Source: Gracilaria domingensis (Eukaryota > Rhodophyta > Florideophyceae > Gracilariales > Gracilariaceae). Taken from it: DNA of 64,000 nt. Made by a program: the position numbers and the translations under genes. Numbering within the stretch: position 1 is the stretch's first letter; each line of letters starts with the position of its first letter. The notes beneath the pieces were generated by a model. That model saw nothing but the letters and a program-made list of their open reading frames with translations, was not told the DNA's origin and made no database searches. The stretch spans positions 124,001 through 188,000 of the forward strand of contig VCMS01000023.1 in NCBI GenBank assembly GCA_022539475.1, given 5' to 3'. Shown in pieces: positions 1 to 64,000 of this stretch.

Positions 1-3000
1 CATCAAAATTTGGCTCCAAATGGCAGTTTTCTGAGGATCTCGCCAAAAAGGTGGTGAAGAGCAAGATTATTGACAACATCACTGCCTTTGCTCAGTTTAA
101 ACAGAGCAAGGAATTGTCGAAAACAGATGGCGGCAAGAAAGCCCGAGTTCTCGGAGTCAAAAAGCTCGAAGATGCCAACAAAGCTGGTGGGAGAGAAGCT
201 TCAAAATGTACTCTGATTCTAACTGAGGGAGATTCAGCCGCATCTCTTGCGATATCCGGGCTTTCTGTTGTCGGGAGAGACTATTACGGAGTATTTCCAC
301 TTCGTGGAAAGCTTTTGAACGTTCGGGATGCTAAGCACAAGCAAATTATGGACAACCAGGAGATTAACAATCTGAAGAAGATCCTTGGATTGCAGCATAA
401 TAAGAAGTACTGCAGCGAAACTGTGAAATCTCTTCGCTATGGTCATGTTTTGATAATGGCTGATCAGGATCACGATGGTTCGCATATCAAGGGGCTTGTC
501 ATCAACTTCTTCGATCACTTCTGGCCCAGTCTTCTTCATGTGGACGGTTTCCTGCAGGAGTTTATTACCCCAATAATGAAAGCCACAAAGACAGTCGGAC
601 GCAACAAGCTCGAGAGAGTCTTCTTCACTGTTGCAGAATACAAGGAATGGCAAGATGGTGCCGAAGGAATGTCCAAAGGATGGATGACGAAGTACTACAA
701 AGGTCTCGGTACTTCAACGAATCAAGAAGCGAAGGAGTACTTTTCAAACCTAGAACGTCACCAGTTGAGTTTCACTCACCAAGGAGAAGATGATCGAGCT
801 ATGATTGATCTCGCTTTCAACAAGCATCGCGTGAGCGATCGAAAGGAATGGTTGTCTTCTTTTGCTCCCGGTACCTTTTTCAACCATGAAGAGGATCAGT
901 TGAACTATACTAATTTTGTTAACAAAGAACTCATCTTGTTTTCTCTTGCTGACAATGCCCGATCCATCCCGAGCATTATGGATGGTCTGAAGCCATCCCA
1001 GAGAAAAGTCTTGTATGGTTGTTTTATGAGGAGAAACTTCAAGAGGGAAATCAAAGTTCTTCAGCTGGCAGGTTTCGTAACTGAGAAGGCGGTCTATCAT
1101 CACGGAGATTCCATTTTCCCTACTATTGTATCGATGGCTCAAGACTTTGTAGGGTCAAATAATGTCAACCTACTAGTTCCGGCAGGTCAATTTGGAACGA
1201 GGTTGCAGGGTGGGAAGGATGCAGCGTCCCCAAGATACATTTTTACGATGCTAGCGCCTATAGCTCGTGCCTTGTTTCCAAAACAGGATGATCCCTTGCT
1301 CTCCTACCTGAAAGATGAAGGTACGGTTATTGAGCCTTCCTGGTACTGCCCGATTATACCTTTAGTCCTGGTTAACGGATCCGAGGGAATTGGAACTGGA
1401 TGGTCCTCCTCAATTCCATGCTACAACCCTCATGATCTTATTCGTAGCGTTCGGCTGTTGTTGAATGATGAACCGCTCGAGGATTTGCGTCCGTGGTACC
1501 GTGGTTTTAATGGGTCTATTGTTCCCGTGGAAAACTCGAAGTCCTTTGATGTGTACGGAACTTTGCGTAGATCGCAGGACACATTTCGGATTGAAGAGCT
1601 TCCGGTCAGAACTTGGACATCATCGTACAAGGAGTTCCTTGAATCACAGACTCTTGGTTTCCCGAATGCTAAAAACCCATTCGTGCGAGAATTCCAAGAC
1701 AACAGTACAGAAAACAAGGTCTGTTTCACGTTCACAGCCACTCCTGAGGCGCTTAGCGAGCTCTCCACTCCTGCTGCTTACAAGAAGCTCAAGATTTCAG
1801 GTTCTCTCAGCACAAGTAACATGGTTCTTTTCGACAAGGAAGGTCGCATTCGAAAATATGATTCTCCCCAGGAGATCATAAAAGGGTTTTACGGAACTCG
1901 ATATGAACTCTACGAGAAGAGGCGATTGTATATCCTTCAAGAGCTTAGGAAAGAACTGCTTCGACTCGACAACAAACAGAGATTCATTCTAATGGTTGTA
2001 AACGGGAAGCTAAAGGTGGCTAAGCGAAAGAAAGTCGATGTTATTTCAGATCTGAAGCGACTGAAATTCGACCCAATTCCAAGAGGAAACAAGAAAAAGG
2101 CTTTGGAAGATGAGGAAGATAATGAAGGAGGTGATGATGAATCTAATGAGCCAACCCAGGATGAGAGCAATTATGACTATCTTCTTTCCATGCCTTTGTG
2201 GAGCCTTACCTTAGAGAAAGTTGAACAACTTCGTTCGCAGAGAGACAACAAGGAGGCTGAAATCCACGAAATGGAAGCGAAGACCGCCAAGGACCTTTGG
2301 GAGACTGATCTGAGTGTGCTTGAGGAAGCTCTTCGAAAGGACGAAGAAAGGGCCGCGCTGATGATGGAAGACTTAGAACGTGTCGCCAAACGTGCTCGTC
2401 TCAAGCAACGAGGAAAGAGTGGAAAGGGGAAACGAGGAAAGTCTGCAGTGAAGTATTTCGACGATGAAAGTTTTATTGATGACCTAGAAGACGTGCCCCT
2501 TCCCCAAATTCGAGTGGTGGAGCAAAAGAAATCTAGATCAAAGAGGCAAGTGGTGAGCCAAGTGCCTTCGTCTCGTGCGAAGAGCTCTAGAACAAAGGCA
2601 AAGAAGGTGGAAGTGGAAGAAATTCTTGATGACGACGATATGTTAGATTTCGAAGCTCTCGATGATGAGTACTCTGAGTATTCTGATGAAGATATTACTG
2701 AACGACTGGCAGTTGTCTCCCTTACGGAAGAAAAAGCGCAACCCAGAGCGAAGAAATCTCAACCCAGCAAACGTTCTGTGAAGCAGAAAGTTGCGTTTAT
2801 CGTCGATGATGACGACGATGATGAATCTGTTCCTTCCCCGGATCTAGAGCCAGTGGAAGCAACCAGGGCAAGGTCTTGTCGAACTGCGAAGAAAACACCT
2901 ATTATCGATTCCGAGGACGACGACGATTTCGTTCAAGTGGGCAGTGATGACGATATGTTTGACGAGGGAGCAAAGACAAGCAAGGCATCCGGAACAAGCA

Positions 3001-3422
3001 TTGTGGACGATGAAATCGAAACCAGCGACAGTGATTCCCTAACCCTCAGTCAACGCCTTGCTACGAGAACTTCAGTTAAGAAACCCAATGGCAACGAAGC
3101 CTCTCAGAAACGTGGAAGCGGTGGATCTCGCGGAGCGAAGAAGGTGGAGAAGAAGACAACGGCTGCTAAGAGACCTAGAGCTCCCAAATCCACTGGCGTT
3201 CAGCCCGTCTCTTTGATGTCACCATCTCCCTCCCCTGTCCCCAAGAAATCGAAGACATCACGGTCAACCAGAGGAAAGAAGGAGAGATATGAACTTGAGG
3301 ACGACGATGAATTTTCTCCAGAGAAGGAAGTCGAGGAGGTCAAACCCGTGTCTCGTCCTCGGCGTCAGCGAGCAGTTCGCAAAATTATCATTGAGGATTC
3401 TGATAGCGATTCAGACTTTTGA
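1..3422 (+). CDS. TOP2: DNA topoisomerase II, C-terminal 1139 residues (5' end outside window)
   Basis: Type IIA topoisomerase, which passes one DNA duplex through another in chromosome segregation. The reading frame is open from base 3, so the N-terminal ATPase domain lies before the window. Visible in order: the TOPRIM glutamate in EGDSA (about nt 225), PLRGKLLNVRDA, the Mg-binding acidic motif in ADQDHDGSHI (about nt 460-485), the winged-helix region, and the catalytic tyrosine in SPRYIFT (Tyr codon 1236-1238), preceded by the GQFGTR loop. After about residue 680 the protein becomes a long charged tail with alternating Asp/Glu/Ser runs and Lys/Arg clusters, as in other eukaryotic TOP2 regulatory tails. 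It ends SDSDSDF. It converges on FAN1 with only 76 bp between stop codons. No intron is seen. Identity is secure. Confidence 0.97.
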   Translation, partial: SKFGSKWQFSEDLAKKVVKSKIIDNITAFAQFKQSKELSKTDGGKKARVLGVKKLEDANKAGGREASKCTLILTEGDSAASLAISGLSVVGRDYYGVFPLRGKLLNVRDAKHKQIMDNQEINNLKKILGLQHNKKYCSETVKSLRYGHVLIMADQDHDGSHIKGLVINFFDHFWPSLLHVDGFLQEFITPIMKATKTVGRNKLERVFFTVAEYKEWQDGAEGMSKGWMTKYYKGLGTSTNQEAKEYFSNLERHQLSFTHQGEDDRAMIDLAFNKHRVSDRKEWLSSFAPGTFFNHEEDQLNYTNFVNKELILFSLADNARSIPSIMDGLKPSQRKVLYGCFMRRNFKREIKVLQLAGFVTEKAVYHHGDSIFPTIVSMAQDFVGSNNVNLLVPAGQFGTRLQGGKDAASPRYIFTMLAPIARALFPKQDDPLLSYLKDEGTVIEPSWYCPIIPLVLVNGSEGIGTGWSSSIPCYNPHDLIRSVRLLLNDEPLEDLRPWYRGFNGSIVPVENSKSFDVYGTLRRSQDTFRIEELPVRTWTSSYKEFLESQTLGFPNAKNPFVREFQDNSTENKVCFTFTATPEALSELSTPAAYKKLKISGSLSTSNMVLFDKEGRIRKYDSPQEIIKGFYGTRYELYEKRRLYILQELRKELLRLDNKQRFILMVVNGKLKVAKRKKVDVISDLKRLKFDPIPRGNKKKALEDEEDNEGGDDESNEPTQDESNYDYLLSMPLWSLTLEKVEQLRSQRDNKEAEIHEMEAKTAKDLWETDLSVLEEALRKDEERAALMMEDLERVAKRARLKQRGKSGKGKRGKSAVKYFDDESFIDDLEDVPLPQIRVVEQKKSRSKRQVVSQVPSSRAKSSRTKAKKVEVEEILDDDDMLDFEALDDEYSEYSDEDITERLAVVSLTEEKAQPRAKKSQPSKRSVKQKVAFIVDDDDDDESVPSPDLEPVEATRARSCRTAKKTPIIDSEDDDDFVQVGSDDDMFDEGAKTSKASGTSIVDDEIETSDSDSLTLSQRLATRTSVKKPNGNEASQKRGSGGSRGAKKVEKKTTAAKRPRAPKSTGVQPVSLMSPSPSPVPKKSKTSRSTRGKKERYELEDDDEFSPEKEVEEVKPVSRPRRQRAVRKIIIEDSDSDSDF

Positions 3423-3498
3423 AAGCTGAGGGTCACTGCCCACTTTAAGGATTTTGCTCATGAATAGAGAGAGAGAAAGTACAGTAGCGGTGTACTTT

Positions 3499-6400
3499 TC
3501 AAGATTTCTTCTTCGGTTTGTCAGCACTTGCGGCGTTCAGAGCTTCAATACTCACTTCATCTAATCTCGCTTCTTCTAGGTCACGTGCATTAGCGCTCGT
3601 CTTGCTTTCCACAACCTTGCATACCTCGCAGAGCACCCCTGCCTTTTCTATCTCAAGCAACCATGCCTTTTGGCGTTCAGATAGAGTATCACGCGCGCTT
3701 TTCACTTCAACGAGCTTTGTAGCGAAAGCTGACTTATCGCTTGAGAGCTCTTTCCACAGAGTGAGATCAGGTAAACCTCCTGCCCAGTAGTTGTAATCCT
3801 GTGAGAGAAGCCTGAAGCAGTGTGACAGAGCTGAGCCGCCTAATCCGGCTCCTACTGCAGCCAGGTTAGAAGCAGTGTATGAGTTCCAATCACAACCGAT
3901 TGCCCTCGTACCATTATATCGTTCGAAACAACTCTCTACTTCAGAGAACACCTCAGACGACGACATAACGCTAATATCTTGCAAGCGATTTTCAATGCCT
4001 TCGCTTCTTGATTGGTAAAATGCTTCAGTGAAGAGATCCAAGGGCTTGTCTTGAAAAGGCGTTTGAAACACATCGGGAACAAATGCAAAAAGGGCTGATT
4101 CCCACATAAACAGACTGAAAAGGAAACGAATAGACTTTCCTTCATCGTGAATGCCGCACCATCCCTCCTTCCCGAAGTACCATTCCAGGCAATATTCTTC
4201 AACCGATACGTTCCCACCATCTCTGCGGAAGCTAGAGAAGAGAGCTCTGCTGTTCAGAGCGAGGCTACGGGAAGACATTGACTGTTGGGAATCCCCACTG
4301 CGATCAACCATGTTCTGATACCATGGATCGTTGATGGCACTTTCTTCTTCATTATTCTGTGTCTGGAATTCTTTAGCCTGAACATTCAACGACTTGCCGT
4401 ATATTTTTCGCACGCGAACCTTGGCTCCTGACTCCTTCAGGATGACAGCAATGTTTTCTGGTAACTCTGGCGCAACATCTGAAACCGTTCTGGGTTCTTC
4501 GGTGGTATAGATTCCATCTTCATCGACTACTTCTATATCAGGTTTTCGCCTTTTAGAAGACATTTTAAGCTTTCTGCAGATTGCAGCGCCCCTTCTAGCG
4601 AGGGCTAGTCTGTCTCCAAGATGCAAACGGTCTTCTTTCGGGTCAAGTGCTTTCTCGATAATGTTCAAAGCATCATGAGGTTTGCCCAAGTGCTTAAACA
4701 TATTAATTGTAATCCTGTTTAGGCATTTTCCTCTTCTCTTTGGAACCAGATATGTTGAAAGCAGAAGTTTCAGCAGCTCTACAGCACTCTCGTATTCCCT
4801 CAGACATTCGAATGCATGTACAGAGTGATAGCAAGCACGAACATAAACCCACTGTGCCGTGTACCTTCGGAAAAAAGGATGGTGTAGTTGATTCAAAGCG
4901 TTGATCCTATCCTTTTCTTTCCTGTAGAAGGATTTCTTGGATCCCCCACAGCCTGCCAATGAGGCACAGCAAGTTTGATCCTTTTCATCTTTCCCTAGTG
5001 GAGCGTTTTCGTACCCCATTCGTGGCCTTTCGAAGAACTCACGAACCTCTAGTTCTGCAATGCTCCCCAAGTTGACAGCTTCAAAGTATGCTTTCGTTGT
5101 CAAACATTTATCCAATTCCTGCTCGAGCGATAGAGCCTTCCGATAATCATCAAAAGCATTCCTTGACGGGAATATCGTAGATGCAGGATGGCATTGATAG
5201 TCCGGAAACTTTGCCTTGCCAGTATCAGCCAAAATTATGTTCGGGGAATCATGGCCTTCTTCAAGAAAGAAGAGGAAATGCACTTTTTCTAAAGAAGTTA
5301 ACACGTGATCTGGAATTCTTATTGAATGTCCAGCTTTCTTCAGCACTGCACGGGAAAGAAGTTGGGAGGGTGTCAACCCTGTCAATGTCATCTGCAGAGC
5401 CTTTCCTGTAGCCTTCTTCCCACTAAGGGAGCTTAAGAGCATTCTCCTCAAATTCGGAATCAATTTGTTCTTCGGAAGCCTTTTCAGTTTCCTACTATCA
5501 ACCAAGCAGTCACACAACTTTTTGACTTCGTCCAGATTAAGAGTAGGAAGTAGGTCTCGCGCAAGTACACGAGCAGCAAGTTCGGACCCTTGGGAGGCAT
5601 ATTCGCTGGATATGACGATGTTCGCCCTGCAAAGTTCTTCAACCGCAGCAGTGACGTTAAGCTCTTGGTCGTACGATTCTTCCAGACCTTTAACTCTATA
5701 CCACTGCGGTTGCGTCCGTCTATATATTCTGACGAAAAGAGCTTTGGCATCGAAAGAAATTCCACTTTTAATGAGCGTGACAATCTTGCATTCAATTCCG
5801 TTTAGTATGTGCTTATTTCTGGCGAGAACTTCTCTCACAACATAATCAAAAGCTCGAAGATAATACCTCTTGCTTGACTTGTCTTCGATGCTTAAATGCG
5901 GTGTGGCCTCGACTTTGGTTTCAGACATTTCTCCCGGATGGGAGGAACCTGTCAGCGATGGAGGAACACGTGAAAATGAGAAGTATGAGCTGTTTCTTGA
6001 ATTAGTTGGCGGTGCTCCAGTTTCTTCTATAAACCTGAATGGTTCTCGTTTTTGCGTTGCATTGTCCTGACCTTTAGCGAATCCATCCCCAGCAACCTGA
6101 TATTCGCTATTGATCAGATCCTCCTCCTTCTTCATTCTATGAAGTGCAATGGTGGGAGCCAGTCCAGATTGTTTAACAAAATGGCTTGGCACATCTTCAT
6201 CTGATGAAAAAACGGGAGGTGATGGTATGTCTTGTATCTCCTGCATACTTGAGGATATCAGGCACTTTGAGCTTGACTTTTGAAATTGTCGGGCATGGAT
6301 AGAATGTGAGTTCGCAATGCTCTTGATTGCACCATGTTGAGGATCAGAATGAACGGAAGGGTCAGGTGAAGCGTCTTCTGGAAGTAAGAACGGAATTGGT

Positions 6401-6693
6401 TGGGGTAGCGCAATTGTGCATTCTGGATTCCTATGATACGAAGAGGCTTTCGAACACGTCGGAGACCGGCAAGTGTCAATGCTTTCATTGGTACCATCTT
6501 TCTCAAAACCGGCACTTTCGGCCCGCCGCCGTTTGATTGACCTTTGTTCCGAGATCGCGGCCTTGGCGTCATGGTCCTCAGAACCAAGTCGTTTTCTCTT
6601 TGTCGGCCTACGCGTAGTGATGACCGCCCCTTCTTCTTTAGTTTCATCAGAAAAGGCCAGCTGACTTGAAAAGACGAAGTCTTCCTCTCCCAT
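3499..6693 (-). CDS. FAN1: FAN1 structure-specific nuclease (VRR-NUC)
   Basis: Fanconi-associated nuclease 1, a flap and 5'-3' nuclease for interstrand-crosslink repair, expected in the nucleus. The 1064-residue frame starts at an ATG at 6693. Residues 1 to about 250 are low-complexity and basic (nuclear targeting likely). I see no clear UBZ zinc finger in the N-terminus, unlike the animal protein. A SAP/linker region follows (LFVRIYRR, WYRV, then LCRANIVIS), then a TPR-like helical middle. The C-terminal VRR-NUC domain carries a PD-(D/E)XK site: PDLTLW near residue 970 and VEVKSARD near 993-995, followed by LSERQKAW. Length matches the family (about 1000). The start codon is 54 bp from a 16-bp perfect palindrome. 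Single exon. Confidence 0.94.
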   Translation of the reverse strand: MGEEDFVFSSQLAFSDETKEEGAVITTRRPTKRKRLGSEDHDAKAAISEQRSIKRRRAESAGFEKDGTNESIDTCRSPTCSKASSYHRNPECTIALPQPIPFLLPEDASPDPSVHSDPQHGAIKSIANSHSIHARQFQKSSSKCLISSSMQEIQDIPSPPVFSSDEDVPSHFVKQSGLAPTIALHRMKKEEDLINSEYQVAGDGFAKGQDNATQKREPFRFIEETGAPPTNSRNSSYFSFSRVPPSLTGSSHPGEMSETKVEATPHLSIEDKSSKRYYLRAFDYVVREVLARNKHILNGIECKIVTLIKSGISFDAKALFVRIYRRTQPQWYRVKGLEESYDQELNVTAAVEELCRANIVISSEYASQGSELAARVLARDLLPTLNLDEVKKLCDCLVDSRKLKRLPKNKLIPNLRRMLLSSLSGKKATGKALQMTLTGLTPSQLLSRAVLKKAGHSIRIPDHVLTSLEKVHFLFFLEEGHDSPNIILADTGKAKFPDYQCHPASTIFPSRNAFDDYRKALSLEQELDKCLTTKAYFEAVNLGSIAELEVREFFERPRMGYENAPLGKDEKDQTCCASLAGCGGSKKSFYRKEKDRINALNQLHHPFFRRYTAQWVYVRACYHSVHAFECLREYESAVELLKLLLSTYLVPKRRGKCLNRITINMFKHLGKPHDALNIIEKALDPKEDRLHLGDRLALARRGAAICRKLKMSSKRRKPDIEVVDEDGIYTTEEPRTVSDVAPELPENIAVILKESGAKVRVRKIYGKSLNVQAKEFQTQNNEEESAINDPWYQNMVDRSGDSQQSMSSRSLALNSRALFSSFRRDGGNVSVEEYCLEWYFGKEGWCGIHDEGKSIRFLFSLFMWESALFAFVPDVFQTPFQDKPLDLFTEAFYQSRSEGIENRLQDISVMSSSEVFSEVESCFERYNGTRAIGCDWNSYTASNLAAVGAGLGGSALSHCFRLLSQDYNYWAGGLPDLTLWKELSSDKSAFATKLVEVKSARDTLSERQKAWLLEIEKAGVLCEVCKVVESKTSANARDLEEARLDEVSIEALNAASADKPKKKS

Positions 6694-6746
6694 ATTATAG
6701 CGCTAAGAAAACATAAACTCCTTAACTATATTATACAATTACGTTC

Positions 6747-6762
6747 TTCCAAGCGCTTGGAA
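6747..6762. promoter_or_regulatory. 16-bp perfect palindrome upstream of FAN1
   Basis: TTCCAAGCGCTTGGAA is a perfect palindrome 54 bp before the FAN1 ATG. It could be a dimeric factor site. About one such palindrome is expected by chance in 64 kb, so only its position is suggestive. Confidence 0.3.
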
Positions 6763-7298
6763 TCACCGTGGAGCGGAATTGCGACATATAAACTTCTCGA
6801 AGGAATGTGAGCGTTCTGGTTCTGAGCCCGGTCAAGCTGTACACCACTTTCGTCAACCCTGTACCAATTCAGGAAATGCTCATTGAGCACAAGTGCAGAA
6901 AAACAAAATGTGGGCTCATATCTGAAGAAAGAAGTTGATGGCCTTCATGCCACCAAGAAGTGTATCCGCGGCAATTCTTGACACAAGGTGGGCGTTCAAG
7001 TTGGATATCTTCCCTCTTAAACTTTGTTAAGAGTGCGTGCAATTTTTTCCTTCCACCCTCTAGAGAAGAATGACAGCGTTGCACGGACCGTGTGTTTACC
7101 AAGGGTAGTTGTAGATAGTTACCAGCCAATTCTGCTATGAAGGTAAGGATATAAGGATAACACGTGCGAGTATTCGAGAACTGGAAATCTCCTCAAGTTT
7201 ACGATGTTCGTGTACGTGTATCTACTGTTATGTACATGTGCAAGTACTCTCACGTGTCACCCGTATCTCGTATCTCGTTGAATTCTCGTAGTCGACGC
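6763..7298. other. Intergenic, no gene seen
   Basis: About 540 bp between the FAN1 promoter and a MITE. Short reading frames here have no recognisable content. A CCAAT-like box is present near 7122 but no gene follows it. Confidence 0.6.
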
Positions 7299-7672
7299 AA
7301 GGAGCAAGTCTATCAGTCGAGCCAAATGGCTAAAAAGCTGTTTCTTTGGCTTTGGCATAGCTTTGTGCATCTCTATCAGATGAGGCAAAGCCAAAATTTT
7401 TGGCTTTTGAGCTAAATCAAATGCCAAACCGGACGCGATTTGGCACTGCGTTTAGCTTCAAGCTAAAGTGCAGAACAAATCAAAAGATGCCACGTTACCG
7501 TGCTGTCGTTCTGGCACGACTTGACCCAATGAACAGTACAGCATGTAACCTTCCGTACGGACATCGTTTACCTTTTGCACTGATAGATTTGCTCTCGCCA
7601 AAGCCAAATCTAACAGCGGGGATTTTGGCCTTTTGGCTTTACCATTTGGCTTCACTGATAGACATGCTCTAA
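7299..7672. mobile_element. MITE with about 35-bp terminal inverted repeats, possibly nested
   Basis: The left end (7299-7334) and the inverted right end (7638-7672) share GAGCA, GTCTATCAGT and AGCCAAATGG with a few mismatches. GACGC lies immediately outside both ends (7294-7298 and 7673-7677), a candidate 5-bp target duplication; the exact boundary is uncertain by about 3 bp. A second inverted pair of the same end motif sits inside (GCATCTCTATCAG at 7367-7379; its inverse at 7580-7594). This suggests subterminal repeats or one copy inserted into another. No transposase is encoded, so it is non-autonomous. The superfamily is not determined. Confidence 0.7.
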
Positions 7673-8124
7673 GACGCCTATCGCTGATGCTGACGGGATG
7701 GCAGACTACGGCGCAAATGAAGCGGGAAAGCTCAAAAAGAAAGAGTCGAAACACAAAGGCCGTGTGAAGCTCAAACACTACACGACATATCTGAGTGGGA
7801 TGGGAATGAAATCATGAGTACCGGACGTGCTTATATGCGCAGTCGGGACACAGGCAATGAGGCTCTGTGGGAATGTATGGCTCAGAGACTGGAGCGATCA
7901 TAGAACAAGCAACGACACCTTTTCCCGCATTCTCGTCTTCTTTATTACCACTTAATCCCGATGTGCTATAGCTGCTTGAGGGTGAGTGTAATGGCCATGT
8001 GAAAACCATGAAGCGAGCAAGCCAAACGCAATGAAGAACGGAGCGTAAGAGCGCAGAGCTAACGAAGAAGCGAGAGGTTGCTCAATTGCTTCTTCTCTTC
8101 CGAAACGACATAAGGCTTACGTGG
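7673..8124. other. Intergenic, no gene seen
   Basis: About 450 bp downstream of the Uma2-like gene. No recognisable coding content, RNA or repeat. Confidence 0.55.
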
Positions 8125-9234
8125 TCAAGGCTTACGAGTTCTGTGTTTCTTCTTGGCGGGGCTGTTGCTCCTACTACTGTTCGGACTGCCACTAGAGCTG
8201 CTCAGCACTTCTCCAGGGAGATTCGTTTTGATTATACTTTTGTAATGCTTCTTCTTGGCAGTCGCTGCCCGCTCTCGCTTCATGGCTTCTTGCTCTCGCT
8301 TCTTGGCTTCTTGCTCTCGCTTCACGGCTTCTTGCTCTCGCTTCTTGCCTTCTTGCTCTCGCTTCACGGCTTCTTGCTCTCGCTTCTTGGCTTCTTGCTC
8401 TCGCTTCTTGCCTTCCTTTATTTCTTCGGAGAGCTTCTTTAAAGGACTTGCGGGATCAAGGCTCCCAAACAGAGTTGATGGTTTGTGCGTTCCAAAGCTG
8501 CCCATATCTGCTGGCGTCTCTCCTCGATATACTTCATTCGGTCCATAGCGTTTTGACGAAGGATCCAGGCGCAAAACTTCAACACGTTTGTCCCTCTTGG
8601 TTTCGTCTTTGCACTGCATATCCCTGACAACTTTGACGTATGTCTGTACCTCGGCCTTCTCGTATTCTCCCACTTTAACAACAGTATCGGTCTTTTCATT
8701 TTGACTGGTAACTTCGACGACAGTTTTCACCCTTCCACGAACTGGGTTGGAGATCCTACGCGATTTGGGGGAAAGTTGGGCTCGCGTGGATGGTGATAAA
8801 GGCTCTGAGACACTCGCATCGGGTCTTCGAACGATTCTGCCCCTGTGAGGGCTCGCAGGCGACGAAGCGGAACGAGGAATAGCCAGACCGTGTGATTCCT
8901 CCGGGTGACCGCTCTCTTCTTCTCGGACAAACTTAACACGGACATGGTTTGTCAAATAGCTGACTATGTTCTCGTGCTCTTTGTCTGCCATCGGCAATGC
9001 AACGAGAATTCCGTCAACGTATTCGTATTTTCCAAACCTTGAAGTGTCTATGTCGAAGTATTCCTCCAGTGAGCAGGGCATAAGATCTAGCGAGCCCAAT
9101 TCAGTTGTTGGCGGAGCAGTCTCAGGAGCGTTGGGCGGAGAAGTGGGCGCCAACGGTAGCGCAAAGTGTTGAAGCGCAGGTCGGTCGCTTTCGGGTTTGG
9201 GTGTAGAGGGGGACGAACATGAAGAAAGAGACAT
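8125..9234 (-). CDS. Uma2-like (DUF820) nuclease-fold protein with heptad-repeat tail
   Basis: A 369-residue intact frame from an ATG at 9234. Residues about 55-205 resemble the Uma2/DUF820 group of PD-(D/E)XK proteins, which are abundant in cyanobacteria and other bacteria: SLEEYF, then YEYVDGILVALP (70-81), H-x-x-I-V-S-Y-L, RRPDASV (Asp139), VVEVTS (Glu174), and a Lys-rich helix KVGEYEKAEVQTYVKV as in the family's closing segment. A Ser/Pro/Arg-rich insertion (about 120-165) separates the halves. Residues about 285-340 are seven heptads of the type KKREQEA, a predicted charged helix. The N-terminus has no clear targeting signal. The fold call rests on motif order only, and catalytic competence is unproven. 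Divergent from the adenylate kinase gene. Bacterial origin is inferred. Confidence 0.65.
   Translation of the reverse strand: MSLSSCSSPSTPKPESDRPALQHFALPLAPTSPPNAPETAPPTTELGSLDLMPCSLEEYFDIDTSRFGKYEYVDGILVALPMADKEHENIVSYLTNHVRVKFVREEESGHPEESHGLAIPRSASSPASPHRGRIVRRPDASVSEPLSPSTRAQLSPKSRRISNPVRGRVKTVVEVTSQNEKTDTVVKVGEYEKAEVQTYVKVVRDMQCKDETKRDKRVEVLRLDPSSKRYGPNEVYRGETPADMGSFGTHKPSTLFGSLDPASPLKKLSEEIKEGKKREQEAKKREQEAVKREQEGKKREQEAVKREQEAKKREQEAMKRERAATAKKKHYKSIIKTNLPGEVLSSSSGSPNSSRSNSPAKKKHRTRKP
8271..8417 (-). repeat. 21-bp tandem repeat, seven units, coding heptads
   Basis: Seven consecutive 21-bp units (each like gctctcgcttcttggcttctt on the + strand) encode the KKREQEA heptads of the Uma2-like protein. 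Units differ at one to three positions and stay in frame, so copy number can vary without breaking the gene. Confidence 0.9.
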
Positions 9235-9887
9235 TTCCTTCGTGGTGAAGCGTTTAGGAGACCGTCAGGCAAGCAGCTTAAGAAGTGGAGCAGATATGGC
9301 GGAGGGAGAGAGACGTCTGTTTATGTAGGCGCGGTTCACGCGTGAACGAGAACGGCCGAAATGTGGCAGCGCCTGACGGACTTTGTCGTCCTCTCGAGCA
9401 GCTCAAGCACTTTGCTGACAGTAATAATTAGCCCTTTTTAAATAAGAAGTTTTCGGCGGGGGTCTAAACAGACTGTTCATGTGAACGCGTTCATGCAGTT
9501 TTTTTTCCAGAGTGTTGCGCCAGGTCAATGTAAAGCCGTAAGCTTTCAATCTTACAAGCATGGCGGACAAGGGCCTTCAACCATCTGACAAAAAGTGGGC
9601 TCACGAATCAGTAAGATTGAGCTCAGGAAACGTGTTGATCACACTTGTTTGTTTCGATCATGTCGACCTTCACGTCGTTGCAGCCGAGTCGAGTTCGCTG
9701 GATCGAAGCTATTGTAGATATGCTTCTTGTCAATCGACGGATTTAGTGCGAATCCGTTCTATGCCTTAGCACCGAAACATATATCCATCACCACAACAGC
9801 TTGCCTTCTTAGCCTATAACATCTCTCCTGGGCCAATTTTAATCGACTGTACCAAATTTAGAAGTGTTCTCCACGGATACGTCAACA
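9235..9887. promoter_or_regulatory. Divergent promoter region with GTTCA/TGAAC palindromes
   Basis: A 653-bp region between two divergent start codons. It contains GTTCACGCGTGAAC (9334-9347, perfect 14-bp palindrome, 100 bp from the Uma2-like ATG), GTTCATGTGAAC (9475-9486) and TGAACGCGTTCA (9482-9493, perfect). The shared half-site suggests one dimeric regulator. This is inference from sequence only. Confidence 0.35.
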
Positions 9888-11470
9888 ATGGCCTTTGTTA
9901 CTCCTGTTGTTCAACCAAGGTGTTCGTCTCGTTCTAGATCAAGAGTGGTATGTGGCCTGAAGCCGACAGAGTTTGTTCCTCGCCCGAACCTTCGAGCTCA
10001 GTCCTGGTCCCACGCGCTTCGTCCTCAAAGGAGGCCTCCTCTGGTCGTCAGATCGCCGGTACTACCGTCTATGAGCGTCAGTACGACCCCTAAGATCCTA
10101 ATCTCAGGCGCTCCCGCTTCTGGAAAAGGCACTCAATGTGAATTCATCGTGGAGAAGTATGGCGTGGTTCACATATCTACTGGCGATATGTTGCGAGCGG
10201 CGGTTCGAAATGCCACATCCTTGGGGCTGGAGGCAAAGGCCTACATGGATTCAGGGAAGCTTGTTCCAGATGATCTCGTTATATCCATGCTAAAGGAGCG
10301 AATAACTCAGCCAGACTGCGTTGAGAAAGGTTGGCTGTTAGATGGTTTTCCGCGAACAGCAGTGCAAGCACAAGCTCTTGACGAAGCTGGCATCCTGCCT
10401 TCCTCTGTTGTCGTACTTGAAGTCGATGATGACGTACTCATAGAACGCGTAGTGGGGCGTCGTTCTGATCCTGAAACTGGGAAGATATACCATATGACAT
10501 TTAGTCCACCTACTGATCCAGAAGTAGCAGCTCGCCTCGTACAACGCTCTGATGATACGGAAGAAAAGGCAAGAGTACGCCTCGAAACGTACTACACACA
10601 TGCAAAATCCATCAATGACCACTATGGTGAGGTTCTGAAGAAGATTGATGGTAATCGTAGCAAAGATGTAGTGTTTGGAGATCTGAGCGCAATTATAGAC
10701 TCTTCAAGTAGTCCTTCGAACAGCGATGATTATGAATCTGCAAAGAATGAAGCTGATGGACCAGGGTCCGGTAGTACCGATTCGGGTTCTTCGCGGTACA
10801 TGGCAGTTTCAGACTTTGTTAGACGTGCGGAAGAGGCATACGAGCGAGGAATGCTTCGTGAAGAGGACGTCAACTGGAGTGGTCAGGCCACTGCAGATAT
10901 TCCTAATTCTGCAGGAACTTCCAGTTATTCGGACTTAGGTCGTCGTGTCGACCTCGTCATTGGCGATGCGATTACGCTGATAGCGTTTGCCTACATAGGT
11001 CGTTTTCATCATGGAGTTAAGTCTTTCGATTTTGATGTGCTGAAGACCGCTGCCCCTTTCTTATCTGCATGGTTCGTTACTTCGCCTTTGCTTGGCGCAT
11101 ACACACGAGCGGCGACTGCTAATGTGTCCGCAGCGCTGAAGTACTTCGTCAGAGCTTGGGCAATCGCGATGCCCATGGGAATTGGTTTGAGAGGTAAGTC
11201 GGCCAGAGAATACGTTTTGCAGCAATTCTATGTTTTGCGGAGATTCTAACTTTGGTGTACTTGTCGATGTCCTGCTTGCCTACAGGTGTGGTTACAGACC
11301 ATGTTCCGCCTGTGTCTTTCGCGGTAGTATCTCTTGTCGCAACGCTGATAATGGTAGGATCATGGCGAGTTTTATATGTTTTAGCGCGTGGTGAAGAAAC
11401 TGAAGATGCTAGAAGAGGGGGCATCATCGACACTTTCAAAATGGTTACAACTCTTCTAAGACGGTGGTAA
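9888..11470 (+). CDS. Plastid adenylate kinase fused to DUF3054 membrane domain
   Basis: Exons 9888-11193 and 11286-11470 give 496 residues. The 92-bp intron is bounded by GTAAGT and TACAG, and splicing keeps the DUF3054 reading frame. The start is the first ATG, giving MAFVTP, a red-algal-type transit peptide; the frame stays open upstream only with non-ATG codons. The kinase interconverts ATP+AMP and 2 ADP: P-loop GAPASGKGT (residues 74-82), the AMP-binding STGDMLR, the lid/NMP hinge DGFPRT, and a long lid lacking the zinc cysteines. After a Ser/Gly-rich linker, residues about 350-480 match DUF3054: GDAITLIAFAYIGR-x-x-HG, TAAPFLSAWF-x-x-x-PLLGAY, and after the intron VSLVATLIMVGSWR, with about four membrane segments. 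A plastid membrane-tethered kinase is inferred. Confidence 0.88.
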
Positions 11471-11536
11471 AATTGCAAAGATGTCCTCAAACACTAATGA
11501 GACCATATCGGGACGTTTTCCTCATAGGTTCATTCC

Positions 11537-13465
11537 TTATGTTTGAGGCGACGAACATGATTCTTTGACAGTGTTGATTACCTTTCTTGCGATGTCATCT
11601 ACTGCAATCTCAATTCTTTGCTTTAGCGCACATGCTCGAGAGTGGTAGTTGTTCACAGTTTTTTCAGCAGTGATAATATCGAAGTCTGAGGAGCCTGAGA
11701 GAGCGTATTGCCTCACAGCGTCATCCCATGCTTTCATCAAAGGCTCAAACCACTCTGGTTTCCCGGTGAGATCAAGTTTCCCTCTCTTGCGAAGGCTGAA
11801 GATTTCCCCATCGATACATCTCTTGAAGTCGTCATCGTGTGGCTTACTTCTGAAGCTCTCGTAGTGGATTCCGAGAATTCTCGCAAGGTTTTTGTGCGCA
11901 ACTGGCTGCAAAGCAAACGGCATAAGCTCGACCGCTGTTGATTCCTGGCGCAGGAATCCAATACTGCTCATATCGTCTCCACTGCCCGCCACGTAAAGGT
12001 CAAATGTCTGCATCTCCTTGACATGGGAGTCCAAGTCAACCTCCGGTCCAATTTCAACAGTCTTCACTTCAATAGAGGCCTCCGGCATTGCGTACTTGCC
12101 AAGCTCCTCAATTTTGTCTTTGAGATCAGAAGCTCCTTCCACTCCATGTGACTGCGCGTCCTTCCCATGAGCGATTCCAATAGTCACCGAGCACATTCCG
12201 GAGCCCTTTGGTCTTGCAGTCTTTTCAATACCATTCTTGGCCGAGAAAATACTGGCCTGCTTCAGACCGCCGTCCGGCAGGTGCCTGAACATGCCTGGGG
12301 TTATCATTATTGTTCGGAATCGAGTCCCGTAAATGTTCTCGCTCTGTCCTTCATGTTCTTTGTTGAGAAGAGATGAAGCATTGAGGTGAAGCACTCCTTG
12401 CCCATGGCCATGTGCTGTGCCGAACATGTCAACGTATTTTCGAGGCCACGAGCTGGACGGAGCACTTTCTATGCGTTTGGGAACAAAGATTGCTGGTTTC
12501 ATGCCAGCTCTGACAGGGCGTGGCTCTTCACACTTTGATTCGGAAGCCGTCGTGTAGCAATGGTGTTCGGTGACGCCATCGATGACATTTGCATAGCCTC
12601 CAAATACGTCAAACAGGTAGCTAGACTTTAGAATATGCTCCGTGAGGTACACCGTTGGCGCGTGAGTGGGTTCTTGGAAACGCTCTGGGTGGATAGTGAG
12701 TGCAAAATCGGCGTCAACCATATCCACTTTCTCAAGGCCTTCAGGACCGGTCACTGGGTAGAAGCCATACTTGCCAAGACCACATCGATCGAGTAGCTTT
12801 TCATACTTGGACATCCATGCAGGTACCAATATAGTTCCGTTACTCAGCAAATACGGTTTGCTCACGCGACACATGGGACGAGTTCCTTCCATGTAATCAC
12901 TTCGAGTGTACCACTCAATACTCTCCAAAGGGTCGTCCATGGGCAGTGGCTCCTCATGTTGCTCCCGACGAATGGTCTCCGTCGACACCTCTGCGGACTT
13001 GTGCTCGGGCTCAGTTTGTTCGCCGCGTTCAGTTTCGCTCTGAACCCGAGCGGTATCAGCCTCGGTAGGCGTATCTGTTTCAGCATTTTCGGCGGGCTTC
13101 TCCTGCACCATTAGCTCAGCGTCTTTGGCGACAGACTCGTTACCATCACTGTCGGACTTTGTGTCAGGCTGGCGATGAAACTCTTCGACGCTGCGACTAA
13201 CATGCTGAGACGCACGGTGCGTTGTGGAAAGTTGACGTGCACGATGAACTCGGCGAAGCATGGTGGACGCAGAAAAGAAAAGCAGCGCCATGGCGGCAAC
13301 AGCCATAACACGAACAACATTAGAAGAATAGCTGGGCTTACGAGAAACAGGGTGAGATGTAGGAAGAATGGATTGCTTGCGAGAATCCTTGACAGAGAAG
13401 CGACGTCCATTCTTTTCTGATGATCTTCGGCGCTTGCTAGTAGGCGGCTGTCGAACAGAAGGCAT
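11537..13465 (-). CDS. Type II membrane protein, possible GT61-like glycosyltransferase
   Basis: A 642-residue protein, taking the first ATG at 13465. A short basic N-terminus is followed by one hydrophobic helix at about 50-69 (VMAVAAMALLFF), then a long Glu/Thr/Ser-rich stem to about 180 and a globular domain of about 450 residues. This is the layout of Golgi type II glycosyltransferases. Near residues 520-550, FDLYVAGSGDDMSSIGFL followed by ELMPF resembles the GT61/DUF563 block in which the acceptor-loop Gly-x-Gly precedes a hydrophobic strand and a Glu. The resemblance is weak, so the family call is tentative; the topology is better supported. Red algae need many such enzymes for sulfated galactans, but the substrate is unknown. 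It converges on the adenylate kinase gene (66 bp). Single exon. Confidence 0.5.
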   Translation of the reverse strand: MPSVRQPPTSKRRRSSEKNGRRFSVKDSRKQSILPTSHPVSRKPSYSSNVVRVMAVAAMALLFFSASTMLRRVHRARQLSTTHRASQHVSRSVEEFHRQPDTKSDSDGNESVAKDAELMVQEKPAENAETDTPTEADTARVQSETERGEQTEPEHKSAEVSTETIRREQHEEPLPMDDPLESIEWYTRSDYMEGTRPMCRVSKPYLLSNGTILVPAWMSKYEKLLDRCGLGKYGFYPVTGPEGLEKVDMVDADFALTIHPERFQEPTHAPTVYLTEHILKSSYLFDVFGGYANVIDGVTEHHCYTTASESKCEEPRPVRAGMKPAIFVPKRIESAPSSSWPRKYVDMFGTAHGHGQGVLHLNASSLLNKEHEGQSENIYGTRFRTIMITPGMFRHLPDGGLKQASIFSAKNGIEKTARPKGSGMCSVTIGIAHGKDAQSHGVEGASDLKDKIEELGKYAMPEASIEVKTVEIGPEVDLDSHVKEMQTFDLYVAGSGDDMSSIGFLRQESTAVELMPFALQPVAHKNLARILGIHYESFRSKPHDDDFKRCIDGEIFSLRKRGKLDLTGKPEWFEPLMKAWDDAVRQYALSGSSDFDIITAEKTVNNYHSRACALKQRIEIAVDDIARKVINTVKESCSSPQT

Positions 13466-14032
13466 TTCTAAAGCGGGAGGCAACTGTGAAAGTATAAAGC
13501 GGTTGCGCAACGCAGAACGCACGCAGGAAACAGACTAGCAAGAAAGTGACGGCGGCAAGATGGCTGGTAGCAGGGTGTAGAACAGGGAGGCACAGACGCG
13601 AAGTAGTTTTATAGTGGGAGTCTCCACTGGAGAACGGAGCAGGCGTTTAAGAATGCTATTGCATTGCAGCTAGCGCTCTCCCACATGGAAAAATAAAAAC
13701 TGTTCTCAGAGAAGAAAAATGTGACGCGTTTGCATTGTGCTGAGTGTTCGGGAGGAGGGGGGTGTCAGCTCAAGTGGGGAGCACACACTCAAAACGTTTC
13801 ACGCTTAAAAATTCAGAGTACATGGGTACCGGGTACCGCTGGGTACCAGCGGTAGATGCTCCGTACCACGGCAGACGTTCGGTCGCGTATAAAAAAAAAA
13901 AAAGAAACAAAAGCAAACAAATGCAGCTTCAAGATGCTGTTGAGAGCATTTTGGAAGCAAATGCACAAGCGCAGAAGGACGGGAAGGATGCGAAGGATGC
14001 GAAGGATGCGAATGACGAGGCTGTTATGAACA
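13466..14032. other. Intergenic with GGTACC cluster and 9-bp tandem repeat
   Basis: 567 bp between the glycosyltransferase-like start and the FKBP stop. It holds three GGTACC sites in about 30 bp (13825-13850), a 13-A tract near 13890, and about three copies of GAAGGATGC at about 13981-14010. A + strand frame covering 13744-14124 has no recognisable content and I do not call it. Confidence 0.55.
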
Positions 14033-14671
14033 TCAATAAGCCTGCGCCTTTGGGTTGGCCACGCTGTTCGGATTGGTGCCAGCGCGCTTGCAAGACAGGA
14101 GTGAAACGGCAAAGTCAACGGTAGAGTTGGGCGGGATAAGCGGCGCCTTGCCCTTCTGGCCATACGCCAGCTCCGGGGGCACGGTGATAAGGCGCAGGCC
14201 GCCGACTCGCATGCCCTCCATGCCGACGTTGACGCCCCTCATAATGCTGCCCGGCCCCGAGGTGGCGCCAAACGTAAAGCCCAGCGGGCTGGCGGCCAGG
14301 CCCTGGCTCTCGCGGCTGCTCTCCACCTCCAGGTCGTTGTAGAAGAGCGAGTAGTGGATGGCGACCGTGTCGCCGTTCCTGGGCTCGTAGCCCTTGCCCA
14401 CCGTCACGTCGCGGTACGACACGCCCGACGGCAGCTCCACGCGCGCGCCCGCGCGCGCCAGGATGCGCTTCTTGCTCAGCGCCGACACGCGCGCCGGCGC
14501 GGCCGCCGCCGCCGCCGCCGCGCCGCACGCGGCCGCCGACAGCGCCAGCAGCCGGCGGCGCGACATGCTGCGCGCGCGCGGCGCGCGCGCGCGCCGCTGC
14601 GCGCACACGTAGCGCGGCGCGCGCGCGCGCGCCGACAGGCGCGGCGGCGCCGGCAGCCGCGGCGCGCTGAA

Positions 14672-14709
<38 letters not shown>

Positions 14710-14728
14710 TGTGCGGACGGCGGCGCAT
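14033..14728 (-). CDS. Thylakoid-lumen FKBP-type peptidyl-prolyl isomerase
   Basis: A 231-residue protein from the first ATG at 14728. It catalyses cis-trans isomerisation of prolyl bonds. The presequence is bipartite: an Ala/Arg-rich transit part, then SRRRLLALSAAACG, an Ala-rich hydrophobic stretch and a cleavage-like ARVSA. The twin arginines before a hydrophobic run suggest Tat import into the lumen. The mature part has the FKBP core: GVSYRDVTVGKG, GDTVAIHYSLFYND, the GSIMRGVNVGMEGMRVGG block, RLITVPPELAYG, and a C-terminal IPPNSTVDFAVSLL strand. It lies in a very GC-rich segment, and codon third positions are almost all G or C, especially in the presequence. The protein ends in AQAY. Single exon. 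Confidence 0.9.
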
Positions 14729-15751
14729 GGTGCAGCGACGCGGCGCGACGACGACGACGCGACGCGGCGACGCGTGCGCGCGGTGGGTGCGGTTTACCAA
14801 ACAAGGGTACGCCCGCGCGCGCGGAGCTCGGCCGAATCACGCGCGCGCGCGATTGATCTCGCGCACGTTTTGATTGCCTGCTTACAGCGCGCTGGGCTGT
14901 AAGCAGGGAATGGGCGTGGCCACGTGTGGCAGCGGACAGTGTCAGCGCGGCATGGCATGACGCGATGGCGGCGCGGCGGCGCGCGGACCTCTGTCAGATA
15001 TAGCAGCTGTGATACCTCATACTGGACGAGCGCGCGCCTTTACTGGGCGCGCTTGACGTTGCTGATTAAAGCGCAAACGACGTCACTTAAACTTTACATC
15101 AATAAAAAGCGCCGCGAGCGCCGCTCACGCGATTCGGGAATCCTTTATTCACCGCGGCAACGGAAAAAGGCTGAAAACTGCACACCGTGTGGCGCGCCAA
15201 CCGCCGCCTCCGCGCCGCGCGTGCACGTGCGCCGCGCTGGCGCGCACATATGCGCGTCGCTTCACGCCCGCTTGTAAACACAAGCAAAAGCTACCAGCAC
15301 CATCGATCTCACCCACACCGAGCTCGCTTCTGTCTATGGCACCGCATATCCCAGCTCACCTGCAACAATTTGTTCGCCACAGCCCGAGATGCAGCAAGCT
15401 ATGTAGTACCTTCCTCGGCAGGGCATTGTGGGACACCTTTTCACAAACTTGAAGTAGCCGTTCCAAACACGGTTTAAATTAAACACAAATCTTACTCAAT
15501 CAAAGGTATAGGAGTGCACAGAACCTGCACCAAAAGCCACGGCCTAACTCAAAAAAACCCACGAACTAAAGGACTCACATCTCACCGGTCTCGGAACTAT
15601 CCGTTTTGCCCGACCCAGGGCATTCTGGGACGTCTGAGTCCTTCGCCACAAGCTTCCAATATGACCACTCCGGGTCGTCTAATTCCTGTTGATCGCCGAC
15701 AGACTCGACTAAATCCACAACGTGAGTGTCAGGGACGAATTCACTTACATT
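14729..15751. other. FKBP upstream region, GC-rich then mixed; no gene seen
   Basis: About 1 kb. The first 150 bp continue the GC island with alternating CG runs. GC content then falls. No frame here has recognisable content. Confidence 0.5.
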
Positions 15752-16390
15752 TCATAGATTGAGCAAACTGCGTGCAATCTCAGTATCTTCCGGATCATTC
15801 ATACAAAAGCCAAGCAATGTTTTCTCTACAACTCTTTCGCGGCATTTGTTTCTGATTCTATCCACTCTTTCGCTGAGCTTTGGTGTGTCCTCCTCCGCAG
15901 ACGTTAGTGCTCGAGCAAGAATATTAACCAGCATTGGTCTGCAGTGTAAGCGTCTTGTCGGATTTTCGCTTGTTCGTCTTCCGCGCAATTGCTTCCTCTT
16001 CTCCTTCTAACTTCTTCCGAGCACGTTCCTCCGGCGCAGCAGCCTTAAGCTTCAGTGTTTCTTCTTCTTTCTTGGCTCGAGTGGCGTCTGTTTCCGCCTT
16101 GCGTTTTGATTTCTCTTCTACTCCCGCCTGACGTTCAAGCGCTGATTGCTCTTTCCTTTCTGTCTCTCTCTGTTTCGGCCAGCTCAACTTTTCGTTTAGC
16201 CTTCGCTAGTTCCTCCTGTTTCGCTTTAACTCTTCTTCTTCACGTCTCTTTATCACTTCGCCGTGAGATAAAAAGGCTGCAGGGGCTCCCCTTTGAATGG
16301 TGGATCTATCAAAGTGGTCAGCAGGATACCTCCAAATCCTCTTCTTTGTCGGTGTATGCTTCTCCACAATGCTGTCAACTGCCGATTGTG
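15752..16390 (-). pseudogene. Frameshifted coiled-coil gene remnant, family unknown
   Basis: Reading the minus strand downward, three frames carry one protein-like sequence in series. First comes a basic segment with RIWRYPADHFDRSTIQRG (about 16260-16370). Then comes a long Glu/Lys/Ala coiled coil (about 15920-16250, itself crossing two frame changes, for example KQEELAKAKRKVELAETERD then ERQAGVEEKSKRKAE). Last is a C-terminal part ending DPEDTEIARSLLNL (15752-15960). At least three frameshifts are needed to join them, and no plausible intron borders mark the joins. I do not recognise the family. Its position beside transposon debris suggests a dead element or a gene broken by it. Confidence 0.45.
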
Positions 16391-16839
16391 GTATAACCGA
16401 TCGGTGCGAGCTGCTAGTGGGGAGCCCAGCGTGGGCTCGACCCTGCGAAGGAGTGAAATGCGTGACACCTAATAGGTCGGCAGCACCCGCCGTTGCCTAT
16501 AGTGCACGGTGACCAAGTGGTAAATACGCCGGCACTGGTGTGCGGCAGGGACGTTTAACACTCGAGATCAGCAAAACTATTAGAGGACTACTAGACTTAC
16601 CACCTCTTGACTATAGAACCGAACTGGTGTCAAAAAAGCCTAGTTGGTTCTTGCCTTTAATATTTGGTGTGGGAGGTTGGCGTCTCGGGGGTTTAGTACA
16701 CATGAGCGCCCCTCCGGCTCTCACGGACCTAGTGCCACGTAAACCACCGGGATATGCATTTGTGGTGCACCCCCCCGGCCACATATCTACACTATCTAGT
16801 AAATATTAACTCTAAATTGATGAAAATAAACTAATTAGT
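16391..16839. other. Intergenic, AT-richer, no gene seen
   Basis: About 450 bp with no recognisable gene. A stretch near 16500-16570 looks faintly like a tRNA D-arm but cannot be folded into a tRNA. Confidence 0.45.
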
Positions 16840-17091
16840 CCTTGCCATGCCTTTGCTGGAACGTTCCAGGTGGTACACTAGACACTCGTACCCAGATGCC
16901 CGAAACGTCACCACTGGGTCTTGTAGAGCCCCCGTTGATCCCGCAAACTATACTGCAGCGATTGCCCTTGGTTAATAAATTCCCGCACCGAAACCAGCCT
17001 ATAGTACATCCCCATTTTCTGGTTAACGATTTTCATACCGTCATCCCACTCGTTTTTGTCGGCCATCCGATGAGAGCTTCGTGGTGCATCG

Positions 17092-17205
17092 TGTGGTGCA
17101 AAACCCTCGACGGGAAAACAACAAACCGCGTCGCGGACGAGCACCTCAGGGTGTTCAGGCCCTGCTCCCTGTGAAGGGCAGTCGAGCGGCAGAACCCTCC
17201 GATAG
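17092..17205. repeat. 114-bp exact direct repeat, copy 1
   Basis: Identical over all 114 bases to 18538-18651. It is followed directly by a diverged second copy of the module (about 17206-17325), so this block carries a tandem pair. Confidence 0.95.
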
Positions 17206-18046
17206 GGCCAATGTAGTGCAAAACCGTGACGCGAACGGACAAAAACCAGCCGCATACGCGGAAGCACTCAAGGAGTTCAGCCTTGCTCCCTGTGAGGGGT
17301 GGCGCAGCGGAAGAGCCCTCCGATGGGGTCGACACGTGCCGGGCGTAACTCCGGGCGACCCGTTCCTGACTTACAGACGGAGGTCGGGGGGGAAAGACCA
17401 GCCACAGATGTGGAAGATCCGAGACAGCGGTGCGGGCAAATGTAGGGGCAAACGAAGGAAAAGAGCCGTGTATACAGACACAGGCCCTGCAATAGAAGGG
17501 AAAAGAAAAGGAGAAACAAAGCAAAAGAAATAATAACCTGATAACCGGGCGGAGAACAGCCGTAAGAACGGGAAAAACAAGAACAAAACAAGGCACCAAA
17601 ATAAACGACAATGCCCGTATGTAAACGGTGGCTCCTCAGAGACGCGAGGCGGATAAGCACTGCCTTATTCGACACGGACGCTCTCCGAAGAGTCGCGGTC
17701 GCGTGCGGGCGATAGACTTAGAGCCGAACACTCGGTTGACTTTACTTCCCAGAAGGATGGCCAGTCGGCCGGCCCTTAAGTAGGGATCACTACAGCATCT
17801 AATCAAACAAATATCCCGGCACACATCCGGCCACAGCCACACACGTGTACCGTGCCCCGTCGGCTCAAAGGGGCAATCCGCAAAAGCGGCACTATCCACC
17901 ACGTGGACACCTGATGTGCCCACAACCAGGCCAACAAATAAACATTCTCCCACCAAGGGCTATCCTATCCTCACCATCTGAGACACCATTCCGGCATACC
18001 GGCACATCTGCGATTAGCAGCACGAGCGAGGCCGGAGTTCCCGGGG

Positions 18047-18373
18047 TCATTGCACTACATCCCGGATGAGGCCCACTTGGGAGTTCTGCAGGATGCGAAC
18101 CTGAGCCTCTAATTCGCGGAGGGTATACTCGTCGGACCGCGACGACATAACGTCAACCGCTGCGGCGGCATCAGCCGCAGGTGCGGTTTCAGTTGGCCCA
18201 CGAGTGGGTGGGGTCCCGTTATCGGAACGGCGGCCCCGGGAAGCCGGTTTCGGGTCGCCATTGCCTGGGACCTCCAGTGCGTCCTTCGGCAACGGAGGCA
18301 AACTTGCCGGCAAGCCGGACGAACCTGGCACAGAAGCGGCACGTGGCGCGCTACTCCTGCGACGGGACAACAT
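18047..18373 (-). pseudogene. Truncated gag-like N-terminal fragment
   Basis: A 108-residue frame from an ATG at 18373. A basic start (MLSRRRSSAPRA) leads into a Pro/Gly/Ala-rich low-complexity part and then a short amphipathic helix (TLRELEAQVRILQNSQVG). It stops before any capsid or zinc-knuckle region. Its position just below an LTR/leader-like block is where a gag frame would start. That context is the main evidence; no conserved gag motif is present. Confidence 0.35.
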
Positions 18374-18537
18374 CGTTCACCGACACAGTCGGCCAATTGG
18401 CAACCAAAACCACTTCCGAAAACGGACAATGAGAGAACCGTAAGAACGGATATTCCCAACTATCTGGGCTCCAAACAAACCAACCAGCTCCAACGATTGT
18501 TGGCCAATAAAGCCGATTCTAGGTCGGGAGACCAGTT

Positions 18538-18651
18538 TGTGGTGCAAAACCCTCGACGGGAAAACAACAAACCGCGTCGCGGACGAGCACCTCAGGGTGT
18601 TCAGGCCCTGCTCCCTGTGAAGGGCAGTCGAGCGGCAGAACCCTCCGATAG
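18538..18651. repeat. 114-bp exact direct repeat, copy 2
   Basis: Identical to 17092-17205 (offset 1446 bp), although the flanking homologous blocks have diverged strongly. Confidence 0.95.
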
Positions 18652-19093
18652 AGCCAACACGAGCCGGGTGTAAATCCGGGTGGCCCCGATCTGGGCGTGC
18701 AGTCGGAGGTAGAAGGGGTAGAATCGGCGTAGGTATCCGGATGGTTCCGGCGAGCCACAGCGAGTGGGGGTATCCAGCCCAACGGTATGGGACGACAAAA
18801 GATCAACAAACGAGCCGCACTGCGCAGCACTGACTCGCGATAAGCGGGAAAACTCTCGAGACAAATAAAACAAACCTACAATGTAGGGCAGAGTAGCGAA
18901 AGCCGTAAGACGGAAATGAAAACAATAAAATAGATAAGAAAAGTGCCGTGACGACGGATTAGTACTCCTCAGGGACGGAGGTTGGTTGATAAGCCCGGAA
19001 TTGCGGCGGTATTCCCCAGGATGGGGCTGGTGACCGTGCGCAAGCGGCAAGAAGATCAGAGCCAAAGGCCTCGTTGAGGTTTACTTCCCGTAC

Positions 19094-19121
19094 AGTGGCG
19101 GCAAGTGCCGCCACTTATATA
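19094..19121 (-). promoter_or_regulatory. TATA box followed by 10-bp-stem hairpin
   Basis: On the minus strand TATATAA (19121-19115) is followed immediately by an inverted repeat with 10-bp arms (AGTGGCGGCA type) and a 2-base spacer at 19094-19115. It probably belongs to the promoter of the LTR-like block. Confidence 0.4.
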
Positions 19122-19412
19122 CGGCACTTGAAAATATCGATTAAAATATCTAACTATCCGGCGCGGCCGGCCAATACACTACAGGTGTGCCCCCGTGGCA
19201 GGCTTGCCACGGCGCCCGCGCGATCGGGCCAACTTGGCACACGTGTGCAGAAACACCACCCTTCCTAGGCATACCCCAAAATAGGGGCCCTACCCCAGTA
19301 GCCGCTCATAACCTGAGGTGTCGAAGCCGGTAACGGATCAGCAAACTATGAAAAACACTTCGGTGCATCCCCACAAAGGGCGTTTTGCTCTACACATCGC
19401 TATTAACCGCCG

Positions 19413-20737
19413 TTATCTCGCCCCATTTTTTTGTGCCCAGAATACAAACATAAAATCCATCGGCCACAGGCCCACCTTCTCGAACGCCTCAATCACAACC
19501 TTTGATGTATGTGCACGATACCCCGCAATGCTTAGCTTTAGTTCGATGCTATACTCACAAAAGTCGACGAACGCCTTTTTGTTCAGATTATCATGAGTGG
19601 CTCCAACGGTTTCCTTGTACGTCTTATTGATCGATTGGTCACAGACCTGAAAAAAATGTGTGATTTATGCGCGGGACTAAGAACAACTTCAATATTTGGT
19701 GCCTTCGCCTATTCAAGTCACACATAGCCATTGCGCGATTTGTCGCCATCCAAAGTTAACACAATCTTTTTCCTGTCCAGAATATCGGCTGCATGCTTTG
19801 TGATATGGTCGATAACAAACGGAATGAGCTCCATAGTTATTGAGTCCTTATCGTTGCCAACATCGGTTCTGTCATCGGGAAACCAACCCTTGATAGTGAG
19901 CCAGTGACGCACACTGGCGCTGTCTTTGAGTATATCTCGAAAAATCTGTTTGTACTAACAATTCATATCATTCTTGCCTTCAAATATGGAAAAAGAAGGC
20001 ACAATTCTTCCTGAAGCCGAAACGTTAACGACGGCAGTAAGATGCTTGTGTTTACTGTCGCACTTTTTAGTCAGCCCGCCGTGGTGTGTTTCAGAACTCA
20101 CAAATCGCTTGTTGGTTTCTGTTGAATGTATTGTGACTTGTGTCTCGTCTATATTCCACACGGTCTGCAGGTCATGGAGGATTCTTGGCTTTTGTTTTTT
20201 GCAGAGCTTCAATGCGTTAGAAAACGTCTTGGCATGCTCTGGGTGTTGTGCAGCAATCTTGGCACCGTCTCGGCTTTCCATCTTGCGGTATGTCATATCT
20301 CTGTTATGCGCGCGAAAGCTCCGGACCCAGTAATCGGAGGGCAAACCGTTCGAGAATCCGTTCTGACCATCATTCGCCCGTTCTGCCCTTTTAACTTTCA
20401 GGGTCTCACTCTCGCAAGCAAAGCCGCGGTCGGCAATTTCATTCATTCATGCGACAACATGGAGCTTCTCACTGTTAGTTAGAATTGTCCTACGGCCCAC
20501 TTTTGGATCTTGAACTGAATTGTCGTAATTAATGTTTTTCTCTTTTGCGGTCAAAAGTTTAGTTTTCAGTCGACAAACCGTCCTTTTTGATAGGTGACTG
20601 AGCCGTGCTATAGACCGGATGGGTTTGTTTTCTCTCAGAAGTGATATTGCGCTCGCTCTTTGACCGCGAATGGGCTTGAGACATTCTACTCTACCCTTGT
20701 GCGACAGACTTTGTTTACGCATAAAATGCGTTACCAT
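19413..20737 (-). pseudogene. Decayed DDE_1 / pogo-like transposase
   Basis: An ATG at 20737 opens a frame with an N-terminal helix-turn-helix-like part (SIARLSHLSKRTVCRLK), then after an in-frame TGA (20447-20449) MNEIADRGF and the catalytic core: VWNIDETQVTI (first Asp), PSFSIFEGKND, in-frame TAG (19955-19957), IVLTLDGDKSRNGY (second Asp), in-frame TGA and TAG (about 19718 and 19709), LSPAHKSHIF, a frameshift at an A7 run (about 19651-19657), then CDQSINKTYK (third Asp) and a terminal stop at 19413. The motif order is that of pogo/jerky-type DDE_1 transposases. At least four stops and one frameshift make it non-functional. I found no terminal inverted repeats. Confidence 0.75.
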
Positions 20738-22845
20738 TTTGGATTGCCGAAGTTCATATCGCCTGAATTGTAGTACGCAGTTTACGTGAGCGTTTGTTAC
20801 GTCTTATAGTAGTGCGTATCATTGTTATGGTGCGCTTTAATTTTGAATAGAAAAGAATCTGTAGGTGAAGGATGTCAAGTGAAATTGTGGTGTGTTTGAC
20901 CAAAGTATACAGCTGTTCTTTACAAGAAGCGCGCTCTTTCAGTTTGAACTATGAGGCGTACGTTTTCTCATAGGGGAGCTTTGCAACGAAGCCAATTGCC
21001 GGGCTGTTAAAGCTACCATCGACTCTTCTGTGATGAATAAAGGTCAACGAGCGTCAATGTCCCACATTAGCTGTTGTGCCACATTGCGCTGCCAAGGAAG
21101 GTATATATATATACATGTCTGCCGCTCTCGCCCAAAGTAGGCGCGCAACGCAGGGGGAGAGGTATGAAACACAAGGTATTGGCGCGCAAGACAAGATGTA
21201 GCTTCAATTAATTTTCTAACGTTGTACACAGCTCAACTTGACATTTGTGCACCGGCTGTGCCGTACAACATCGCCTAATCGGCCATCATATTTGAGCGCT
21301 CGTTTGTCACTCCAAAACAACAATGCCACAAACTGCAACCTCCGCGCATCTCCCCACTTGTGTGCGAGCCTTTTTTTCTTTTTTTTTTCTGTGTGCTGCC
21401 ACCAGCGCTAGAGCTTAGGTTATTGGCGTTTCACATCTGGGACGGTTGCAGTTGATCATGTCCATAAGCGCGTTGCTTTTTGTGAGTTGTCTCAACAGTT
21501 TGCCGGCCTGCGTGTGGTGCATACACAGTTGTGTCGTGCCATGTGTCGTATGTGGTCGGAGCAATTGCTCGGTCATTAACAACAAAGCGTGTTCCACTGT
21601 TTGCTTTTTTGAGTGCGTTTGTCCAACAGACTTGACTTTTTAGTAGTAGTAGGTGTTAAAAAAACATGCTGCATGTACTTGTAGTAGATGTATACGCAAA
21701 AGTGTGCAACAAAGGAGGCGGACAAGCTTTACTTGGAGCTCAGCAACTGCAAGCGTGCTGCGATGAGTGCAGTTGGGAACGCTACGCCACAGGTGAGTTC
21801 GATACCGTTGCGGAATTGTACGCGTTCTGTCGATGTGCTGATGAATTCAAAGTGGCACGATAAGTAACGCAGCGGAGGCAGCGTCGAAATAAAGAGTGTG
21901 CAAGCAAGCCGAATTGAAGAACGCTATAACATGATGTTGCGGTGGAAAACAAGAGGCACAGGGTTTTTTTTAACGACGAGCGTCGCTCTCGGCTGGCGCG
22001 GCAGGATGTTTTGTTGTGCGGCAGGAATGTCTATCGCGCGGTTTGCACGCGGGCGGGATGGAAAGAGGCAGATTGTGCGCGAAACAGCCGCCATGTATGA
22101 TACCTGACGACCAGCGCGCGCGATGGGCGCTGCTGTTGACGCAGAAACATATCGATAATGTGACGCTCACGAGCGGTGCGGCAAACTCAAGTGCGCGCCG
22201 AAAGAAGAAAAAAAAAGGTGGCGGGGGGGGGGGGGCGTGACCACAAAGAAGCAATGAGCTGCGAGCACGAGCGCCGTCGAGTATACTCTCTCTCGCCGAC
22301 GAGTCGTCGCGCCGCACTGCCAGATGCGCGAGGCGACGAATGGCGGCGCGCGCATATGCGGCGCGTTCGCGCCGCCCGAGCTCACGACTGCCGCCGAGGC
22401 GCTTCGCGCCGGCGCGCGCCGGCGACCGCCACGGCGGCGCGCGGCGCCGCCGGCCGCGGCGCGTACGTGCGCCACTCGGGAGCGCCGCGCGCGTGGCTGC
22501 CGCGCCTCGCGGGCGCGCGGCGCACACGGTCGCGCGAGGCGCGCCGACTGCGCCCGCGGCGCGCCTTTAAGCGCGCCGCGTCGCGCCGCGCACATGGCGC
22601 GCGCGCCGCGGAACGCCGCGCGCGCCACCAACGGGCGCGGCTGCGGGCGCGGCTGCGGGCGCGGCGCCGCCGCGCGCGCGCACGCGGCTCGCGCCATGAT
22701 TTACACGCCGCGGCGGCGGCGGCTGCGGCACGGCTTGCAAATCGTTTGGAAACACGCCGCGCAGCGAGAGATGACGCGTCTGCGACACACGTCACGGCGC
22801 GTGGCGGCTATACGGCGCGTGGCTCACGCGCCGCCGCGATGCAAT
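20738..22845. other. Long intergenic region, simple repeats only
   Basis: About 2.1 kb without a supported gene. It holds a (TA)n run near 21102-21112, poly-T near 21370-21390, an A/G tract and a 13-G run at 22223-22235. From about 22300 the sequence passes into the GC island, and long frames there are composition artefacts. Confidence 0.6.
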
Positions 22846-22881
22846 GCGCGCGCGCGCGCGCGCGCGCGCGCGCGTATAAAA
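22846..22881 (+). promoter_or_regulatory. 29-bp alternating GC run abutting a TATA box
   Basis: A 29-bp strictly alternating G/C run (22846-22874) leads directly into TATAAAA (22875-22881), 63 bp before the ATG of the next gene. Alternating CG of this length can adopt Z-DNA. The TATA box supports a genuine promoter. Confidence 0.55.
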
Positions 22882-22943
22882 GCGGCGCGCGCGCGGCGCG
22901 GCGGCTGCGCGCGCGGGGGGCGGGGGGGCGGGCGAGAAGCGCC

Positions 22944-23588
22944 ATGTCGCGCCGAGCGCCGCTGCCCGATCCGAGCGACCTGCTGCCCAAGGGCTACGCG
23001 CCGCGGCGCGGCGCGGCGCCGCCGGCGCGGCGCGCGGCGCCGGAGCGCGCGCGCGCCGTGCCGGAGCGGCAGCGCGGCGGCGGCGCGCAGCAGCGGCAGC
23101 GCGGCGGCGCGGCCGGCGCGCGGCCGGCGGCGGCGGCGCCCAAGTTCAACCGGTCGCGCCCCAACAACGTGGAGCGGCCGGTGGCGGAGCTGCAGCGCGT
23201 GCCGGCCATGTCGCCGCAGCAGTGGGCCAAGGAGTCGCAGCGCTTCGTCAAGCACTACCTGCCGCTGGTGGAGCGCGGCATCGACATCGAGCCGCTGGTG
23301 CGCGCCAACGCGCGCGCCGCGGCGGCCGCGGCGGGCCACAAGCGGCTGTCGCGCGAGGTGCCGCCGCTGCTCATCCCGCCGTCGGCCATCCCGGAGTACA
23401 AGGGCGTGCTGACGCCCGAGGAGCTGGACGCGGCGTCGCACGCGCCGCCGCGGCCCGCGGCGGCGCCCGCGCCCGCGGCGCCCGCGGCGCCCGCGGCGCC
23501 CGCGCCCGCGCCGTCCACCGCCGTGACGCAGGCGCGCGCGACGCCGGCGCTGGCGCGCGCGGCGGCGCGGCCGCCGCGGCGCGCGCCT

Positions 23589-23630
<42 letters not shown>

Positions 23631-23817
23631 ATTGGGGACGCGCTCGATCAGCGGCCGCTGTCGCGCGCGCACGCGGCGGTGCTGAGCGCGGCGGCGGCGC
23701 AGCGGCGCGCCGTGGCGGCCGGGGCGGTTCCTCCGCCGTGGATGGCGTGCGCGCCGTCGCGGCAGCTGATGGGGTCGCTCGGCAATGGCGGCGCGGCGTC
23801 GTCGTCGTCGGCGGCGG

Positions 23818-23863
<46 letters not shown>

Positions 23864-23945
23864 AAGGGCGCCATCGTCGTCGTCAATTGCGCGGTCGGGG
23901 TCGGGCAAGCGGCCGTCCCGACAGCATCACGCGTGGCAGCGCTGA
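22944..23945 (+). CDS. Ala-rich orphan protein, 333 residues
   Basis: The start MSRRAPLPDPSDLLP at 22944 is chosen because a TATA box lies 63 bp upstream; the frame extends further upstream only through composition-driven sequence. An N-terminal basic, Arg/Ala-rich part is followed by a better-conserved-looking block at about 70-155 (FNRSRPNNVERPVAELQRV, WAKESQRFVKHYLPLVERG, then PPLLIPPSAIPEYKGVLTPEELDA). After that come long Ala/Pro tracts and a Ser/Ala-rich end. No family recognised and no membrane segment. The non-repetitive central block argues for a real protein rather than a GC artefact. It converges on the amidotransferase gene (180 bp). Confidence 0.6.
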
Positions 23946-24125
23946 GCGCGGAGCGCGGAGCGCGGAGCGCGGAGCGCGGGCTGTTCTGGGAGCATGTATG
24001 ACGCAGACAAGATATTTGTAAATAGCTTTGTCGCGTGCAGCGAGCGCAGCGCGGCTGCTGCAAACGGCGAAGGTAGCTAGGTTTTTTATGTCGGCTGTAG
24101 ATAGGGTATGAGAGAAAGCGTGTTG

Positions 24126-25230
24126 TCACACGCGGCGCGGCGGCGGCGGCGGCCGCGCCGCGGCCAGGTTGAGCGCGGCCAGCCGCTGCAGCGCCGGCTG
24201 CTGCTGCGCCAGCATGCGCAGCACGAACGTGCCGCCGTGCACGGTGGCGCCCGAGCGCACGATGCGCTGCACGTGCTCCTTGGAGTAGCGCCGCCGCGGC
24301 GCGCGCCGCGCCAGCCGCGCCAGCGCCGTCGGCAGCTCGCGCGGCTGCAGCGCCGGCGCCGGCGCCGGCGGCGCGGCGGCCAGCCGGCGCGCGTACGCGC
24401 GCGCGGCGGTGACAAACGCCTGGTACGGCAGCGGGCACGCGGCGTAGTCGAAGCGCGGCGGCTGGTCGCGCAGCGCGGCGGCGGCGTCCTGCATGCGCTC
24501 CGGGTGGAACTGCAGCCCGACGCAGAAGCGGCCGGCCGGCGGGTCGTACAGGCGCGGGTCGTAGAACGCCTCCACCAGCCCGTCGGGCGCGCGCGCCATG
24601 GGCGCGAAGCGGCGCGCCAGCGTGTGGATGCCCTGGTGGTGGTAGCTGTTGACGGACAGGCGCGCGGCGCGGAACCACTCGAACAGCGGCGTGTCGCGCC
24701 GCACGGCCAGCGCGTGGCGGTGGGCGTCGTAGTTGGCGTAGTCGATGTGGCGCGCGGCGGCGGGCAGGGCGCACTGCAGGTCGGCGTGCAGCGTGCCGCC
24801 GGCCGCGGCGTTGAGCAGCTGGCAGCCGCGGCAGATGGCCAGCACGGGCACGTGGTGGCGCAGCGCGAAGCGCGCCAGCGCCAGCTCCACGCGGTCGCGC
24901 TCGCGGTCGCCCGCCGTGTCGCCCGCGTGGCGCGCGCGCACCGCCGCCGCCTGCGCCGCGCTCAGCGGCGCCGCGAACGCGCCGGCCATTGCGCTCACGT
25001 CCTCGCCCTCCACCAGCAGCACGCCGTGGATCGGGCGGTACGCGCGCAGCAGCGCGCCGATGGGCGGCGTGCGCGGCACGATCACCGGCTGCGCGCCGTG
25101 GCGCAGCAGCAGGCTCAGGTGGTACTCGCCCACAAAGTTGACGTACTTGCGCTTGCGCTCCAGCCGCCGCGCCACCACCAGCACGCGCGGGAACGCGTGC
25201 GCCGGCGGCGGCGGCGGCGGCGGCGGGGGG

Positions 25231-25262
<32 letters not shown>

Positions 25263-25325
25263 GTGCGGCGGCGCGCGCGGCGGCGGCGGCGGCTGCGGCG
25301 GCGCTGGCGGCGGGGGGGTCGGCAT
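24126..25325 (-). CDS. Class I glutamine amidotransferase-like protein (peptidase C26)
   Basis: A 399-residue protein from the first usable ATG at 25325. It resembles gamma-glutamyl-gamma-aminobutyrate hydrolases and plant GAT1-like proteins, which hydrolyse gamma-glutamyl bonds. Residues 1-43 are almost pure Pro/Ala with a run of 19 prolines. The domain then shows RVLVVARRLERKRKYVNFVGEY, PIHGVLLVEGEDVS, the nucleophile elbow VLAICRGCQLLN (Cys), the HHQ near VNSYHHQGIH, and the catalytic His-Glu in GLQFHPERM. The C-terminal about 100 residues are an Ala/Arg-rich extension. Codon third positions are nearly all G/C. The 5' leader carries two copies of a 17-bp gtttgtgcttgtgcagc-type repeat. The exact substrate is unknown. 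Confidence 0.88.
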
Positions 25326-26015
25326 GTTTGTGCTTGTGCAGCGTTTGTGCTTGTGCAGCTTTTGTGCTGAAGAAGCGCGCGGCGCGGCGGCGGCGCTCGC
25401 GCTAAAGAAGCGCGCGGCGCGCGGCGGGCGCGGAAGACGCGCGCCGCGCGGCGCGCGTCCGGCGGCGGCAGTGGAAGTTGCGCGTGCAGATGGAGAGCGC
25501 CGCAGAGCAACTGCCGCGTCAGCAGCGGCGAGCCAGCGCGACGCGCTGACCATGCGCCACGCGCGCCACGTGCGCGCGCGCCGCCTCGCGCGCCGCCGCC
25601 GCTTCGGCCGCTGCGCGCGCGCGGCGCGCGGCCGCTGCGCGGCCGCTGTGCGGCGGCGGCGCGCCGCGATGCGCATCGGCCGCGCGCAAATATCTCGCGC
25701 GCGCGCCGTGCGCACTGCATGCGCGCGCCGCCGCAGCGCTCGGCGCCGAACGGACGGCGCTGCGCGCGCCGCTGCGCCGCCGCCGCCAGCCGCGCCGTCT
25801 GTCCGCGCGCCGCGCCCGCGCGCCGCCTTAAGCCGCCGCCTCCCGCCCCCCCCCCCTCCGCGCGCGCCGCCCGCCGCCGTATCTTCGCGTATCTGCCCCC
25901 CCCCGCCGCCGCCGCCGCCGCCGCCGTCGCCGCCCGCGCGCCCGCGACAGCGCGCCGCCCCGCCGCCCGCCCGCCCGCGCCGCCCCCCGCCCCGCGCCGC
26001 CCCCCGCCCCGCGCC
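25326..26015. promoter_or_regulatory. GC-rich divergent promoter region
   Basis: 690 bp between the divergent starts of the amidotransferase and DUF547 genes, extremely GC-rich and full of CGCG. No TATA box is visible on either side. Long frames crossing it are artefacts of composition. Confidence 0.5.
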
Positions 26016-27245
26016 ATGCCGGCCGGCAAGCGCGAGCGCGCGCGCGCCGCGCCGCGCGCGTCCTTCTCGGCGCCGGACCAGCGCCTGCCGCCGTCGCCGC
26101 CGCCGCCGCCGCGCGCCGCCGCGCCGTCGCCGCCCTCCGCGCTCATGGCCGCCGTGCGCGCGCGCTACCGCGACGCCGTCGCCACGCTGTTCGGCACGCG
26201 CCCGCGCGTGCTCAACGCGCCCTGCCTGCTGTCCGCCGCGGCGCTCGAGCCCGCGCGCGCGCGCGCGCGCAAGCGCGCCGCGCCCGCGCGCCCCGACAGC
26301 GCGCGCAAGCGCGCGCGCACCGCCGCCGCCGCCGCCGCCGCCGACCAGGTGGTGCCGTCGCGCGTCGTGCGCGCGCGCCCGCGCTGCGCGGACGCGCTCG
26401 AGTGCTCGTGCGCCGCCCCGATATGGCACGCGCGCGGCATTGGGCCGCCGCTCATGCTGCGCACGGCCGAGGAGCTCAGCGAGCGCATCATCAAGCTGTA
26501 CGGCCGCGCCATTGACGCCGCCACCAACGAGGTCCACTACGCGTCGCTGCAGAGCTCGCGCCCCTTTCACCAGTACCTCGTGTCGGCGTGCAAGCTGCGC
26601 TACTTTGACCCCACGCTGCTCGCCGAGCACCACCGCAAGGCCTTCTTCCTCAACGTGTACAACAGCCTCATGATCCACGCCATCGCCGTCATGTCGCGCC
26701 CGCGCACAAAGTACGAGCGCATTTCGCTGTTCAACGTCGCCACCTACAACATTGGCGGCCGCCTCTACTCGCTCAACATGATTGAGCATGGCATTCTGCG
26801 CGCCAACCGCCCGGGCTGCGGCCCGTTTGCGCAGCCCACCTTTGCGGAAGACGACGCGCGACGGCAGTGCGTGCTGCCGCACGTCGACCCGCGCATCCAT
26901 TTTGCACTCAACTGCGGCGCCAGGAGCTGCCCCGCCGTCCGCTTCTACAAGGCCGACACGCTCGACTCCACGCTGGACATTGCCACCACCAGCTACTTGC
27001 AGGACGTTCAGGTCGACGTCGAGCAGCGAACCGTCACGTTGCCAAAGCTGTTTCAATGGTACAAGCGAGATTTTAGCTCGGCTGGCGACCTTGACGAGCT
27101 TATCGAGTGGACATTGGCCTACTTGGATTCGGAAAAGCGACGCCAAATCGATACATTGCTTCGCGATAAGAAGCAACACTCCCGTGCCTTCAAAGTCGTG
27201 TTTGCAGAGTATGACTGGACCATCAACGACAGCTCTGCCCGCTAA
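26016..27245 (+). CDS. DUF547-domain protein
   Basis: A 409-residue protein from ATG 26016. Residues 1-135 are Ala/Arg/Pro-rich and low-complexity. Residues about 165-330 match DUF547, a domain of unknown function widespread in plants, algae and bacteria: FHQYLVSACKLRYFD, HRKAFFLNVYNSLMIHA, YNIGGRLYSLNMIEHGILR, then HFALNCGARSCPAVRFY. In plants the domain is often found with a leucine-zipper N-terminus, which is not seen here. Base composition falls sharply within the gene: the 5' two thirds are extremely GC-rich, while the last about 270 bp have ordinary composition. Single exon. The molecular role is unknown. Confidence 0.88.
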   Translation: MPAGKRERARAAPRASFSAPDQRLPPSPPPPPRAAAPSPPSALMAAVRARYRDAVATLFGTRPRVLNAPCLLSAAALEPARARARKRAAPARPDSARKRARTAAAAAAADQVVPSRVVRARPRCADALECSCAAPIWHARGIGPPLMLRTAEELSERIIKLYGRAIDAATNEVHYASLQSSRPFHQYLVSACKLRYFDPTLLAEHHRKAFFLNVYNSLMIHAIAVMSRPRTKYERISLFNVATYNIGGRLYSLNMIEHGILRANRPGCGPFAQPTFAEDDARRQCVLPHVDPRIHFALNCGARSCPAVRFYKADTLDSTLDIATTSYLQDVQVDVEQRTVTLPKLFQWYKRDFSSAGDLDELIEWTLAYLDSEKRRQIDTLLRDKKQHSRAFKVVFAEYDWTINDSSAR

Positions 27246-28132
27246 CTCGTACATAACAATCTTTCCGTCACCGTGTCGCTTTCCTTTTCCTTTTCCTTTT
27301 TTGTTGTGCTGCAAGCGCTTTTGCTAACATACCCTTGGCTGTATACTGCACACTCGAATGTGCTCAATAGTCTGCCAATCAATGTCCTCCCCTTATTAAC
27401 TGTTGGTCTTGGCGTGTGCTGTGCTGGCGTTGCTGTTTGCGCTGCTTGCAGCGATGCTACTCACACCAGTTGTTGCTACACCTCAGCACAGCCCTTAGGG
27501 TAACGCGTTCTCCGTTCTTTTTCTTAAAAAAAGTACACTGACTATCTTAACATGTTTGCATTGCAACTCGCAAAAAACTTTTTGTCATGCTCTCTTTTAC
27601 GAGCGTGGAGGAGCGATGCTGTAACCTTTCACAGCAGCTGGCACCTGAATTATCCTGGTAAACGATCGATTATTGCAATCTATTTGTGACACACTTCTCT
27701 AGCATACCCCTGCTACACGACTACAAGCGTAGTCTGTGTAAATGAAACGCGCCGGTATTGCGTGACAAAACCGTCGCACCCGAGCCAATGCAAAACTTCA
27801 ATCTCATCCATTATTTCGTGTCGATTCCATGAAGGTCGTTTCTCATATGAGCTGCAAAAGAATGGTATGCTTCCGATTAAAGATTGTGTCCGTGCACTCA
27901 ATGCTTTTGCTGATTCAGTCCAGCGCTATAGAGACACGAAAAACATCTTTACCAGCCTTGGAAACATTTGGTCTTGACCAACGCGCCGAGACAAGTTGGC
28001 CTACTTTGCTGTTTTCTCGTCCCGCCCTCCTTCTTTTTCTTTCGCCGATTTTCACGCAAGTCATGCTGTGCGCATGTCTATAGACATACTTCACTCCGCT
28101 TCAAACTCTGTAGAAGCGCGACGAAACAAAAC
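27246..28132. other. Intergenic, no gene seen
   Basis: About 890 bp of ordinary composition between the DUF547 stop and the MAP kinase start. Pyrimidine-rich stretches near 27275-27305. No recognisable gene. Confidence 0.5.
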
Positions 28133-29545
28133 ATGACAACCCAACAGCAGTCCACAACATCGAACAATGTTGAAGAAGTGGTCTCCCCGACACCAGGAAA
28201 ACGATGTTACGAGATTCGCGGCACGTCCTTCCTGGTTGACGAAAAGTACCAAGTGCTCAGAGCTGTGGGTATCGGCGCGTACGGAATCGTGACGGCTGCA
28301 ATTGACACACAATCAGGTCAAAAGGTCGCCATGAAGAAAATCTCGGGTGTGTTCGACAACATCACAGATGCCAAACGAATTCTCCGCGAAATCCGTCTCA
28401 TGCGTGCATTAGAGCATGATAATGTACGTTTTACAATATTATGCTCCTCAACTGCGTGGAGTGTTCACCTTGTCTGACATGTATGTGAAAATATCGGACC
28501 CTCGTTTAAAGCTTCTCAAGTTGTATGACCTCGAGGCCCCAGCGACTCTTGAGGATTTTAACCAAGTTTATATGGCTAGTCCTCTGTATGACAAAGACCT
28601 GGGCAAAGTGCTGGAATCATCAGTTCAGCTTTCTGATGAACACAACCAATACTTTGTGTATCAGATTCTTTGTGCACTCAAATACCTGCACAGGTAAGTA
28701 ACTCGCAATCTTTCTTTCAGGGGAACTCCCATTTTTTTCTGCTGTTTGGAGTGAACTTTGTTATCCTCCAATGGTTGCTAACCTCTTTTCTGCCTTCAAA
28801 TGCGCTTCGATCATTGCATCGTATTTGGACTTGAAAACATAGCGCTTCCGTCATGCATCGGGATTTGAAACCAGCCAATATTCTTATTCAAGAATCATGC
28901 GACCTTTCCATTTGCGACTTCGGGCTTGCGCGGTACGTGGAAGAAGTTGACGAAGGTCAGCAGGGTATGACGGAATACGTTGTGACTCGTTGGTATCGAG
29001 CACCAGAACTGGTCTTGACAAACGAGTACTCAAATGCAGTCGACCTGTGGGCCGTGGGGTGCATCATGGGAGATCTGCTGGGTCGTAAGGTGCTTTTTCC
29101 TGGAAAGGACTTCAAGCACCAAGTTGAGATAATCTGTGAGATCCTGGGCAAGCCATCAGAAGAAGATATCAAACACGTGACATCATCCAGGGCGCGAAAA
29201 TTCTTGAGCAAGCTTCCGGAATCCGCCGGCGTTGATTTCTCGAATCTGTTTCCGAATGCTAATCCGCATGCTATCGATCTAATGGAAAGGCTTCTTAAGT
29301 TCAACCCCGACAAACGGTTGACAGCGGAGGAAGCATTGGAGCATCCCTATCTCAAAGAGTTTCATGATCCTGAGTTTGAGCTTGTTGCAACAGACCAGAT
29401 TGACATGAGCCAAATTGAACCACGGGTCGAAGGCGGAAGGAGTCTTTCCAAAGACGATTTAAGACGAATGATGCTGGAGGAAATTTATCACTTTCGACCC
29501 GACGCTGACATCTTCAAAAACAATCCAGGGCTGATGCCAAAGTAG
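28133..29545 (+). CDS. ERK-type mitogen-activated protein kinase (TEY)
   Basis: Exons 28133-28423, 28512-28693 and 28843-29545 give 391 residues. Introns of 88 and 149 bp begin GTACGT and GTAAGT and end AAAG and ATAG. Both junctions rebuild the kinase consensus: HDN|LLKLYDL and YLH(S)ASVMHRDLKP. The kinase shows the Gly loop GIGAYGIV, the lysine in VAMKKI, the HRDLKPANIL catalytic loop, DFGLAR, the activation-loop TEY (Thr201, Tyr203) with VVTRWYRAPEL, and the MAPK insert and common-docking region. TEY marks an ERK-like MAPK activated by dual phosphorylation. It should act in cytosol and nucleus. It converges on RRP8. Confidence 0.95.
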
Positions 29546-30241
29546 ATAGATCGAGGATGTATAAAAATTAGGACTTTCTTCTACGTGTCAAAGAAGGAAA
29601 GAGCGCATAGCATGCTTGAGCTCGCCATATCTGAGAAACCCAAGTGGTCATCTAAACCAAGAAAGACCTTCCCCTTCAACTCTGTAGTTCGCACGCACGT
29701 TGACCCAACTCGAAAGCTGAGCACATTCTTGTGTACGGTTTCAGCCTGAAACTTTCAGCAGCGCTCTGCTGGGCCTCCTCAGAACGTTTCCATTCTAAGC
29801 TAGCACTTGCAACCAGCTTCATCATGACTACCAAAGGTGTCCTTAGTAAGCTGTTCAAAGTGTGAGGTAAGGTAAGAAGTTTGGCAAGTTACGCACAACT
29901 GTACGTGTAGCAGAGTCTCAGAGTTTCTTCTGTCGTTGACGAAGTAGGAATGTGGCGTGTATGACGGTGAGTAACTTGCGCAGCACGTTTTCGTTGACGA
30001 ACGGTCCGTATATTCTATCGAGTTTGTTATTTGTGTTCCTACTTCTGGTCATCGTGATGCGCGGATAAGTCTCCGAAAGCGTGATCAAGACGTACGGATG
30101 TCGGCGGTCATCCTTGAGCAAAACATTGTAAAATGGCTGTGGTGCATGAACTGTGGAGGTTTCCACTGCAAGCGCAGTTGCCCCGGTATGATACCGGATA
30201 CTCTCGATGGAAGACAAAGAGCATTGGTTGTTTCTCGGTGG
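29546..30241. other. Intergenic between convergent genes, nothing seen
   Basis: About 700 bp between the MAP kinase and RRP8 stop codons. No recognisable gene, RNA or repeat. Confidence 0.5.
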
Positions 30242-31099
30242 TTATCTTCGTTTGTATAGGCAAGCAGCAAGCACAGGTAGTTTTGAGGCAGCTTGTTCGG
30301 ATTCATCCTTCCCCTTTCTGTCTACTTTTCTAAACGCAAACAAGTAAAAAAAGGCACTTGACTTTCCGGCACGATCATCGTCTAGAGCTTCAGTCGAACG
30401 TTTTCTTCTTCTCTGGCGTTTGGAAGACTGTTCTTGCTTTTGGGAGTGCCGTGTTAGCGGATGATCACGAAGAAGGCAATAGCCAAGCGATTCAACTCCT
30501 GTGATAAAAAGCGATGGATTGTGACCCTCAAATCTTGACGCGACCTCGGCAACAAGTAACAAGCCTTTTTGTGTAAGAACGCGATGAGCTTCCTTGAGAA
30601 AATCACCATAGTTGGTTCCCATCAGAGAAAGACAGAACACGGCAACATCCGCATACTCGTCCTGTAATGGTAAGTTAGATATGTCACATGCATGGACTTT
30701 TTCGTTCGATGCAACTAGGTCGAATGAATGCACTTTTTGGTGGGACATTGCCTTTGCTAATCGCGCTTCCCCGCAGCCCAAATCAACTATCTTCAACGCC
30801 TCTTTTCGGGAGGATAGGTATTTGATGATGTCATCCAAAGGATTATTGGGCCATTGCTTGACCTGTTCAGAATATCCTGCGTGGTATACGTCAAACAGGT
30901 CAGGATTGGCGTCCATCATAGCCTTGGAAGCGGCACCAGTATGTGTATACATGGATTCATTTAACATTCGAAATTGCGCAGAAGAAAGCTTTTTCCGCAT
31001 TCGTTGCTGAAGGGCAGATAGCTTTCGCGGCTTCTTTGTTATTTCACGGTGCGGCGTATTCGAGCGCTTCCCGGACGAAGGGGGCAGAATCTTGTGCAT
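30242..31099 (-). CDS. RRP8: RRP8 25S rRNA (adenine-N1) methyltransferase
   Basis: A 285-residue protein from ATG 31099. RRP8 is a nucleolar SAM-dependent enzyme that makes m1A in large-subunit rRNA and helps early pre-rRNA cleavage. Family motifs appear in order: SSAQFRMLNESMYT, AMMDANPDLFDVYHAGYSEQVKQWP, motif I VDLGCGEARLA, HSFDLVASNEKV, ACDISNLPLQDEYADVAVFCLSLMG, NYGDFLKEAHRVL, and LFITGVESLGY. A basic insert near residues 225-245 looks like a nucleolar signal. The protein is a little short at the N-terminus; the frame continues upstream without an ATG, so an upstream exon is possible. Divergent from MIC60. Confidence 0.94.
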   Translation of the reverse strand: MHKILPPSSGKRSNTPHREITKKPRKLSALQQRMRKKLSSAQFRMLNESMYTHTGAASKAMMDANPDLFDVYHAGYSEQVKQWPNNPLDDIIKYLSSRKEALKIVDLGCGEARLAKAMSHQKVHSFDLVASNEKVHACDISNLPLQDEYADVAVFCLSLMGTNYGDFLKEAHRVLTQKGLLLVAEVASRFEGHNPSLFITGVESLGYCLLRDHPLTRHSQKQEQSSKRQRRRKRSTEALDDDRAGKSSAFFYLFAFRKVDRKGKDESEQAASKLPVLAACLYKRR

Positions 31100-31491
31100 T
31101 CTTACAATGCTCTGATGGAGAAAAGACTTGCCACTAGGCCTAGTCACTTTCTGCGCTAGTTCTGAGAATCAGGGTAAAACTGGTGCTAGCAGCAGTGCTC
31201 CTGCATGCGCTTTTGTTGTTAGGAATGCGGAAAGGCAGGGGGGGGGCGGAGCGGGTTGGGGGTGAGACGTCGACAGTTGATCAGAGCTACGGATACGAGT
31301 CGTGCGAAGCAGACGATACACCTTTGGTTGTATGTTAAATTTATGAATAATTTTTTGAGCCCATACCGCAAAGGTGTAAGATGCGATTGCCCTCGCGTCT
31401 TGCTACGTGACGAAGATCGCCGCGCGATTGCCATCCCGCACATAATCCCACGGCCACCGCTCTCATTGACCATCTCCCTCGCAGCTAAGAA
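31100..31491. promoter_or_regulatory. Divergent promoter region, RRP8 / MIC60
   Basis: About 390 bp between divergent start codons, with no obvious TATA box. A 7-G run lies near 31240. Nothing else recognised. Confidence 0.4.
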
Positions 31492-33565
31492 ATGTTCCGA
31501 TCGCGTGCACCCGCAACGTGCCTATCCGACAGGCGGACGCTTTCCACATCTCCGCCAGCGCCGGCATCGAGCGCCCCCCCACCGCCGTCTGCGCCGACGC
31601 CAGCACCTCGACCGAGCTTTGTTCGACGACTGACGCCACCTCTCCTTGTTGGAATTAGCACGGGCTACTTTGTGCACAAGGTATACTCCGAAGAAGGTGC
31701 GTTGGATGCTGATCACACTTTGCGAACCGTTTCCAATTTCGCTGTGACCCAATCTTGCTAATACTGACGAATCACCTTCTTGCGCAGAATTTCGTACATC
31801 TGTAGAACAAGCGTTCCCTCCATCTGCCAAGTTGTTTTCCCAGCTCTTTGATCTTCTTCCCGAGTCATTAGCTCCTCCTTCTCTTCGCAGTAACCCCGTT
31901 CCGAAGGAGACTGCTGCAAGAGTTAGCGACGATAAGAAAAAATCCAGCGACATCGCCGCTCATCCCCCGACATATGATTCTATAAACACCGAACGGCGTG
32001 AAGTTGGAGCGTCAGCAAAGGAATCCCCAAGCACTCTGGAACAGAAGATAGATCACAGTTTAAGCAAAGAAGAGCCGGCAAATCTCGCCGGCGAACCAAA
32101 GGATCTTGAGCTTCAAGCGTCAGAGAGCAGCGTTAAGGAAAAGCCTGCGATCACTGACGGGAAAGCTAAAAGTTCTATTCCGGCCATCGAATTGCCAAAG
32201 GTGTCAACCTTGAAGAAAGAAACGACATCAATTCCACAAACTCTGCATCTGCCAGTTATTGAAAACGAGGAATCGTCAATGGGCAGCGAGAAAGACGTCG
32301 GCAGTAATAAAAAGGATGCACCGGTAAGGAGCGCTAAGGGAAAGTTGGCAAGACTGCTGGGCAAGGGTGACTTCGAAGCCGCAAAGGTTATTGGTCCAGA
32401 TTTGGTTGATGATTCCGAGTACATGAAACCGAATCTGGGATCTGCGCCGAGCATCAGTATCTTCGACTCTATTCCTTCAACTCCGGAGCTTCCTGTTGCC
32501 GGATCGACTAAAGCACTGACTACAAAAACTGGCCCAGAGGAACATTCTGTGATCAGCGAGCAACATGTAAATGAAGTGGAGGCACTTCGATCGGAAATTC
32601 GAAGTCAGTTAAAATGGGAGGCGGTTCGACTTCAGGAAGCAGTTCGTTCGCAAATGGTTGAAGATAAGAAGATCGCTGCAAAGGAAGTCTCGGTCATAAC
32701 GAAGAAGCATTCCGAAGAATTGGCGAAAGTCAGAGAGGACGCAATGACACAGGCTGAGCGGATTCTAATCGAGAGGACTAGGAAGATAAGAGAGGAGGCT
32801 GAGAAACAAAGGGATGAAGAGCTAAACAAGATGTTGGCGGAAAAGGAAGCCGAACTCAGACACACTTTGGCGACAGAGTATGCGGAACTACGGCGTAATG
32901 AGACAGAGGGCAGAGAACTGGCTCTAATGGCAGCAGAAGCTAACGTTTCCGCGATGTCGGACAGATTCAATGCGCTTGTTGAGCAGACGGAAAAGGCGAA
33001 GGACGCTGCGCGACGAGCCAGTTCTGCATTCATGCTACATGAGAACATTGCGTCTTGCCAACCGTTTGGTAAGCTCCTCCAAGATGCGAGCGGAAGTGAA
33101 CTTGGCGAACTAGTTTCGGCAAGTGTTCCTTCTTCCGCAATGTCGCACGGAGTACTATCTATCGATAGTTTGAAGCAAGACTTCAAGCGAGCGTCAAAAC
33201 GTGGACTCAGCGCGGCTCTTGTTCCGGAAAATAAGCAGGGGACGATTTGGGGCCATTTGTTAGGCTCCATCTTTTCCCGGCTAAAGATACCAGTCGATAT
33301 TCGGTTAGCATCTGAAGAGCCACCCAAGACGAACGAGGATCGCATCCGTTTGGCAAAGAACTTGCTAGATGATGGCAACTTGGGAGGAGCTGTTGCAACT
33401 CTTGGCGCACTCGATGGTCTCCCGAAGGAATTGATGTCAGACTGGGTGAGTGATGCAAAGGCACGCATTGCCGCAGAGCAGGCGGCTGAAGTGTTGCTCG
33501 CGGATGCTATCATTGCACAGATATCGCTCACAAAGGGGGAAGGCATCAATATTATTTCAACCTAG
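31492..33565 (+). CDS. MIC60: MICOS subunit MIC60 (mitofilin)
   Basis: Exons 31492-31696 and 31788-33565 give 660 residues. The 91-bp intron begins GTGCGT, has a CTAAT/CTGAC branch-like stretch and ends GCAG; joining gives KVYSEEEFRTS. MIC60 is the inner-membrane core of the MICOS complex that shapes mitochondrial crista junctions. An Arg/Ser/Pro-rich presequence is followed by one membrane helix (PPLLVGISTGYFVHKVY, about 47-65), a long low-complexity spacer, a coiled coil at about 260-420 (ERILIERTRKIREEAEKQ and so on), and the C-terminal mitofilin signature: IPVDIRLASEEPP, AKNLLDDGNLGGAVATLGAL, LPKELMSDWVSDAKARI. Length is typical. Confidence 0.92.
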
Positions 33566-33833
33566 TTTTGGTGTGAGAGACTAGGCCAAACCTTAAACTT
33601 TTCTCCTAACGTGTAGAGGTATTCGTCTCCTCACGGAGAGTTAGCTTTAGATCTGATTAAAGCGTCATGACGAAGGCCACATATATATGAGCAGTAAAAC
33701 GCACAGTTTTTGTACTAAGATTGGCAAAGAAAACGTTGATTGCACCATCAACAGTGAACATCGCAAGAACAGTCGTTAATACGCATGATGAATGTATGGT
33801 TCAAGATTCTTCTCTTCGCCATGAGGTGCAACC

Positions 33834-34217
33834 ATGGAAATTTTTGATTCCGACACGACGTGGTTCGCAAACAATGCCCCCACAGAGACGACAGAGAATC
33901 TCTATTGGAGATCGAAATAGATTCCTTAAGGGCAACGATGGCTGCAACGGAGATGGCGCAGCGTGGTGGCGCTTGTCTCACTGCTGTCATCTGATGGAGA
34001 CCTTGGCGATGTGGCAGCTGGGATTGTGGAATCTGATATCCAGCAACTGCATGAACTGTTTTCGGAGGCCATCCCTATGGTAAAGTCGCCAGCAGAACCA
34101 CATGCGTGTCGTTCTGACCGCTGTTCAGATTTATTCCTAGCACGTTTCACATCATATCGCTGCAAACTGAATAGGAACTCTACGAATATATACCCGCAAA
34201 CTGCCAGTCCTCGTTAA
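33834..34217 (+). pseudogene. Possible small gene broken by two compensating frame changes
   Basis: ATG 33834 opens MEIFDSDTTWFANNAPTETT and stops at 33918. An overlapping second frame carries EIDSLRATMAATEMAQRGGA (helical, coding-like). The original frame then resumes at about 33963 with VALVSLLSSDGDLGDVAAG, SDIQQLHELFSEAIPMV and runs to 34217. No GT-AG pair fits the joins. It could be a recently broken gene, a sequencing artefact, or chance. Family unknown. Confidence 0.25.
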
Positions 34218-34268
34218 CAACCTAGCAAAAATAGAATGCCTGAGAAACAAGGAAAACATGTATCACGT

Positions 34269-34502
34269 TATAAAAGGGTTGAGAGTCTCAACTTGAGACA
34301 CAGTACAGAGGACCAGGCAGAGCGCCGGAGTTGCTCAGTGGTTTTTCCATACACGTGCGGAGGCACACAGATCAGAGGGACTACTAGTCGCAGACTAGCC
34401 GCCCCCTGTTCTTCTTCTTCTTGTTCTTCTTAATTTTAGACTGTAGTTTCTTATTCTAAACTACAGTAAAGCTTTCACAGCAAGCTTTCTCTCTTTAGAA
34501 AG
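34269..34502 (+). other. TATA box followed by a cluster of hairpins (possible structured RNA)
   Basis: TATAAAA at 34269-34275 is followed by GTCTCAA-C-TTGAGAC (34285-34299), CTAGTC-GCA-GACTAG (34384-34398), a 10-bp stem with an 8-base loop (arms ACTGTAGTTT / AAACTACAGT, 34440-34467), AAAGCTT...AAGCTTT (34468-34488) and CTTTCT...AGAAAG (34485-34502). A pyrimidine-rich run lies between. It matches no snRNA I know. Confidence 0.3.
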
Positions 34503-36375
34503 GCCAAGAATTTTTGTGGGTTCGCCTAATTAGTTGTTGAACGGATGATTTCGCTTCACGTGGCTGACCGCTGAGTAGATCGCGTCGTGCGCTGTTTGAT
34601 AGCGGACATCTCAAGACGAAAGGTTCGCAATCTTTGTTGACATTTGTTCCTCAGGCGCACCTCAATCTTATTTTCTAGGTATGACGCAACCGGCTGCAAA
34701 GATGGTACGTGTCCAGTATAAAACTGTTCTTCTTCTTGTTTATTGGAGACATGTTACGCTTATTCTCTCGTATCGCGTGGGGTTCGCGAAAGACGCCGTC
34801 AACCTGTGACCCTTTAGTAAAAGAATAGCCACGGACTAGAGATCTATAGCCGCGCTGCGCACATTGAGCTATTATGTAGTTATTCTAAGGACACGTTAGA
34901 TCTCCAAGGAGTTCTCTGTCTGCGTGTCACGCAGTGCGTGAGCATTTCCTCACCAACTATTCTGCCTGTCCGTCGTAACCTCCCTCTATTTATAAGCGCA
35001 CAAGCCAAATCCGATTTGAGACGGAATGCTTTCTGTGAAAGATACTAGAGTCAACGATGAAGAGCATCACGCTTCTTTTGCTTAACTGTCTCTTCAAGAA
35101 AACAAAAAAACTTTTTTTCTGCAGCTTCCCTACTCCAAAAGTGGATCTTGCTCGCGGTTGTGGTGTAGTAGCTCTTCCACCTTTGGTACACCTTCCTGAT
35201 TGACGCTTCCAGGCGCATCAATTGAAATCCAGAATTCTGCCAGTGCCACAAGCTGATCCGTATCTTGCGTCATCAACACTGCTGTTTTGAAACAGTTCTC
35301 GCTGAGCTCTTGGTCGTCTGCTTCGTTGGTACGTGTGGAACACCAGCATTGAGTTGAAGACCATCTTTACGCGCACGTGACGGCACTGAACTTGCCGCGT
35401 CCGAAACTAGAAAGATGTAATGGTGTAGAAGAGAGGATTGACACGAAGTAAGTATCTCAGGGTGGCACTGCAAGGTAGTGACAACGCTCGTACCTTGTTG
35501 AGATTGACCGCAGATAGCCCAGTGTTGCGCCGTAACTGAGAGTGGGAGGTACTACGTGCAACATACTTTGGTATGTACGACAAACTCTGTGAGCCATCGT
35601 GTTTGAGTAAGGCCGCCGTTGCACCTACTCATCAACAGAACACACATTATGTCCAAACAACGCTGCGTCTGCGTCCTTAAGCCTTTTCTTTTGGAGCACG
35701 GACACAGTACCTCACAGACTGTGAGTCACAGTGCATGAGATGAACGATGGAGGCATCGTCCTTGATTCCAGCTCACTCCTATTGCGCCACTTGCTTCGCC
35801 AATGTCTGGAGAAAAGCACAGTGGGATTAAGGAAGGAGATTTTGTGTCTGACTGGCTTTGTGAGACGGAAAGGCGCCAGCAGAGGATTCAGAATATGGCA
35901 AAAAGTGATCATAGCGCTGCGTACCGGCAGTGATTGCCAACAAGATTGTACTAAAGATGCAGGATGATGAAGAGTTCAGATTAGTGAGTTATCGAGGTCG
36001 ACAACAAGAAAAGAAGAAGAACAGTGCAACAGGAAGACATCAACTTGTCTGATGAGAGGTTGCAGAGCACGAAGTGCTACTCGCTACGGTACTTTGTCCG
36101 TTAGAAGCCCCGTCAGTTTGAATTGTTGAAGGACGCCCTCGCAACCGATGTTGCTGTCGAAAATGGTTAACAATGGAGAACGAGACGTTCTCTTCTCTCA
36201 AGCGGATAAAAGTAGCGAATCATCCGAAAGTACTACGACTTTGAGAGAGGCACTGTCCAAATAGCCAAGATGTCCTGAGGGCGCGGGGCATCTGTTTCAG
36301 TAAGGAGGAAACTAGGTGTGCTGAAACGGCGTTTGCATTCACTTGTTTCAAGTAAAGCCATGCTCTAGACAAGAC

Positions 36376-37854
36376 TCATGTGAAGTCACTGTCAGGAATC
36401 TCAGATGAATTGTACCCTAGCGACAACGGTCGCACTAATTTACCCGTACCACTTCCATCAACCGCTTCAATATAGTCCCAGTTCTTTCCATTGCACGCAC
36501 CGCTCTCCAACGTATTACTCATATACAACTGCGACACATACGTAGAACTGGTAAGCCGTACTTGAGGTTGAAGACAAATGGCGAGTCCAAACAGCAGCAA
36601 GGTGCCAAACGCGGTAAGAACAGCACCAACAATAGCAAGTGTAGACAGTTCCGTCACCTGCTGTACGCCGGTAGCCACAGCCACCTGCCTAGAGATAAAT
36701 GTACCCAACGGCTCACCAGAATCCTCATCAGAATCTGTGGTGCCAGCGTAGTATGCTCGCAACATGATTTCTTGCGATTCTAAGCGCCCATACCCAGATC
36801 TAACGATCGACGCCAGCATATCGGCTACAACAAGTTCCAACTGGGTGAGGTTGAGCGCGGTGTCGATTTCGGTGATCGCGGCTGTGAAGCGGTTGCTCGC
36901 GAACATGGTGGTAGATAAATCCTCACAAGTTTCATCTCCCCTTAGCTCGGTACCCACCTCAGCGCTGTCCAGAAAGTGGTAGGCGACCCCTACCTTTACA
37001 ACAATTGTATTGCTTTCGTTTCTTGTGGCTCTCACTGCAAACCTCGTTCTTCCATAGAAGTCCTCGCTACTCAAGGTCCATTCTTCCGAGCTTGTGTCTG
37101 TGGTCACAAGCACGCGGCAGTAGTCCGGTGTTCCTGTACGATCAATAGAGGTGATGAATGTGAACTGGGCAGGTTCTCCTTCCATATCTTCCTTGTAGAC
37201 AGGGTCTGCCGGGGGATTGAAAATTCTATTGGTAGAGATAGAAATACCGCGCTTCTCCCTTGTCTGTTCGCCATCGAGACAAAGCGAACCGTTGGCGCTG
37301 CGACTCTTTTCAAAGTTCTGTACTTCCAAGAAACCCACAGCATACATGTCAAAAGAATTTGTGTCGGTTCGCTTGATGCACGCACGTCGCACACCGGCCA
37401 TACCTAAGACATCGGCGGCTCTGCTATCCAACCCCGTGGATTGCGTTGTGTCAACAAAAGAGCCATTGTTCCAGACGAACACATCACGCATTTCATAAGT
37501 AGGAACGGTTTTACCATCTGTGAACACGTTTATGAACAGGATTCCGACTGACATGATCATTGAGATGAGTAGCGTTACGTATTGTCTGGAGATGCCAGTG
37601 CTGACGTTTCCGCGCAAAAGGGATTTTCTGTGTCTCACGGTGCGGATTAGATTGATTATGCGGGGTATTATATCTTCGACGGACAGGGAGTTGTCGCATA
37701 TTCTGACCAGTTGGCCAGATAATATGCGACGGGTAGCCATGAGGTTGTAGACTTGAGCTGTTCCCCTCGTTATTATCGGGGCTAGAATGAGTAAAGCTAT
37801 GCCCTCGAAGATACCGCTGACGATTCCGCTGCGAACATTAATGGTGAGCTGCAT
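36376..37854 (-). CDS. Orphan multi-span membrane protein, 492 residues
   Basis: ATG 37854. Hydrophobic helices at about 10-30 (GIVSGIFEGIALLILAPIIT), about 90-112 (YVTLLISMIMSVGILFINVF) and about 415-440 (LAIVGAVLTAFGTLLLFGLAI). Between the second and third lies a loop of about 300 residues with several Cys and N-x-S/T sequons (for example NNGS, NGS, NES, NLT), which suggests a glycosylated lumenal or extracellular domain. A short hydrophilic tail ends SDFT. No family recognised. The ORF is clean and the topology coherent, so it is very likely a real gene. Function unknown; a cell-surface or endomembrane role is inferred from topology only. Confidence 0.7.
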   Translation of the reverse strand: MQLTINVRSGIVSGIFEGIALLILAPIITRGTAQVYNLMATRRILSGQLVRICDNSLSVEDIIPRIINLIRTVRHRKSLLRGNVSTGISRQYVTLLISMIMSVGILFINVFTDGKTVPTYEMRDVFVWNNGSFVDTTQSTGLDSRAADVLGMAGVRRACIKRTDTNSFDMYAVGFLEVQNFEKSRSANGSLCLDGEQTREKRGISISTNRIFNPPADPVYKEDMEGEPAQFTFITSIDRTGTPDYCRVLVTTDTSSEEWTLSSEDFYGRTRFAVRATRNESNTIVVKVGVAYHFLDSAEVGTELRGDETCEDLSTTMFASNRFTAAITEIDTALNLTQLELVVADMLASIVRSGYGRLESQEIMLRAYYAGTTDSDEDSGEPLGTFISRQVAVATGVQQVTELSTLAIVGAVLTAFGTLLLFGLAICLQPQVRLTSSTYVSQLYMSNTLESGACNGKNWDYIEAVDGSGTGKLVRPLSLGYNSSEIPDSDFT

Positions 37855-38693
37855 GTCGGTTTCAGCAAACAGTGTTGAACCGTGAAAGTCTACGACAACC
37901 GCAAGAAGCGTTTGTAAGTGATGATGGGTGCGCTTGCGGAAAGGAGAAGCATGCAGGCATTCAGGGCGATGGACTTTCGCATGGGCGGAAGATATTCATA
38001 GCGCAAGTCACCTCGCTTAGCTTTGAAAAACTTCCTTATTGTTTTACCTCTCTATACCACCCGCGCTCCAAGAGTTGGCAGCAATGCGCAGTTATCTTGT
38101 TGGTGCTCCGCTTCGACGCTAGTCTTCAAAGATCCGCAATGAGAGCAAAGTTTGATACATGAGAGGGCGAAAAGAAAGCTCTTGTTCATAGATCTCTGAC
38201 GAACACGTATGTACTCCTACTCTTCACATGCCATGCAAGAGCACCATCCAAATCACGTGAACTGTAATGACTCTTCCGATATCCCAGCTGAGTTCAGGCA
38301 ACTTTCGAGGCATCTGTGTTTATAGTCACTTCTTCTTCTCGCAACTACAAGGGTAGGAACGCTACTGCCTCAACGGGAGCTTCCGGTTGCGTCGCATCAC
38401 ACGTCTTCGTGAGTCTACAGGTAAACACTCTTCTCGAAGACTTCTACCAACCATAAATGGAATAACTACCGGTAGCTACCAAGGTGGTTCTCGGTAACTG
38501 CTTGTGCAGCCCCCGCCCTTTCGCAAATGCAAAGCATCAACCGGGGACTGTCAAACAGCAGACACACGTAACTTGATGCTTTGCATTTCCGAAATGTCAA
38601 ACAGCATTACAGTCCAGGAACAGTACTTCGTCGCCGACAAAGCCAGAACGAAATAAGGTCCAGTCAGTGCCTTCCTTCCACACTTTTTACATG
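37855..38693. other. Intergenic, no gene seen
   Basis: About 840 bp between the membrane-protein start and a transporter pseudogene. No recognisable gene, RNA or repeat. Confidence 0.5.
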
Positions 38694-39060
38694 GTTGGCT
38701 GTTGTTAGCGGATGCGTCGGGGAAGCTGGCGGAGCGGCAGCTGCGGCGATTGCGAGCGTCAAGGTCGGTATGCCGTTCATGCAGGCATTCCTGAAGGGGA
38801 TTTATTGTGCAACTGGATACTAACCAGTGGTTAGTGTGCCTGGCGGTTTTACGCAAAATGGAGCGAACCATCTGATGGGGAAATTCATCGCGATTTGGTT
38901 GCCGATTTGCGCGTTTGTTGCGATGGGATTTGAGCACTGTGTGGCGAACATGTTTCTCATTCCGTTCGGAATGGCCATGGGCGCGGAGGTTACTATAAAA
39001 CTACATATGTACCAAATTGCGCCGGCGAGGAGGGCTACTTTCCAGTCCGGTGCCTCGGAG
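38694..39060 (+). pseudogene. Fragment of a formate/nitrite transporter (FNT) family gene
   Basis: Frame 1 reads ASVKVGMPFMQAFLKGIYC, the start of the FNT pore signature. The next expected residues NWLVCLAV appear in another frame (WLVCLAV from about 38831). The family's second signature HLMGKFIAIWLPICAFVAMG then FEHCVANMFLIPFGMAMG appears in a third frame (about 38868-38985). A weak PV-x-LG-like block follows near 39045. The N-terminal helices are absent. With two frameshifts and both ends missing, this is a dead fragment. TACTAAC-CAG lies exactly at the first break and looks like an intron branch point and acceptor. Confidence 0.75.
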
Positions 39061-39448
39061 ATCTTTTGTGGCACAAAGCGTGCGCTAAGCTTCCAGACAC
39101 TTTTCTCGTCCGGTAATCATAAGCGCAGAACCAAGACTCGGCACTCGTTTACACCCTAATCCTACTCTTGCAGTAGCCACTCGTTGTACTTAATCGAGAG
39201 TCCTCCCATAATCTTGGAGAGGTCTTGGGCTGCAATCGTGTGAGCCACGATTCGTGGCATGTAAGGCTTGTTGGCTGTCTGCGTGGCCGAGTGTGTGCGT
39301 TGGGCGGGGACACACTGTGTTCACCTCGTTATGACTACCATTAGCACATGTACCGTCGTACTTTTCACGTGAAGTTCTTCATCATACTTTTGCTCTGCCT
39401 CGCCTTGTTCTTCATTCAAGCCATCCATATGCGTGGCAAACGAATCTC
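39061..39448. other. Intergenic, no gene seen
   Basis: About 390 bp upstream of the APH-fold kinase gene. No recognisable element. Confidence 0.45.
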
Positions 39449-40891
39449 ATGATAATGAATGCAGGTCATGTGTGCTCACCCGGACGAGAACCGATCAGAT
39501 ACATTGCACTTTTCGTTGATGGGTGGTATTGCGAGGTTCTTGTGCATCGCGAGCACAACTCGATAAGGTTTCCAATGATAGACTGCCCAGAAGTACCGCA
39601 CTATGCACAAGATATGAGCGACTGTTTCCAGAAGAGTCTCGCAAAGCTGTGTGGAACATTTTACGAGATGGTTTTCTTGTACACCACTATCAGTGAGGTG
39701 TATCGTGAAACTTATCCGACCCCGTTTAATGCTCTGTTTCACTGTACCTCTCCCCTTTCTCCCACCAAGAGCAACCCTCATACGCCCGCACCCCCAAAAT
39801 TCAAAGAGTACGAATGGATGAGCATTGAGCAAGTGAGGGATATATTACACGAAGACAAATCACCATGGGCTCGGCAGACTTGTGTAAATTCCGCCTTGGT
39901 TACATTGTGGAGAGAAGTCGCTGGGAAGGCCCGCCCATGGGAGATACCAGGCTGGCACGAGTATAATATTGAAGGTGCAAAATTGGTGCTCCAACGACGT
40001 GGTTATATCTTGAAGGGTGCCTTTCAACAGTATCGGTGCGCGTCGCATTCAATATTACTCCGAGCTGAAACTAACAAAGGTAGAGTACTCTTGAAGGCCA
40101 GTGAGGCTCGAGAGGGGAAGGTTACGGCCAAGATTGCAAGTATAGCTCCGTATATCGCCCGGAAACCGATATATGTGTGCGAACCTCTGGAATGGATGTT
40201 GATGGAAGACTATGGGCAGTCATTAGAGGACACCATGTCGCTGGAAGACTACAATATTGTTTCAGAGTTGCTTGCAAGAGCACAGGTTGATTCCATTCGG
40301 CATATTGAAGAGCTGAAAGAAGCTGGTGTAGCTTACGAGTCAGTGGAATGTCTTCTTGGAAGGATGAAGGCGATGTTCGATGATGAAAACGTGCGACAAA
40401 GTTTGTTGGAGCTTGAAGAATTTTCGTTGAAGACAGAAGGAGATGACAACAAGCTGGATGAATATGTGCATAAACTGTTTGATTGGATGAGAGAAATACA
40501 TGAGGAAGGACGTTATCCCTTATCACTTGTGCATGGAGACGTACATGATGGAAATATCATTAAAACAAGAGAGAAAATTACGGACTATTCTTATTCCTTG
40601 ATTGACTGGGGAGAAGCGCGCATTGGCTTTCCAATTCTTGATATTGATAGTTTATCACGACAAATTGCAGTGCCTTCAGATATAGAAATAGCTGATATGA
40701 CGAACTACTTGAACGTATGGAAAGAACACGGAATGACTCAAGATACGGAAAAGTTTTGTTCAACTGCTTGGAACAAACATTTTCTTGTCGATGTCACACG
40801 AAGGTTTGAATACGCAAAGAAGTGCACGATAATACCACGTTTGAGAAAGGATGAGCTAACGGTTCTGAAAGATCTACTGATATCTGTTTGA
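39449..40891 (+). CDS. APH-fold (aminoglycoside/choline kinase-like) phosphotransferase
   Basis: A 480-residue protein; ATG at 39449, with an alternative two codons later. Residues about 200-425 are an APH-family kinase: LLKASEAREGKVTAKIA (nucleotide lobe), the hinge EWMLMEDYGQSLED, the catalytic loop LVHGDVHDGNII (about residue 360; Asp and Asn of the H-x-D-x5-N pattern) and the metal-binding LIDWGEARIGFPILDID (about 385). The N-terminal about 150 residues (RYIALFVDGWYCEVLVHRE) are not recognised and may be a separate small domain. The family phosphorylates small hydroxylated substrates; the natural substrate cannot be predicted here. Single exon, ordinary composition. Confidence 0.82.
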   Translation: MIMNAGHVCSPGREPIRYIALFVDGWYCEVLVHREHNSIRFPMIDCPEVPHYAQDMSDCFQKSLAKLCGTFYEMVFLYTTISEVYRETYPTPFNALFHCTSPLSPTKSNPHTPAPPKFKEYEWMSIEQVRDILHEDKSPWARQTCVNSALVTLWREVAGKARPWEIPGWHEYNIEGAKLVLQRRGYILKGAFQQYRCASHSILLRAETNKGRVLLKASEAREGKVTAKIASIAPYIARKPIYVCEPLEWMLMEDYGQSLEDTMSLEDYNIVSELLARAQVDSIRHIEELKEAGVAYESVECLLGRMKAMFDDENVRQSLLELEEFSLKTEGDDNKLDEYVHKLFDWMREIHEEGRYPLSLVHGDVHDGNIIKTREKITDYSYSLIDWGEARIGFPILDIDSLSRQIAVPSDIEIADMTNYLNVWKEHGMTQDTEKFCSTAWNKHFLVDVTRRFEYAKKCTIIPRLRKDELTVLKDLLISV

Positions 40892-41144
40892 GGATGCGAG
40901 TAAAGAATGTGGAAAAAGAAGCTGAGGTGCATGTAAATTCTCAATCTATGCTTGCTTAGTTAAAGTTGCACGCACGTACACGTACTGCGTTAATTTCCTC
41001 AAGAAGCGTCCCTAAGACTCGCTTCAGGTCGACACTCAAAGGCTCTGGGTCTCTATTGTCGTAGAACAGCACTCATGGTGCTGGTGGTAGTCATAATGGC
41101 GAACAAGCGCCAAGCATCACGGAAGGCGTGCTGCAAATGAAACT
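40892..41144. other. Intergenic, nothing seen
   Basis: Short spacer between the APH-fold gene and a small open frame. Confidence 0.4.
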
Positions 41145-41297
41145 ATGACGATAACGGACGACATTGTGGAACTCTTTGGCAATGATCCTCTCACTCCTTC
41201 GCAATTTACTCTTGCATGGTATCAATGCGCAGTGTATTTGATAAAAGAAACCCAAGATGCATGGGAACTTCGGGGTATCATTTCGAGCGTAAACTAA
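41145..41297 (+). CDS. Small 50-residue open frame, doubtful
   Basis: ATG 41145 to TAA 41297. The product starts MTITDDIVELFGNDPLTPSQ and contains a mixed helical segment FTLAWYQCAVYLIKETQDAW. Composition is protein-like rather than random, and the frame is also open 48 bp upstream. It may be the last exon or the remnant of a larger gene. Not recognised. Confidence 0.25.
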   Translation: MTITDDIVELFGNDPLTPSQFTLAWYQCAVYLIKETQDAWELRGIISSVN

Positions 41298-41492
41298 CCA
41301 GCTAATTACTTGCGTAGACTATAAATATGATCGTGCCCCAACCCAATGATGCTCATATAACTGAGTGCGTACGAGGGCTTCCAAAGCATGAAAAACTACA
41401 AGGACATACAAACGTTTTCTCCCATTGATTGCATTGTAAAACCCTTTGGTTTGGCCATGGTTGCCGCCCCAATAAAATTTGCAGAGAACAGC
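41298..41492. other. Short intergenic stretch
   Basis: Nothing recognised. Confidence 0.4.
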
Positions 41493-41846
41493 TCAGGCTT
41501 TGTTGAGTAGCTGATCAATGCTAGCTTTATGCCTGCTGTTCTTATGGTCCTTCAGTTCCTTTATCGAATCAAATGACATTGTGCAGGAAGTACATTTGTG
41601 AGGTTTTTCGCTTCTCTGATCACATGCATTCAGAAATAAGTCAGTCGAAAATTACTCTGTTCCTTGTCGCAGATAACACTTCCAACCTACATGCTTTTTC
41701 TTCACATGGCTATACAAACCACTTTCACTAGAAAACGTATATGAACAGTCATCGCATTTTATACTTCCCTGGTTCATGAAACTGCCACCGTTATGCTTGC
41801 GGTTGCGGTGCATCGAGAAAGACACTTCATATGCAGTTTGGTTCAT
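41493..41846 (-). pseudogene. C2H2 zinc-finger remnant
   Basis: In one minus-strand frame, a degenerate finger end (FSMHRNRKH, H-x4-H) is followed by a complete finger IKCDDCSYTFSSESGLYSHV ending K-K-K-H (C-x2-C-x12-H-x4-H). After an in-frame TAA comes a second complete finger HKCTSCTMSFDSIKELKDHK ending N-S-R-H, then a stop at 41493. The first finger has lost its cysteines and no upstream frame supplies them. The in-frame stop and missing start indicate a dead gene; an unrecognised intron over the stop is the alternative. Confidence 0.5.
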
Positions 41847-43067
41847 GGTCAGATTAGTGTCTGGTCATATATTCATGCATAAGATTCTAACTCACTTTGG
41901 GAATGGGTATAACTGGTTTTGTACATACGGATGTTAGTTATTGACGCAAACAGAATGACAAATATCAGAAAACGGGAGCGTTCTTCTCACAATTTGCAGT
42001 TTGGTTCATTACAATAGTAAATTTTCGTCTTCGTCTCCGGTTTTGAAGATCCTTGGGCGGACATATTCGAGAACGGCAGATAATGGAAGACAATGACTGC
42101 GCGATAGCGATGTTTTGATAACCAAGATGAAAAAGGCGGAGAAAAAATCCGGAACAAGACCGGCTGAGGTACTTAGCGCTGCGCTGATTAGCTGCATGAA
42201 CAACACGCTTCTAAAGGGGTCTCGGAACTATCATGTATAGTTTGAAACGAAGTCATCTAGGCGAAATTGAGACACGTCGACCCTGCAAGGTGTATCCAGA
42301 TAAAGGCGAATTCCTTCCACACATTTGTCTTTGGCAATCTTACGTGAGATACCTAGTCATAGTCTTTCTATCTATGTACCTTCAAATGTTTGACTATCTT
42401 CGGCTACCAGCATTATGCATTTTTCGACCTCGACATCTTGTAGAAGTAGAAAAAACGCACTGCAATTCTCTAGTAAAATTCAAAAACAAAACTTTACAAC
42501 TGTTGGTTAGAATACGTATGTTGTGTATCATGATGCTTTAAAATGTCACATGAGACATGCAGGTGAAGCTGAATGAACCCAATTCTAATCTAAGGCAAGT
42601 TCGATGCAATATAGGTCAGGGTGGTGGGCCCACAAACAGGTCCTCGATAGGCTATCCTTACTATCTGGGCCTAACGAAACAGGACAAATTGTTAAACTGT
42701 GGCATGAAAGATTGAATCATGAACTTGAGGGGTGCTCGGATACTACGAAGAGAAGCATAGATAAAGGAGTTAGTTCCCACTCACAGCTAACCAAAGTACC
42801 GTCAGCGTCTTTGGTATCTTACCTGAGGAGCTGCTGTGCGAGCACTCTGGAGTTTAGTTCAGTCATGATCAAAGTTTCAGAGAATTTCAGCGCAGGAACG
42901 TTGCCGACGGCAACTTGCCGTGGATATTGGGAATCAATTTTAGTTCGCGAAGTAGAAGGATACCCTTGGTATATTCCCCTTCCCCTCGGCGCTGTGCCTA
43001 ACACAAAGCAAGAGCCGTGGGAAACAGTTTGCATGACGTGAAATGTCATTGATGGCCAAAAGAATCG
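41847..43067. other. Intergenic, no supported gene
   Basis: About 1.2 kb. Two + strand frames (42233-42541 and 42604-43041) have no recognisable content. The second runs to within 30 bp of the tRNA gene and is probably fortuitous. Confidence 0.45.
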
Positions 43068-43138
43068 TACGCCGGCCGGGAATTGAACCCGGGTCTCGCC
43101 CGTGGCAGGGGCGTATGCTACCACTATACCACCGGCGT
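43068..43138 (-). tRNA. tRNA-Gly (anticodon GCC)
   Basis: 71 nt on the minus strand. The acceptor stem ACGCCGG pairs with CCGGCGT; the D-arm has GTATAGTGGTAGCATAC; the anticodon stem CGCCC/GGGCG closes the loop CTGCCAC with anticodon GCC; a short variable region GAGAC follows; the T-arm is CCGGG-TTCAATT-CCCGG; the discriminator base is A. No intron and no encoded CCA. The internal A and B boxes are the expected Pol III promoter. Confidence 0.97.
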
Positions 43139-43953
43139 GCGTTCGCTGTGGAAGACCTCCTTCGTAAAACGCGTTTTATTTTTTTTCAAGTTGAGTGCTG
43201 GCCACAGGGGCGAGGTTCAAGATGCCTCATCGGACTCGCAAGGGATCCACATCGGTACGACGATAACGTCCATGCCCATGGGTCCATGCGTGCACCGACG
43301 GACCGACGGCTGGTATAGTATCTTCGGTCTACCGTGTACGAGATGTTGCTGTCAAATGTGGGGAATGTCCATCTTCGTAAGGCACTAGGAAGTTCATTGC
43401 ATCGGAGAAAGAATGAACCAAACAGTAAACTGGAATCCTTACTTCACATTCTTTACATCAGAATGTGATGCCGAAAACAACGACAGTTTTGCAGAGCAGT
43501 GTCAATGCTGGATTGCAAGCGCTGTTGTGAATAACGAAGTTTGCTTGTGTTACAGACCATTTCCAAAACAACGGTTGGAGGAACAAAAGCCATGAGTCGG
43601 TGTTCCTTGATCACTGATCCCCGTTTAAAGCGTTGTCCTTCGCGCTGGCGAGCAAGTGCTTGTGCACGGCAGGTGGCGTCGTTATTCGGAGAGATAGGAA
43701 TGTGCAACCAGTTCGCTGTCAGCCCGTCGTGGTGCTTTGGGATCGGAACTTCGTTGACGGAGTCCTGGGATGTTCACGCGCGTTGTCGACTCGACGATCT
43801 GTTGCGAATCTCAGATTCGACAGTGTCGAGCTAGCGCGCAGTCGCGAGAGTTTTATCGTTAGATATGGGTTTTTCAAATGATACCTTCGGTACCTCCGGT
43901 ATCGACGGCACCTGTCGGTACCCGTTTGGCACAAGGCATAACACGCAGAGAGA
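43139..43953. other. Intergenic, no gene seen
   Basis: About 815 bp between the tRNA and the fucosyltransferase-like gene. Two GGTACC sites lie at 43890-43925. No recognisable gene. Confidence 0.45.
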
Positions 43954-45321
43954 TCAAGTCTGTCGCTCTTCCTTCCAATAAGTGTAATTGCGGATCAGTT
44001 CTTTGTATTCTTCCGTCCGCCGTTTATGCAGCAGCTGCGACGGATTTCCATTGGCCCCCACGATCTCCCCGCAGTCATTGATGGTCACTTGTACCGCGTC
44101 TGTCATCACCCCGAACCAAAGAGCTATATCCGCAAACCCTGATCTGAAGTATACCATCGATTCTCCCGTTGCTAGCACGCCCAGATCCAAGAACACCTCC
44201 TCAAACTTTTCCCTCTTCTCATGAGCGTCGGGAAAACCGTTAGGTTTGTGCAACCTCTGCATATGAGTTGCTTTAATTGAGCTTTGTTCAACTTCTGCTT
44301 GCGGTAATCTGTCGTGAATTCCTTCTTCCAACCATTTTCTTGCTCTCTCGGTGTCCGTTGCGACAAAGATGCGTTGGTGTCCATGCTTCTGTGCCAATGT
44401 ACTGGCCAACACACCTAGACACTTCGATGCGCTGCGAAGAGTGAGTCCCTTCTCTTCCAAATCGAAACGTCCTCTTTTCTCTCCTAGGCCGTGACCGAGA
44501 CGAGCGTGAACAGATATGTATGGCTTGCCTTTAAATGGCGTTAAATGCTTCAGCGACTTCCGTAACGACGGCGTAGTTCGGAACAGTGCTTGCAGAATGA
44601 ATGGCGCTACTTCGTTTTGGTCTAGTTTGAAGTGTTCGAGCTTGGCTGCTTTTATTTTCTGCGATAGTTCCAGCTGAGGATAACGACCGAACAAACTGGA
44701 AAACTTTTTGAACGCGAACGGGTTGGTCGCTCTCTCAATGAGCACCCGTTTTGAGGACAGATAAATGTCAAGATCGGCGTATTTCGGTGGACCGCTTATG
44801 ATTTCCATTTCTCCCTCCGAGGGCTTGAACAAATAGTCATCAAAAGTGAAATTGTATTCAGGCGGACTTCGGAGCACGGTCGTCAGCGGAATCGGTTCCT
44901 TCCAATCGATCAAAAACAAACGTTTCGATGCCACTGCTATGAGATATGTGTAGAGAATCGCGCGAATCCGATCGCCAAGGCCAATGTGCCCAATGTACCT
45001 GAAAACAAGTAACGGCATGCTACGAGCATGGGTCGAATCTAGCTCACATAATCGCCTTTGTTCTCGATGCCAAATTGTATATTGTGTGATGATTATGTCC
45101 AAGAATGACTGCAATTCGTGAGCGAAGTGAGGATCGTATTGGTGTTTCTGTGACACTCTGTCGATGGAAAAAGTTTCAAAGGGAAGCGTGTGATTCGGAG
45201 ATGTTGTCAAAGATGCTTTCATGCGAGTGTTGTCAATATAACGGATGCGGTTTAAAGTGAAACCCCGCATAAAACATGTAAACATGAGTAGCGTAATCGC
45301 AACTATTAAGCGGATTTCCAT
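43954..45321 (-). CDS. Fucosyltransferase-like type II membrane protein
   Basis: A 455-residue protein from ATG 45321. An N-terminal signal anchor (RLIVAITLLMFTCFMRG, about 4-20) and a short stem precede the catalytic-type domain. Its GT-B-like motifs are GHIGLGDRIRAILYTYLIA (about 110-128; compare the G-x-GDR-x motif of NodZ/FUT8/plant FUT enzymes), a later ISVHARLGHG (about 270; the H-x-R sugar-nucleotide loop), IFVATDTERARKWL (about 315), and ATGESMVYFRSGFADIALWFG near the end. The motif order fits the fucosyltransferase superfamily using GDP-sugars in the Golgi. Exact family and acceptor are unknown. Red-algal wall polysaccharide synthesis is a reasonable but inferred role. Confidence 0.65.
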   Translation of the reverse strand: MEIRLIVAITLLMFTCFMRGFTLNRIRYIDNTRMKASLTTSPNHTLPFETFSIDRVSQKHQYDPHFAHELQSFLDIIITQYTIWHREQRRLCELDSTHARSMPLLVFRYIGHIGLGDRIRAILYTYLIAVASKRLFLIDWKEPIPLTTVLRSPPEYNFTFDDYLFKPSEGEMEIISGPPKYADLDIYLSSKRVLIERATNPFAFKKFSSLFGRYPQLELSQKIKAAKLEHFKLDQNEVAPFILQALFRTTPSLRKSLKHLTPFKGKPYISVHARLGHGLGEKRGRFDLEEKGLTLRSASKCLGVLASTLAQKHGHQRIFVATDTERARKWLEEGIHDRLPQAEVEQSSIKATHMQRLHKPNGFPDAHEKREKFEEVFLDLGVLATGESMVYFRSGFADIALWFGVMTDAVQVTINDCGEIVGANGNPSQLLHKRRTEEYKELIRNYTYWKEERQT

Positions 45322-47454
45322 GGCCGCATATGCTCAGCTCTGGCATTCAAATCGAATGATTGCAATGAAGGGCTATCGTTTTCATAGCACTCAGAGAAGG
45401 AGAGGCCCTCACAAGTTTTTACGATCCGTATAGAACTCTATTGTTGCGTTACACTGAGAACGCAGAAAACGAATGGAGTTCTCAGCATTTCTGCGTCGTT
45501 TGGCTACTCGGTAAGCGGTGCGGAAGAGGAATATTCTTTCTTTCGTTATGTGGGCCGCTACAGCCTAGTTACAACAAGAAGTAAAGGCTGTTGTCCCGAA
45601 TTCCTGTTTGCTCTTGCTTCTCATCATCAGAGGGTTGCTGTAATCAGATTGTTAATCCCAGTACCGCGGGACGCTCTTGTGTAGATGAGGGTCTAGTCGT
45701 AGGAAATAACGCTTTCAGTCAGCACGGATTCTGTGACAGAGGATAATCCTCACTCTCTCTCTCTTTTATGGGCACACTAGCTTAAAGAGAACTAAATGCA
45801 GAGCAAACTTCGAAGAAGTGCTCCCTCACCAGAAAGGCCAACACCTTGTCGGGGCAGTTGGAAGCAATATCACTAACAGCCAGACCTCGACGTCCTACTC
45901 AACAGGATTAGGATAATCCTGATCCTGTAGAGTGATAGAGCAACGGCATGAGGTCAATTGCGTCCTTCACAATTTAGCCGAAGAGATATACCGAAGGTAG
46001 TATTACATGCTGTATTCTAGTGAGACCCCATATCCTTATTGCAAAGTTTTCACGCACACGTTCTGTGAGAGAGTGTGTCAAGAATATCCACAGTTTGTCT
46101 TGAGACAGTGCAGCTGATCCCATTTCACCAGCAACTCGTGAGACTCATGTGATCCAGCTGGCAGCAACTTTTGTGAGTGTAGCATGATTGAATAGTCGGC
46201 ATTAAAGACGGCACTGGGAACAACGGTGAAGGCAGATCGTGCTGCTCAGTAAATGAGACATGATACAACCTTGTTCGTGCGGCAACTTCTTTGTGATGGA
46301 TGGCAGCGAGCTGGTTCAGAACAATAATCGTCTCAGGAGCTAGGGAGGGTGGTTTTGTGTTTCGAAACATTGATGAAGTTGAGGCGTCAAGGGCCAGCGG
46401 CCACAACGAGTTCTGGCGCACAGGTTTCGCGTGAGACAAACTTCTATGAAAGCAAAGTCATTGCTTCTGTCATTCGGGCACCAGTGCATTGCAAATATGA
46501 AGGAAAGGGCCCAGTGAACAAGACCCTAAACATGGAGAAGAAATCAAAAGCATAGGATTCAATACGGTAGTTATTTTTGCCAGCTGGCTAGTCTCATGAG
46601 CTCTCAGGTTTGCGGAGGGGGATGAATCTGATCATGTGAATGCACGTTTTAGGCACAAAAACTGGATCTTTGTGCTCCAGATGAACTGCAAAGACTGAGG
46701 ACAGTTAGAATATATCAGGCATCTACGTCATAGAGGACGACAATTAACCGTCGCAGTCCCCGCAGTTAATGTGGTGGACGCCGCAGAATTGAGCGCAAAC
46801 CGGCAGGTGATTTGTGATGAAACAGATTAGTCCTGCAAGTAAAGTTTGCAAACCAATGACTGTTCGTTCGTATGAGGCCACCCTAACCACAGGGTGTTTT
46901 CGTCCAGAGTATCGTGCACAGATGTTGCAGTCGATAGATGCGAGAGAGAAGCTGCATCAAGCTATACGGCTCGCAAGCGTCCTGCAAGGAGCCAGGAGAC
47001 GACAAATTGCACCTCAGAAGTTGTGAGAACGATTTGAAAATGGGCGCGCTTGGGTCAGTTGTCAGGCCACCGCGCGCTTTGCGCATTTGGCGCGCTCATC
47101 CAAAAATTCGAAAGCAAACGTTTGTGTAACCCGCCAATTGTACTGGCGCACTACTGAAATTCGCTAATTTTTAGCGCACCGCCATGGTCCACGTTGACAT
47201 TGTGCCGCGCGCCGTGTGGTCAGGTCTTTGCTCCTTTTTGAAGCGCCGCAACACCTATATCGAGACTCGGAACTCTTCTTTCTACGCGCCCGTCCGTTCT
47301 CGCCTGTTCCCTTCCCGGCTTCCCAGTTCAAACTCTTGCCCATACTCCGTACGTAACGCCGTTCAGTTATCTACTTCCAATCGCCTATTGTCCGACCGCA
47401 TCGTCCGCCTCGCACGCGCGACCTAGCGCTTTGCGGCCCTCCGAACTGCGGATC
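45322..47454. other. Gene-poor 2.1 kb region
   Basis: No supported gene. Two palindromes with the same core AGGATAATCCT lie at 45740-45750 and 45911-45921. TTTGGCGC (E2F-like) lies at 47096-47103, about 350 bp before the next gene. A + strand frame at 47184-47426 has no recognisable content and is probably leader sequence. Confidence 0.45.
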
Positions 47455-48897
47455 ATGAAACCTCAAACTATACCATTGTCCAACGTCGCCGAGGGCTCAT
47501 CTTCGGTCCTCACCTCCACCAAGACAGGAAAACGGACTTACGCCGATGCAGCTGTGCGACGCAGCGACAGGGACGAGACGCTACCGCTCTCGCTTCAACA
47601 ATCTGCGTCTTTGCGAAAGCGGCATCGACGGAGTGTCGCCAGGCCCGCTTCGTCATCCGTTTCAAGAAAGCTTCTTCGCAGAGAGCTAGGAGAGGATATG
47701 CCCTCCGCTCATGTCAGTTTTGCAATGCAACGCTTCCGCAATATCAAGCTACAGACCACAATGGATGCGCATGATGCAGATGAAATGACTCCCGGTCTCG
47801 CCTGGTCCAGGAACAGATCAAAAATTGTCGAGATTGCAAGCAGCAACGATTTGGTCTTTGGCCTCACGTACAACGGAGTCTGTGCCGTGTTTTCGCGTGA
47901 ATTGAATAAGTGTATATGCTTCATGAACGTGTCGGATGATGAGGTCATCCGATCCTTGTTTCTCAACAAAACCAACGACAGCTTGATCACCGTCTCCGTA
48001 TTCAAGACCGACGACTTTTCCTCATTGCATTGCCGTTCAACGCCCTTGTCGCAGATTCGCACCAAGTACCTCAAATCCGGCTTCAAACTGTTTGAGTCTG
48101 AGAGCTTGCGGTACCCAGGATTTGTGGAATTCGATGACGTGAATGGAAAGATTCTTACTTTCTCGGCTGAGGACCAAAAGTACAAGGTATGGGACTTGAA
48201 CACATACAAGCACTTGTACACTATCCAGAACCAGCGAATCCACGAGGTGAAGATATCACCAGGGCTGATGCTTCTCATTCACGAACGACAAGATGTGCAT
48301 GTGCCCATTCGCATTCACAATATTGAAACAGGTGCGAAACTGCAGGAAATAAACCACCTGGTGCGTCGAAACCGCAAGATCGAGTTCATTGAACAGTTTC
48401 ACGACAAGCTGTTGGTGAAGCAAATTCACGAGAATTTGCAAATCGTTGACGTTTGCTCAGGGAAACGCACGGAAGTAGAGCGCAGTCGTTTTCTCACGCC
48501 AAACTCATTCATTTTCTTGCACGAAAGTGAAATCTTCCTCACCTTCGAGAACCGACGGGTGAATGTGTGGAATTTTAGGGGCGAGCGAATTGTGGTGGAC
48601 TTTGGCGACCATGTGCTGTATCGCTCGGACTCGAGTAACAGTCTCATCTACATTACTCAAAAGCAGGACATTATTCTATCGTATTGTCAGAACGACTCTG
48701 GAACTTGTTCTCATGGGTCTATCAACCTGTCGTGGATTGAGAATGGGAAGCTCATTCATAAGATTAGCTGCGAGGACATTCCTGACCGAAAGCACGTACG
48801 CGCACTCGAAAACGTTTCTGCCGTGCACTACAATGAAGAACGGTCAGAGATTTACTCCGGCACAAAAGACGGGCTTATTCACGTATGGTCAAACTGA
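47455..48897 (+). CDS. Beta-propeller (WD40-like) protein of plant/algal type
   Basis: A 480-residue protein from the first ATG at 47455. The basic, Ser/Thr-rich N-terminus (to about 95) may carry a nuclear signal (SLRKRHRRSVARP). The rest reads as degenerate WD40 blades: FVEFDDVNGKILTFSAEDQ with YKVWDLNTYKHLYTIQ, then KISPGLMLLIHE, IRIHNIETGAKLQEINHL, FIEQFHDKLLVKQIHENLQI, FLHESEIFLTFENRRVNVWN, and the final YSGTKDGLIHVWSN. The central blocks recall a conserved single-copy plant protein group that I cannot name with certainty. Such proteins act as scaffolds; no catalytic motif is seen. No F-box is evident. Single exon. Confidence 0.75.
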   Translation: MKPQTIPLSNVAEGSSSVLTSTKTGKRTYADAAVRRSDRDETLPLSLQQSASLRKRHRRSVARPASSSVSRKLLRRELGEDMPSAHVSFAMQRFRNIKLQTTMDAHDADEMTPGLAWSRNRSKIVEIASSNDLVFGLTYNGVCAVFSRELNKCICFMNVSDDEVIRSLFLNKTNDSLITVSVFKTDDFSSLHCRSTPLSQIRTKYLKSGFKLFESESLRYPGFVEFDDVNGKILTFSAEDQKYKVWDLNTYKHLYTIQNQRIHEVKISPGLMLLIHERQDVHVPIRIHNIETGAKLQEINHLVRRNRKIEFIEQFHDKLLVKQIHENLQIVDVCSGKRTEVERSRFLTPNSFIFLHESEIFLTFENRRVNVWNFRGERIVVDFGDHVLYRSDSSNSLIYITQKQDIILSYCQNDSGTCSHGSINLSWIENGKLIHKISCEDIPDRKHVRALENVSAVHYNEERSEIYSGTKDGLIHVWSN

Positions 48898-49279
48898 GAG
48901 GGAGGCGGGCGACGGAGCGTTTGTGGTGTGTATGTTTTCGAAGCAGCGGAAAGCGTGTGTGAATGCAACGTGGATGCAACGTGGCGACGTGCAGTGCAGT
49001 TTTGGGCTGAGCCAGGTTGGCGCCTGCGTCGATCATTGGTTGTTCTCATTTGATAAATCGTAAGATACAATAATTGCGGCGCATGTACAAGTTGTGAGTG
49101 TTTCTTCTTTATCGCGACGAACACACTACTAAATTAGAGCAGCAATCGACCGTGTCGATCGCTTTCGGCGTTCTACCAGGTTGCTATTCCCGAGGCCAAG
49201 CTTGACCATCTGTGCGCACTGATTGTTGGGCGCTGCTCACTACCGACGAGATCTGCGATTGCGAGCACATCGAGAGTAG
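48898..49279. other. Intergenic between convergent genes, nothing seen
   Basis: About 380 bp; no gene, RNA or repeat recognised. Confidence 0.45.
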
Positions 49280-50149
49280 TTACGGGAACGGTGAATTAAT
49301 GTACATAAACAAGCCGCTCTGGCGCGGCTTTTTGTCGTCCTCTGGTTCCAAAGGAGCCACCTTAAAATCGTCGAATCTCAACAACGTCCTCTTCTTTCCC
49401 TTCTTCTTTCTGCCCATCTGAATACGAACTTTCCTCTCCGGTACCGGGCGCACCACAGCGCCCTCATTCATCTGGCGAAATCGATGAACAGTAACGGCAA
49501 TGCCCTCAAGTGCGGATGTAATATCCGGCAAAGCATCCGGGCGAGTGTCGGCGACTGGCGGCGGCGAAGATGCCACGGCCTGCAGTCGACGGAAGAGTGG
49601 ATCAGTCATATTTTTGGGCTTGACATTGAGAGGGCGCCTGGTAAACAGCAGGCTGTTGACGGAATTGGAGTTACTGGAGTTGCTGTCTCGTTGGGCGGGA
49701 CCCGGAATACGAATGGCTAAGCGGGTGCACTCGGAGGTGTTTTGAACGTATAAGGTGGTCTGCAGGCGACGGCGCTTGCGGGGGGTGCCGATGCGAACAC
49801 GGCGACCAGGGCCGTTGGAACGGAGCGTGACCTTGACTCTTTTGCGAAGCGGACACTTGTCGTCCGAAAAAGGGTTTCCCTTGGGACGGTTGATGGGTTG
49901 AACGCATGAGGGAGGGACTTCTAACTGAATGTTAAGCGGCCGCTGGCGTGGCGGCGGGGAGGCAGGCGGTGAAAGGGAGGTGGGCATGGAAAGAAGCGGG
50001 CTGGAAGGAAGAGTTAGAGGCAAGTCAGGAATGGCGAGAGAGGTCTCCTCGCACAAGAGATCGGAGTCGAAAAAGGACTCTGCCGGCGGAAAGTGCGGGG
50101 GAATAGCAGCATCATTGATCCAGTCATCGGCGAAGTTTGCGTCGGACAT
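49280..50149 (-). CDS. Basic, Pro/Ser-rich orphan nuclear protein, 289 residues
   Basis: The start MSDANFADDWINDAAIPPHF at 50149 is preferred over the longer frame, whose upstream part is low-complexity and crosses a 25-G tract. An acidic N-terminus (DSDLLCEE) is followed by a Pro/Ser-rich stretch, two strongly basic clusters (CPLRKRVKV and GTPRKRRRL), a block PLFRRLQAVASSPPP, and a C-terminal basic patch (QMGRKKKGKKRTLLRFDD). Nuclear location is inferred. No family recognised. The promoter has E2F-like sites, which hints at S-phase expression. Convergent with the beta-propeller gene. Confidence 0.6.
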   Translation of the reverse strand: MSDANFADDWINDAAIPPHFPPAESFFDSDLLCEETSLAIPDLPLTLPSSPLLSMPTSLSPPASPPPRQRPLNIQLEVPPSCVQPINRPKGNPFSDDKCPLRKRVKVTLRSNGPGRRVRIGTPRKRRRLQTTLYVQNTSECTRLAIRIPGPAQRDSNSSNSNSVNSLLFTRRPLNVKPKNMTDPLFRRLQAVASSPPPVADTRPDALPDITSALEGIAVTVHRFRQMNEGAVVRPVPERKVRIQMGRKKKGKKRTLLRFDDFKVAPLEPEDDKKPRQSGLFMYINSPFP

Positions 50150-50520
50150 GACGAGAGGAGGGAGCCTGCGAAGGGAAGGGGGTGATGGGGGAAGGAGGGG
50201 GGGATGCTGCGGTGGGTAATGCGAGGGAGGACGGGCTCCGACTCGCGGGGGGTTGTGTGGTGGCGGGGGGGGGGGGGGGGGGGGGGGGGTTGGGAGTACG
50301 AGGGGAGAAGGGTGCGAGTACGAGCTGGGCTGGCGCGGCGCGGCGCGCGCGATTGAAAAGGGGGGAGCGGCGTGTGGTGCGCTTTGGCGCGAGCGACGCG
50401 GTGCGCGCGATGGCGCCAATCACGGGCGGTGACGCTTCGCATGGCGCCATTTTTTTGATCCGCGCGGCCCGATTTGGCTGAAACTTTTCGGTTGTGCGCC
50501 CGTTTTCGGGCGCTTTTCGC
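50150..50520 (-). promoter_or_regulatory. Promoter with 25-G tract and E2F-like sites
   Basis: An uninterrupted run of 25 G (50265-50289, + strand) lies 116 bp before the ATG of the minus-strand orphan. TTTGGCGC at 50383-50390 fits the E2F/DP consensus, and TTTTCGGGCGC and TTTTCGCGC lie near 50500-50520. Regulation is inferred. Confidence 0.4.
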
Positions 50521-52197
50521 GCTTGGCGCCGTTGCAATGGGCGCTTTTGCGGCGCCAAGTGCGGCGCGCGCGCCGCGCCGCTCGCTGCGCGCATGACGTA
50601 CGCGCGCGCTGGGTGGCCGCCAGCCAGCGCCGCCGCGCCGCGCGCGCGCCCTTTTTTTGGGTGGCGCCCGCCGTTGCGCGCGCGCGGCGGCCGCGCGCGC
50701 GCCGCCCGCGGCGCTGGCGCCGCGGCGCTGGCGCCGCGGTGGCTGCCGGCGGCGCGCCGCGTCGTGGAATGGGCGCGCCGCACTGGCGCGGTCCATCGCG
50801 AATCCGCTTCTTCCACCGCGGCGCCGCCGCCGCCGCCGCGGGCGGCGCTGCTCAGTTGTGAGCGGCTGGTACGTACCGCATCAGTGCATGCGGCCGCCGC
50901 CCGTCCTACACGCGCGCGTTTCTGTACGCACAAGTCATGCGACAGTACTTCCGTTCGATACGCGCTCGTCGATAACGTGGATGCAACGCGCGCGCGCGAA
51001 TCGCAAACGACGGCGAACGACACAACCCTGGCCGCGCTTCCTTTTATCGTAAAATGTTCGGTACCTTTGGTACCCATGGGACATGTCATCGCCGATGGAG
51101 ATACTCTGGAGGCGATCCACCTCCGTGTCGGCTCACCGCCCCACAGCCTCCTCCCGGCGGCATCGCCAGTCGCCGCGCGATCGCATTCTTCCTCTCTTTC
51201 CAGCTCGATTGCTCCTACTGCGGCGCTGTTTCTCCCTCCCAAATGGTCCTTTCCAGCCATGCGCCGCAAGCTACCGACGGTCGTCGTGGTGCTCTCAAAG
51301 CATTCGCCCCGGGAATGATCTCAATTAACGGCTCCCAGCAATGCCCACGCCGTCCATCACACGCCCTTGATCACGGTCCGCCTCAAGTACAATGACAAAC
51401 CCCAATAACTGACGCCAACTGTCAACAGCAGCTTACAAAAGCGCGGCGTAGACCGGAGTGTCATCGCTGCAAACTCGCGTCTTGCACCCCGAATAACCGC
51501 GCCTGGTCACTGTTCTCGCCCACGCCGTGTGGCCCCGATTCCGCGTTACTCCACTCAGAATGACTGGTGCGCCAACCAAAAGCGCTACAGTGACACTCAC
51601 ACTTGGCACCTAGCGCCAAAGCCAAAACGAGTGCGCTGGAGAAATCCTCAATAGCCGCTATGCCGCACCCTACGTCACCTGCCGTACTGTCACTTGCCGC
51701 CATCCGAGCTTTCCCACCTGTATTTGCTCATACGTTTGTCATAAGGCGTTTGTACGCGAAACCTCCCACGAACACGTGCATCTCTCAGAGTGGGCTATTG
51801 CCCAAAGGCCCGCGCTCATCGCCGACACTTGTACAGTATTATATGCAATAACGACGGTTCATATCTGCATCTCCGTTCCACTCAAATCCACCCCCCCTGC
51901 CATCTCTGAATCCTTGATGAGGACTAAGTTTTCCGCCGTCTTCTGCAATTCACTACTGCTTTGAGCACTTTGCGTTTCTTTTCCTCCCTCACCGACACAG
52001 CAGCGCAACATCCACTGCTTTACAGCTCGTCTGCTCGTTCCGTTTGGCTGTATATCTATCTGCCCTCTTTAATCCGGCTGCGAGCCGTTCCATACGTCCT
52101 CTCCACAGACACCCTGCTTCCCGGCTCTACCGCTCACTGCACCGCACGTCTTTCGTGCAGACCTGTGGCTCAACATTTCGCCTACAGCTGCTGCAGA
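50521..52197. other. GC island then leader of zinc-finger gene; no gene seen
   Basis: 50.5-50.85 kb is extremely GC-rich with many GGCGCC and CGCG blocks. Long frames there are composition artefacts. Two GGTACC sites lie at about 51058-51072. The last 240 bp are open in frame with the zinc-finger gene but contain no ATG. Confidence 0.5.
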
Positions 52198-54165
52198 ATG
52201 GACCTCGATCCTGCACTCTCGCGATATTTCGGAAACCACCAAGTCGCGGAGTGGCTTTTCGGGCGCAATGACTTGAGACAGGTCACCGCAGACGCATTGG
52301 ACAATGCCCTTGCGTACACCATTGGCTTTCGGCCGCCCGACGACGTCCATACCTCCAACGATATTGAAGACATGCTCATTGTGCACGGACTCGCCGGTAC
52401 ATTTGTGCTTGGTATTGTGTATGGTTTGGGTGAGCCTCATACGTTCGCGAAGACTCCGTTTATGGCAGGCCAACGTCCCGTTACACGGCGCTTTGCCGTT
52501 GACCTCTCCGTGTGTGACGCTGTGGAGTTCCTGGAGACCAATTACTTTCTGGATGGCAAGATGGCTGTAGTGTTCCGGAGGTTCTTGCATATTAATGATG
52601 GGTCACTGCCATGTGTTGTCGATGCCACTCTTCACGAACCTTGTGATATCCCACACACTCTGGGTCCTTTAATAATGCGCATAAATGTATTAGAAGCTCC
52701 AGCGTGCCCCAATTGTGGTCGATGTGGCAAGCGCTGTATGTGCTCATTTGATAGCTACTTACCAAGCGGAGCAATCACGCACAACTGCTTCTCTTGGAAT
52801 CAGCTCACGGCAATGGTTTTTCGCAAAGCACAACGTAGTCTCGCCAGGTTCCGGATTACAGCGCGTCTTGCCAATGTCGGAGATGTTTGTATCACTCATA
52901 CTGAACTCCCCGTGAGGACAGTTGTGGATAGGGGGCATGGCAGGTATATAACATTACTAAAGCGGAAAGCTGTACATGGAATGGGTCTCGATGTTGTTCC
53001 AGTGCGACTTGAATCCCCGTTACTAAGCAGTTCCATTTCGAACGATTTCCTGGATTTGCATAATCACTATGTGGTGCGGAAGCGCCGAAGGCAACCCGAC
53101 CAAGAGCAACTACTAACTCAAACTGCTAGCGCACAGGATGGCGCTAACCTTCAGGAAGCGTTGCAAACCATTGACATCTCAGAGCTACCTACTGATTGTA
53201 ATCTCTTTTCCGACGTAAGTGCTAACGAAATGCGAAGACTCCTAGATAACACCGATAACACCCTTGCGCCATCTCAGAGCATTCAGTTTGACACTTTACC
53301 AACCACTCACTCGTTGACAGAGGCCGCGTTGAATTCGAATGCGCCACCTGAACTTTTCACCCCACCCTTGGTGCACAATCTAGGGAATCCTCCAGTAACG
53401 ACATTAGGCACACACTACCAACCAGAGCTCGCTTCTACTGATATAGCAGGACAACAAAACATCGTAGACGACATCGAAAATATTCTAAGGGCTCGAATGA
53501 GTGCAACCGCTACACAGGCGCACCAGACAACACCCTCACCCCATGCCATGGACTTTGCGCCGCAACCTCCCAGCAACCAGATATCGGAAGTGAACAGTGG
53601 TGAATCACATCAACATCCGGACGACATGCGGTCCAATCGGTCAACGAAGAAAGCGCGAACGTCATCCGCATCACTCTCAACAAATTCGACTGCATCTGGG
53701 AGTAGTGATGTCAGCGAGAAGAAACATATTTGCTCAACATGCTCCGCCCGGTTCAAAATGAGAGGAGACTTATTGCGTCATATTCGAACAGTTCATGAAG
53801 GAAAGAAACGGTATCAATGTCCGAGATGTCCGAAGGCCTTCGGACACTCAGGTCATCTCAATAGACATATACAATCAGTACACTTGCAGCAACGGAGGTT
53901 CAAGTGCAACATCTGCGGGTTTCAATTCTTCCAAGCATCCCACCTGCAAAGTCATATGGGTCATGTTCACAATCCGAACAAGCCGTTCAAATGCAGTGAT
54001 TGTGGTGTGAGAGTTAACAGCAAAGTTGCACTCAGAACTCACAGAACAAAGACAAAATGCGGGACATTAATAGCGGAATCAAACGCGGGGTCCGGAAATG
54101 ATGTAAGCCCTCCAGTTCCAAGTAGTCAAGCAACAAACTCGCAAAGGTTATCCATGGGCGTGTAG
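52198..54165 (+). CDS. C2H2 zinc-finger transcription factor, 655 residues
   Basis: MDLDPALSRYFGNHQVAEWL at 52198 is the first ATG in a frame open from 51961. The N-terminal about 280 residues are globular, with a compact cysteine cluster (CPNCGRCGKRCMC, about 170-182) that may bind zinc; I do not recognise the domain. A Gln/Ser/Thr-rich middle follows, then SNRSTKKARTSS (likely nuclear signal). Four fingers lie at about 510-625: C-STC-...HIRTVH, C-PRC-...HIQSVH, C-NIC-...HMGHVH, and a last one of C2HC type (C-SDC-...H-RTKT-KC). DNA binding is expected. The N-terminal domain may mediate dimerisation. Single exon. Targets are unknown. Confidence 0.88.
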   Translation: MDLDPALSRYFGNHQVAEWLFGRNDLRQVTADALDNALAYTIGFRPPDDVHTSNDIEDMLIVHGLAGTFVLGIVYGLGEPHTFAKTPFMAGQRPVTRRFAVDLSVCDAVEFLETNYFLDGKMAVVFRRFLHINDGSLPCVVDATLHEPCDIPHTLGPLIMRINVLEAPACPNCGRCGKRCMCSFDSYLPSGAITHNCFSWNQLTAMVFRKAQRSLARFRITARLANVGDVCITHTELPVRTVVDRGHGRYITLLKRKAVHGMGLDVVPVRLESPLLSSSISNDFLDLHNHYVVRKRRRQPDQEQLLTQTASAQDGANLQEALQTIDISELPTDCNLFSDVSANEMRRLLDNTDNTLAPSQSIQFDTLPTTHSLTEAALNSNAPPELFTPPLVHNLGNPPVTTLGTHYQPELASTDIAGQQNIVDDIENILRARMSATATQAHQTTPSPHAMDFAPQPPSNQISEVNSGESHQHPDDMRSNRSTKKARTSSASLSTNSTASGSSDVSEKKHICSTCSARFKMRGDLLRHIRTVHEGKKRYQCPRCPKAFGHSGHLNRHIQSVHLQQRRFKCNICGFQFFQASHLQSHMGHVHNPNKPFKCSDCGVRVNSKVALRTHRTKTKCGTLIAESNAGSGNDVSPPVPSSQATNSQRLSMGV

Positions 54166-55369
54166 GTAGACTTGTCGTCTTCTGCAAGCCGTAGTAACTG
54201 ATAGGTGTGTACCTAAAAAGTGACTATCCAAAGTGCGATATACTCACGGAGTAACGCGTCAGGGAACGACGAGCATCTCACAGAAGCTTCGACGTTCGCC
54301 TTCTAACATCCCTGTTGTTCTATTAGTTCCAATCGGGCGGGCCGCACAATGACAGCCATTATCTCCGACATCCAGGGTGTAGTTTGCATCAGCAGTGCTT
54401 ACAACCTCTTATCGGCAGTTGCGGGCTATTAGCCGAATATCGAAGGTCACAGAACTGCAACCCAACCCATCCTTTCCGTAGTCGGTAGATTGCTGTGACC
54501 GAGAGGAAGTCATCCTTTGAGTGAATCTTATACTTCTGGTGGCTGACTGAGGTTTTAGACAGAAACCCCTGACCTAATGCACATCTTTAGAGAGGTCACA
54601 CTTGTGTCTTTCAGCTGGCACTTCTCAGTAAATGCCAAACCAAGATTCTTTGAAGCTCCACGAACGTCCCAGGAATGTGAGCTTGCGCATAAGAAGGCCT
54701 TCTCACGATAAGCATTGAGGAGCTTGGTAGCGCAAGTGTCCCGATCTAAAGGATGACCTGCGTCTGTATTGATTGTGTTGTTGACCATTGTGTTTCCAAG
54801 AAACGTCACTCATGTGATTCTCTAAAATCCAAGAAGCTCGAATGCTGTGTATACCGATCCACTTTTTGTTGATCACTTGGGCAAGGGATTAGGATACAAT
54901 GGATACTGATACTGCTTTTGTTCATCTTCTGTGGAAAGAGGTTCATAGTTCCACCTCTTTCACATCCTTTCTAAGACCAAAACGCATACTACAACAAAGA
55001 TCAACATCGATAATGTTATCTTGCGTTTGCGCTTAGAAGACAAGTCGTATACACGTTTAGTACCACTAGAGCCTATAGCAACAGATCCTAGTAGCACCGT
55101 AACGCTTCCAGCCTTATCACTTCATTCATGGCATTAGAATCTAAATCTGATTTCGGTGGAAAGTTAGCACCATGCGCCGTTGCAAAGACATACCGATGGC
55201 GACCTAAGCAACACAGCAACACTTAAAGTGACGACGGCGCTTGTCACTCGAACCTTTCCGTTCCGTGTTCCATGATAACGCAGTTGCTGCTTTTGTAACG
55301 GGAAGTTCCCCCATATTCTTGTCGTTGGCTGATCTTGATGCAAGAAGTCTCGTAAACTTTCTTTGTGAG
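54166..55369. other. Intergenic, no supported gene
   Basis: About 1.2 kb. A minus-strand frame at 54555-54809 is mildly protein-like but unrecognised. The frame of the next gene is open back to 55230 without an ATG. Confidence 0.45.
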
Positions 55370-56008
55370 ATGAATTTGTCCGACAAAACGAAAGACAAAA
55401 AGCGTGAGGTTGCTTTGGTGGACATGAAGCCGAAGAAAAAAAGGCCGCCAATGGTCCGCATGGGGCATTACCTTTATCCCATACAGGTAAAAGACGTTGT
55501 TCTTCGTACAGGAAAAAGCAGGGGAGCAACTTTGACGCTAACGGATGCAAAGTTGGTCTTAACTCCGGTCAACTTGCTGAATCCTCAATCGGAGTTGGGG
55601 GTGATGGCGAAAAATGACTACCTCGTTGAGCGGGAGAAGTTTCACTCAGGTACTGAGACCAGAGAATACCCGTTGTGGGATAATGCCCCATCAAATGAAG
55701 CAGATGCTGGTGACATATTTTTTTTTTGTCACAACCAACTAAAACAGGGTCGAGATCTAGCCGAAATGTTCTACGTTACGAGAAAGCTACCGCCATCATA
55801 TAGACCGAGACATTGGCTTATACCGGAACACAAAGACCGATCAGTTTTGGTGCTGTCGAGGTATGTGGGCTACTGCTCGGTTTCAGATATTATGGTGGCA
55901 ATAGGGTCCCGACCTTCACTGACGGAAGGGGTGAACTGCCTTCGGGGTACAGTGCTGCGTACTTTAAAGCATGATCTACAAGTGGCTCAGGAGTCGGTGG
56001 AAGCTTGA
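55370..56008 (+). CDS. Orphan protein, 212 residues, possibly missing a 5' exon
   Basis: ATG 55370 starts MNLSDKTKDKKREVALVDMK. The frame is open upstream to a stop at 55229 with coding-like sequence (FLSLADLDARSLVNFL), so a 5' exon with its own ATG may exist. A basic stretch (KPKKKRPP) precedes a mixed alpha/beta-looking domain: MVRMGHYLYPIQVKDVVLR, LTLTDAKLVLTPVNLLNP, DIFFFCHNQLKQGRDLAEMF, RPRHWLIPEHKDRSVLVLSR. No family recognised, no signal or membrane segment. It lies 443 bp upstream of the NLR-like gene on the same strand; a functional link is possible but unsupported. Confidence 0.5.
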   Translation: MNLSDKTKDKKREVALVDMKPKKKRPPMVRMGHYLYPIQVKDVVLRTGKSRGATLTLTDAKLVLTPVNLLNPQSELGVMAKNDYLVEREKFHSGTETREYPLWDNAPSNEADAGDIFFFCHNQLKQGRDLAEMFYVTRKLPPSYRPRHWLIPEHKDRSVLVLSRYVGYCSVSDIMVAIGSRPSLTEGVNCLRGTVLRTLKHDLQVAQESVEA

Positions 56009-56451
56009 ATCGGGCCAGCAGTCTCAACAAATTTATCTAACGCCTGATCAAAATCAATGAAGCTCATGACCAGCTTTCACTCATACGTTTACTCGGTGCG
56101 CAGGTCCATTGTCGTTGCAAATTCACAGTATATGAAGTTAGCTTGTTACCTTGATTCCACAGGAGATTTTGATAGTGCCATAGCATCGCTGATGATGACG
56201 ATGACAGTCATGATAACTTGCAGTGTAGCCTTGGCTACTCCTTATTGAGATTCTCACTCCATTACCCTCAACCCTAGAGAGCAGTTTTCATCGCTTCGCC
56301 TTTCGCATCCTCGCTCCGGCTGTCAGACACTGCTACAAATCGTGACAGCCCATCTTCCAAACTGAAACAAGGGGGATGTTAACAAACAGTACTACACATA
56401 TGCTACGCTACGCCCATTTGCTAGACAACGTTTGTAGCTTGGTATTTCACG
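56009..56451. other. Upstream region of the TIR-NB-ARC-WD40 gene
   Basis: 443 bp of ordinary composition. No clear TATA box or repeat. Confidence 0.4.
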
Positions 56452-59400
56452 ATGTCGCACAACGCTTTTTCTTCGCAAACGCCAAAGTTTCGAATCTTTC
56501 TCAGCCATGCAGGTGAAGACAAAGAAACAATCGCCCGGCCGTTGTATACTCGCCTTACTAAGAATGGACTCTCCGTTTTCCTCGACAACGAGTCCTTTCG
56601 GGTTGGCGAACATTGCCCTAAGGTCATGGAGCACGCTATGCAAACTGCGCCTGTGGGCGTGTTCATCATGAGCCCCGAATTTGTTGCGAAGCACTGGACC
56701 ATGCGTGAGCTTCTGGCATTCGTCAAGCGCTACGATGACGCGATCGCTGCCCAAGAGGCCCCGCCGTTGCTTATTCCAGTGTACTACCGCTTCACAACCC
56801 GCGAGTGCCGTGATACAACCATCTATGAAACCTACAGTAAGCTCTTTCTTCGACACGGTCTTTTTGGGCGAGCAAAGAAGGGGTTTATAAAGCTGGAAGA
56901 TGTGGACCATGCGTTGGATACGGCTGCAACTGTTTGGGGGGTGGAGAACAATTGTGGTGCATCCAACTCGTGCAGCCCCGACATGTCGGACACCAGAGAG
57001 AAATTTATCCAAACTATTGAGAACAACATTTTGGAACGTCTTGGAATTGAGAGATCTCCTCTAGAAAACGGCAGCCATCCAGTTGTTAGTAGCCCCTCTG
57101 TACATCAAGACGTATATAATCCATGCAGTATTCTGCTCCCTAATCCTCCGCGATTAACGTTGGACTACGGCTCCCCAACCACATGTGAAGGAAGATTGAA
57201 AGCAGCGGTTTTAGAGGCTAGCGAGAGCCGAATTGTTGCTGTTGTGGCTAGTGGAAAAGGTGGAGTTGGTAAGACGTGCGCTTTAAGAGGACTCGCAGAA
57301 GACAAAGATATCAAAACAGTGTTTGATGGAGGTATTTTTTACATTCAACTTGGAAAAGATGCTACGGTATCGACTATTATTGACGAAATCGCCAAAATTG
57401 TTCATTGCACGAGGGGCTCGAGGCTGTCAAATGAGGTAAGGACATGCAAGTCTGTTCGAGACGCATCGCAGAAGGCTGCGCAATGGTTTTGCCCACATTC
57501 ATGTTTGTTCCTTGTGGATGATATTTGGCATGTAAATGGAATAGATTGTGATGTGCTAACATCTCTAGGGCTCATGTTGAACACAAAGAGTAGATTGGTA
57601 TACACAACGAGGGACAACCATTTTTTGGTGCGAGCGAATGAAGTGATTGAGTTCAAGGAGAAGGAGGTAGTTGGGGAGTTGTCGCGCCGAATGTTAATGA
57701 CACACGCGGGGTTTAAGCGAAACACTGTTCTTTATGGAAAGAACGAGAAGGCATTTAACTATTTTCTGACACTGTGCCATGGACTTCCGCTTGGGTTTGG
57801 TATTGTGGGAGGATCCGTCCGACGATATTCATTTTCGAGCTCGCCGAAGGAGAACGCATGGTCAGATTTTCACGAAGATGTTTGTTCACAAGATGCGGAC
57901 TTGATGGAAGCTGAAGCGGAAACATATGGTGCACTACCAAAGATTGTGGATATATCTCTTGAAGTGCTTGAGAAATGGAATGGAGATGGAAAGTATGGGT
58001 ACTGGTTTCGTGCTCTATGTGTAATTCAAAAACAGCAATCAGTGCCTGTCAGGATGCTACAGAAGCTATGGAACTTGGATACGATAAAGGAAACGAAAAG
58101 TGTGGTGAAATCGTTCGCATACGTTTCAATTGTGCAAAGTACGAGAGATCATGGAGTGGTCTACGTACAGCTGCATGACTTGATTCTAGACATTGCCGCT
58201 CGCAAAGCCAAGGAAGGCGGTGAGACGGAGGCTCTCTTCAGATCGCTTGTGAGAAATTACGAGCGATCTGGCCCAAGGATTGAGAGAGAAGAGTCACGTA
58301 GATCTAGAAAGAGACATTTGGAGGGTTATGCAGATTGTGATGATACAGTGTATAACGCTGTAAGTCGCAAAATGCGGCATGGAACAAGAATCAAGGAGCT
58401 GTATCAAACTCCTGCTTTGAAGCGCTTTCTATGCGGCGAAGGTGAGGGAGATGATTCATGGATTAGAAAGCAACATGCGGAAATTGACAAAGAAGAAGAA
58501 CTCGTGACAGGGATGAGGAAGCAAGCCTCTTCAAATGCGGTGGTGTTTCATGCGTGGTGGAGCACAGAAGATGATGGGTATATTTGCGACAACCTGTGCA
58601 GGATTCTTCGAAAGGCAGGATATGGAGAGCAGCTACTGTGGCTATTGTCGCAACCGCAATGGATTGTGAAGCGATTTGTTGAAAGTGGAATACTTGGTGT
58701 GGAAGACGACCTGGATCATGGAAAAGCTGTTTGCGGGGATCATTCTTTGCAACCAGCAATTCACAAGGAGCATCTACAAATGATTGAACGAGCTGCTAGG
58801 AGGGGTGCATTTTTCGTTAGAGAGAACCGTCGAGTGGAGGAGGCTTGGTTCCAGATTCACGGGCGGTTGCTTTGGCACGCGACACAGAACGAGTTGACGA
58901 GGGATTTCGTGGAGAGGATGGAAAGATGTGGGCCGAAACCTTGGCTGAAAGCGTCCGAGGGGCTGTTAGAACAGGCGGGTGCTGGTGCACTGCAAGTTGT
59001 CAGTGTCGAGCGTGATGTTGTGTGCATGCGCATAGAGCACAATACTACCTGGATTCTGTCGTTTAAACCAGAAAACAATATGATGCATGTGGGAAAATAC
59101 GAAACGTCGAATGAATACTACAAAGAAGAGAAGCTCGAAAGGCCTGGACAGTCGTTTGGAAAACTTCAGTGTGCTTCGTTCTTGCCGGATCAAAGAAGAG
59201 TTGTGACTGCGCACGATGATGGAAGCATTTGTGTATGGAACAGGGGAACAGGAATTTGCGAAGAAGTTGTAGCACACGACTGTGCAAATCACATAGAGTT
59301 TGTCGGCTTTTGCGCGGAGGGAGCTCTGCTTGCGTGCGAGAAAGAGAATCATACTATTCAGCTGTGGGAAACACTTAGCAGGAAAGCCTCCGGGCAGCGG

Positions 59401-60918
59401 CGCCAAGGTCACACGGGCACGGTGACCTGCGTGGCTGTAGACGCGAACGGCACTCGCATCGTTTCAGGTTCAGATGACATGACTGTGCGTGTGTGGGACG
59501 CTGAAAGCGGTGACGCCGAACGCGGTGACGCCTTCGGGCGGCTGCTCGAGGGGCACACAGACTTTGTGAGTTGCGTGGCTGTATTCAGGGATGGCAGCCG
59601 TGTTGTGTCTGGGTCAAAAGATAGAACAGTTCGTGTGTGGGATGTTGAAAGCGGCAACGCCGTCGGACAGTTGCTCGAAGGGCATACAGAGCAGGTGACG
59701 TGCGTCGCTGTCAACACGGACGGCACTCGCATCGTGTCTGGGTCAGGGGACGGAACGGTGCGTGTGTGGGATGCTCAAAACGGCAACGCAGTGGGGCAGC
59801 TGCTCCAAGGTCACCTAAACTATGTGACTTGTGTAGGTATGAATGCGGACGGCACTCGCATCTTGTCAGGGTCACTGGACAAAACAGTGCGTGTCTGGGA
59901 CGCCCATGGCGCCAACGCCGTCAGACAGCCATTTCGAGGTCACACAGACAAAGTGACGTGCGTAGATGTTAGCGCAGACGGAGCTCGCATCGTGACTGCC
60001 TCAAATGACATGACTTTGCGTGTTTGGGACACCGGGAGTGGCGAGGCCATCGGACAGCCGCTCAGAGGTCACCCAAGCTGGGTGGGGTGCGTGGCCTTGA
60101 ACGCAGACGGCACCCGCATTTTGTCAGGATCATTGGACGGAACGGTGCGTGTGTGGGAGGTTGCAAGCGGCGACGCCGTTGGAGAGCCGCTCGAAGGTCA
60201 CACGGATTTAGTGCAGTGCGTTGCCATGAGCGCGGACGGCACTCGCATTGTGTCTGGTTCCTGGGACGGATCGGTGCGTGTGTGGGACGCTGAGAGCAAC
60301 ATCGCCGTCGGACAGCCGCTCCGGGGTCACGCATACGGCGTTACGTGCGTGGCTGTAAACACGGACGGCTCGCGCATCGTGTCTGGCTCCGTCGACGGGA
60401 CGGTTCGTGTGTGGGACGCTGACGGCAACTTTGCCGTCGGCCAGCCGCTACGAGGCCATATAGAGGCGCTGACGTGCGTGACTTTGTCAGCGGACGGCAC
60501 GCACATCGTTTCTGGCTCAGCCGACAAGACGGTGCGTGTGTGGGACACCGAAAGCGGCGACGTCGTCGTCCTGCCGCTCCGAGGTCACGCGAAGTGGGTG
60601 GCGCGCGTGGCTGTGAGCGTGGATGGCAGCCATGTTGTGTCGGGAGACGCAGAATTGGAAGGATTATGGGCGCTGAACGGCGATGGCGGTGAGTGCGTGC
60701 TCACGTCACGTGAGGCCGCATGGCTGCCTACCATCAAGTCGCTCGAGCTCACGACGTCTGCGATTCCATCTTGGGAGCCCTCGCAGCGGGAGGTGCGTGA
60801 AGTCGCAGAGGACGGCTCTGAGATTGTACTGGCCACTTGCGAACGCGCGTTGCACAACGTCCGCGGTGGTGATGTGTACTTCACACAGGACTTCCGCTCG
60901 TGCCGTATTGAGCGCTGA
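56452..60918 (+). CDS. TIR-NB-ARC-WD40 NLR-like receptor, 1488 residues
   Basis: ATG 56452, single exon. Residues 12-150 are a TIR domain: FRIFLSHAGEDKE, then SPEFVAKHWTMREL, in which Glu86 occupies the NADase glutamate position of plant and SARM1 TIRs. Residues about 230-600 are NB-ARC: P-loop GKGGVGKT (268-275), LFLVDDIW (Walker B, Asp356-Asp357), YTTRD (384-388), GLPLG (444-448), a winged-helix-like part and an LHDL in MHD position (574-577). A helical linker runs to about 885, two degenerate WD40 blades to 985, then about ten highly alike 43-residue WD40 units (986 to about 1418) and an unrelated tail of about 70 residues. In plant and fungal relatives such proteins oligomerise on ligand sensing and trigger immunity or cell death. 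That role, with WD40 as sensor, is inferred here. All switch motifs look intact. Confidence 0.93.
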   Translation: MSHNAFSSQTPKFRIFLSHAGEDKETIARPLYTRLTKNGLSVFLDNESFRVGEHCPKVMEHAMQTAPVGVFIMSPEFVAKHWTMRELLAFVKRYDDAIAAQEAPPLLIPVYYRFTTRECRDTTIYETYSKLFLRHGLFGRAKKGFIKLEDVDHALDTAATVWGVENNCGASNSCSPDMSDTREKFIQTIENNILERLGIERSPLENGSHPVVSSPSVHQDVYNPCSILLPNPPRLTLDYGSPTTCEGRLKAAVLEASESRIVAVVASGKGGVGKTCALRGLAEDKDIKTVFDGGIFYIQLGKDATVSTIIDEIAKIVHCTRGSRLSNEVRTCKSVRDASQKAAQWFCPHSCLFLVDDIWHVNGIDCDVLTSLGLMLNTKSRLVYTTRDNHFLVRANEVIEFKEKEVVGELSRRMLMTHAGFKRNTVLYGKNEKAFNYFLTLCHGLPLGFGIVGGSVRRYSFSSSPKENAWSDFHEDVCSQDADLMEAEAETYGALPKIVDISLEVLEKWNGDGKYGYWFRALCVIQKQQSVPVRMLQKLWNLDTIKETKSVVKSFAYVSIVQSTRDHGVVYVQLHDLILDIAARKAKEGGETEALFRSLVRNYERSGPRIEREESRRSRKRHLEGYADCDDTVYNAVSRKMRHGTRIKELYQTPALKRFLCGEGEGDDSWIRKQHAEIDKEEELVTGMRKQASSNAVVFHAWWSTEDDGYICDNLCRILRKAGYGEQLLWLLSQPQWIVKRFVESGILGVEDDLDHGKAVCGDHSLQPAIHKEHLQMIERAARRGAFFVRENRRVEEAWFQIHGRLLWHATQNELTRDFVERMERCGPKPWLKASEGLLEQAGAGALQVVSVERDVVCMRIEHNTTWILSFKPENNMMHVGKYETSNEYYKEEKLERPGQSFGKLQCASFLPDQRRVVTAHDDGSICVWNRGTGICEEVVAHDCANHIEFVGFCAEGALLACEKENHTIQLWETLSRKASGQRRQGHTGTVTCVAVDANGTRIVSGSDDMTVRVWDAESGDAERGDAFGRLLEGHTDFVSCVAVFRDGSRVVSGSKDRTVRVWDVESGNAVGQLLEGHTEQVTCVAVNTDGTRIVSGSGDGTVRVWDAQNGNAVGQLLQGHLNYVTCVGMNADGTRILSGSLDKTVRVWDAHGANAVRQPFRGHTDKVTCVDVSADGARIVTASNDMTLRVWDTGSGEAIGQPLRGHPSWVGCVALNADGTRILSGSLDGTVRVWEVASGDAVGEPLEGHTDLVQCVAMSADGTRIVSGSWDGSVRVWDAESNIAVGQPLRGHAYGVTCVAVNTDGSRIVSGSVDGTVRVWDADGNFAVGQPLRGHIEALTCVTLSADGTHIVSGSADKTVRVWDTESGDVVVLPLRGHAKWVARVAVSVDGSHVVSGDAELEGLWALNGDGGECVLTSREAAWLPTIKSLELTTSAIPSWEPSQREVREVAEDGSEIVLATCERALHNVRGGDVYFTQDFRSCRIER
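59407..60660 (+). repeat. 129-bp tandem repeats coding WD40 units
   Basis: Units start at 59407, 59551, 59680, 59809, 59938, 60067, 60196, 60325, 60454 and 60583. All are exactly 129 bp except the first, which is 144 bp because of a 15-bp internal duplication. The coding cores for V-x-CVA, DGTRIVSGS and TVRVWD are nearly identical in DNA. The last unit is degenerate after SHVVSG. Confidence 0.95.
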
Positions 60919-62573
60919 AGCTTCACACAACCCTCTTTTCTAACGCGCCGGCATGCCAGTAAAGGTTGCGGCTGCTCGATACGCTGATTTAACCTTGTGA
61001 CACCCAGCAGCAGGCGGTTATCATGAGTCTCAACGAACTCTTCGTTTCAGGCTCCGCTTGCTTCGGCTGTTTTCATCCTCGCGCGCTCCCATTCGCCCCG
61101 TACCGTACCTATTGGGACCGTTATAGGTTCGTGTCGAAGCTCAGGACATAGCTGTGTGAGCGTGGAGCAATACGGAATGGTATCCCGCGGTCCGTGCGCT
61201 CTAGGTAATACCTAGTAGGTATGACCTACGGTATGCGTGCTGGGTTGAACCCAGTGGGTTCTTTACGCATTAAATGCATCACGGACATGAAAACTTGCAA
61301 TTTGCATACGCCTCGTACTGTTTTGTGCGCTGGCACAAAACAGAAGAAACGCCTCTTCTCTGCGCGTCCGTCCCAACGTCCTCACTGCTGGTGCAATGCC
61401 CGCGTGCCTACATAGCTGCGACACTGAGAGCGCTAGCGGCCATGATCAAGAAGATCGAGAAATGGCGCTAATGACAGTCGAGCTAGACGTTAGCCAAATT
61501 CAGACAGCGTAAACGTGCTGGGAACTGGCACGAAGACAAGCAGAGGCGGCGGAGAAGATGTCATCACTGCCTTGCAGGGCGGGAAGATCGTGGAACAGTG
61601 AGCGCTGGTGAGGGCCCTAGCGGTGAACAAGCCGAACGGTATGGCCGTGAATGTACATCATTCGGCGGACGGCACTCACGAGAGGGTCGCGAACGCACGA
61701 CGGGAGGAGGGTGAGATGCGGCGAGACCGCAGGCGAACACGGGTGGCGTGAAATGCACAGAGATTGCGCGCTTCTGTTGTATACTTTTGCCTGGCTCCGT
61801 GAGTTGAAGGGGATGTTGGTGGTGGCGGTTCAGGTGTGCTGTGAGAAAGATATGATACGGTTTGATGAAGGGACGTGAGTATGCGGCATTGCGGTGAGAC
61901 TAGATGATTAATATTGGGCATACGACCGAGCCGCTGCCGATGAGAAAGACGAGCATGATACGTTCAATGCAAAGATGCGGGACGGGAGTGAGCGAGTGTT
62001 GTGAAGTGGGCGTGGGTTGGAGCGGTTCTAGTCGCACAGGTTGCGTTGGTGGGCACGGCGGTGACAATGCGCTGTTGTCAGCGGTGGTGTCATGGCTCTT
62101 TGAGGAGGGAGATGCAGGTGGAGATGGAGGAGATCTACGAAGGTACATACGTACTATTGTTGTTCGAAAACTTCACCTTCGCAATTCGCGAACTCGATCT
62201 CGTACGTGTAGAGGCGAACGAGGTGTAAGCCGTGTGTTCGTGTACATCAAAACCAGGGCTGTGGCGAAATTTAATTTCAGATTTCGTCTTCGCTTTGGCA
62301 TTCTTCCCCCTCTTCGCGAGTCACACGGTGTTCTTCATTTGCGCGCTGGAACCCCGGGACATGTGACGCATCGCTCCGCCTCCGCTTGTAAGATACAAAC
62401 TTTCACCAGCACGCGAAGCGTACCGAAAGTACAGCTTATAATTGCGGTGTGTACAACGGTCCAACGACCAAGTGAACGCCCGCGCGGTCAATCAGCTACC
62501 TGCAACCTGACATCATCACTTGTTTCCACGACGATCGTCTCCCGCCACGAAACTCACGACTTATCGCTAGTCC
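60919..62573. other. Intergenic 1.65 kb; possible unrecognised spliced gene
   Basis: No supported gene. Two + strand segments look coding: about 61786-61873 (TFAWLRELKGMLVVAVQVCC, ending at a GTGAGT donor-like site) and about 62001-62225 (a membrane-helix-like WAWVGAVLVAQVALVGTAV followed by basic and acidic residues). I could not join them with convincing splice sites. Confidence 0.35.
61201..61254. promoter_or_regulatory. Three clustered 6-3-6 palindromes with GGT-N3-ACC core
   Basis: CTAGGTAATACCTAG (61201-61215), GTAGGTATGACCTAC (61215-61229) and CTGGGTTGAACCCAG (61240-61254). All three have 6-bp arms, a 3-base centre and the core GGT-N3-ACC. Likely binding sites for one dimeric factor; the regulated gene is unclear. 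Confidence 0.4.
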
Positions 62574-64000
62574 ATGAATTGGTTCCGCGGAAGTAATGAA
62601 GGCGATAAGGCCGACCCTTCCGGCGTGGAGGATGCTCAAGCTAATACGACTCCAGACGCCAACGAGCTGAGACGACGCCGTCTGGCGAAGCTGGAGGCCG
62701 AGCAGGCAGCCCAGAGGCAGCGACGAAAAGAGTTTGAAGAGCGAAAGGCAAGATGGGAGGCCGAGCAGAAAGCGAAGAAAGCTGCGGAAGAGGCCGCGGC
62801 AGAAACTACCGAAGCCACTGTTCCTTCAGAACCAGAGAAGGCGCCCGTTCCACCGCCTGAGAAAAAGGCGCAGCCTGAGGATGAGCCTAAACCGAAGCGT
62901 ATTGCTCCAGCTCTGCCAAGCGCAGAGGAGATGGCATCCAGGGCTATTGCTAAATGCCTTGGTCTTTCGCTTTCAGCAGCCCAAGCTTCTGGCGATATCA
63001 AGTACATCCCAGATCTTGTGGAACAGCTGAGAATGGACTCAGGCGTATCGGACGGCCAGCCTTTGCTCCTCTCTGTCGATGTACATGCGGACGATATCTT
63101 AATTAATCGTATTAATAGTGAATCGCAACCGTTGTTGTATCTGTTCAAGTCGTTCACTCGATGTGGCCAACAGATGTCCGACATTCACTCTAACAGACGC
63201 CTCTTTGGTGATGCACACAAAGACCGGCGAATGCTTTTAAGCTCTGCTGTGTCTGGGGTTGAGAAACGAATTATGACGTACGCGGGTATGGTATTAAACG
63301 GATCGTTTATGGATTCCGGTGACAGCGCTGTTCCCTTCCATACCTATCTTCTTAACGACACAGTTCCGGCAGGATTCATTCGAGCACTTCTAAGTCGGTA
63401 CGCCGAGGAAGACAGTCCGGGAATGGATGACCTTGAACCTGTATTTTCTGCTGCACTCAGGAGTATTCGAGCTGAGGCTGTTTCTTCGTTATCTCTCTCT
63501 TCAAGCAGTTTCTTGAAGCCCTATAAGGCGCTAGCCACACTTTTGAATTACAAGGAGATTTGTAGAATACTGACATCGGACCCCTCCTTCTTGCCTCAAC
63601 TAAGTGGAACGAATCAACAAAAAATGCGCCAGTTCTCCATGTCGTCGTATTTGTATCCTTACTTTAAGATATCAGCCTTGCCTGGTCTACCACTTCACAT
63701 GCCGTCTCACTTTCCAGAGGACCCAACAATTGCTGTATCTATGTTTCCTAATCCATCCATGGCAGATCGCGCAGAAGTTGAAGGCTCCATCTATTCACTC
63801 AGGTCATCCCTCTCTGTTGCTAGAACAATTCTGCACCAGATTTGCCTATCTCTCTTCAAGGCTGGACCCGAATCGAAGCAGGCAATGTTGAATTGGTTTG
63901 GAACCGTCTGTAACATTAATACGAAACGAACTGCCATGAATCCAGATCCTCGTGAAATATCCGGTGATGGTTTTATGTTGAACGTCATGCATGTATTGCT
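62574..64000 (+). CDS. UFD2: UFD2/UBE4 ubiquitin conjugation factor E4, N-terminal part (3' end outside window)
   Basis: ATG 62574 starts MNWFRGSNEGDKAD; the frame is open for 475 codons to the window end. Residues about 20-75 are a charged coiled coil, then a Pro/Glu-rich linker. From about 115 the sequence follows the E4 core N-terminal region: FKSFTRCGQQMSDIH, FMDSGDSAVPFHTYLLNDTV, SSYLYPYFKISALPGL, then the strongly conserved EGSIYSLRSSLSVARTILHQ and PREISGDGFMLNVMHVLL. E4 enzymes extend ubiquitin chains with CDC48 in ER-associated and fusion-degradation pathways. The U-box lies beyond the window. No intron so far. Confidence 0.93.
   Translation, partial: MNWFRGSNEGDKADPSGVEDAQANTTPDANELRRRRLAKLEAEQAAQRQRRKEFEERKARWEAEQKAKKAAEEAAAETTEATVPSEPEKAPVPPPEKKAQPEDEPKPKRIAPALPSAEEMASRAIAKCLGLSLSAAQASGDIKYIPDLVEQLRMDSGVSDGQPLLLSVDVHADDILINRINSESQPLLYLFKSFTRCGQQMSDIHSNRRLFGDAHKDRRMLLSSAVSGVEKRIMTYAGMVLNGSFMDSGDSAVPFHTYLLNDTVPAGFIRALLSRYAEEDSPGMDDLEPVFSAALRSIRAEAVSSLSLSSSSFLKPYKALATLLNYKEICRILTSDPSFLPQLSGTNQQKMRQFSMSSYLYPYFKISALPGLPLHMPSHFPEDPTIAVSMFPNPSMADRAEVEGSIYSLRSSLSVARTILHQICLSLFKAGPESKQAMLNWFGTVCNINTKRTAMNPDPREISGDGFMLNVMHVL

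Follow-up and report, generated by a model that had tools for sequence, protein, structure and literature searches.

The window, by which is meant the whole stretch of 64,000 nucleotides that was analysed, contains an intronless gene whose predicted product joins a TIR domain, an NB-ARC nucleotide switch, a winged helix and a C-terminal WD40 sensor. Its features, in window coordinates, are as follows.

56452..60918, forward: the gene, one uninterrupted frame that encodes 1488 residues and closes with a stop codon, in the order TIR, NB-ARC, winged helix, WD40
56494..56796, forward: TIR domain, residues 15-115 (Pfam TIR_2, 1.4e-15)
56707-56709, forward: Glu86 within W-T-M-R-E-L, aligning with the Glu of bacterial TIRs
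57193..57837, forward: NB-ARC nucleotide switch, residues 248-462 (Pfam NB-ARC, 4e-13)
57253, 57505 and 57781, forward: NB-ARC motifs, respectively the P-loop GKGGVGKT, Walker B LFLVDDIW and GLPL
58003..58191, forward: winged helix of APAF-1-like type, residues 518-580 (score under the Pfam cut-off)
58168, forward: MHD-like LHD within QLHDL
59032..59406, forward: degenerate WD40-like blades preceding the array, seen in the translation and as strands in a low-confidence model
59407-60711, forward: WD40 array, the C-terminal sensor, inside the frame 56452-60918
59407..59550, forward: WD40 unit 1, 48 residues, with an AESGD/AERGD near-duplication
59551..60582, forward: WD40 units 2-9, 43 residues each, whose codons 4, 5, 7, 23 and 25 are the family's variable ones
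59551, 59680, 59809, 59938, 60067, 60196, 60325 and 60454, forward: starts of units 2-9
60583..60711, forward: degenerate WD40 unit 10, with 21-35% amino acid identity to units 1-9
60712..60915, forward: C-terminal tail ending VRGGDVYFTQDFRSCRIER

The NB-ARC domain scored 49.6 bits against a Pfam cut-off of 23.5 and, by its P-loop, Walker B and MHD-like motifs, is predicted to be that of a STAND/NLR receptor; the winged helix is a weak match (Pfam APAF-1-like_WHD, 20.0 bits, under the cut-off of 27). The TIR domain matched bacterial structures in phmmer comparisons (7uxr, 2.7e-14; 7uwg, 1.4e-12; 8g83, named NAD(+) hydrolase AbTIR, 2.4e-12), and AbTIR and its relatives are the nearest solved TIRs by sequence, the W-x-x-x-E-L segment included; these bacterial proteins are not known to be NLR fusions. 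Glu86 lies where NADase TIRs carry their catalytic Glu, and the domain, with this residue in a predicted TIR fold, is likely a NADase. All 21 frames bearing the SHAGEDKE motif, the window gene among them, carry W-x-x-x-E-L, and a tail like that of the window gene also closes those TIR-class paralogue frames whose ends were inspected.

Bacterial contamination is unlikely because the neighbours in the window include Ufd2-core, C2H2 zinc-finger and adenylate kinase-DUF3054 proteins and the paralogues are spread over many further contigs. Twelve phycobilisome matches were found in the genome, ten of them on contig C680; such genes presumably point to red algae, and the host of the gene is probably a red alga. 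With TIR, NB-ARC and WD40 predicted in one protein, the gene has the domain composition of the red-algal TIR-NB-ARC-WD40 type, an architecture already known from Chondrus. For Chondrus crispus, 61 NB genes have been described, 58 of them NB-WD40, and 23 of the latter have TIR; compared by description, these proteins share the three-part architecture in a gene family of similar order, and the available parts of the accounts leave unit shuffling and site-specific selection unmentioned (PMC7145615, PMC9806590). The 77.9 Mb genome of the window gene gave 88 NB-ARC and 42 TIR matches, and 70 of its stretches match the window protein; 30 paralogue loci were retrieved, and 166 of 175 unit matches were retained.

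The WD40 array had been characterised in a preliminary description as ten 43-residue units, almost unchanged and of high internal conservation. Chance repeats were ruled out: Tandem Repeats Finder gave a score of 676 at a period of 129, and Pfam WD40 matched with E 1.4e-105. The unit length holds for units 2-9, but unit 1 is longer and unit 10 is degenerate, leaving nine conserved units. The degree of conservation was overstated: units 1-9 share on average 60% of their amino acids (51-74%) and 69% of their nucleotides (64-74%), and high internal conservation was rejected because these values fall far under the 85% that serves as its threshold in fungal NLRs (PMC4986451). Judged by the scale of PMC5587647, this array ranks as 'moderately repetitive'.

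The residues that the same description had listed, at positions 3-5 of ten units and at positions 7, 23 and 25 of units 1-9, were all correctly read; it had called these sites hypervariable. By replacement differences (pN), the six sites are among the top seven of the array (23, 5, 25, 7, 12, 4, 3), but by number of residues only two positions are conspicuous, 5 with nine and 23 with eight: six residues occur at 4 and at the unlisted 33, five at 3 and at the unlisted 36, and four at 7 and 25, equal to 10, 12, 34 and 40. Over 159 units of the family, positions 4, 5, 7, 23 and 25 proved variable (3.06-3.83 bits), but position 3 was much less so (1.49 bits) and linker position 33 was as variable as the hot sites (3.36 bits).

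Position 3 was excluded from both the hot and the framework sets in the close-pair, codon-position, array-ratio, bacterial and C33 analyses. The hot set comprised 5, 7, 23 and 25 in the close-pair pN/pS analysis, and 4, 5, 7, 23 and 25 in the gene-pair, codon-position, array-ratio, bacterial and C33 analyses; site 4 was kept and site 3 dropped only after the family had been viewed, a possible source of bias. Loci L019 and L029_p1, which duplicate L018 and L028, belong to the set of 29 arrays and were left out of the close-pair, codon-position and tree analyses; the ratio analysis covered 23 arrays, without L019 and without arrays of fewer than four units.

Unit arrays differ in age among the paralogues, and some sister genes have young, shuffled repeats. 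Mean unit nucleotide identity was at least 0.82 in six of the 29 arrays, here termed young, and at least 0.85 in three, and none of the 29 had a mean amino acid identity of at least 0.85. Among 17 paralogous genes, the number of full units ranged from 4 to 9, and 66 of 159 units had their nearest neighbour within their own gene (5.5 expected). In the C33 array, a chosen example picked for the even 126-base spacing of its matches, the two-unit blocks 5-6 and 7-8 of 12 units are 98.4% identical, and the sites with at least four residues are exactly 23, 5, 4, 25 and 7. Repeat shuffling, as previously proposed, is supported by these unit numbers and block repeats in the paralogues, but not in the window gene, where only one of nine units has its nearest unit within its own gene. 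A DNA search of its own genome for a near copy of the window array found none (best other match, 74% identical). The window gene belongs to the older, more diverged members of the family, and its own repeats are old.

Young paralogue arrays carry an excess of replacements at the hot sites. In the six young arrays, the fastest of the 43 sites were 23, 4, 7, 5, 25 and 3. Among 23 within-gene unit pairs of at least 0.90 identity, pN was 0.37 and pS 0.16 at sites 5, 7, 23 and 25, as against 0.014 and 0.057 at unlisted sites of 1-31. The ratio of hot-site pN to framework pS was 2.4-18 in 10 of 23 arrays (L036, 18.0 with a range of 12-38; L033, 5.2; L023, 4.7; L038, 3.7; L016, 3.2), with a bootstrap lower bound above 1 in 13 and at or below 1 in 10. 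The tandem neighbours L011 and L012 differ little in NB-ARC (dS 0.034) and in the middle (dS 0.037), and have a hot dN of 0.66 and a framework dS of 0.19; their hot-site excess gave p 3e-5 in a Fisher test, a test that took rounded counts from the gene-pair analysis and treated sites as independent. Because their array framework dS exceeds their NB-ARC dS, it was concluded that the two arrays have exchanged segments.

The excess emerges when hot replacements are compared with framework synonymous change. Inside the hot codons, dN/dS in six gene pairs was 1.15, 0.64, 1.12, 2.92, 0.75 and 1.46, and tree-based per-site values over 159 units were 1.02, 1.32, 1.67, 1.15 and 0.81 at 4, 5, 7, 23 and 25, with no site significant after correction for 43 sites. 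Synonymous change, too, is raised at the hot codons of the close pairs, so unit exchange or a mutational contribution may underlie part of the hot-codon change. In the window gene, pN was 0.66 and pS 0.71 at sites 5, 7, 23 and 25, and 0.19 and 0.48 at sites outside the original list; the dN/dS comparison that had been suggested thus gives hot sites above the core, yet saturation at these sites is too strong for a value above 1 to be seen. The diversifying pattern likened earlier to that of HET-D/E/R is supported in young paralogue arrays, but neither in the window gene against L009 nor in the tree-based test after correction.

Domain order, motifs, family size, array ages, the excess in young arrays and the block repeats of one array are the observed part of a reading that we consider probable: that the gene encodes an intracellular STAND/NLR-type immune receptor, likely with a NADase TIR, whose WD40 face owes its diversity to duplication, unit exchange and selection. 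In the resting state, the NB-ARC/winged-helix switch would be closed with ADP. The WD40 propeller or propellers would sense a non-self molecule or a guarded host protein with their top face, where residues 4, 5, 7, 23 and 25 of each unit would point outward and bind it. Binding would lead to nucleotide exchange and oligomerisation of NB-ARC, which may bring the TIR domains together as a NAD+-consuming enzyme and so cause defence or cell death. The family would diversify as genes are duplicated, N-terminal and WD40 segments exchanged, and units gained and lost, with diversifying selection on the hot codons as a further driver.

It is possible, if doubtful, that the window gene is instead an ordinary old WD40 scaffold whose top-face differences are normal and owe nothing to diversifying selection. 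Its units are diverged and near saturation, its ratio of hot-site pN to framework pS (1.25) overlaps the range in seven bacterial WD40 arrays (0.53-1.32), and the hot-site excess in the comparison with its closest paralogue, L009, was non-significant (p 0.12). The bacterial comparison took in 16 loci, of which six yielded the seven arrays of at least five units (two from L053) and ten yielded none; all seven are old arrays and none is young. However, the bootstrap interval of the window gene (1.03-1.59) begins slightly above 1, its family shows the replacement excess at the same sites, and its amino acid identity between units exceeds the value of under 0.4 given for almost all animal and plant WD40 proteins (PMC5587647).

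Concerted evolution without diversifying selection, in which exchange homogenises the framework and the hot codons are unconstrained or imported from other genes, appears unlikely. It would accommodate the clustering of units by gene and the high framework dS of L011/L012, and the GC3 of the array exceeds that of the NB-ARC body in 17 of 17 genes (0.64 vs 0.48), as expected of GC-biased conversion. However, conversion tracts should homogenise codons 4, 5, 7, 23 and 25 as well unless selection opposes this, and hot-site pN is up to 18 fold above the framework pS of the same units.

A non-immune STAND role, in stress or developmental signalling or in APAF1-like apoptosis, seems quite unlikely. 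The WD40 chains of APAF-1 (3sfz, 3j2t) match the window array, the weak winged-helix match is APAF-1-like, and APAF-1 presumably shares NB-ARC, winged helix and WD40 propellers with the window gene. APAF-1 has a CARD where the window gene has TIR, and it is not known to form a diversified family. The size of the algal family, its tandem clusters and the rapid evolution of its sensor would suit immunity better, and three Pyropia genes with NB-ARC and WD40 are up-regulated during oomycete infection (PMC6928737).

Targeted hypermutation of the hot codons in place of selection, by a diversity-generating retroelement or a codon-specific mutator, is very improbable. It would fit the raised synonymous differences at hot codons and the third codon positions at 4, 7, 23 and 25, which vary in 25-42% of the 36 pairs that are at least 0.88 identical. 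At site 5, however, third-position differences occur in 5.6% of these pairs only (framework level, 5.2%), as against 42% and 58% for positions 1 and 2, and a retroelement or other adenine mutagenesis is unsupported because the adenines of the framework vary hardly more than its guanines (0.034 vs 0.031).

A further comparison for the receptor reading comes from the HNWD genes het-d, het-e and het-r of Podospora anserina, which likewise encode a STAND receptor with a WD40 array (PMC1805685, PMC2873952, PMC12222747). The same unit positions vary in both families. In our alignment, Podospora repeat codons 7, 9, 25 and 27, which are under diversifying selection in HNWD, correspond to unit positions 5, 7, 23 and 25 of the window gene (offset 2; PMC2873952, PMC1805685), and in our alignment with the unit printed in PMC12222747, positions 3, 4, 5, 7, 23 and 25 are six of the seven with high dN/dS there (offset 7). 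The paralogues also resemble HNWD in including arrays of similar units and in differing in unit number. In contrast, HNWD repeats are over 80% to 100% identical as against 69% of nucleotides in the window gene, and allorecognition has been demonstrated for HNWD, whereas the recognition role of the window gene is a prediction. Membership of HET-D/E/R was rejected because TIR and NB-ARC occupy the places of HET and NACHT; the Pfam scan of residues 1-883 listed 10 families with E no higher than 1, and neither HET nor NACHT was one of them. Both AlphaFold models, made without an alignment, were poor (mean pLDDT 57 and 41), and Foldseek with the WD40 model gave an rmsd of at least 6.4 A among the 50 matches listed and was not used for residue placement; because the models were poor, the proposed top-face position of the hot residues rests on homology to HET-E.

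A broader proposal, to which we give low credence, is that red algae independently run an HNWD-type system, a repertoire with TIR NADase output whose WD40 faces are shuffled and selected at the fungal codons and which also recognises fused or invading algal cells. Proposed settings for such recognition are germling coalescence, secondary pit connections and red-algal parasites that fuse with their hosts. If the receptor reading is confirmed, the fungal manner of diversifying WD40 self/non-self receptors would extend to a lineage far from fungi, joined there to a TIR output as in plant receptors, and the employment of one protein face as a variable surface for recognition would be convergent (or very old). 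The family offers concrete algal genes and codons with which to look for strain-specific intracellular immunity or allorecognition in seaweeds. Brown-algal ROCO-LRR proteins are likewise algal candidate receptors that diversify through repeat shuffling, but their LRR units lie in separate exons, whereas the WD40 units described here lie in one uninterrupted frame (PMC11378527).

The putative receptor gene can be read as one uninterrupted frame, and the parts recognised in it are as follows.

56452-60918, + strand: receptor open frame, 1488 residues, for which an intronless reading suffices
Residues 15-115 of the protein: TIR_2 domain (Pfam)
Residues 248-462 of the protein: NB-ARC domain (Pfam)
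Residues 518-580 of the protein: APAF-1-like winged helix (Pfam, sub-threshold)
From 59407, + strand: WD40 array (repeats recognised by Pfam)

P-loop, Walker B, GLPL and MHD-like LHD motifs are present in the NB-ARC and winged-helix regions. Among solved structures, the best matches of the TIR domain are bacterial, one being named as the NAD(+) hydrolase AbTIR, and its W-x-x-x-E-L segment aligns with bacterial TIRs, including the Glu that we take to be the catalytic residue. By homology, the WD40 face would be the sensor, the NB-ARC domain a switch that oligomerises, and the TIR domain a consumer of NAD+; these roles are predictions, the observation being the list of domains. The available text of earlier papers already records TIR-NB-ARC-WD40 proteins in Chondrus (PMC7145615, PMC9806590) and NB-ARC with WD40 in Pyropia (PMC6928737). 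Among the matches listed in a search of titles and abstract beginnings in the open-licence literature, no report of selection or unit exchange in red-algal NLR/WD40 receptors was found, and the portions available of PMC7145615 and PMC11378527 do not describe diversifying selection of red-algal WD40 receptors.

The array of this gene comprises a first unit of 48 residues, units 2-9 of 43 residues, and a degenerate unit 10. The variable residues that the preliminary description had listed for it (unit positions 3, 4, 5, 7, 23 and 25) were correct on re-reading, but the high internal conservation claimed for the units is not borne out: units 1-9 share on average 60% of amino acids and 69% of nucleotides (maximum 74% each), where the published sense of the term is above 85% (PMC4986451, in the part available), and their pooled synonymous distance is 0.81. 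The same codon is nevertheless used in 0.59 of same-residue pairs, whereas the codon usage of the array predicts 0.40 and none of 1000 draws exceeded 0.48, so the units descend from duplicated units, though not from recent duplications. All six listed sites fall among the top seven by replacement differences (pN), the other being site 12. The ratio of pN at hot sites (4, 5, 7, 23 and 25) to synonymous differences (pS) at framework sites, with position 3 in neither set, is 1.25 (1.03-1.59). As a control, seven WD40 arrays of bacteria, which came from 6 of 16 loci and were counted in the same way, gave 0.53-1.32. By this measure the gene is indistinguishable from ordinary WD40 proteins. Positions 5, 7, 23 and 25 are exposed top-face sites in WD40 propellers generally, so blade-to-blade variation within one old protein proves little.

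Paralogues were sampled from the genome (77.9 Mb, 680 contigs; the window is C23:124001-188000), in which profile searches matched NB-ARC 88 times, TIR 42 times and phycobilisome families 12 times, 10 of these last on contig C680. The phycobilisome matches suggest that the host is a red alga. The sample consists of 30 loci, covering all places found by the search with the receptor protein except its own; because just 31 of 457 first-look candidates were scored in that search, the family may be larger. Several loci are disrupted by stops or shortening. Of the 21 frames that carry the SHAGEDKE motif, all have W-x-x-x-E-L and 20 have the P-loop pattern.

Paralogues vary widely in how alike their units are. 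Of 29 arrays, six (L023, L026_p1, L032, L033, L036 and L038) have a mean nucleotide identity between units of at least 0.82, and three of at least 0.85; no array reaches a mean of 0.85 in amino acids. In these six young arrays, the fastest of the 43 sites by pN are 23, 4, 7, 5, 25 and 3 (0.68-0.249), closely followed by 40 (0.244) and 33 (0.228). The fastest sites thus coincide with the listed ones, though that list came from another gene. In 23 within-gene unit pairs of at least 0.90 identity, pN is 0.37 and pS 0.16 at sites 5, 7, 23 and 25, compared with 0.014 and 0.057 at the unlisted sites of positions 1-31. Among 23 arrays with at least four units, 10 have a ratio of hot pN to framework pS of 2.39 or more, the highest being L036 with 18.0 (12-38). 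Thirteen arrays, including that of the window gene (1.03), have a lower bootstrap bound above 1, and in four the ratio is close to or below 1.0 (L010 1.00, L013 0.99, L014 1.00, L035 0.77).

L011 and L012, which start about 6.3 kb apart on contig C220, differ little in NB-ARC (dN 0.012, dS 0.034; middle dS 0.037), but their hot codons show dN 0.66 vs framework dS 0.19 (one-sided Fisher p 3e-5). The p values of the same test are 4e-4 for L011/L016, 3.5e-5 for L012/L016, 4e-4 for L032/L036 and 4e-4 for L011/L022; for the window gene against L009 it gave p 0.12. Within hot codons alone, dN/dS is 1.15, 0.64 and 1.12 for L011/L012, L011/L016 and L012/L016, and 2.92, 1.46 and 0.75 for L032/L036, L011/L022 and window gene/L009, vs framework values of 0.22-0.51 across the six pairs. 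The TIR part of L011/L012 has dS 0.68, beside 0.034 in the adjoining NB-ARC, which looks like a segment swapped by recombination between tandem genes.

Against selection stands a parsimony count of per-site dN/dS on a tree of 159 units, in which no site survives correction for 43 sites (smallest p 0.013; dN/dS 1.02, 1.32, 1.67, 1.15 and 0.81 at sites 4, 5, 7, 23 and 25). A tree of this kind is broken by unit exchange and saturated in its deep branches, but even so it supports selection less well than the pairwise comparisons do. Close pairs also have an elevated pS at hot codons. In 36 unit pairs of at least 0.88 identity, third positions of codons 4, 7, 23 and 25 lie above background (25-42%), whereas that of codon 5, at 5.6%, does not stand out from the background of 5.2%. 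The ratio of hot pN to hot pS drops from 2.3 to 0.9 with decreasing pair similarity, as saturation would give.

The sites agree with those of fungal receptors. As far as the available text of the sources goes, strong positive selection in the Podospora HNWD unit falls on codons 7, 9, 25 and 27 (PMC1805685, PMC2873952), which by our own alignment from the G of GH correspond to 5, 7, 23 and 25 here, and in HET-E the four sit on the top interaction face (PMC1805685). Seven high-dN/dS positions reported elsewhere (10, 11, 12, 14, 30, 32 and 39; PMC12222747) become 3, 4, 5, 7, 23, 25 and 32 when aligned by us to the unit printed in the part available.

Judged by framework DNA, 66 of 159 units have their nearest neighbour in their own gene, where 5.5 would be expected and 1000 label shuffles gave at most 17. 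These include every unit of L023, L026_p1, L033, L034, L036 and L038 but only one of nine in the window gene. In a 12-unit array on contig C33, an example picked for even spacing, exactly five sites (23, 5, 4, 25 and 7) carry at least four different residues. Identity among its two-unit blocks 5-6, 7-8 and 9-10 is 92.5-98.4%, and hot pN over framework pS is 4.7. Two units spaced four apart in L034 are 98.4% identical. All 17 genes compared have a higher GC3 in the array than in the part of the body with NB-ARC (0.64 vs 0.48), which is compatible with GC-biased conversion, though C-terminal tails are likewise GC-rich.

Output domains of more than one kind seemingly occur in the family, which has at least two types of N-terminus: in the first 230 residues of L032-L037 neither a TIR nor any other Pfam family scores above threshold, while their body is NB-ARC-WD40 as in the TIR class; perhaps this N-terminus is a helical output domain. 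In TIR-class paralogue frames the array, with its rapidly evolving units, is followed by a well-conserved tail of the type GGDVYFTxDFRSCRIVR, which may be a strand that closes the propeller or a binding motif. Four TIR-NB-ARC copies (L027-L030, C28:271940-300167) are spaced by about 6.2 kb, with one gap double; the pairs listed are 96-99.5% identical across 4.0-5.3 kb, and the 808-residue open segment stops short of the WD40 array. L018 (C104:4700-9700) and L019 (C494:14000-19000) are identical along 4977 bases, which is a recent duplication or an assembly-duplicated haplotype.

Further genes that share the window with the receptor include these.

8128-9234, - strand: putative restriction endonuclease of the Uma2 type (Pfam E 3.9e-13)
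47431-48894, + strand: DUF7899 protein (E 6.4e-165), with weak beta-propeller matches

Uma2 is mainly bacterial, and the gene here carries a 21-base tandem repeat (8271-8415). GC islands of 70-82% occur at 14001-15000, 22001-27000 and 50001-51000 on a background mostly of 42-58%; the 22-27 kb island contains GC-rich simple repeats and frames encoding Peptidase_C26 and DUF547 domains.
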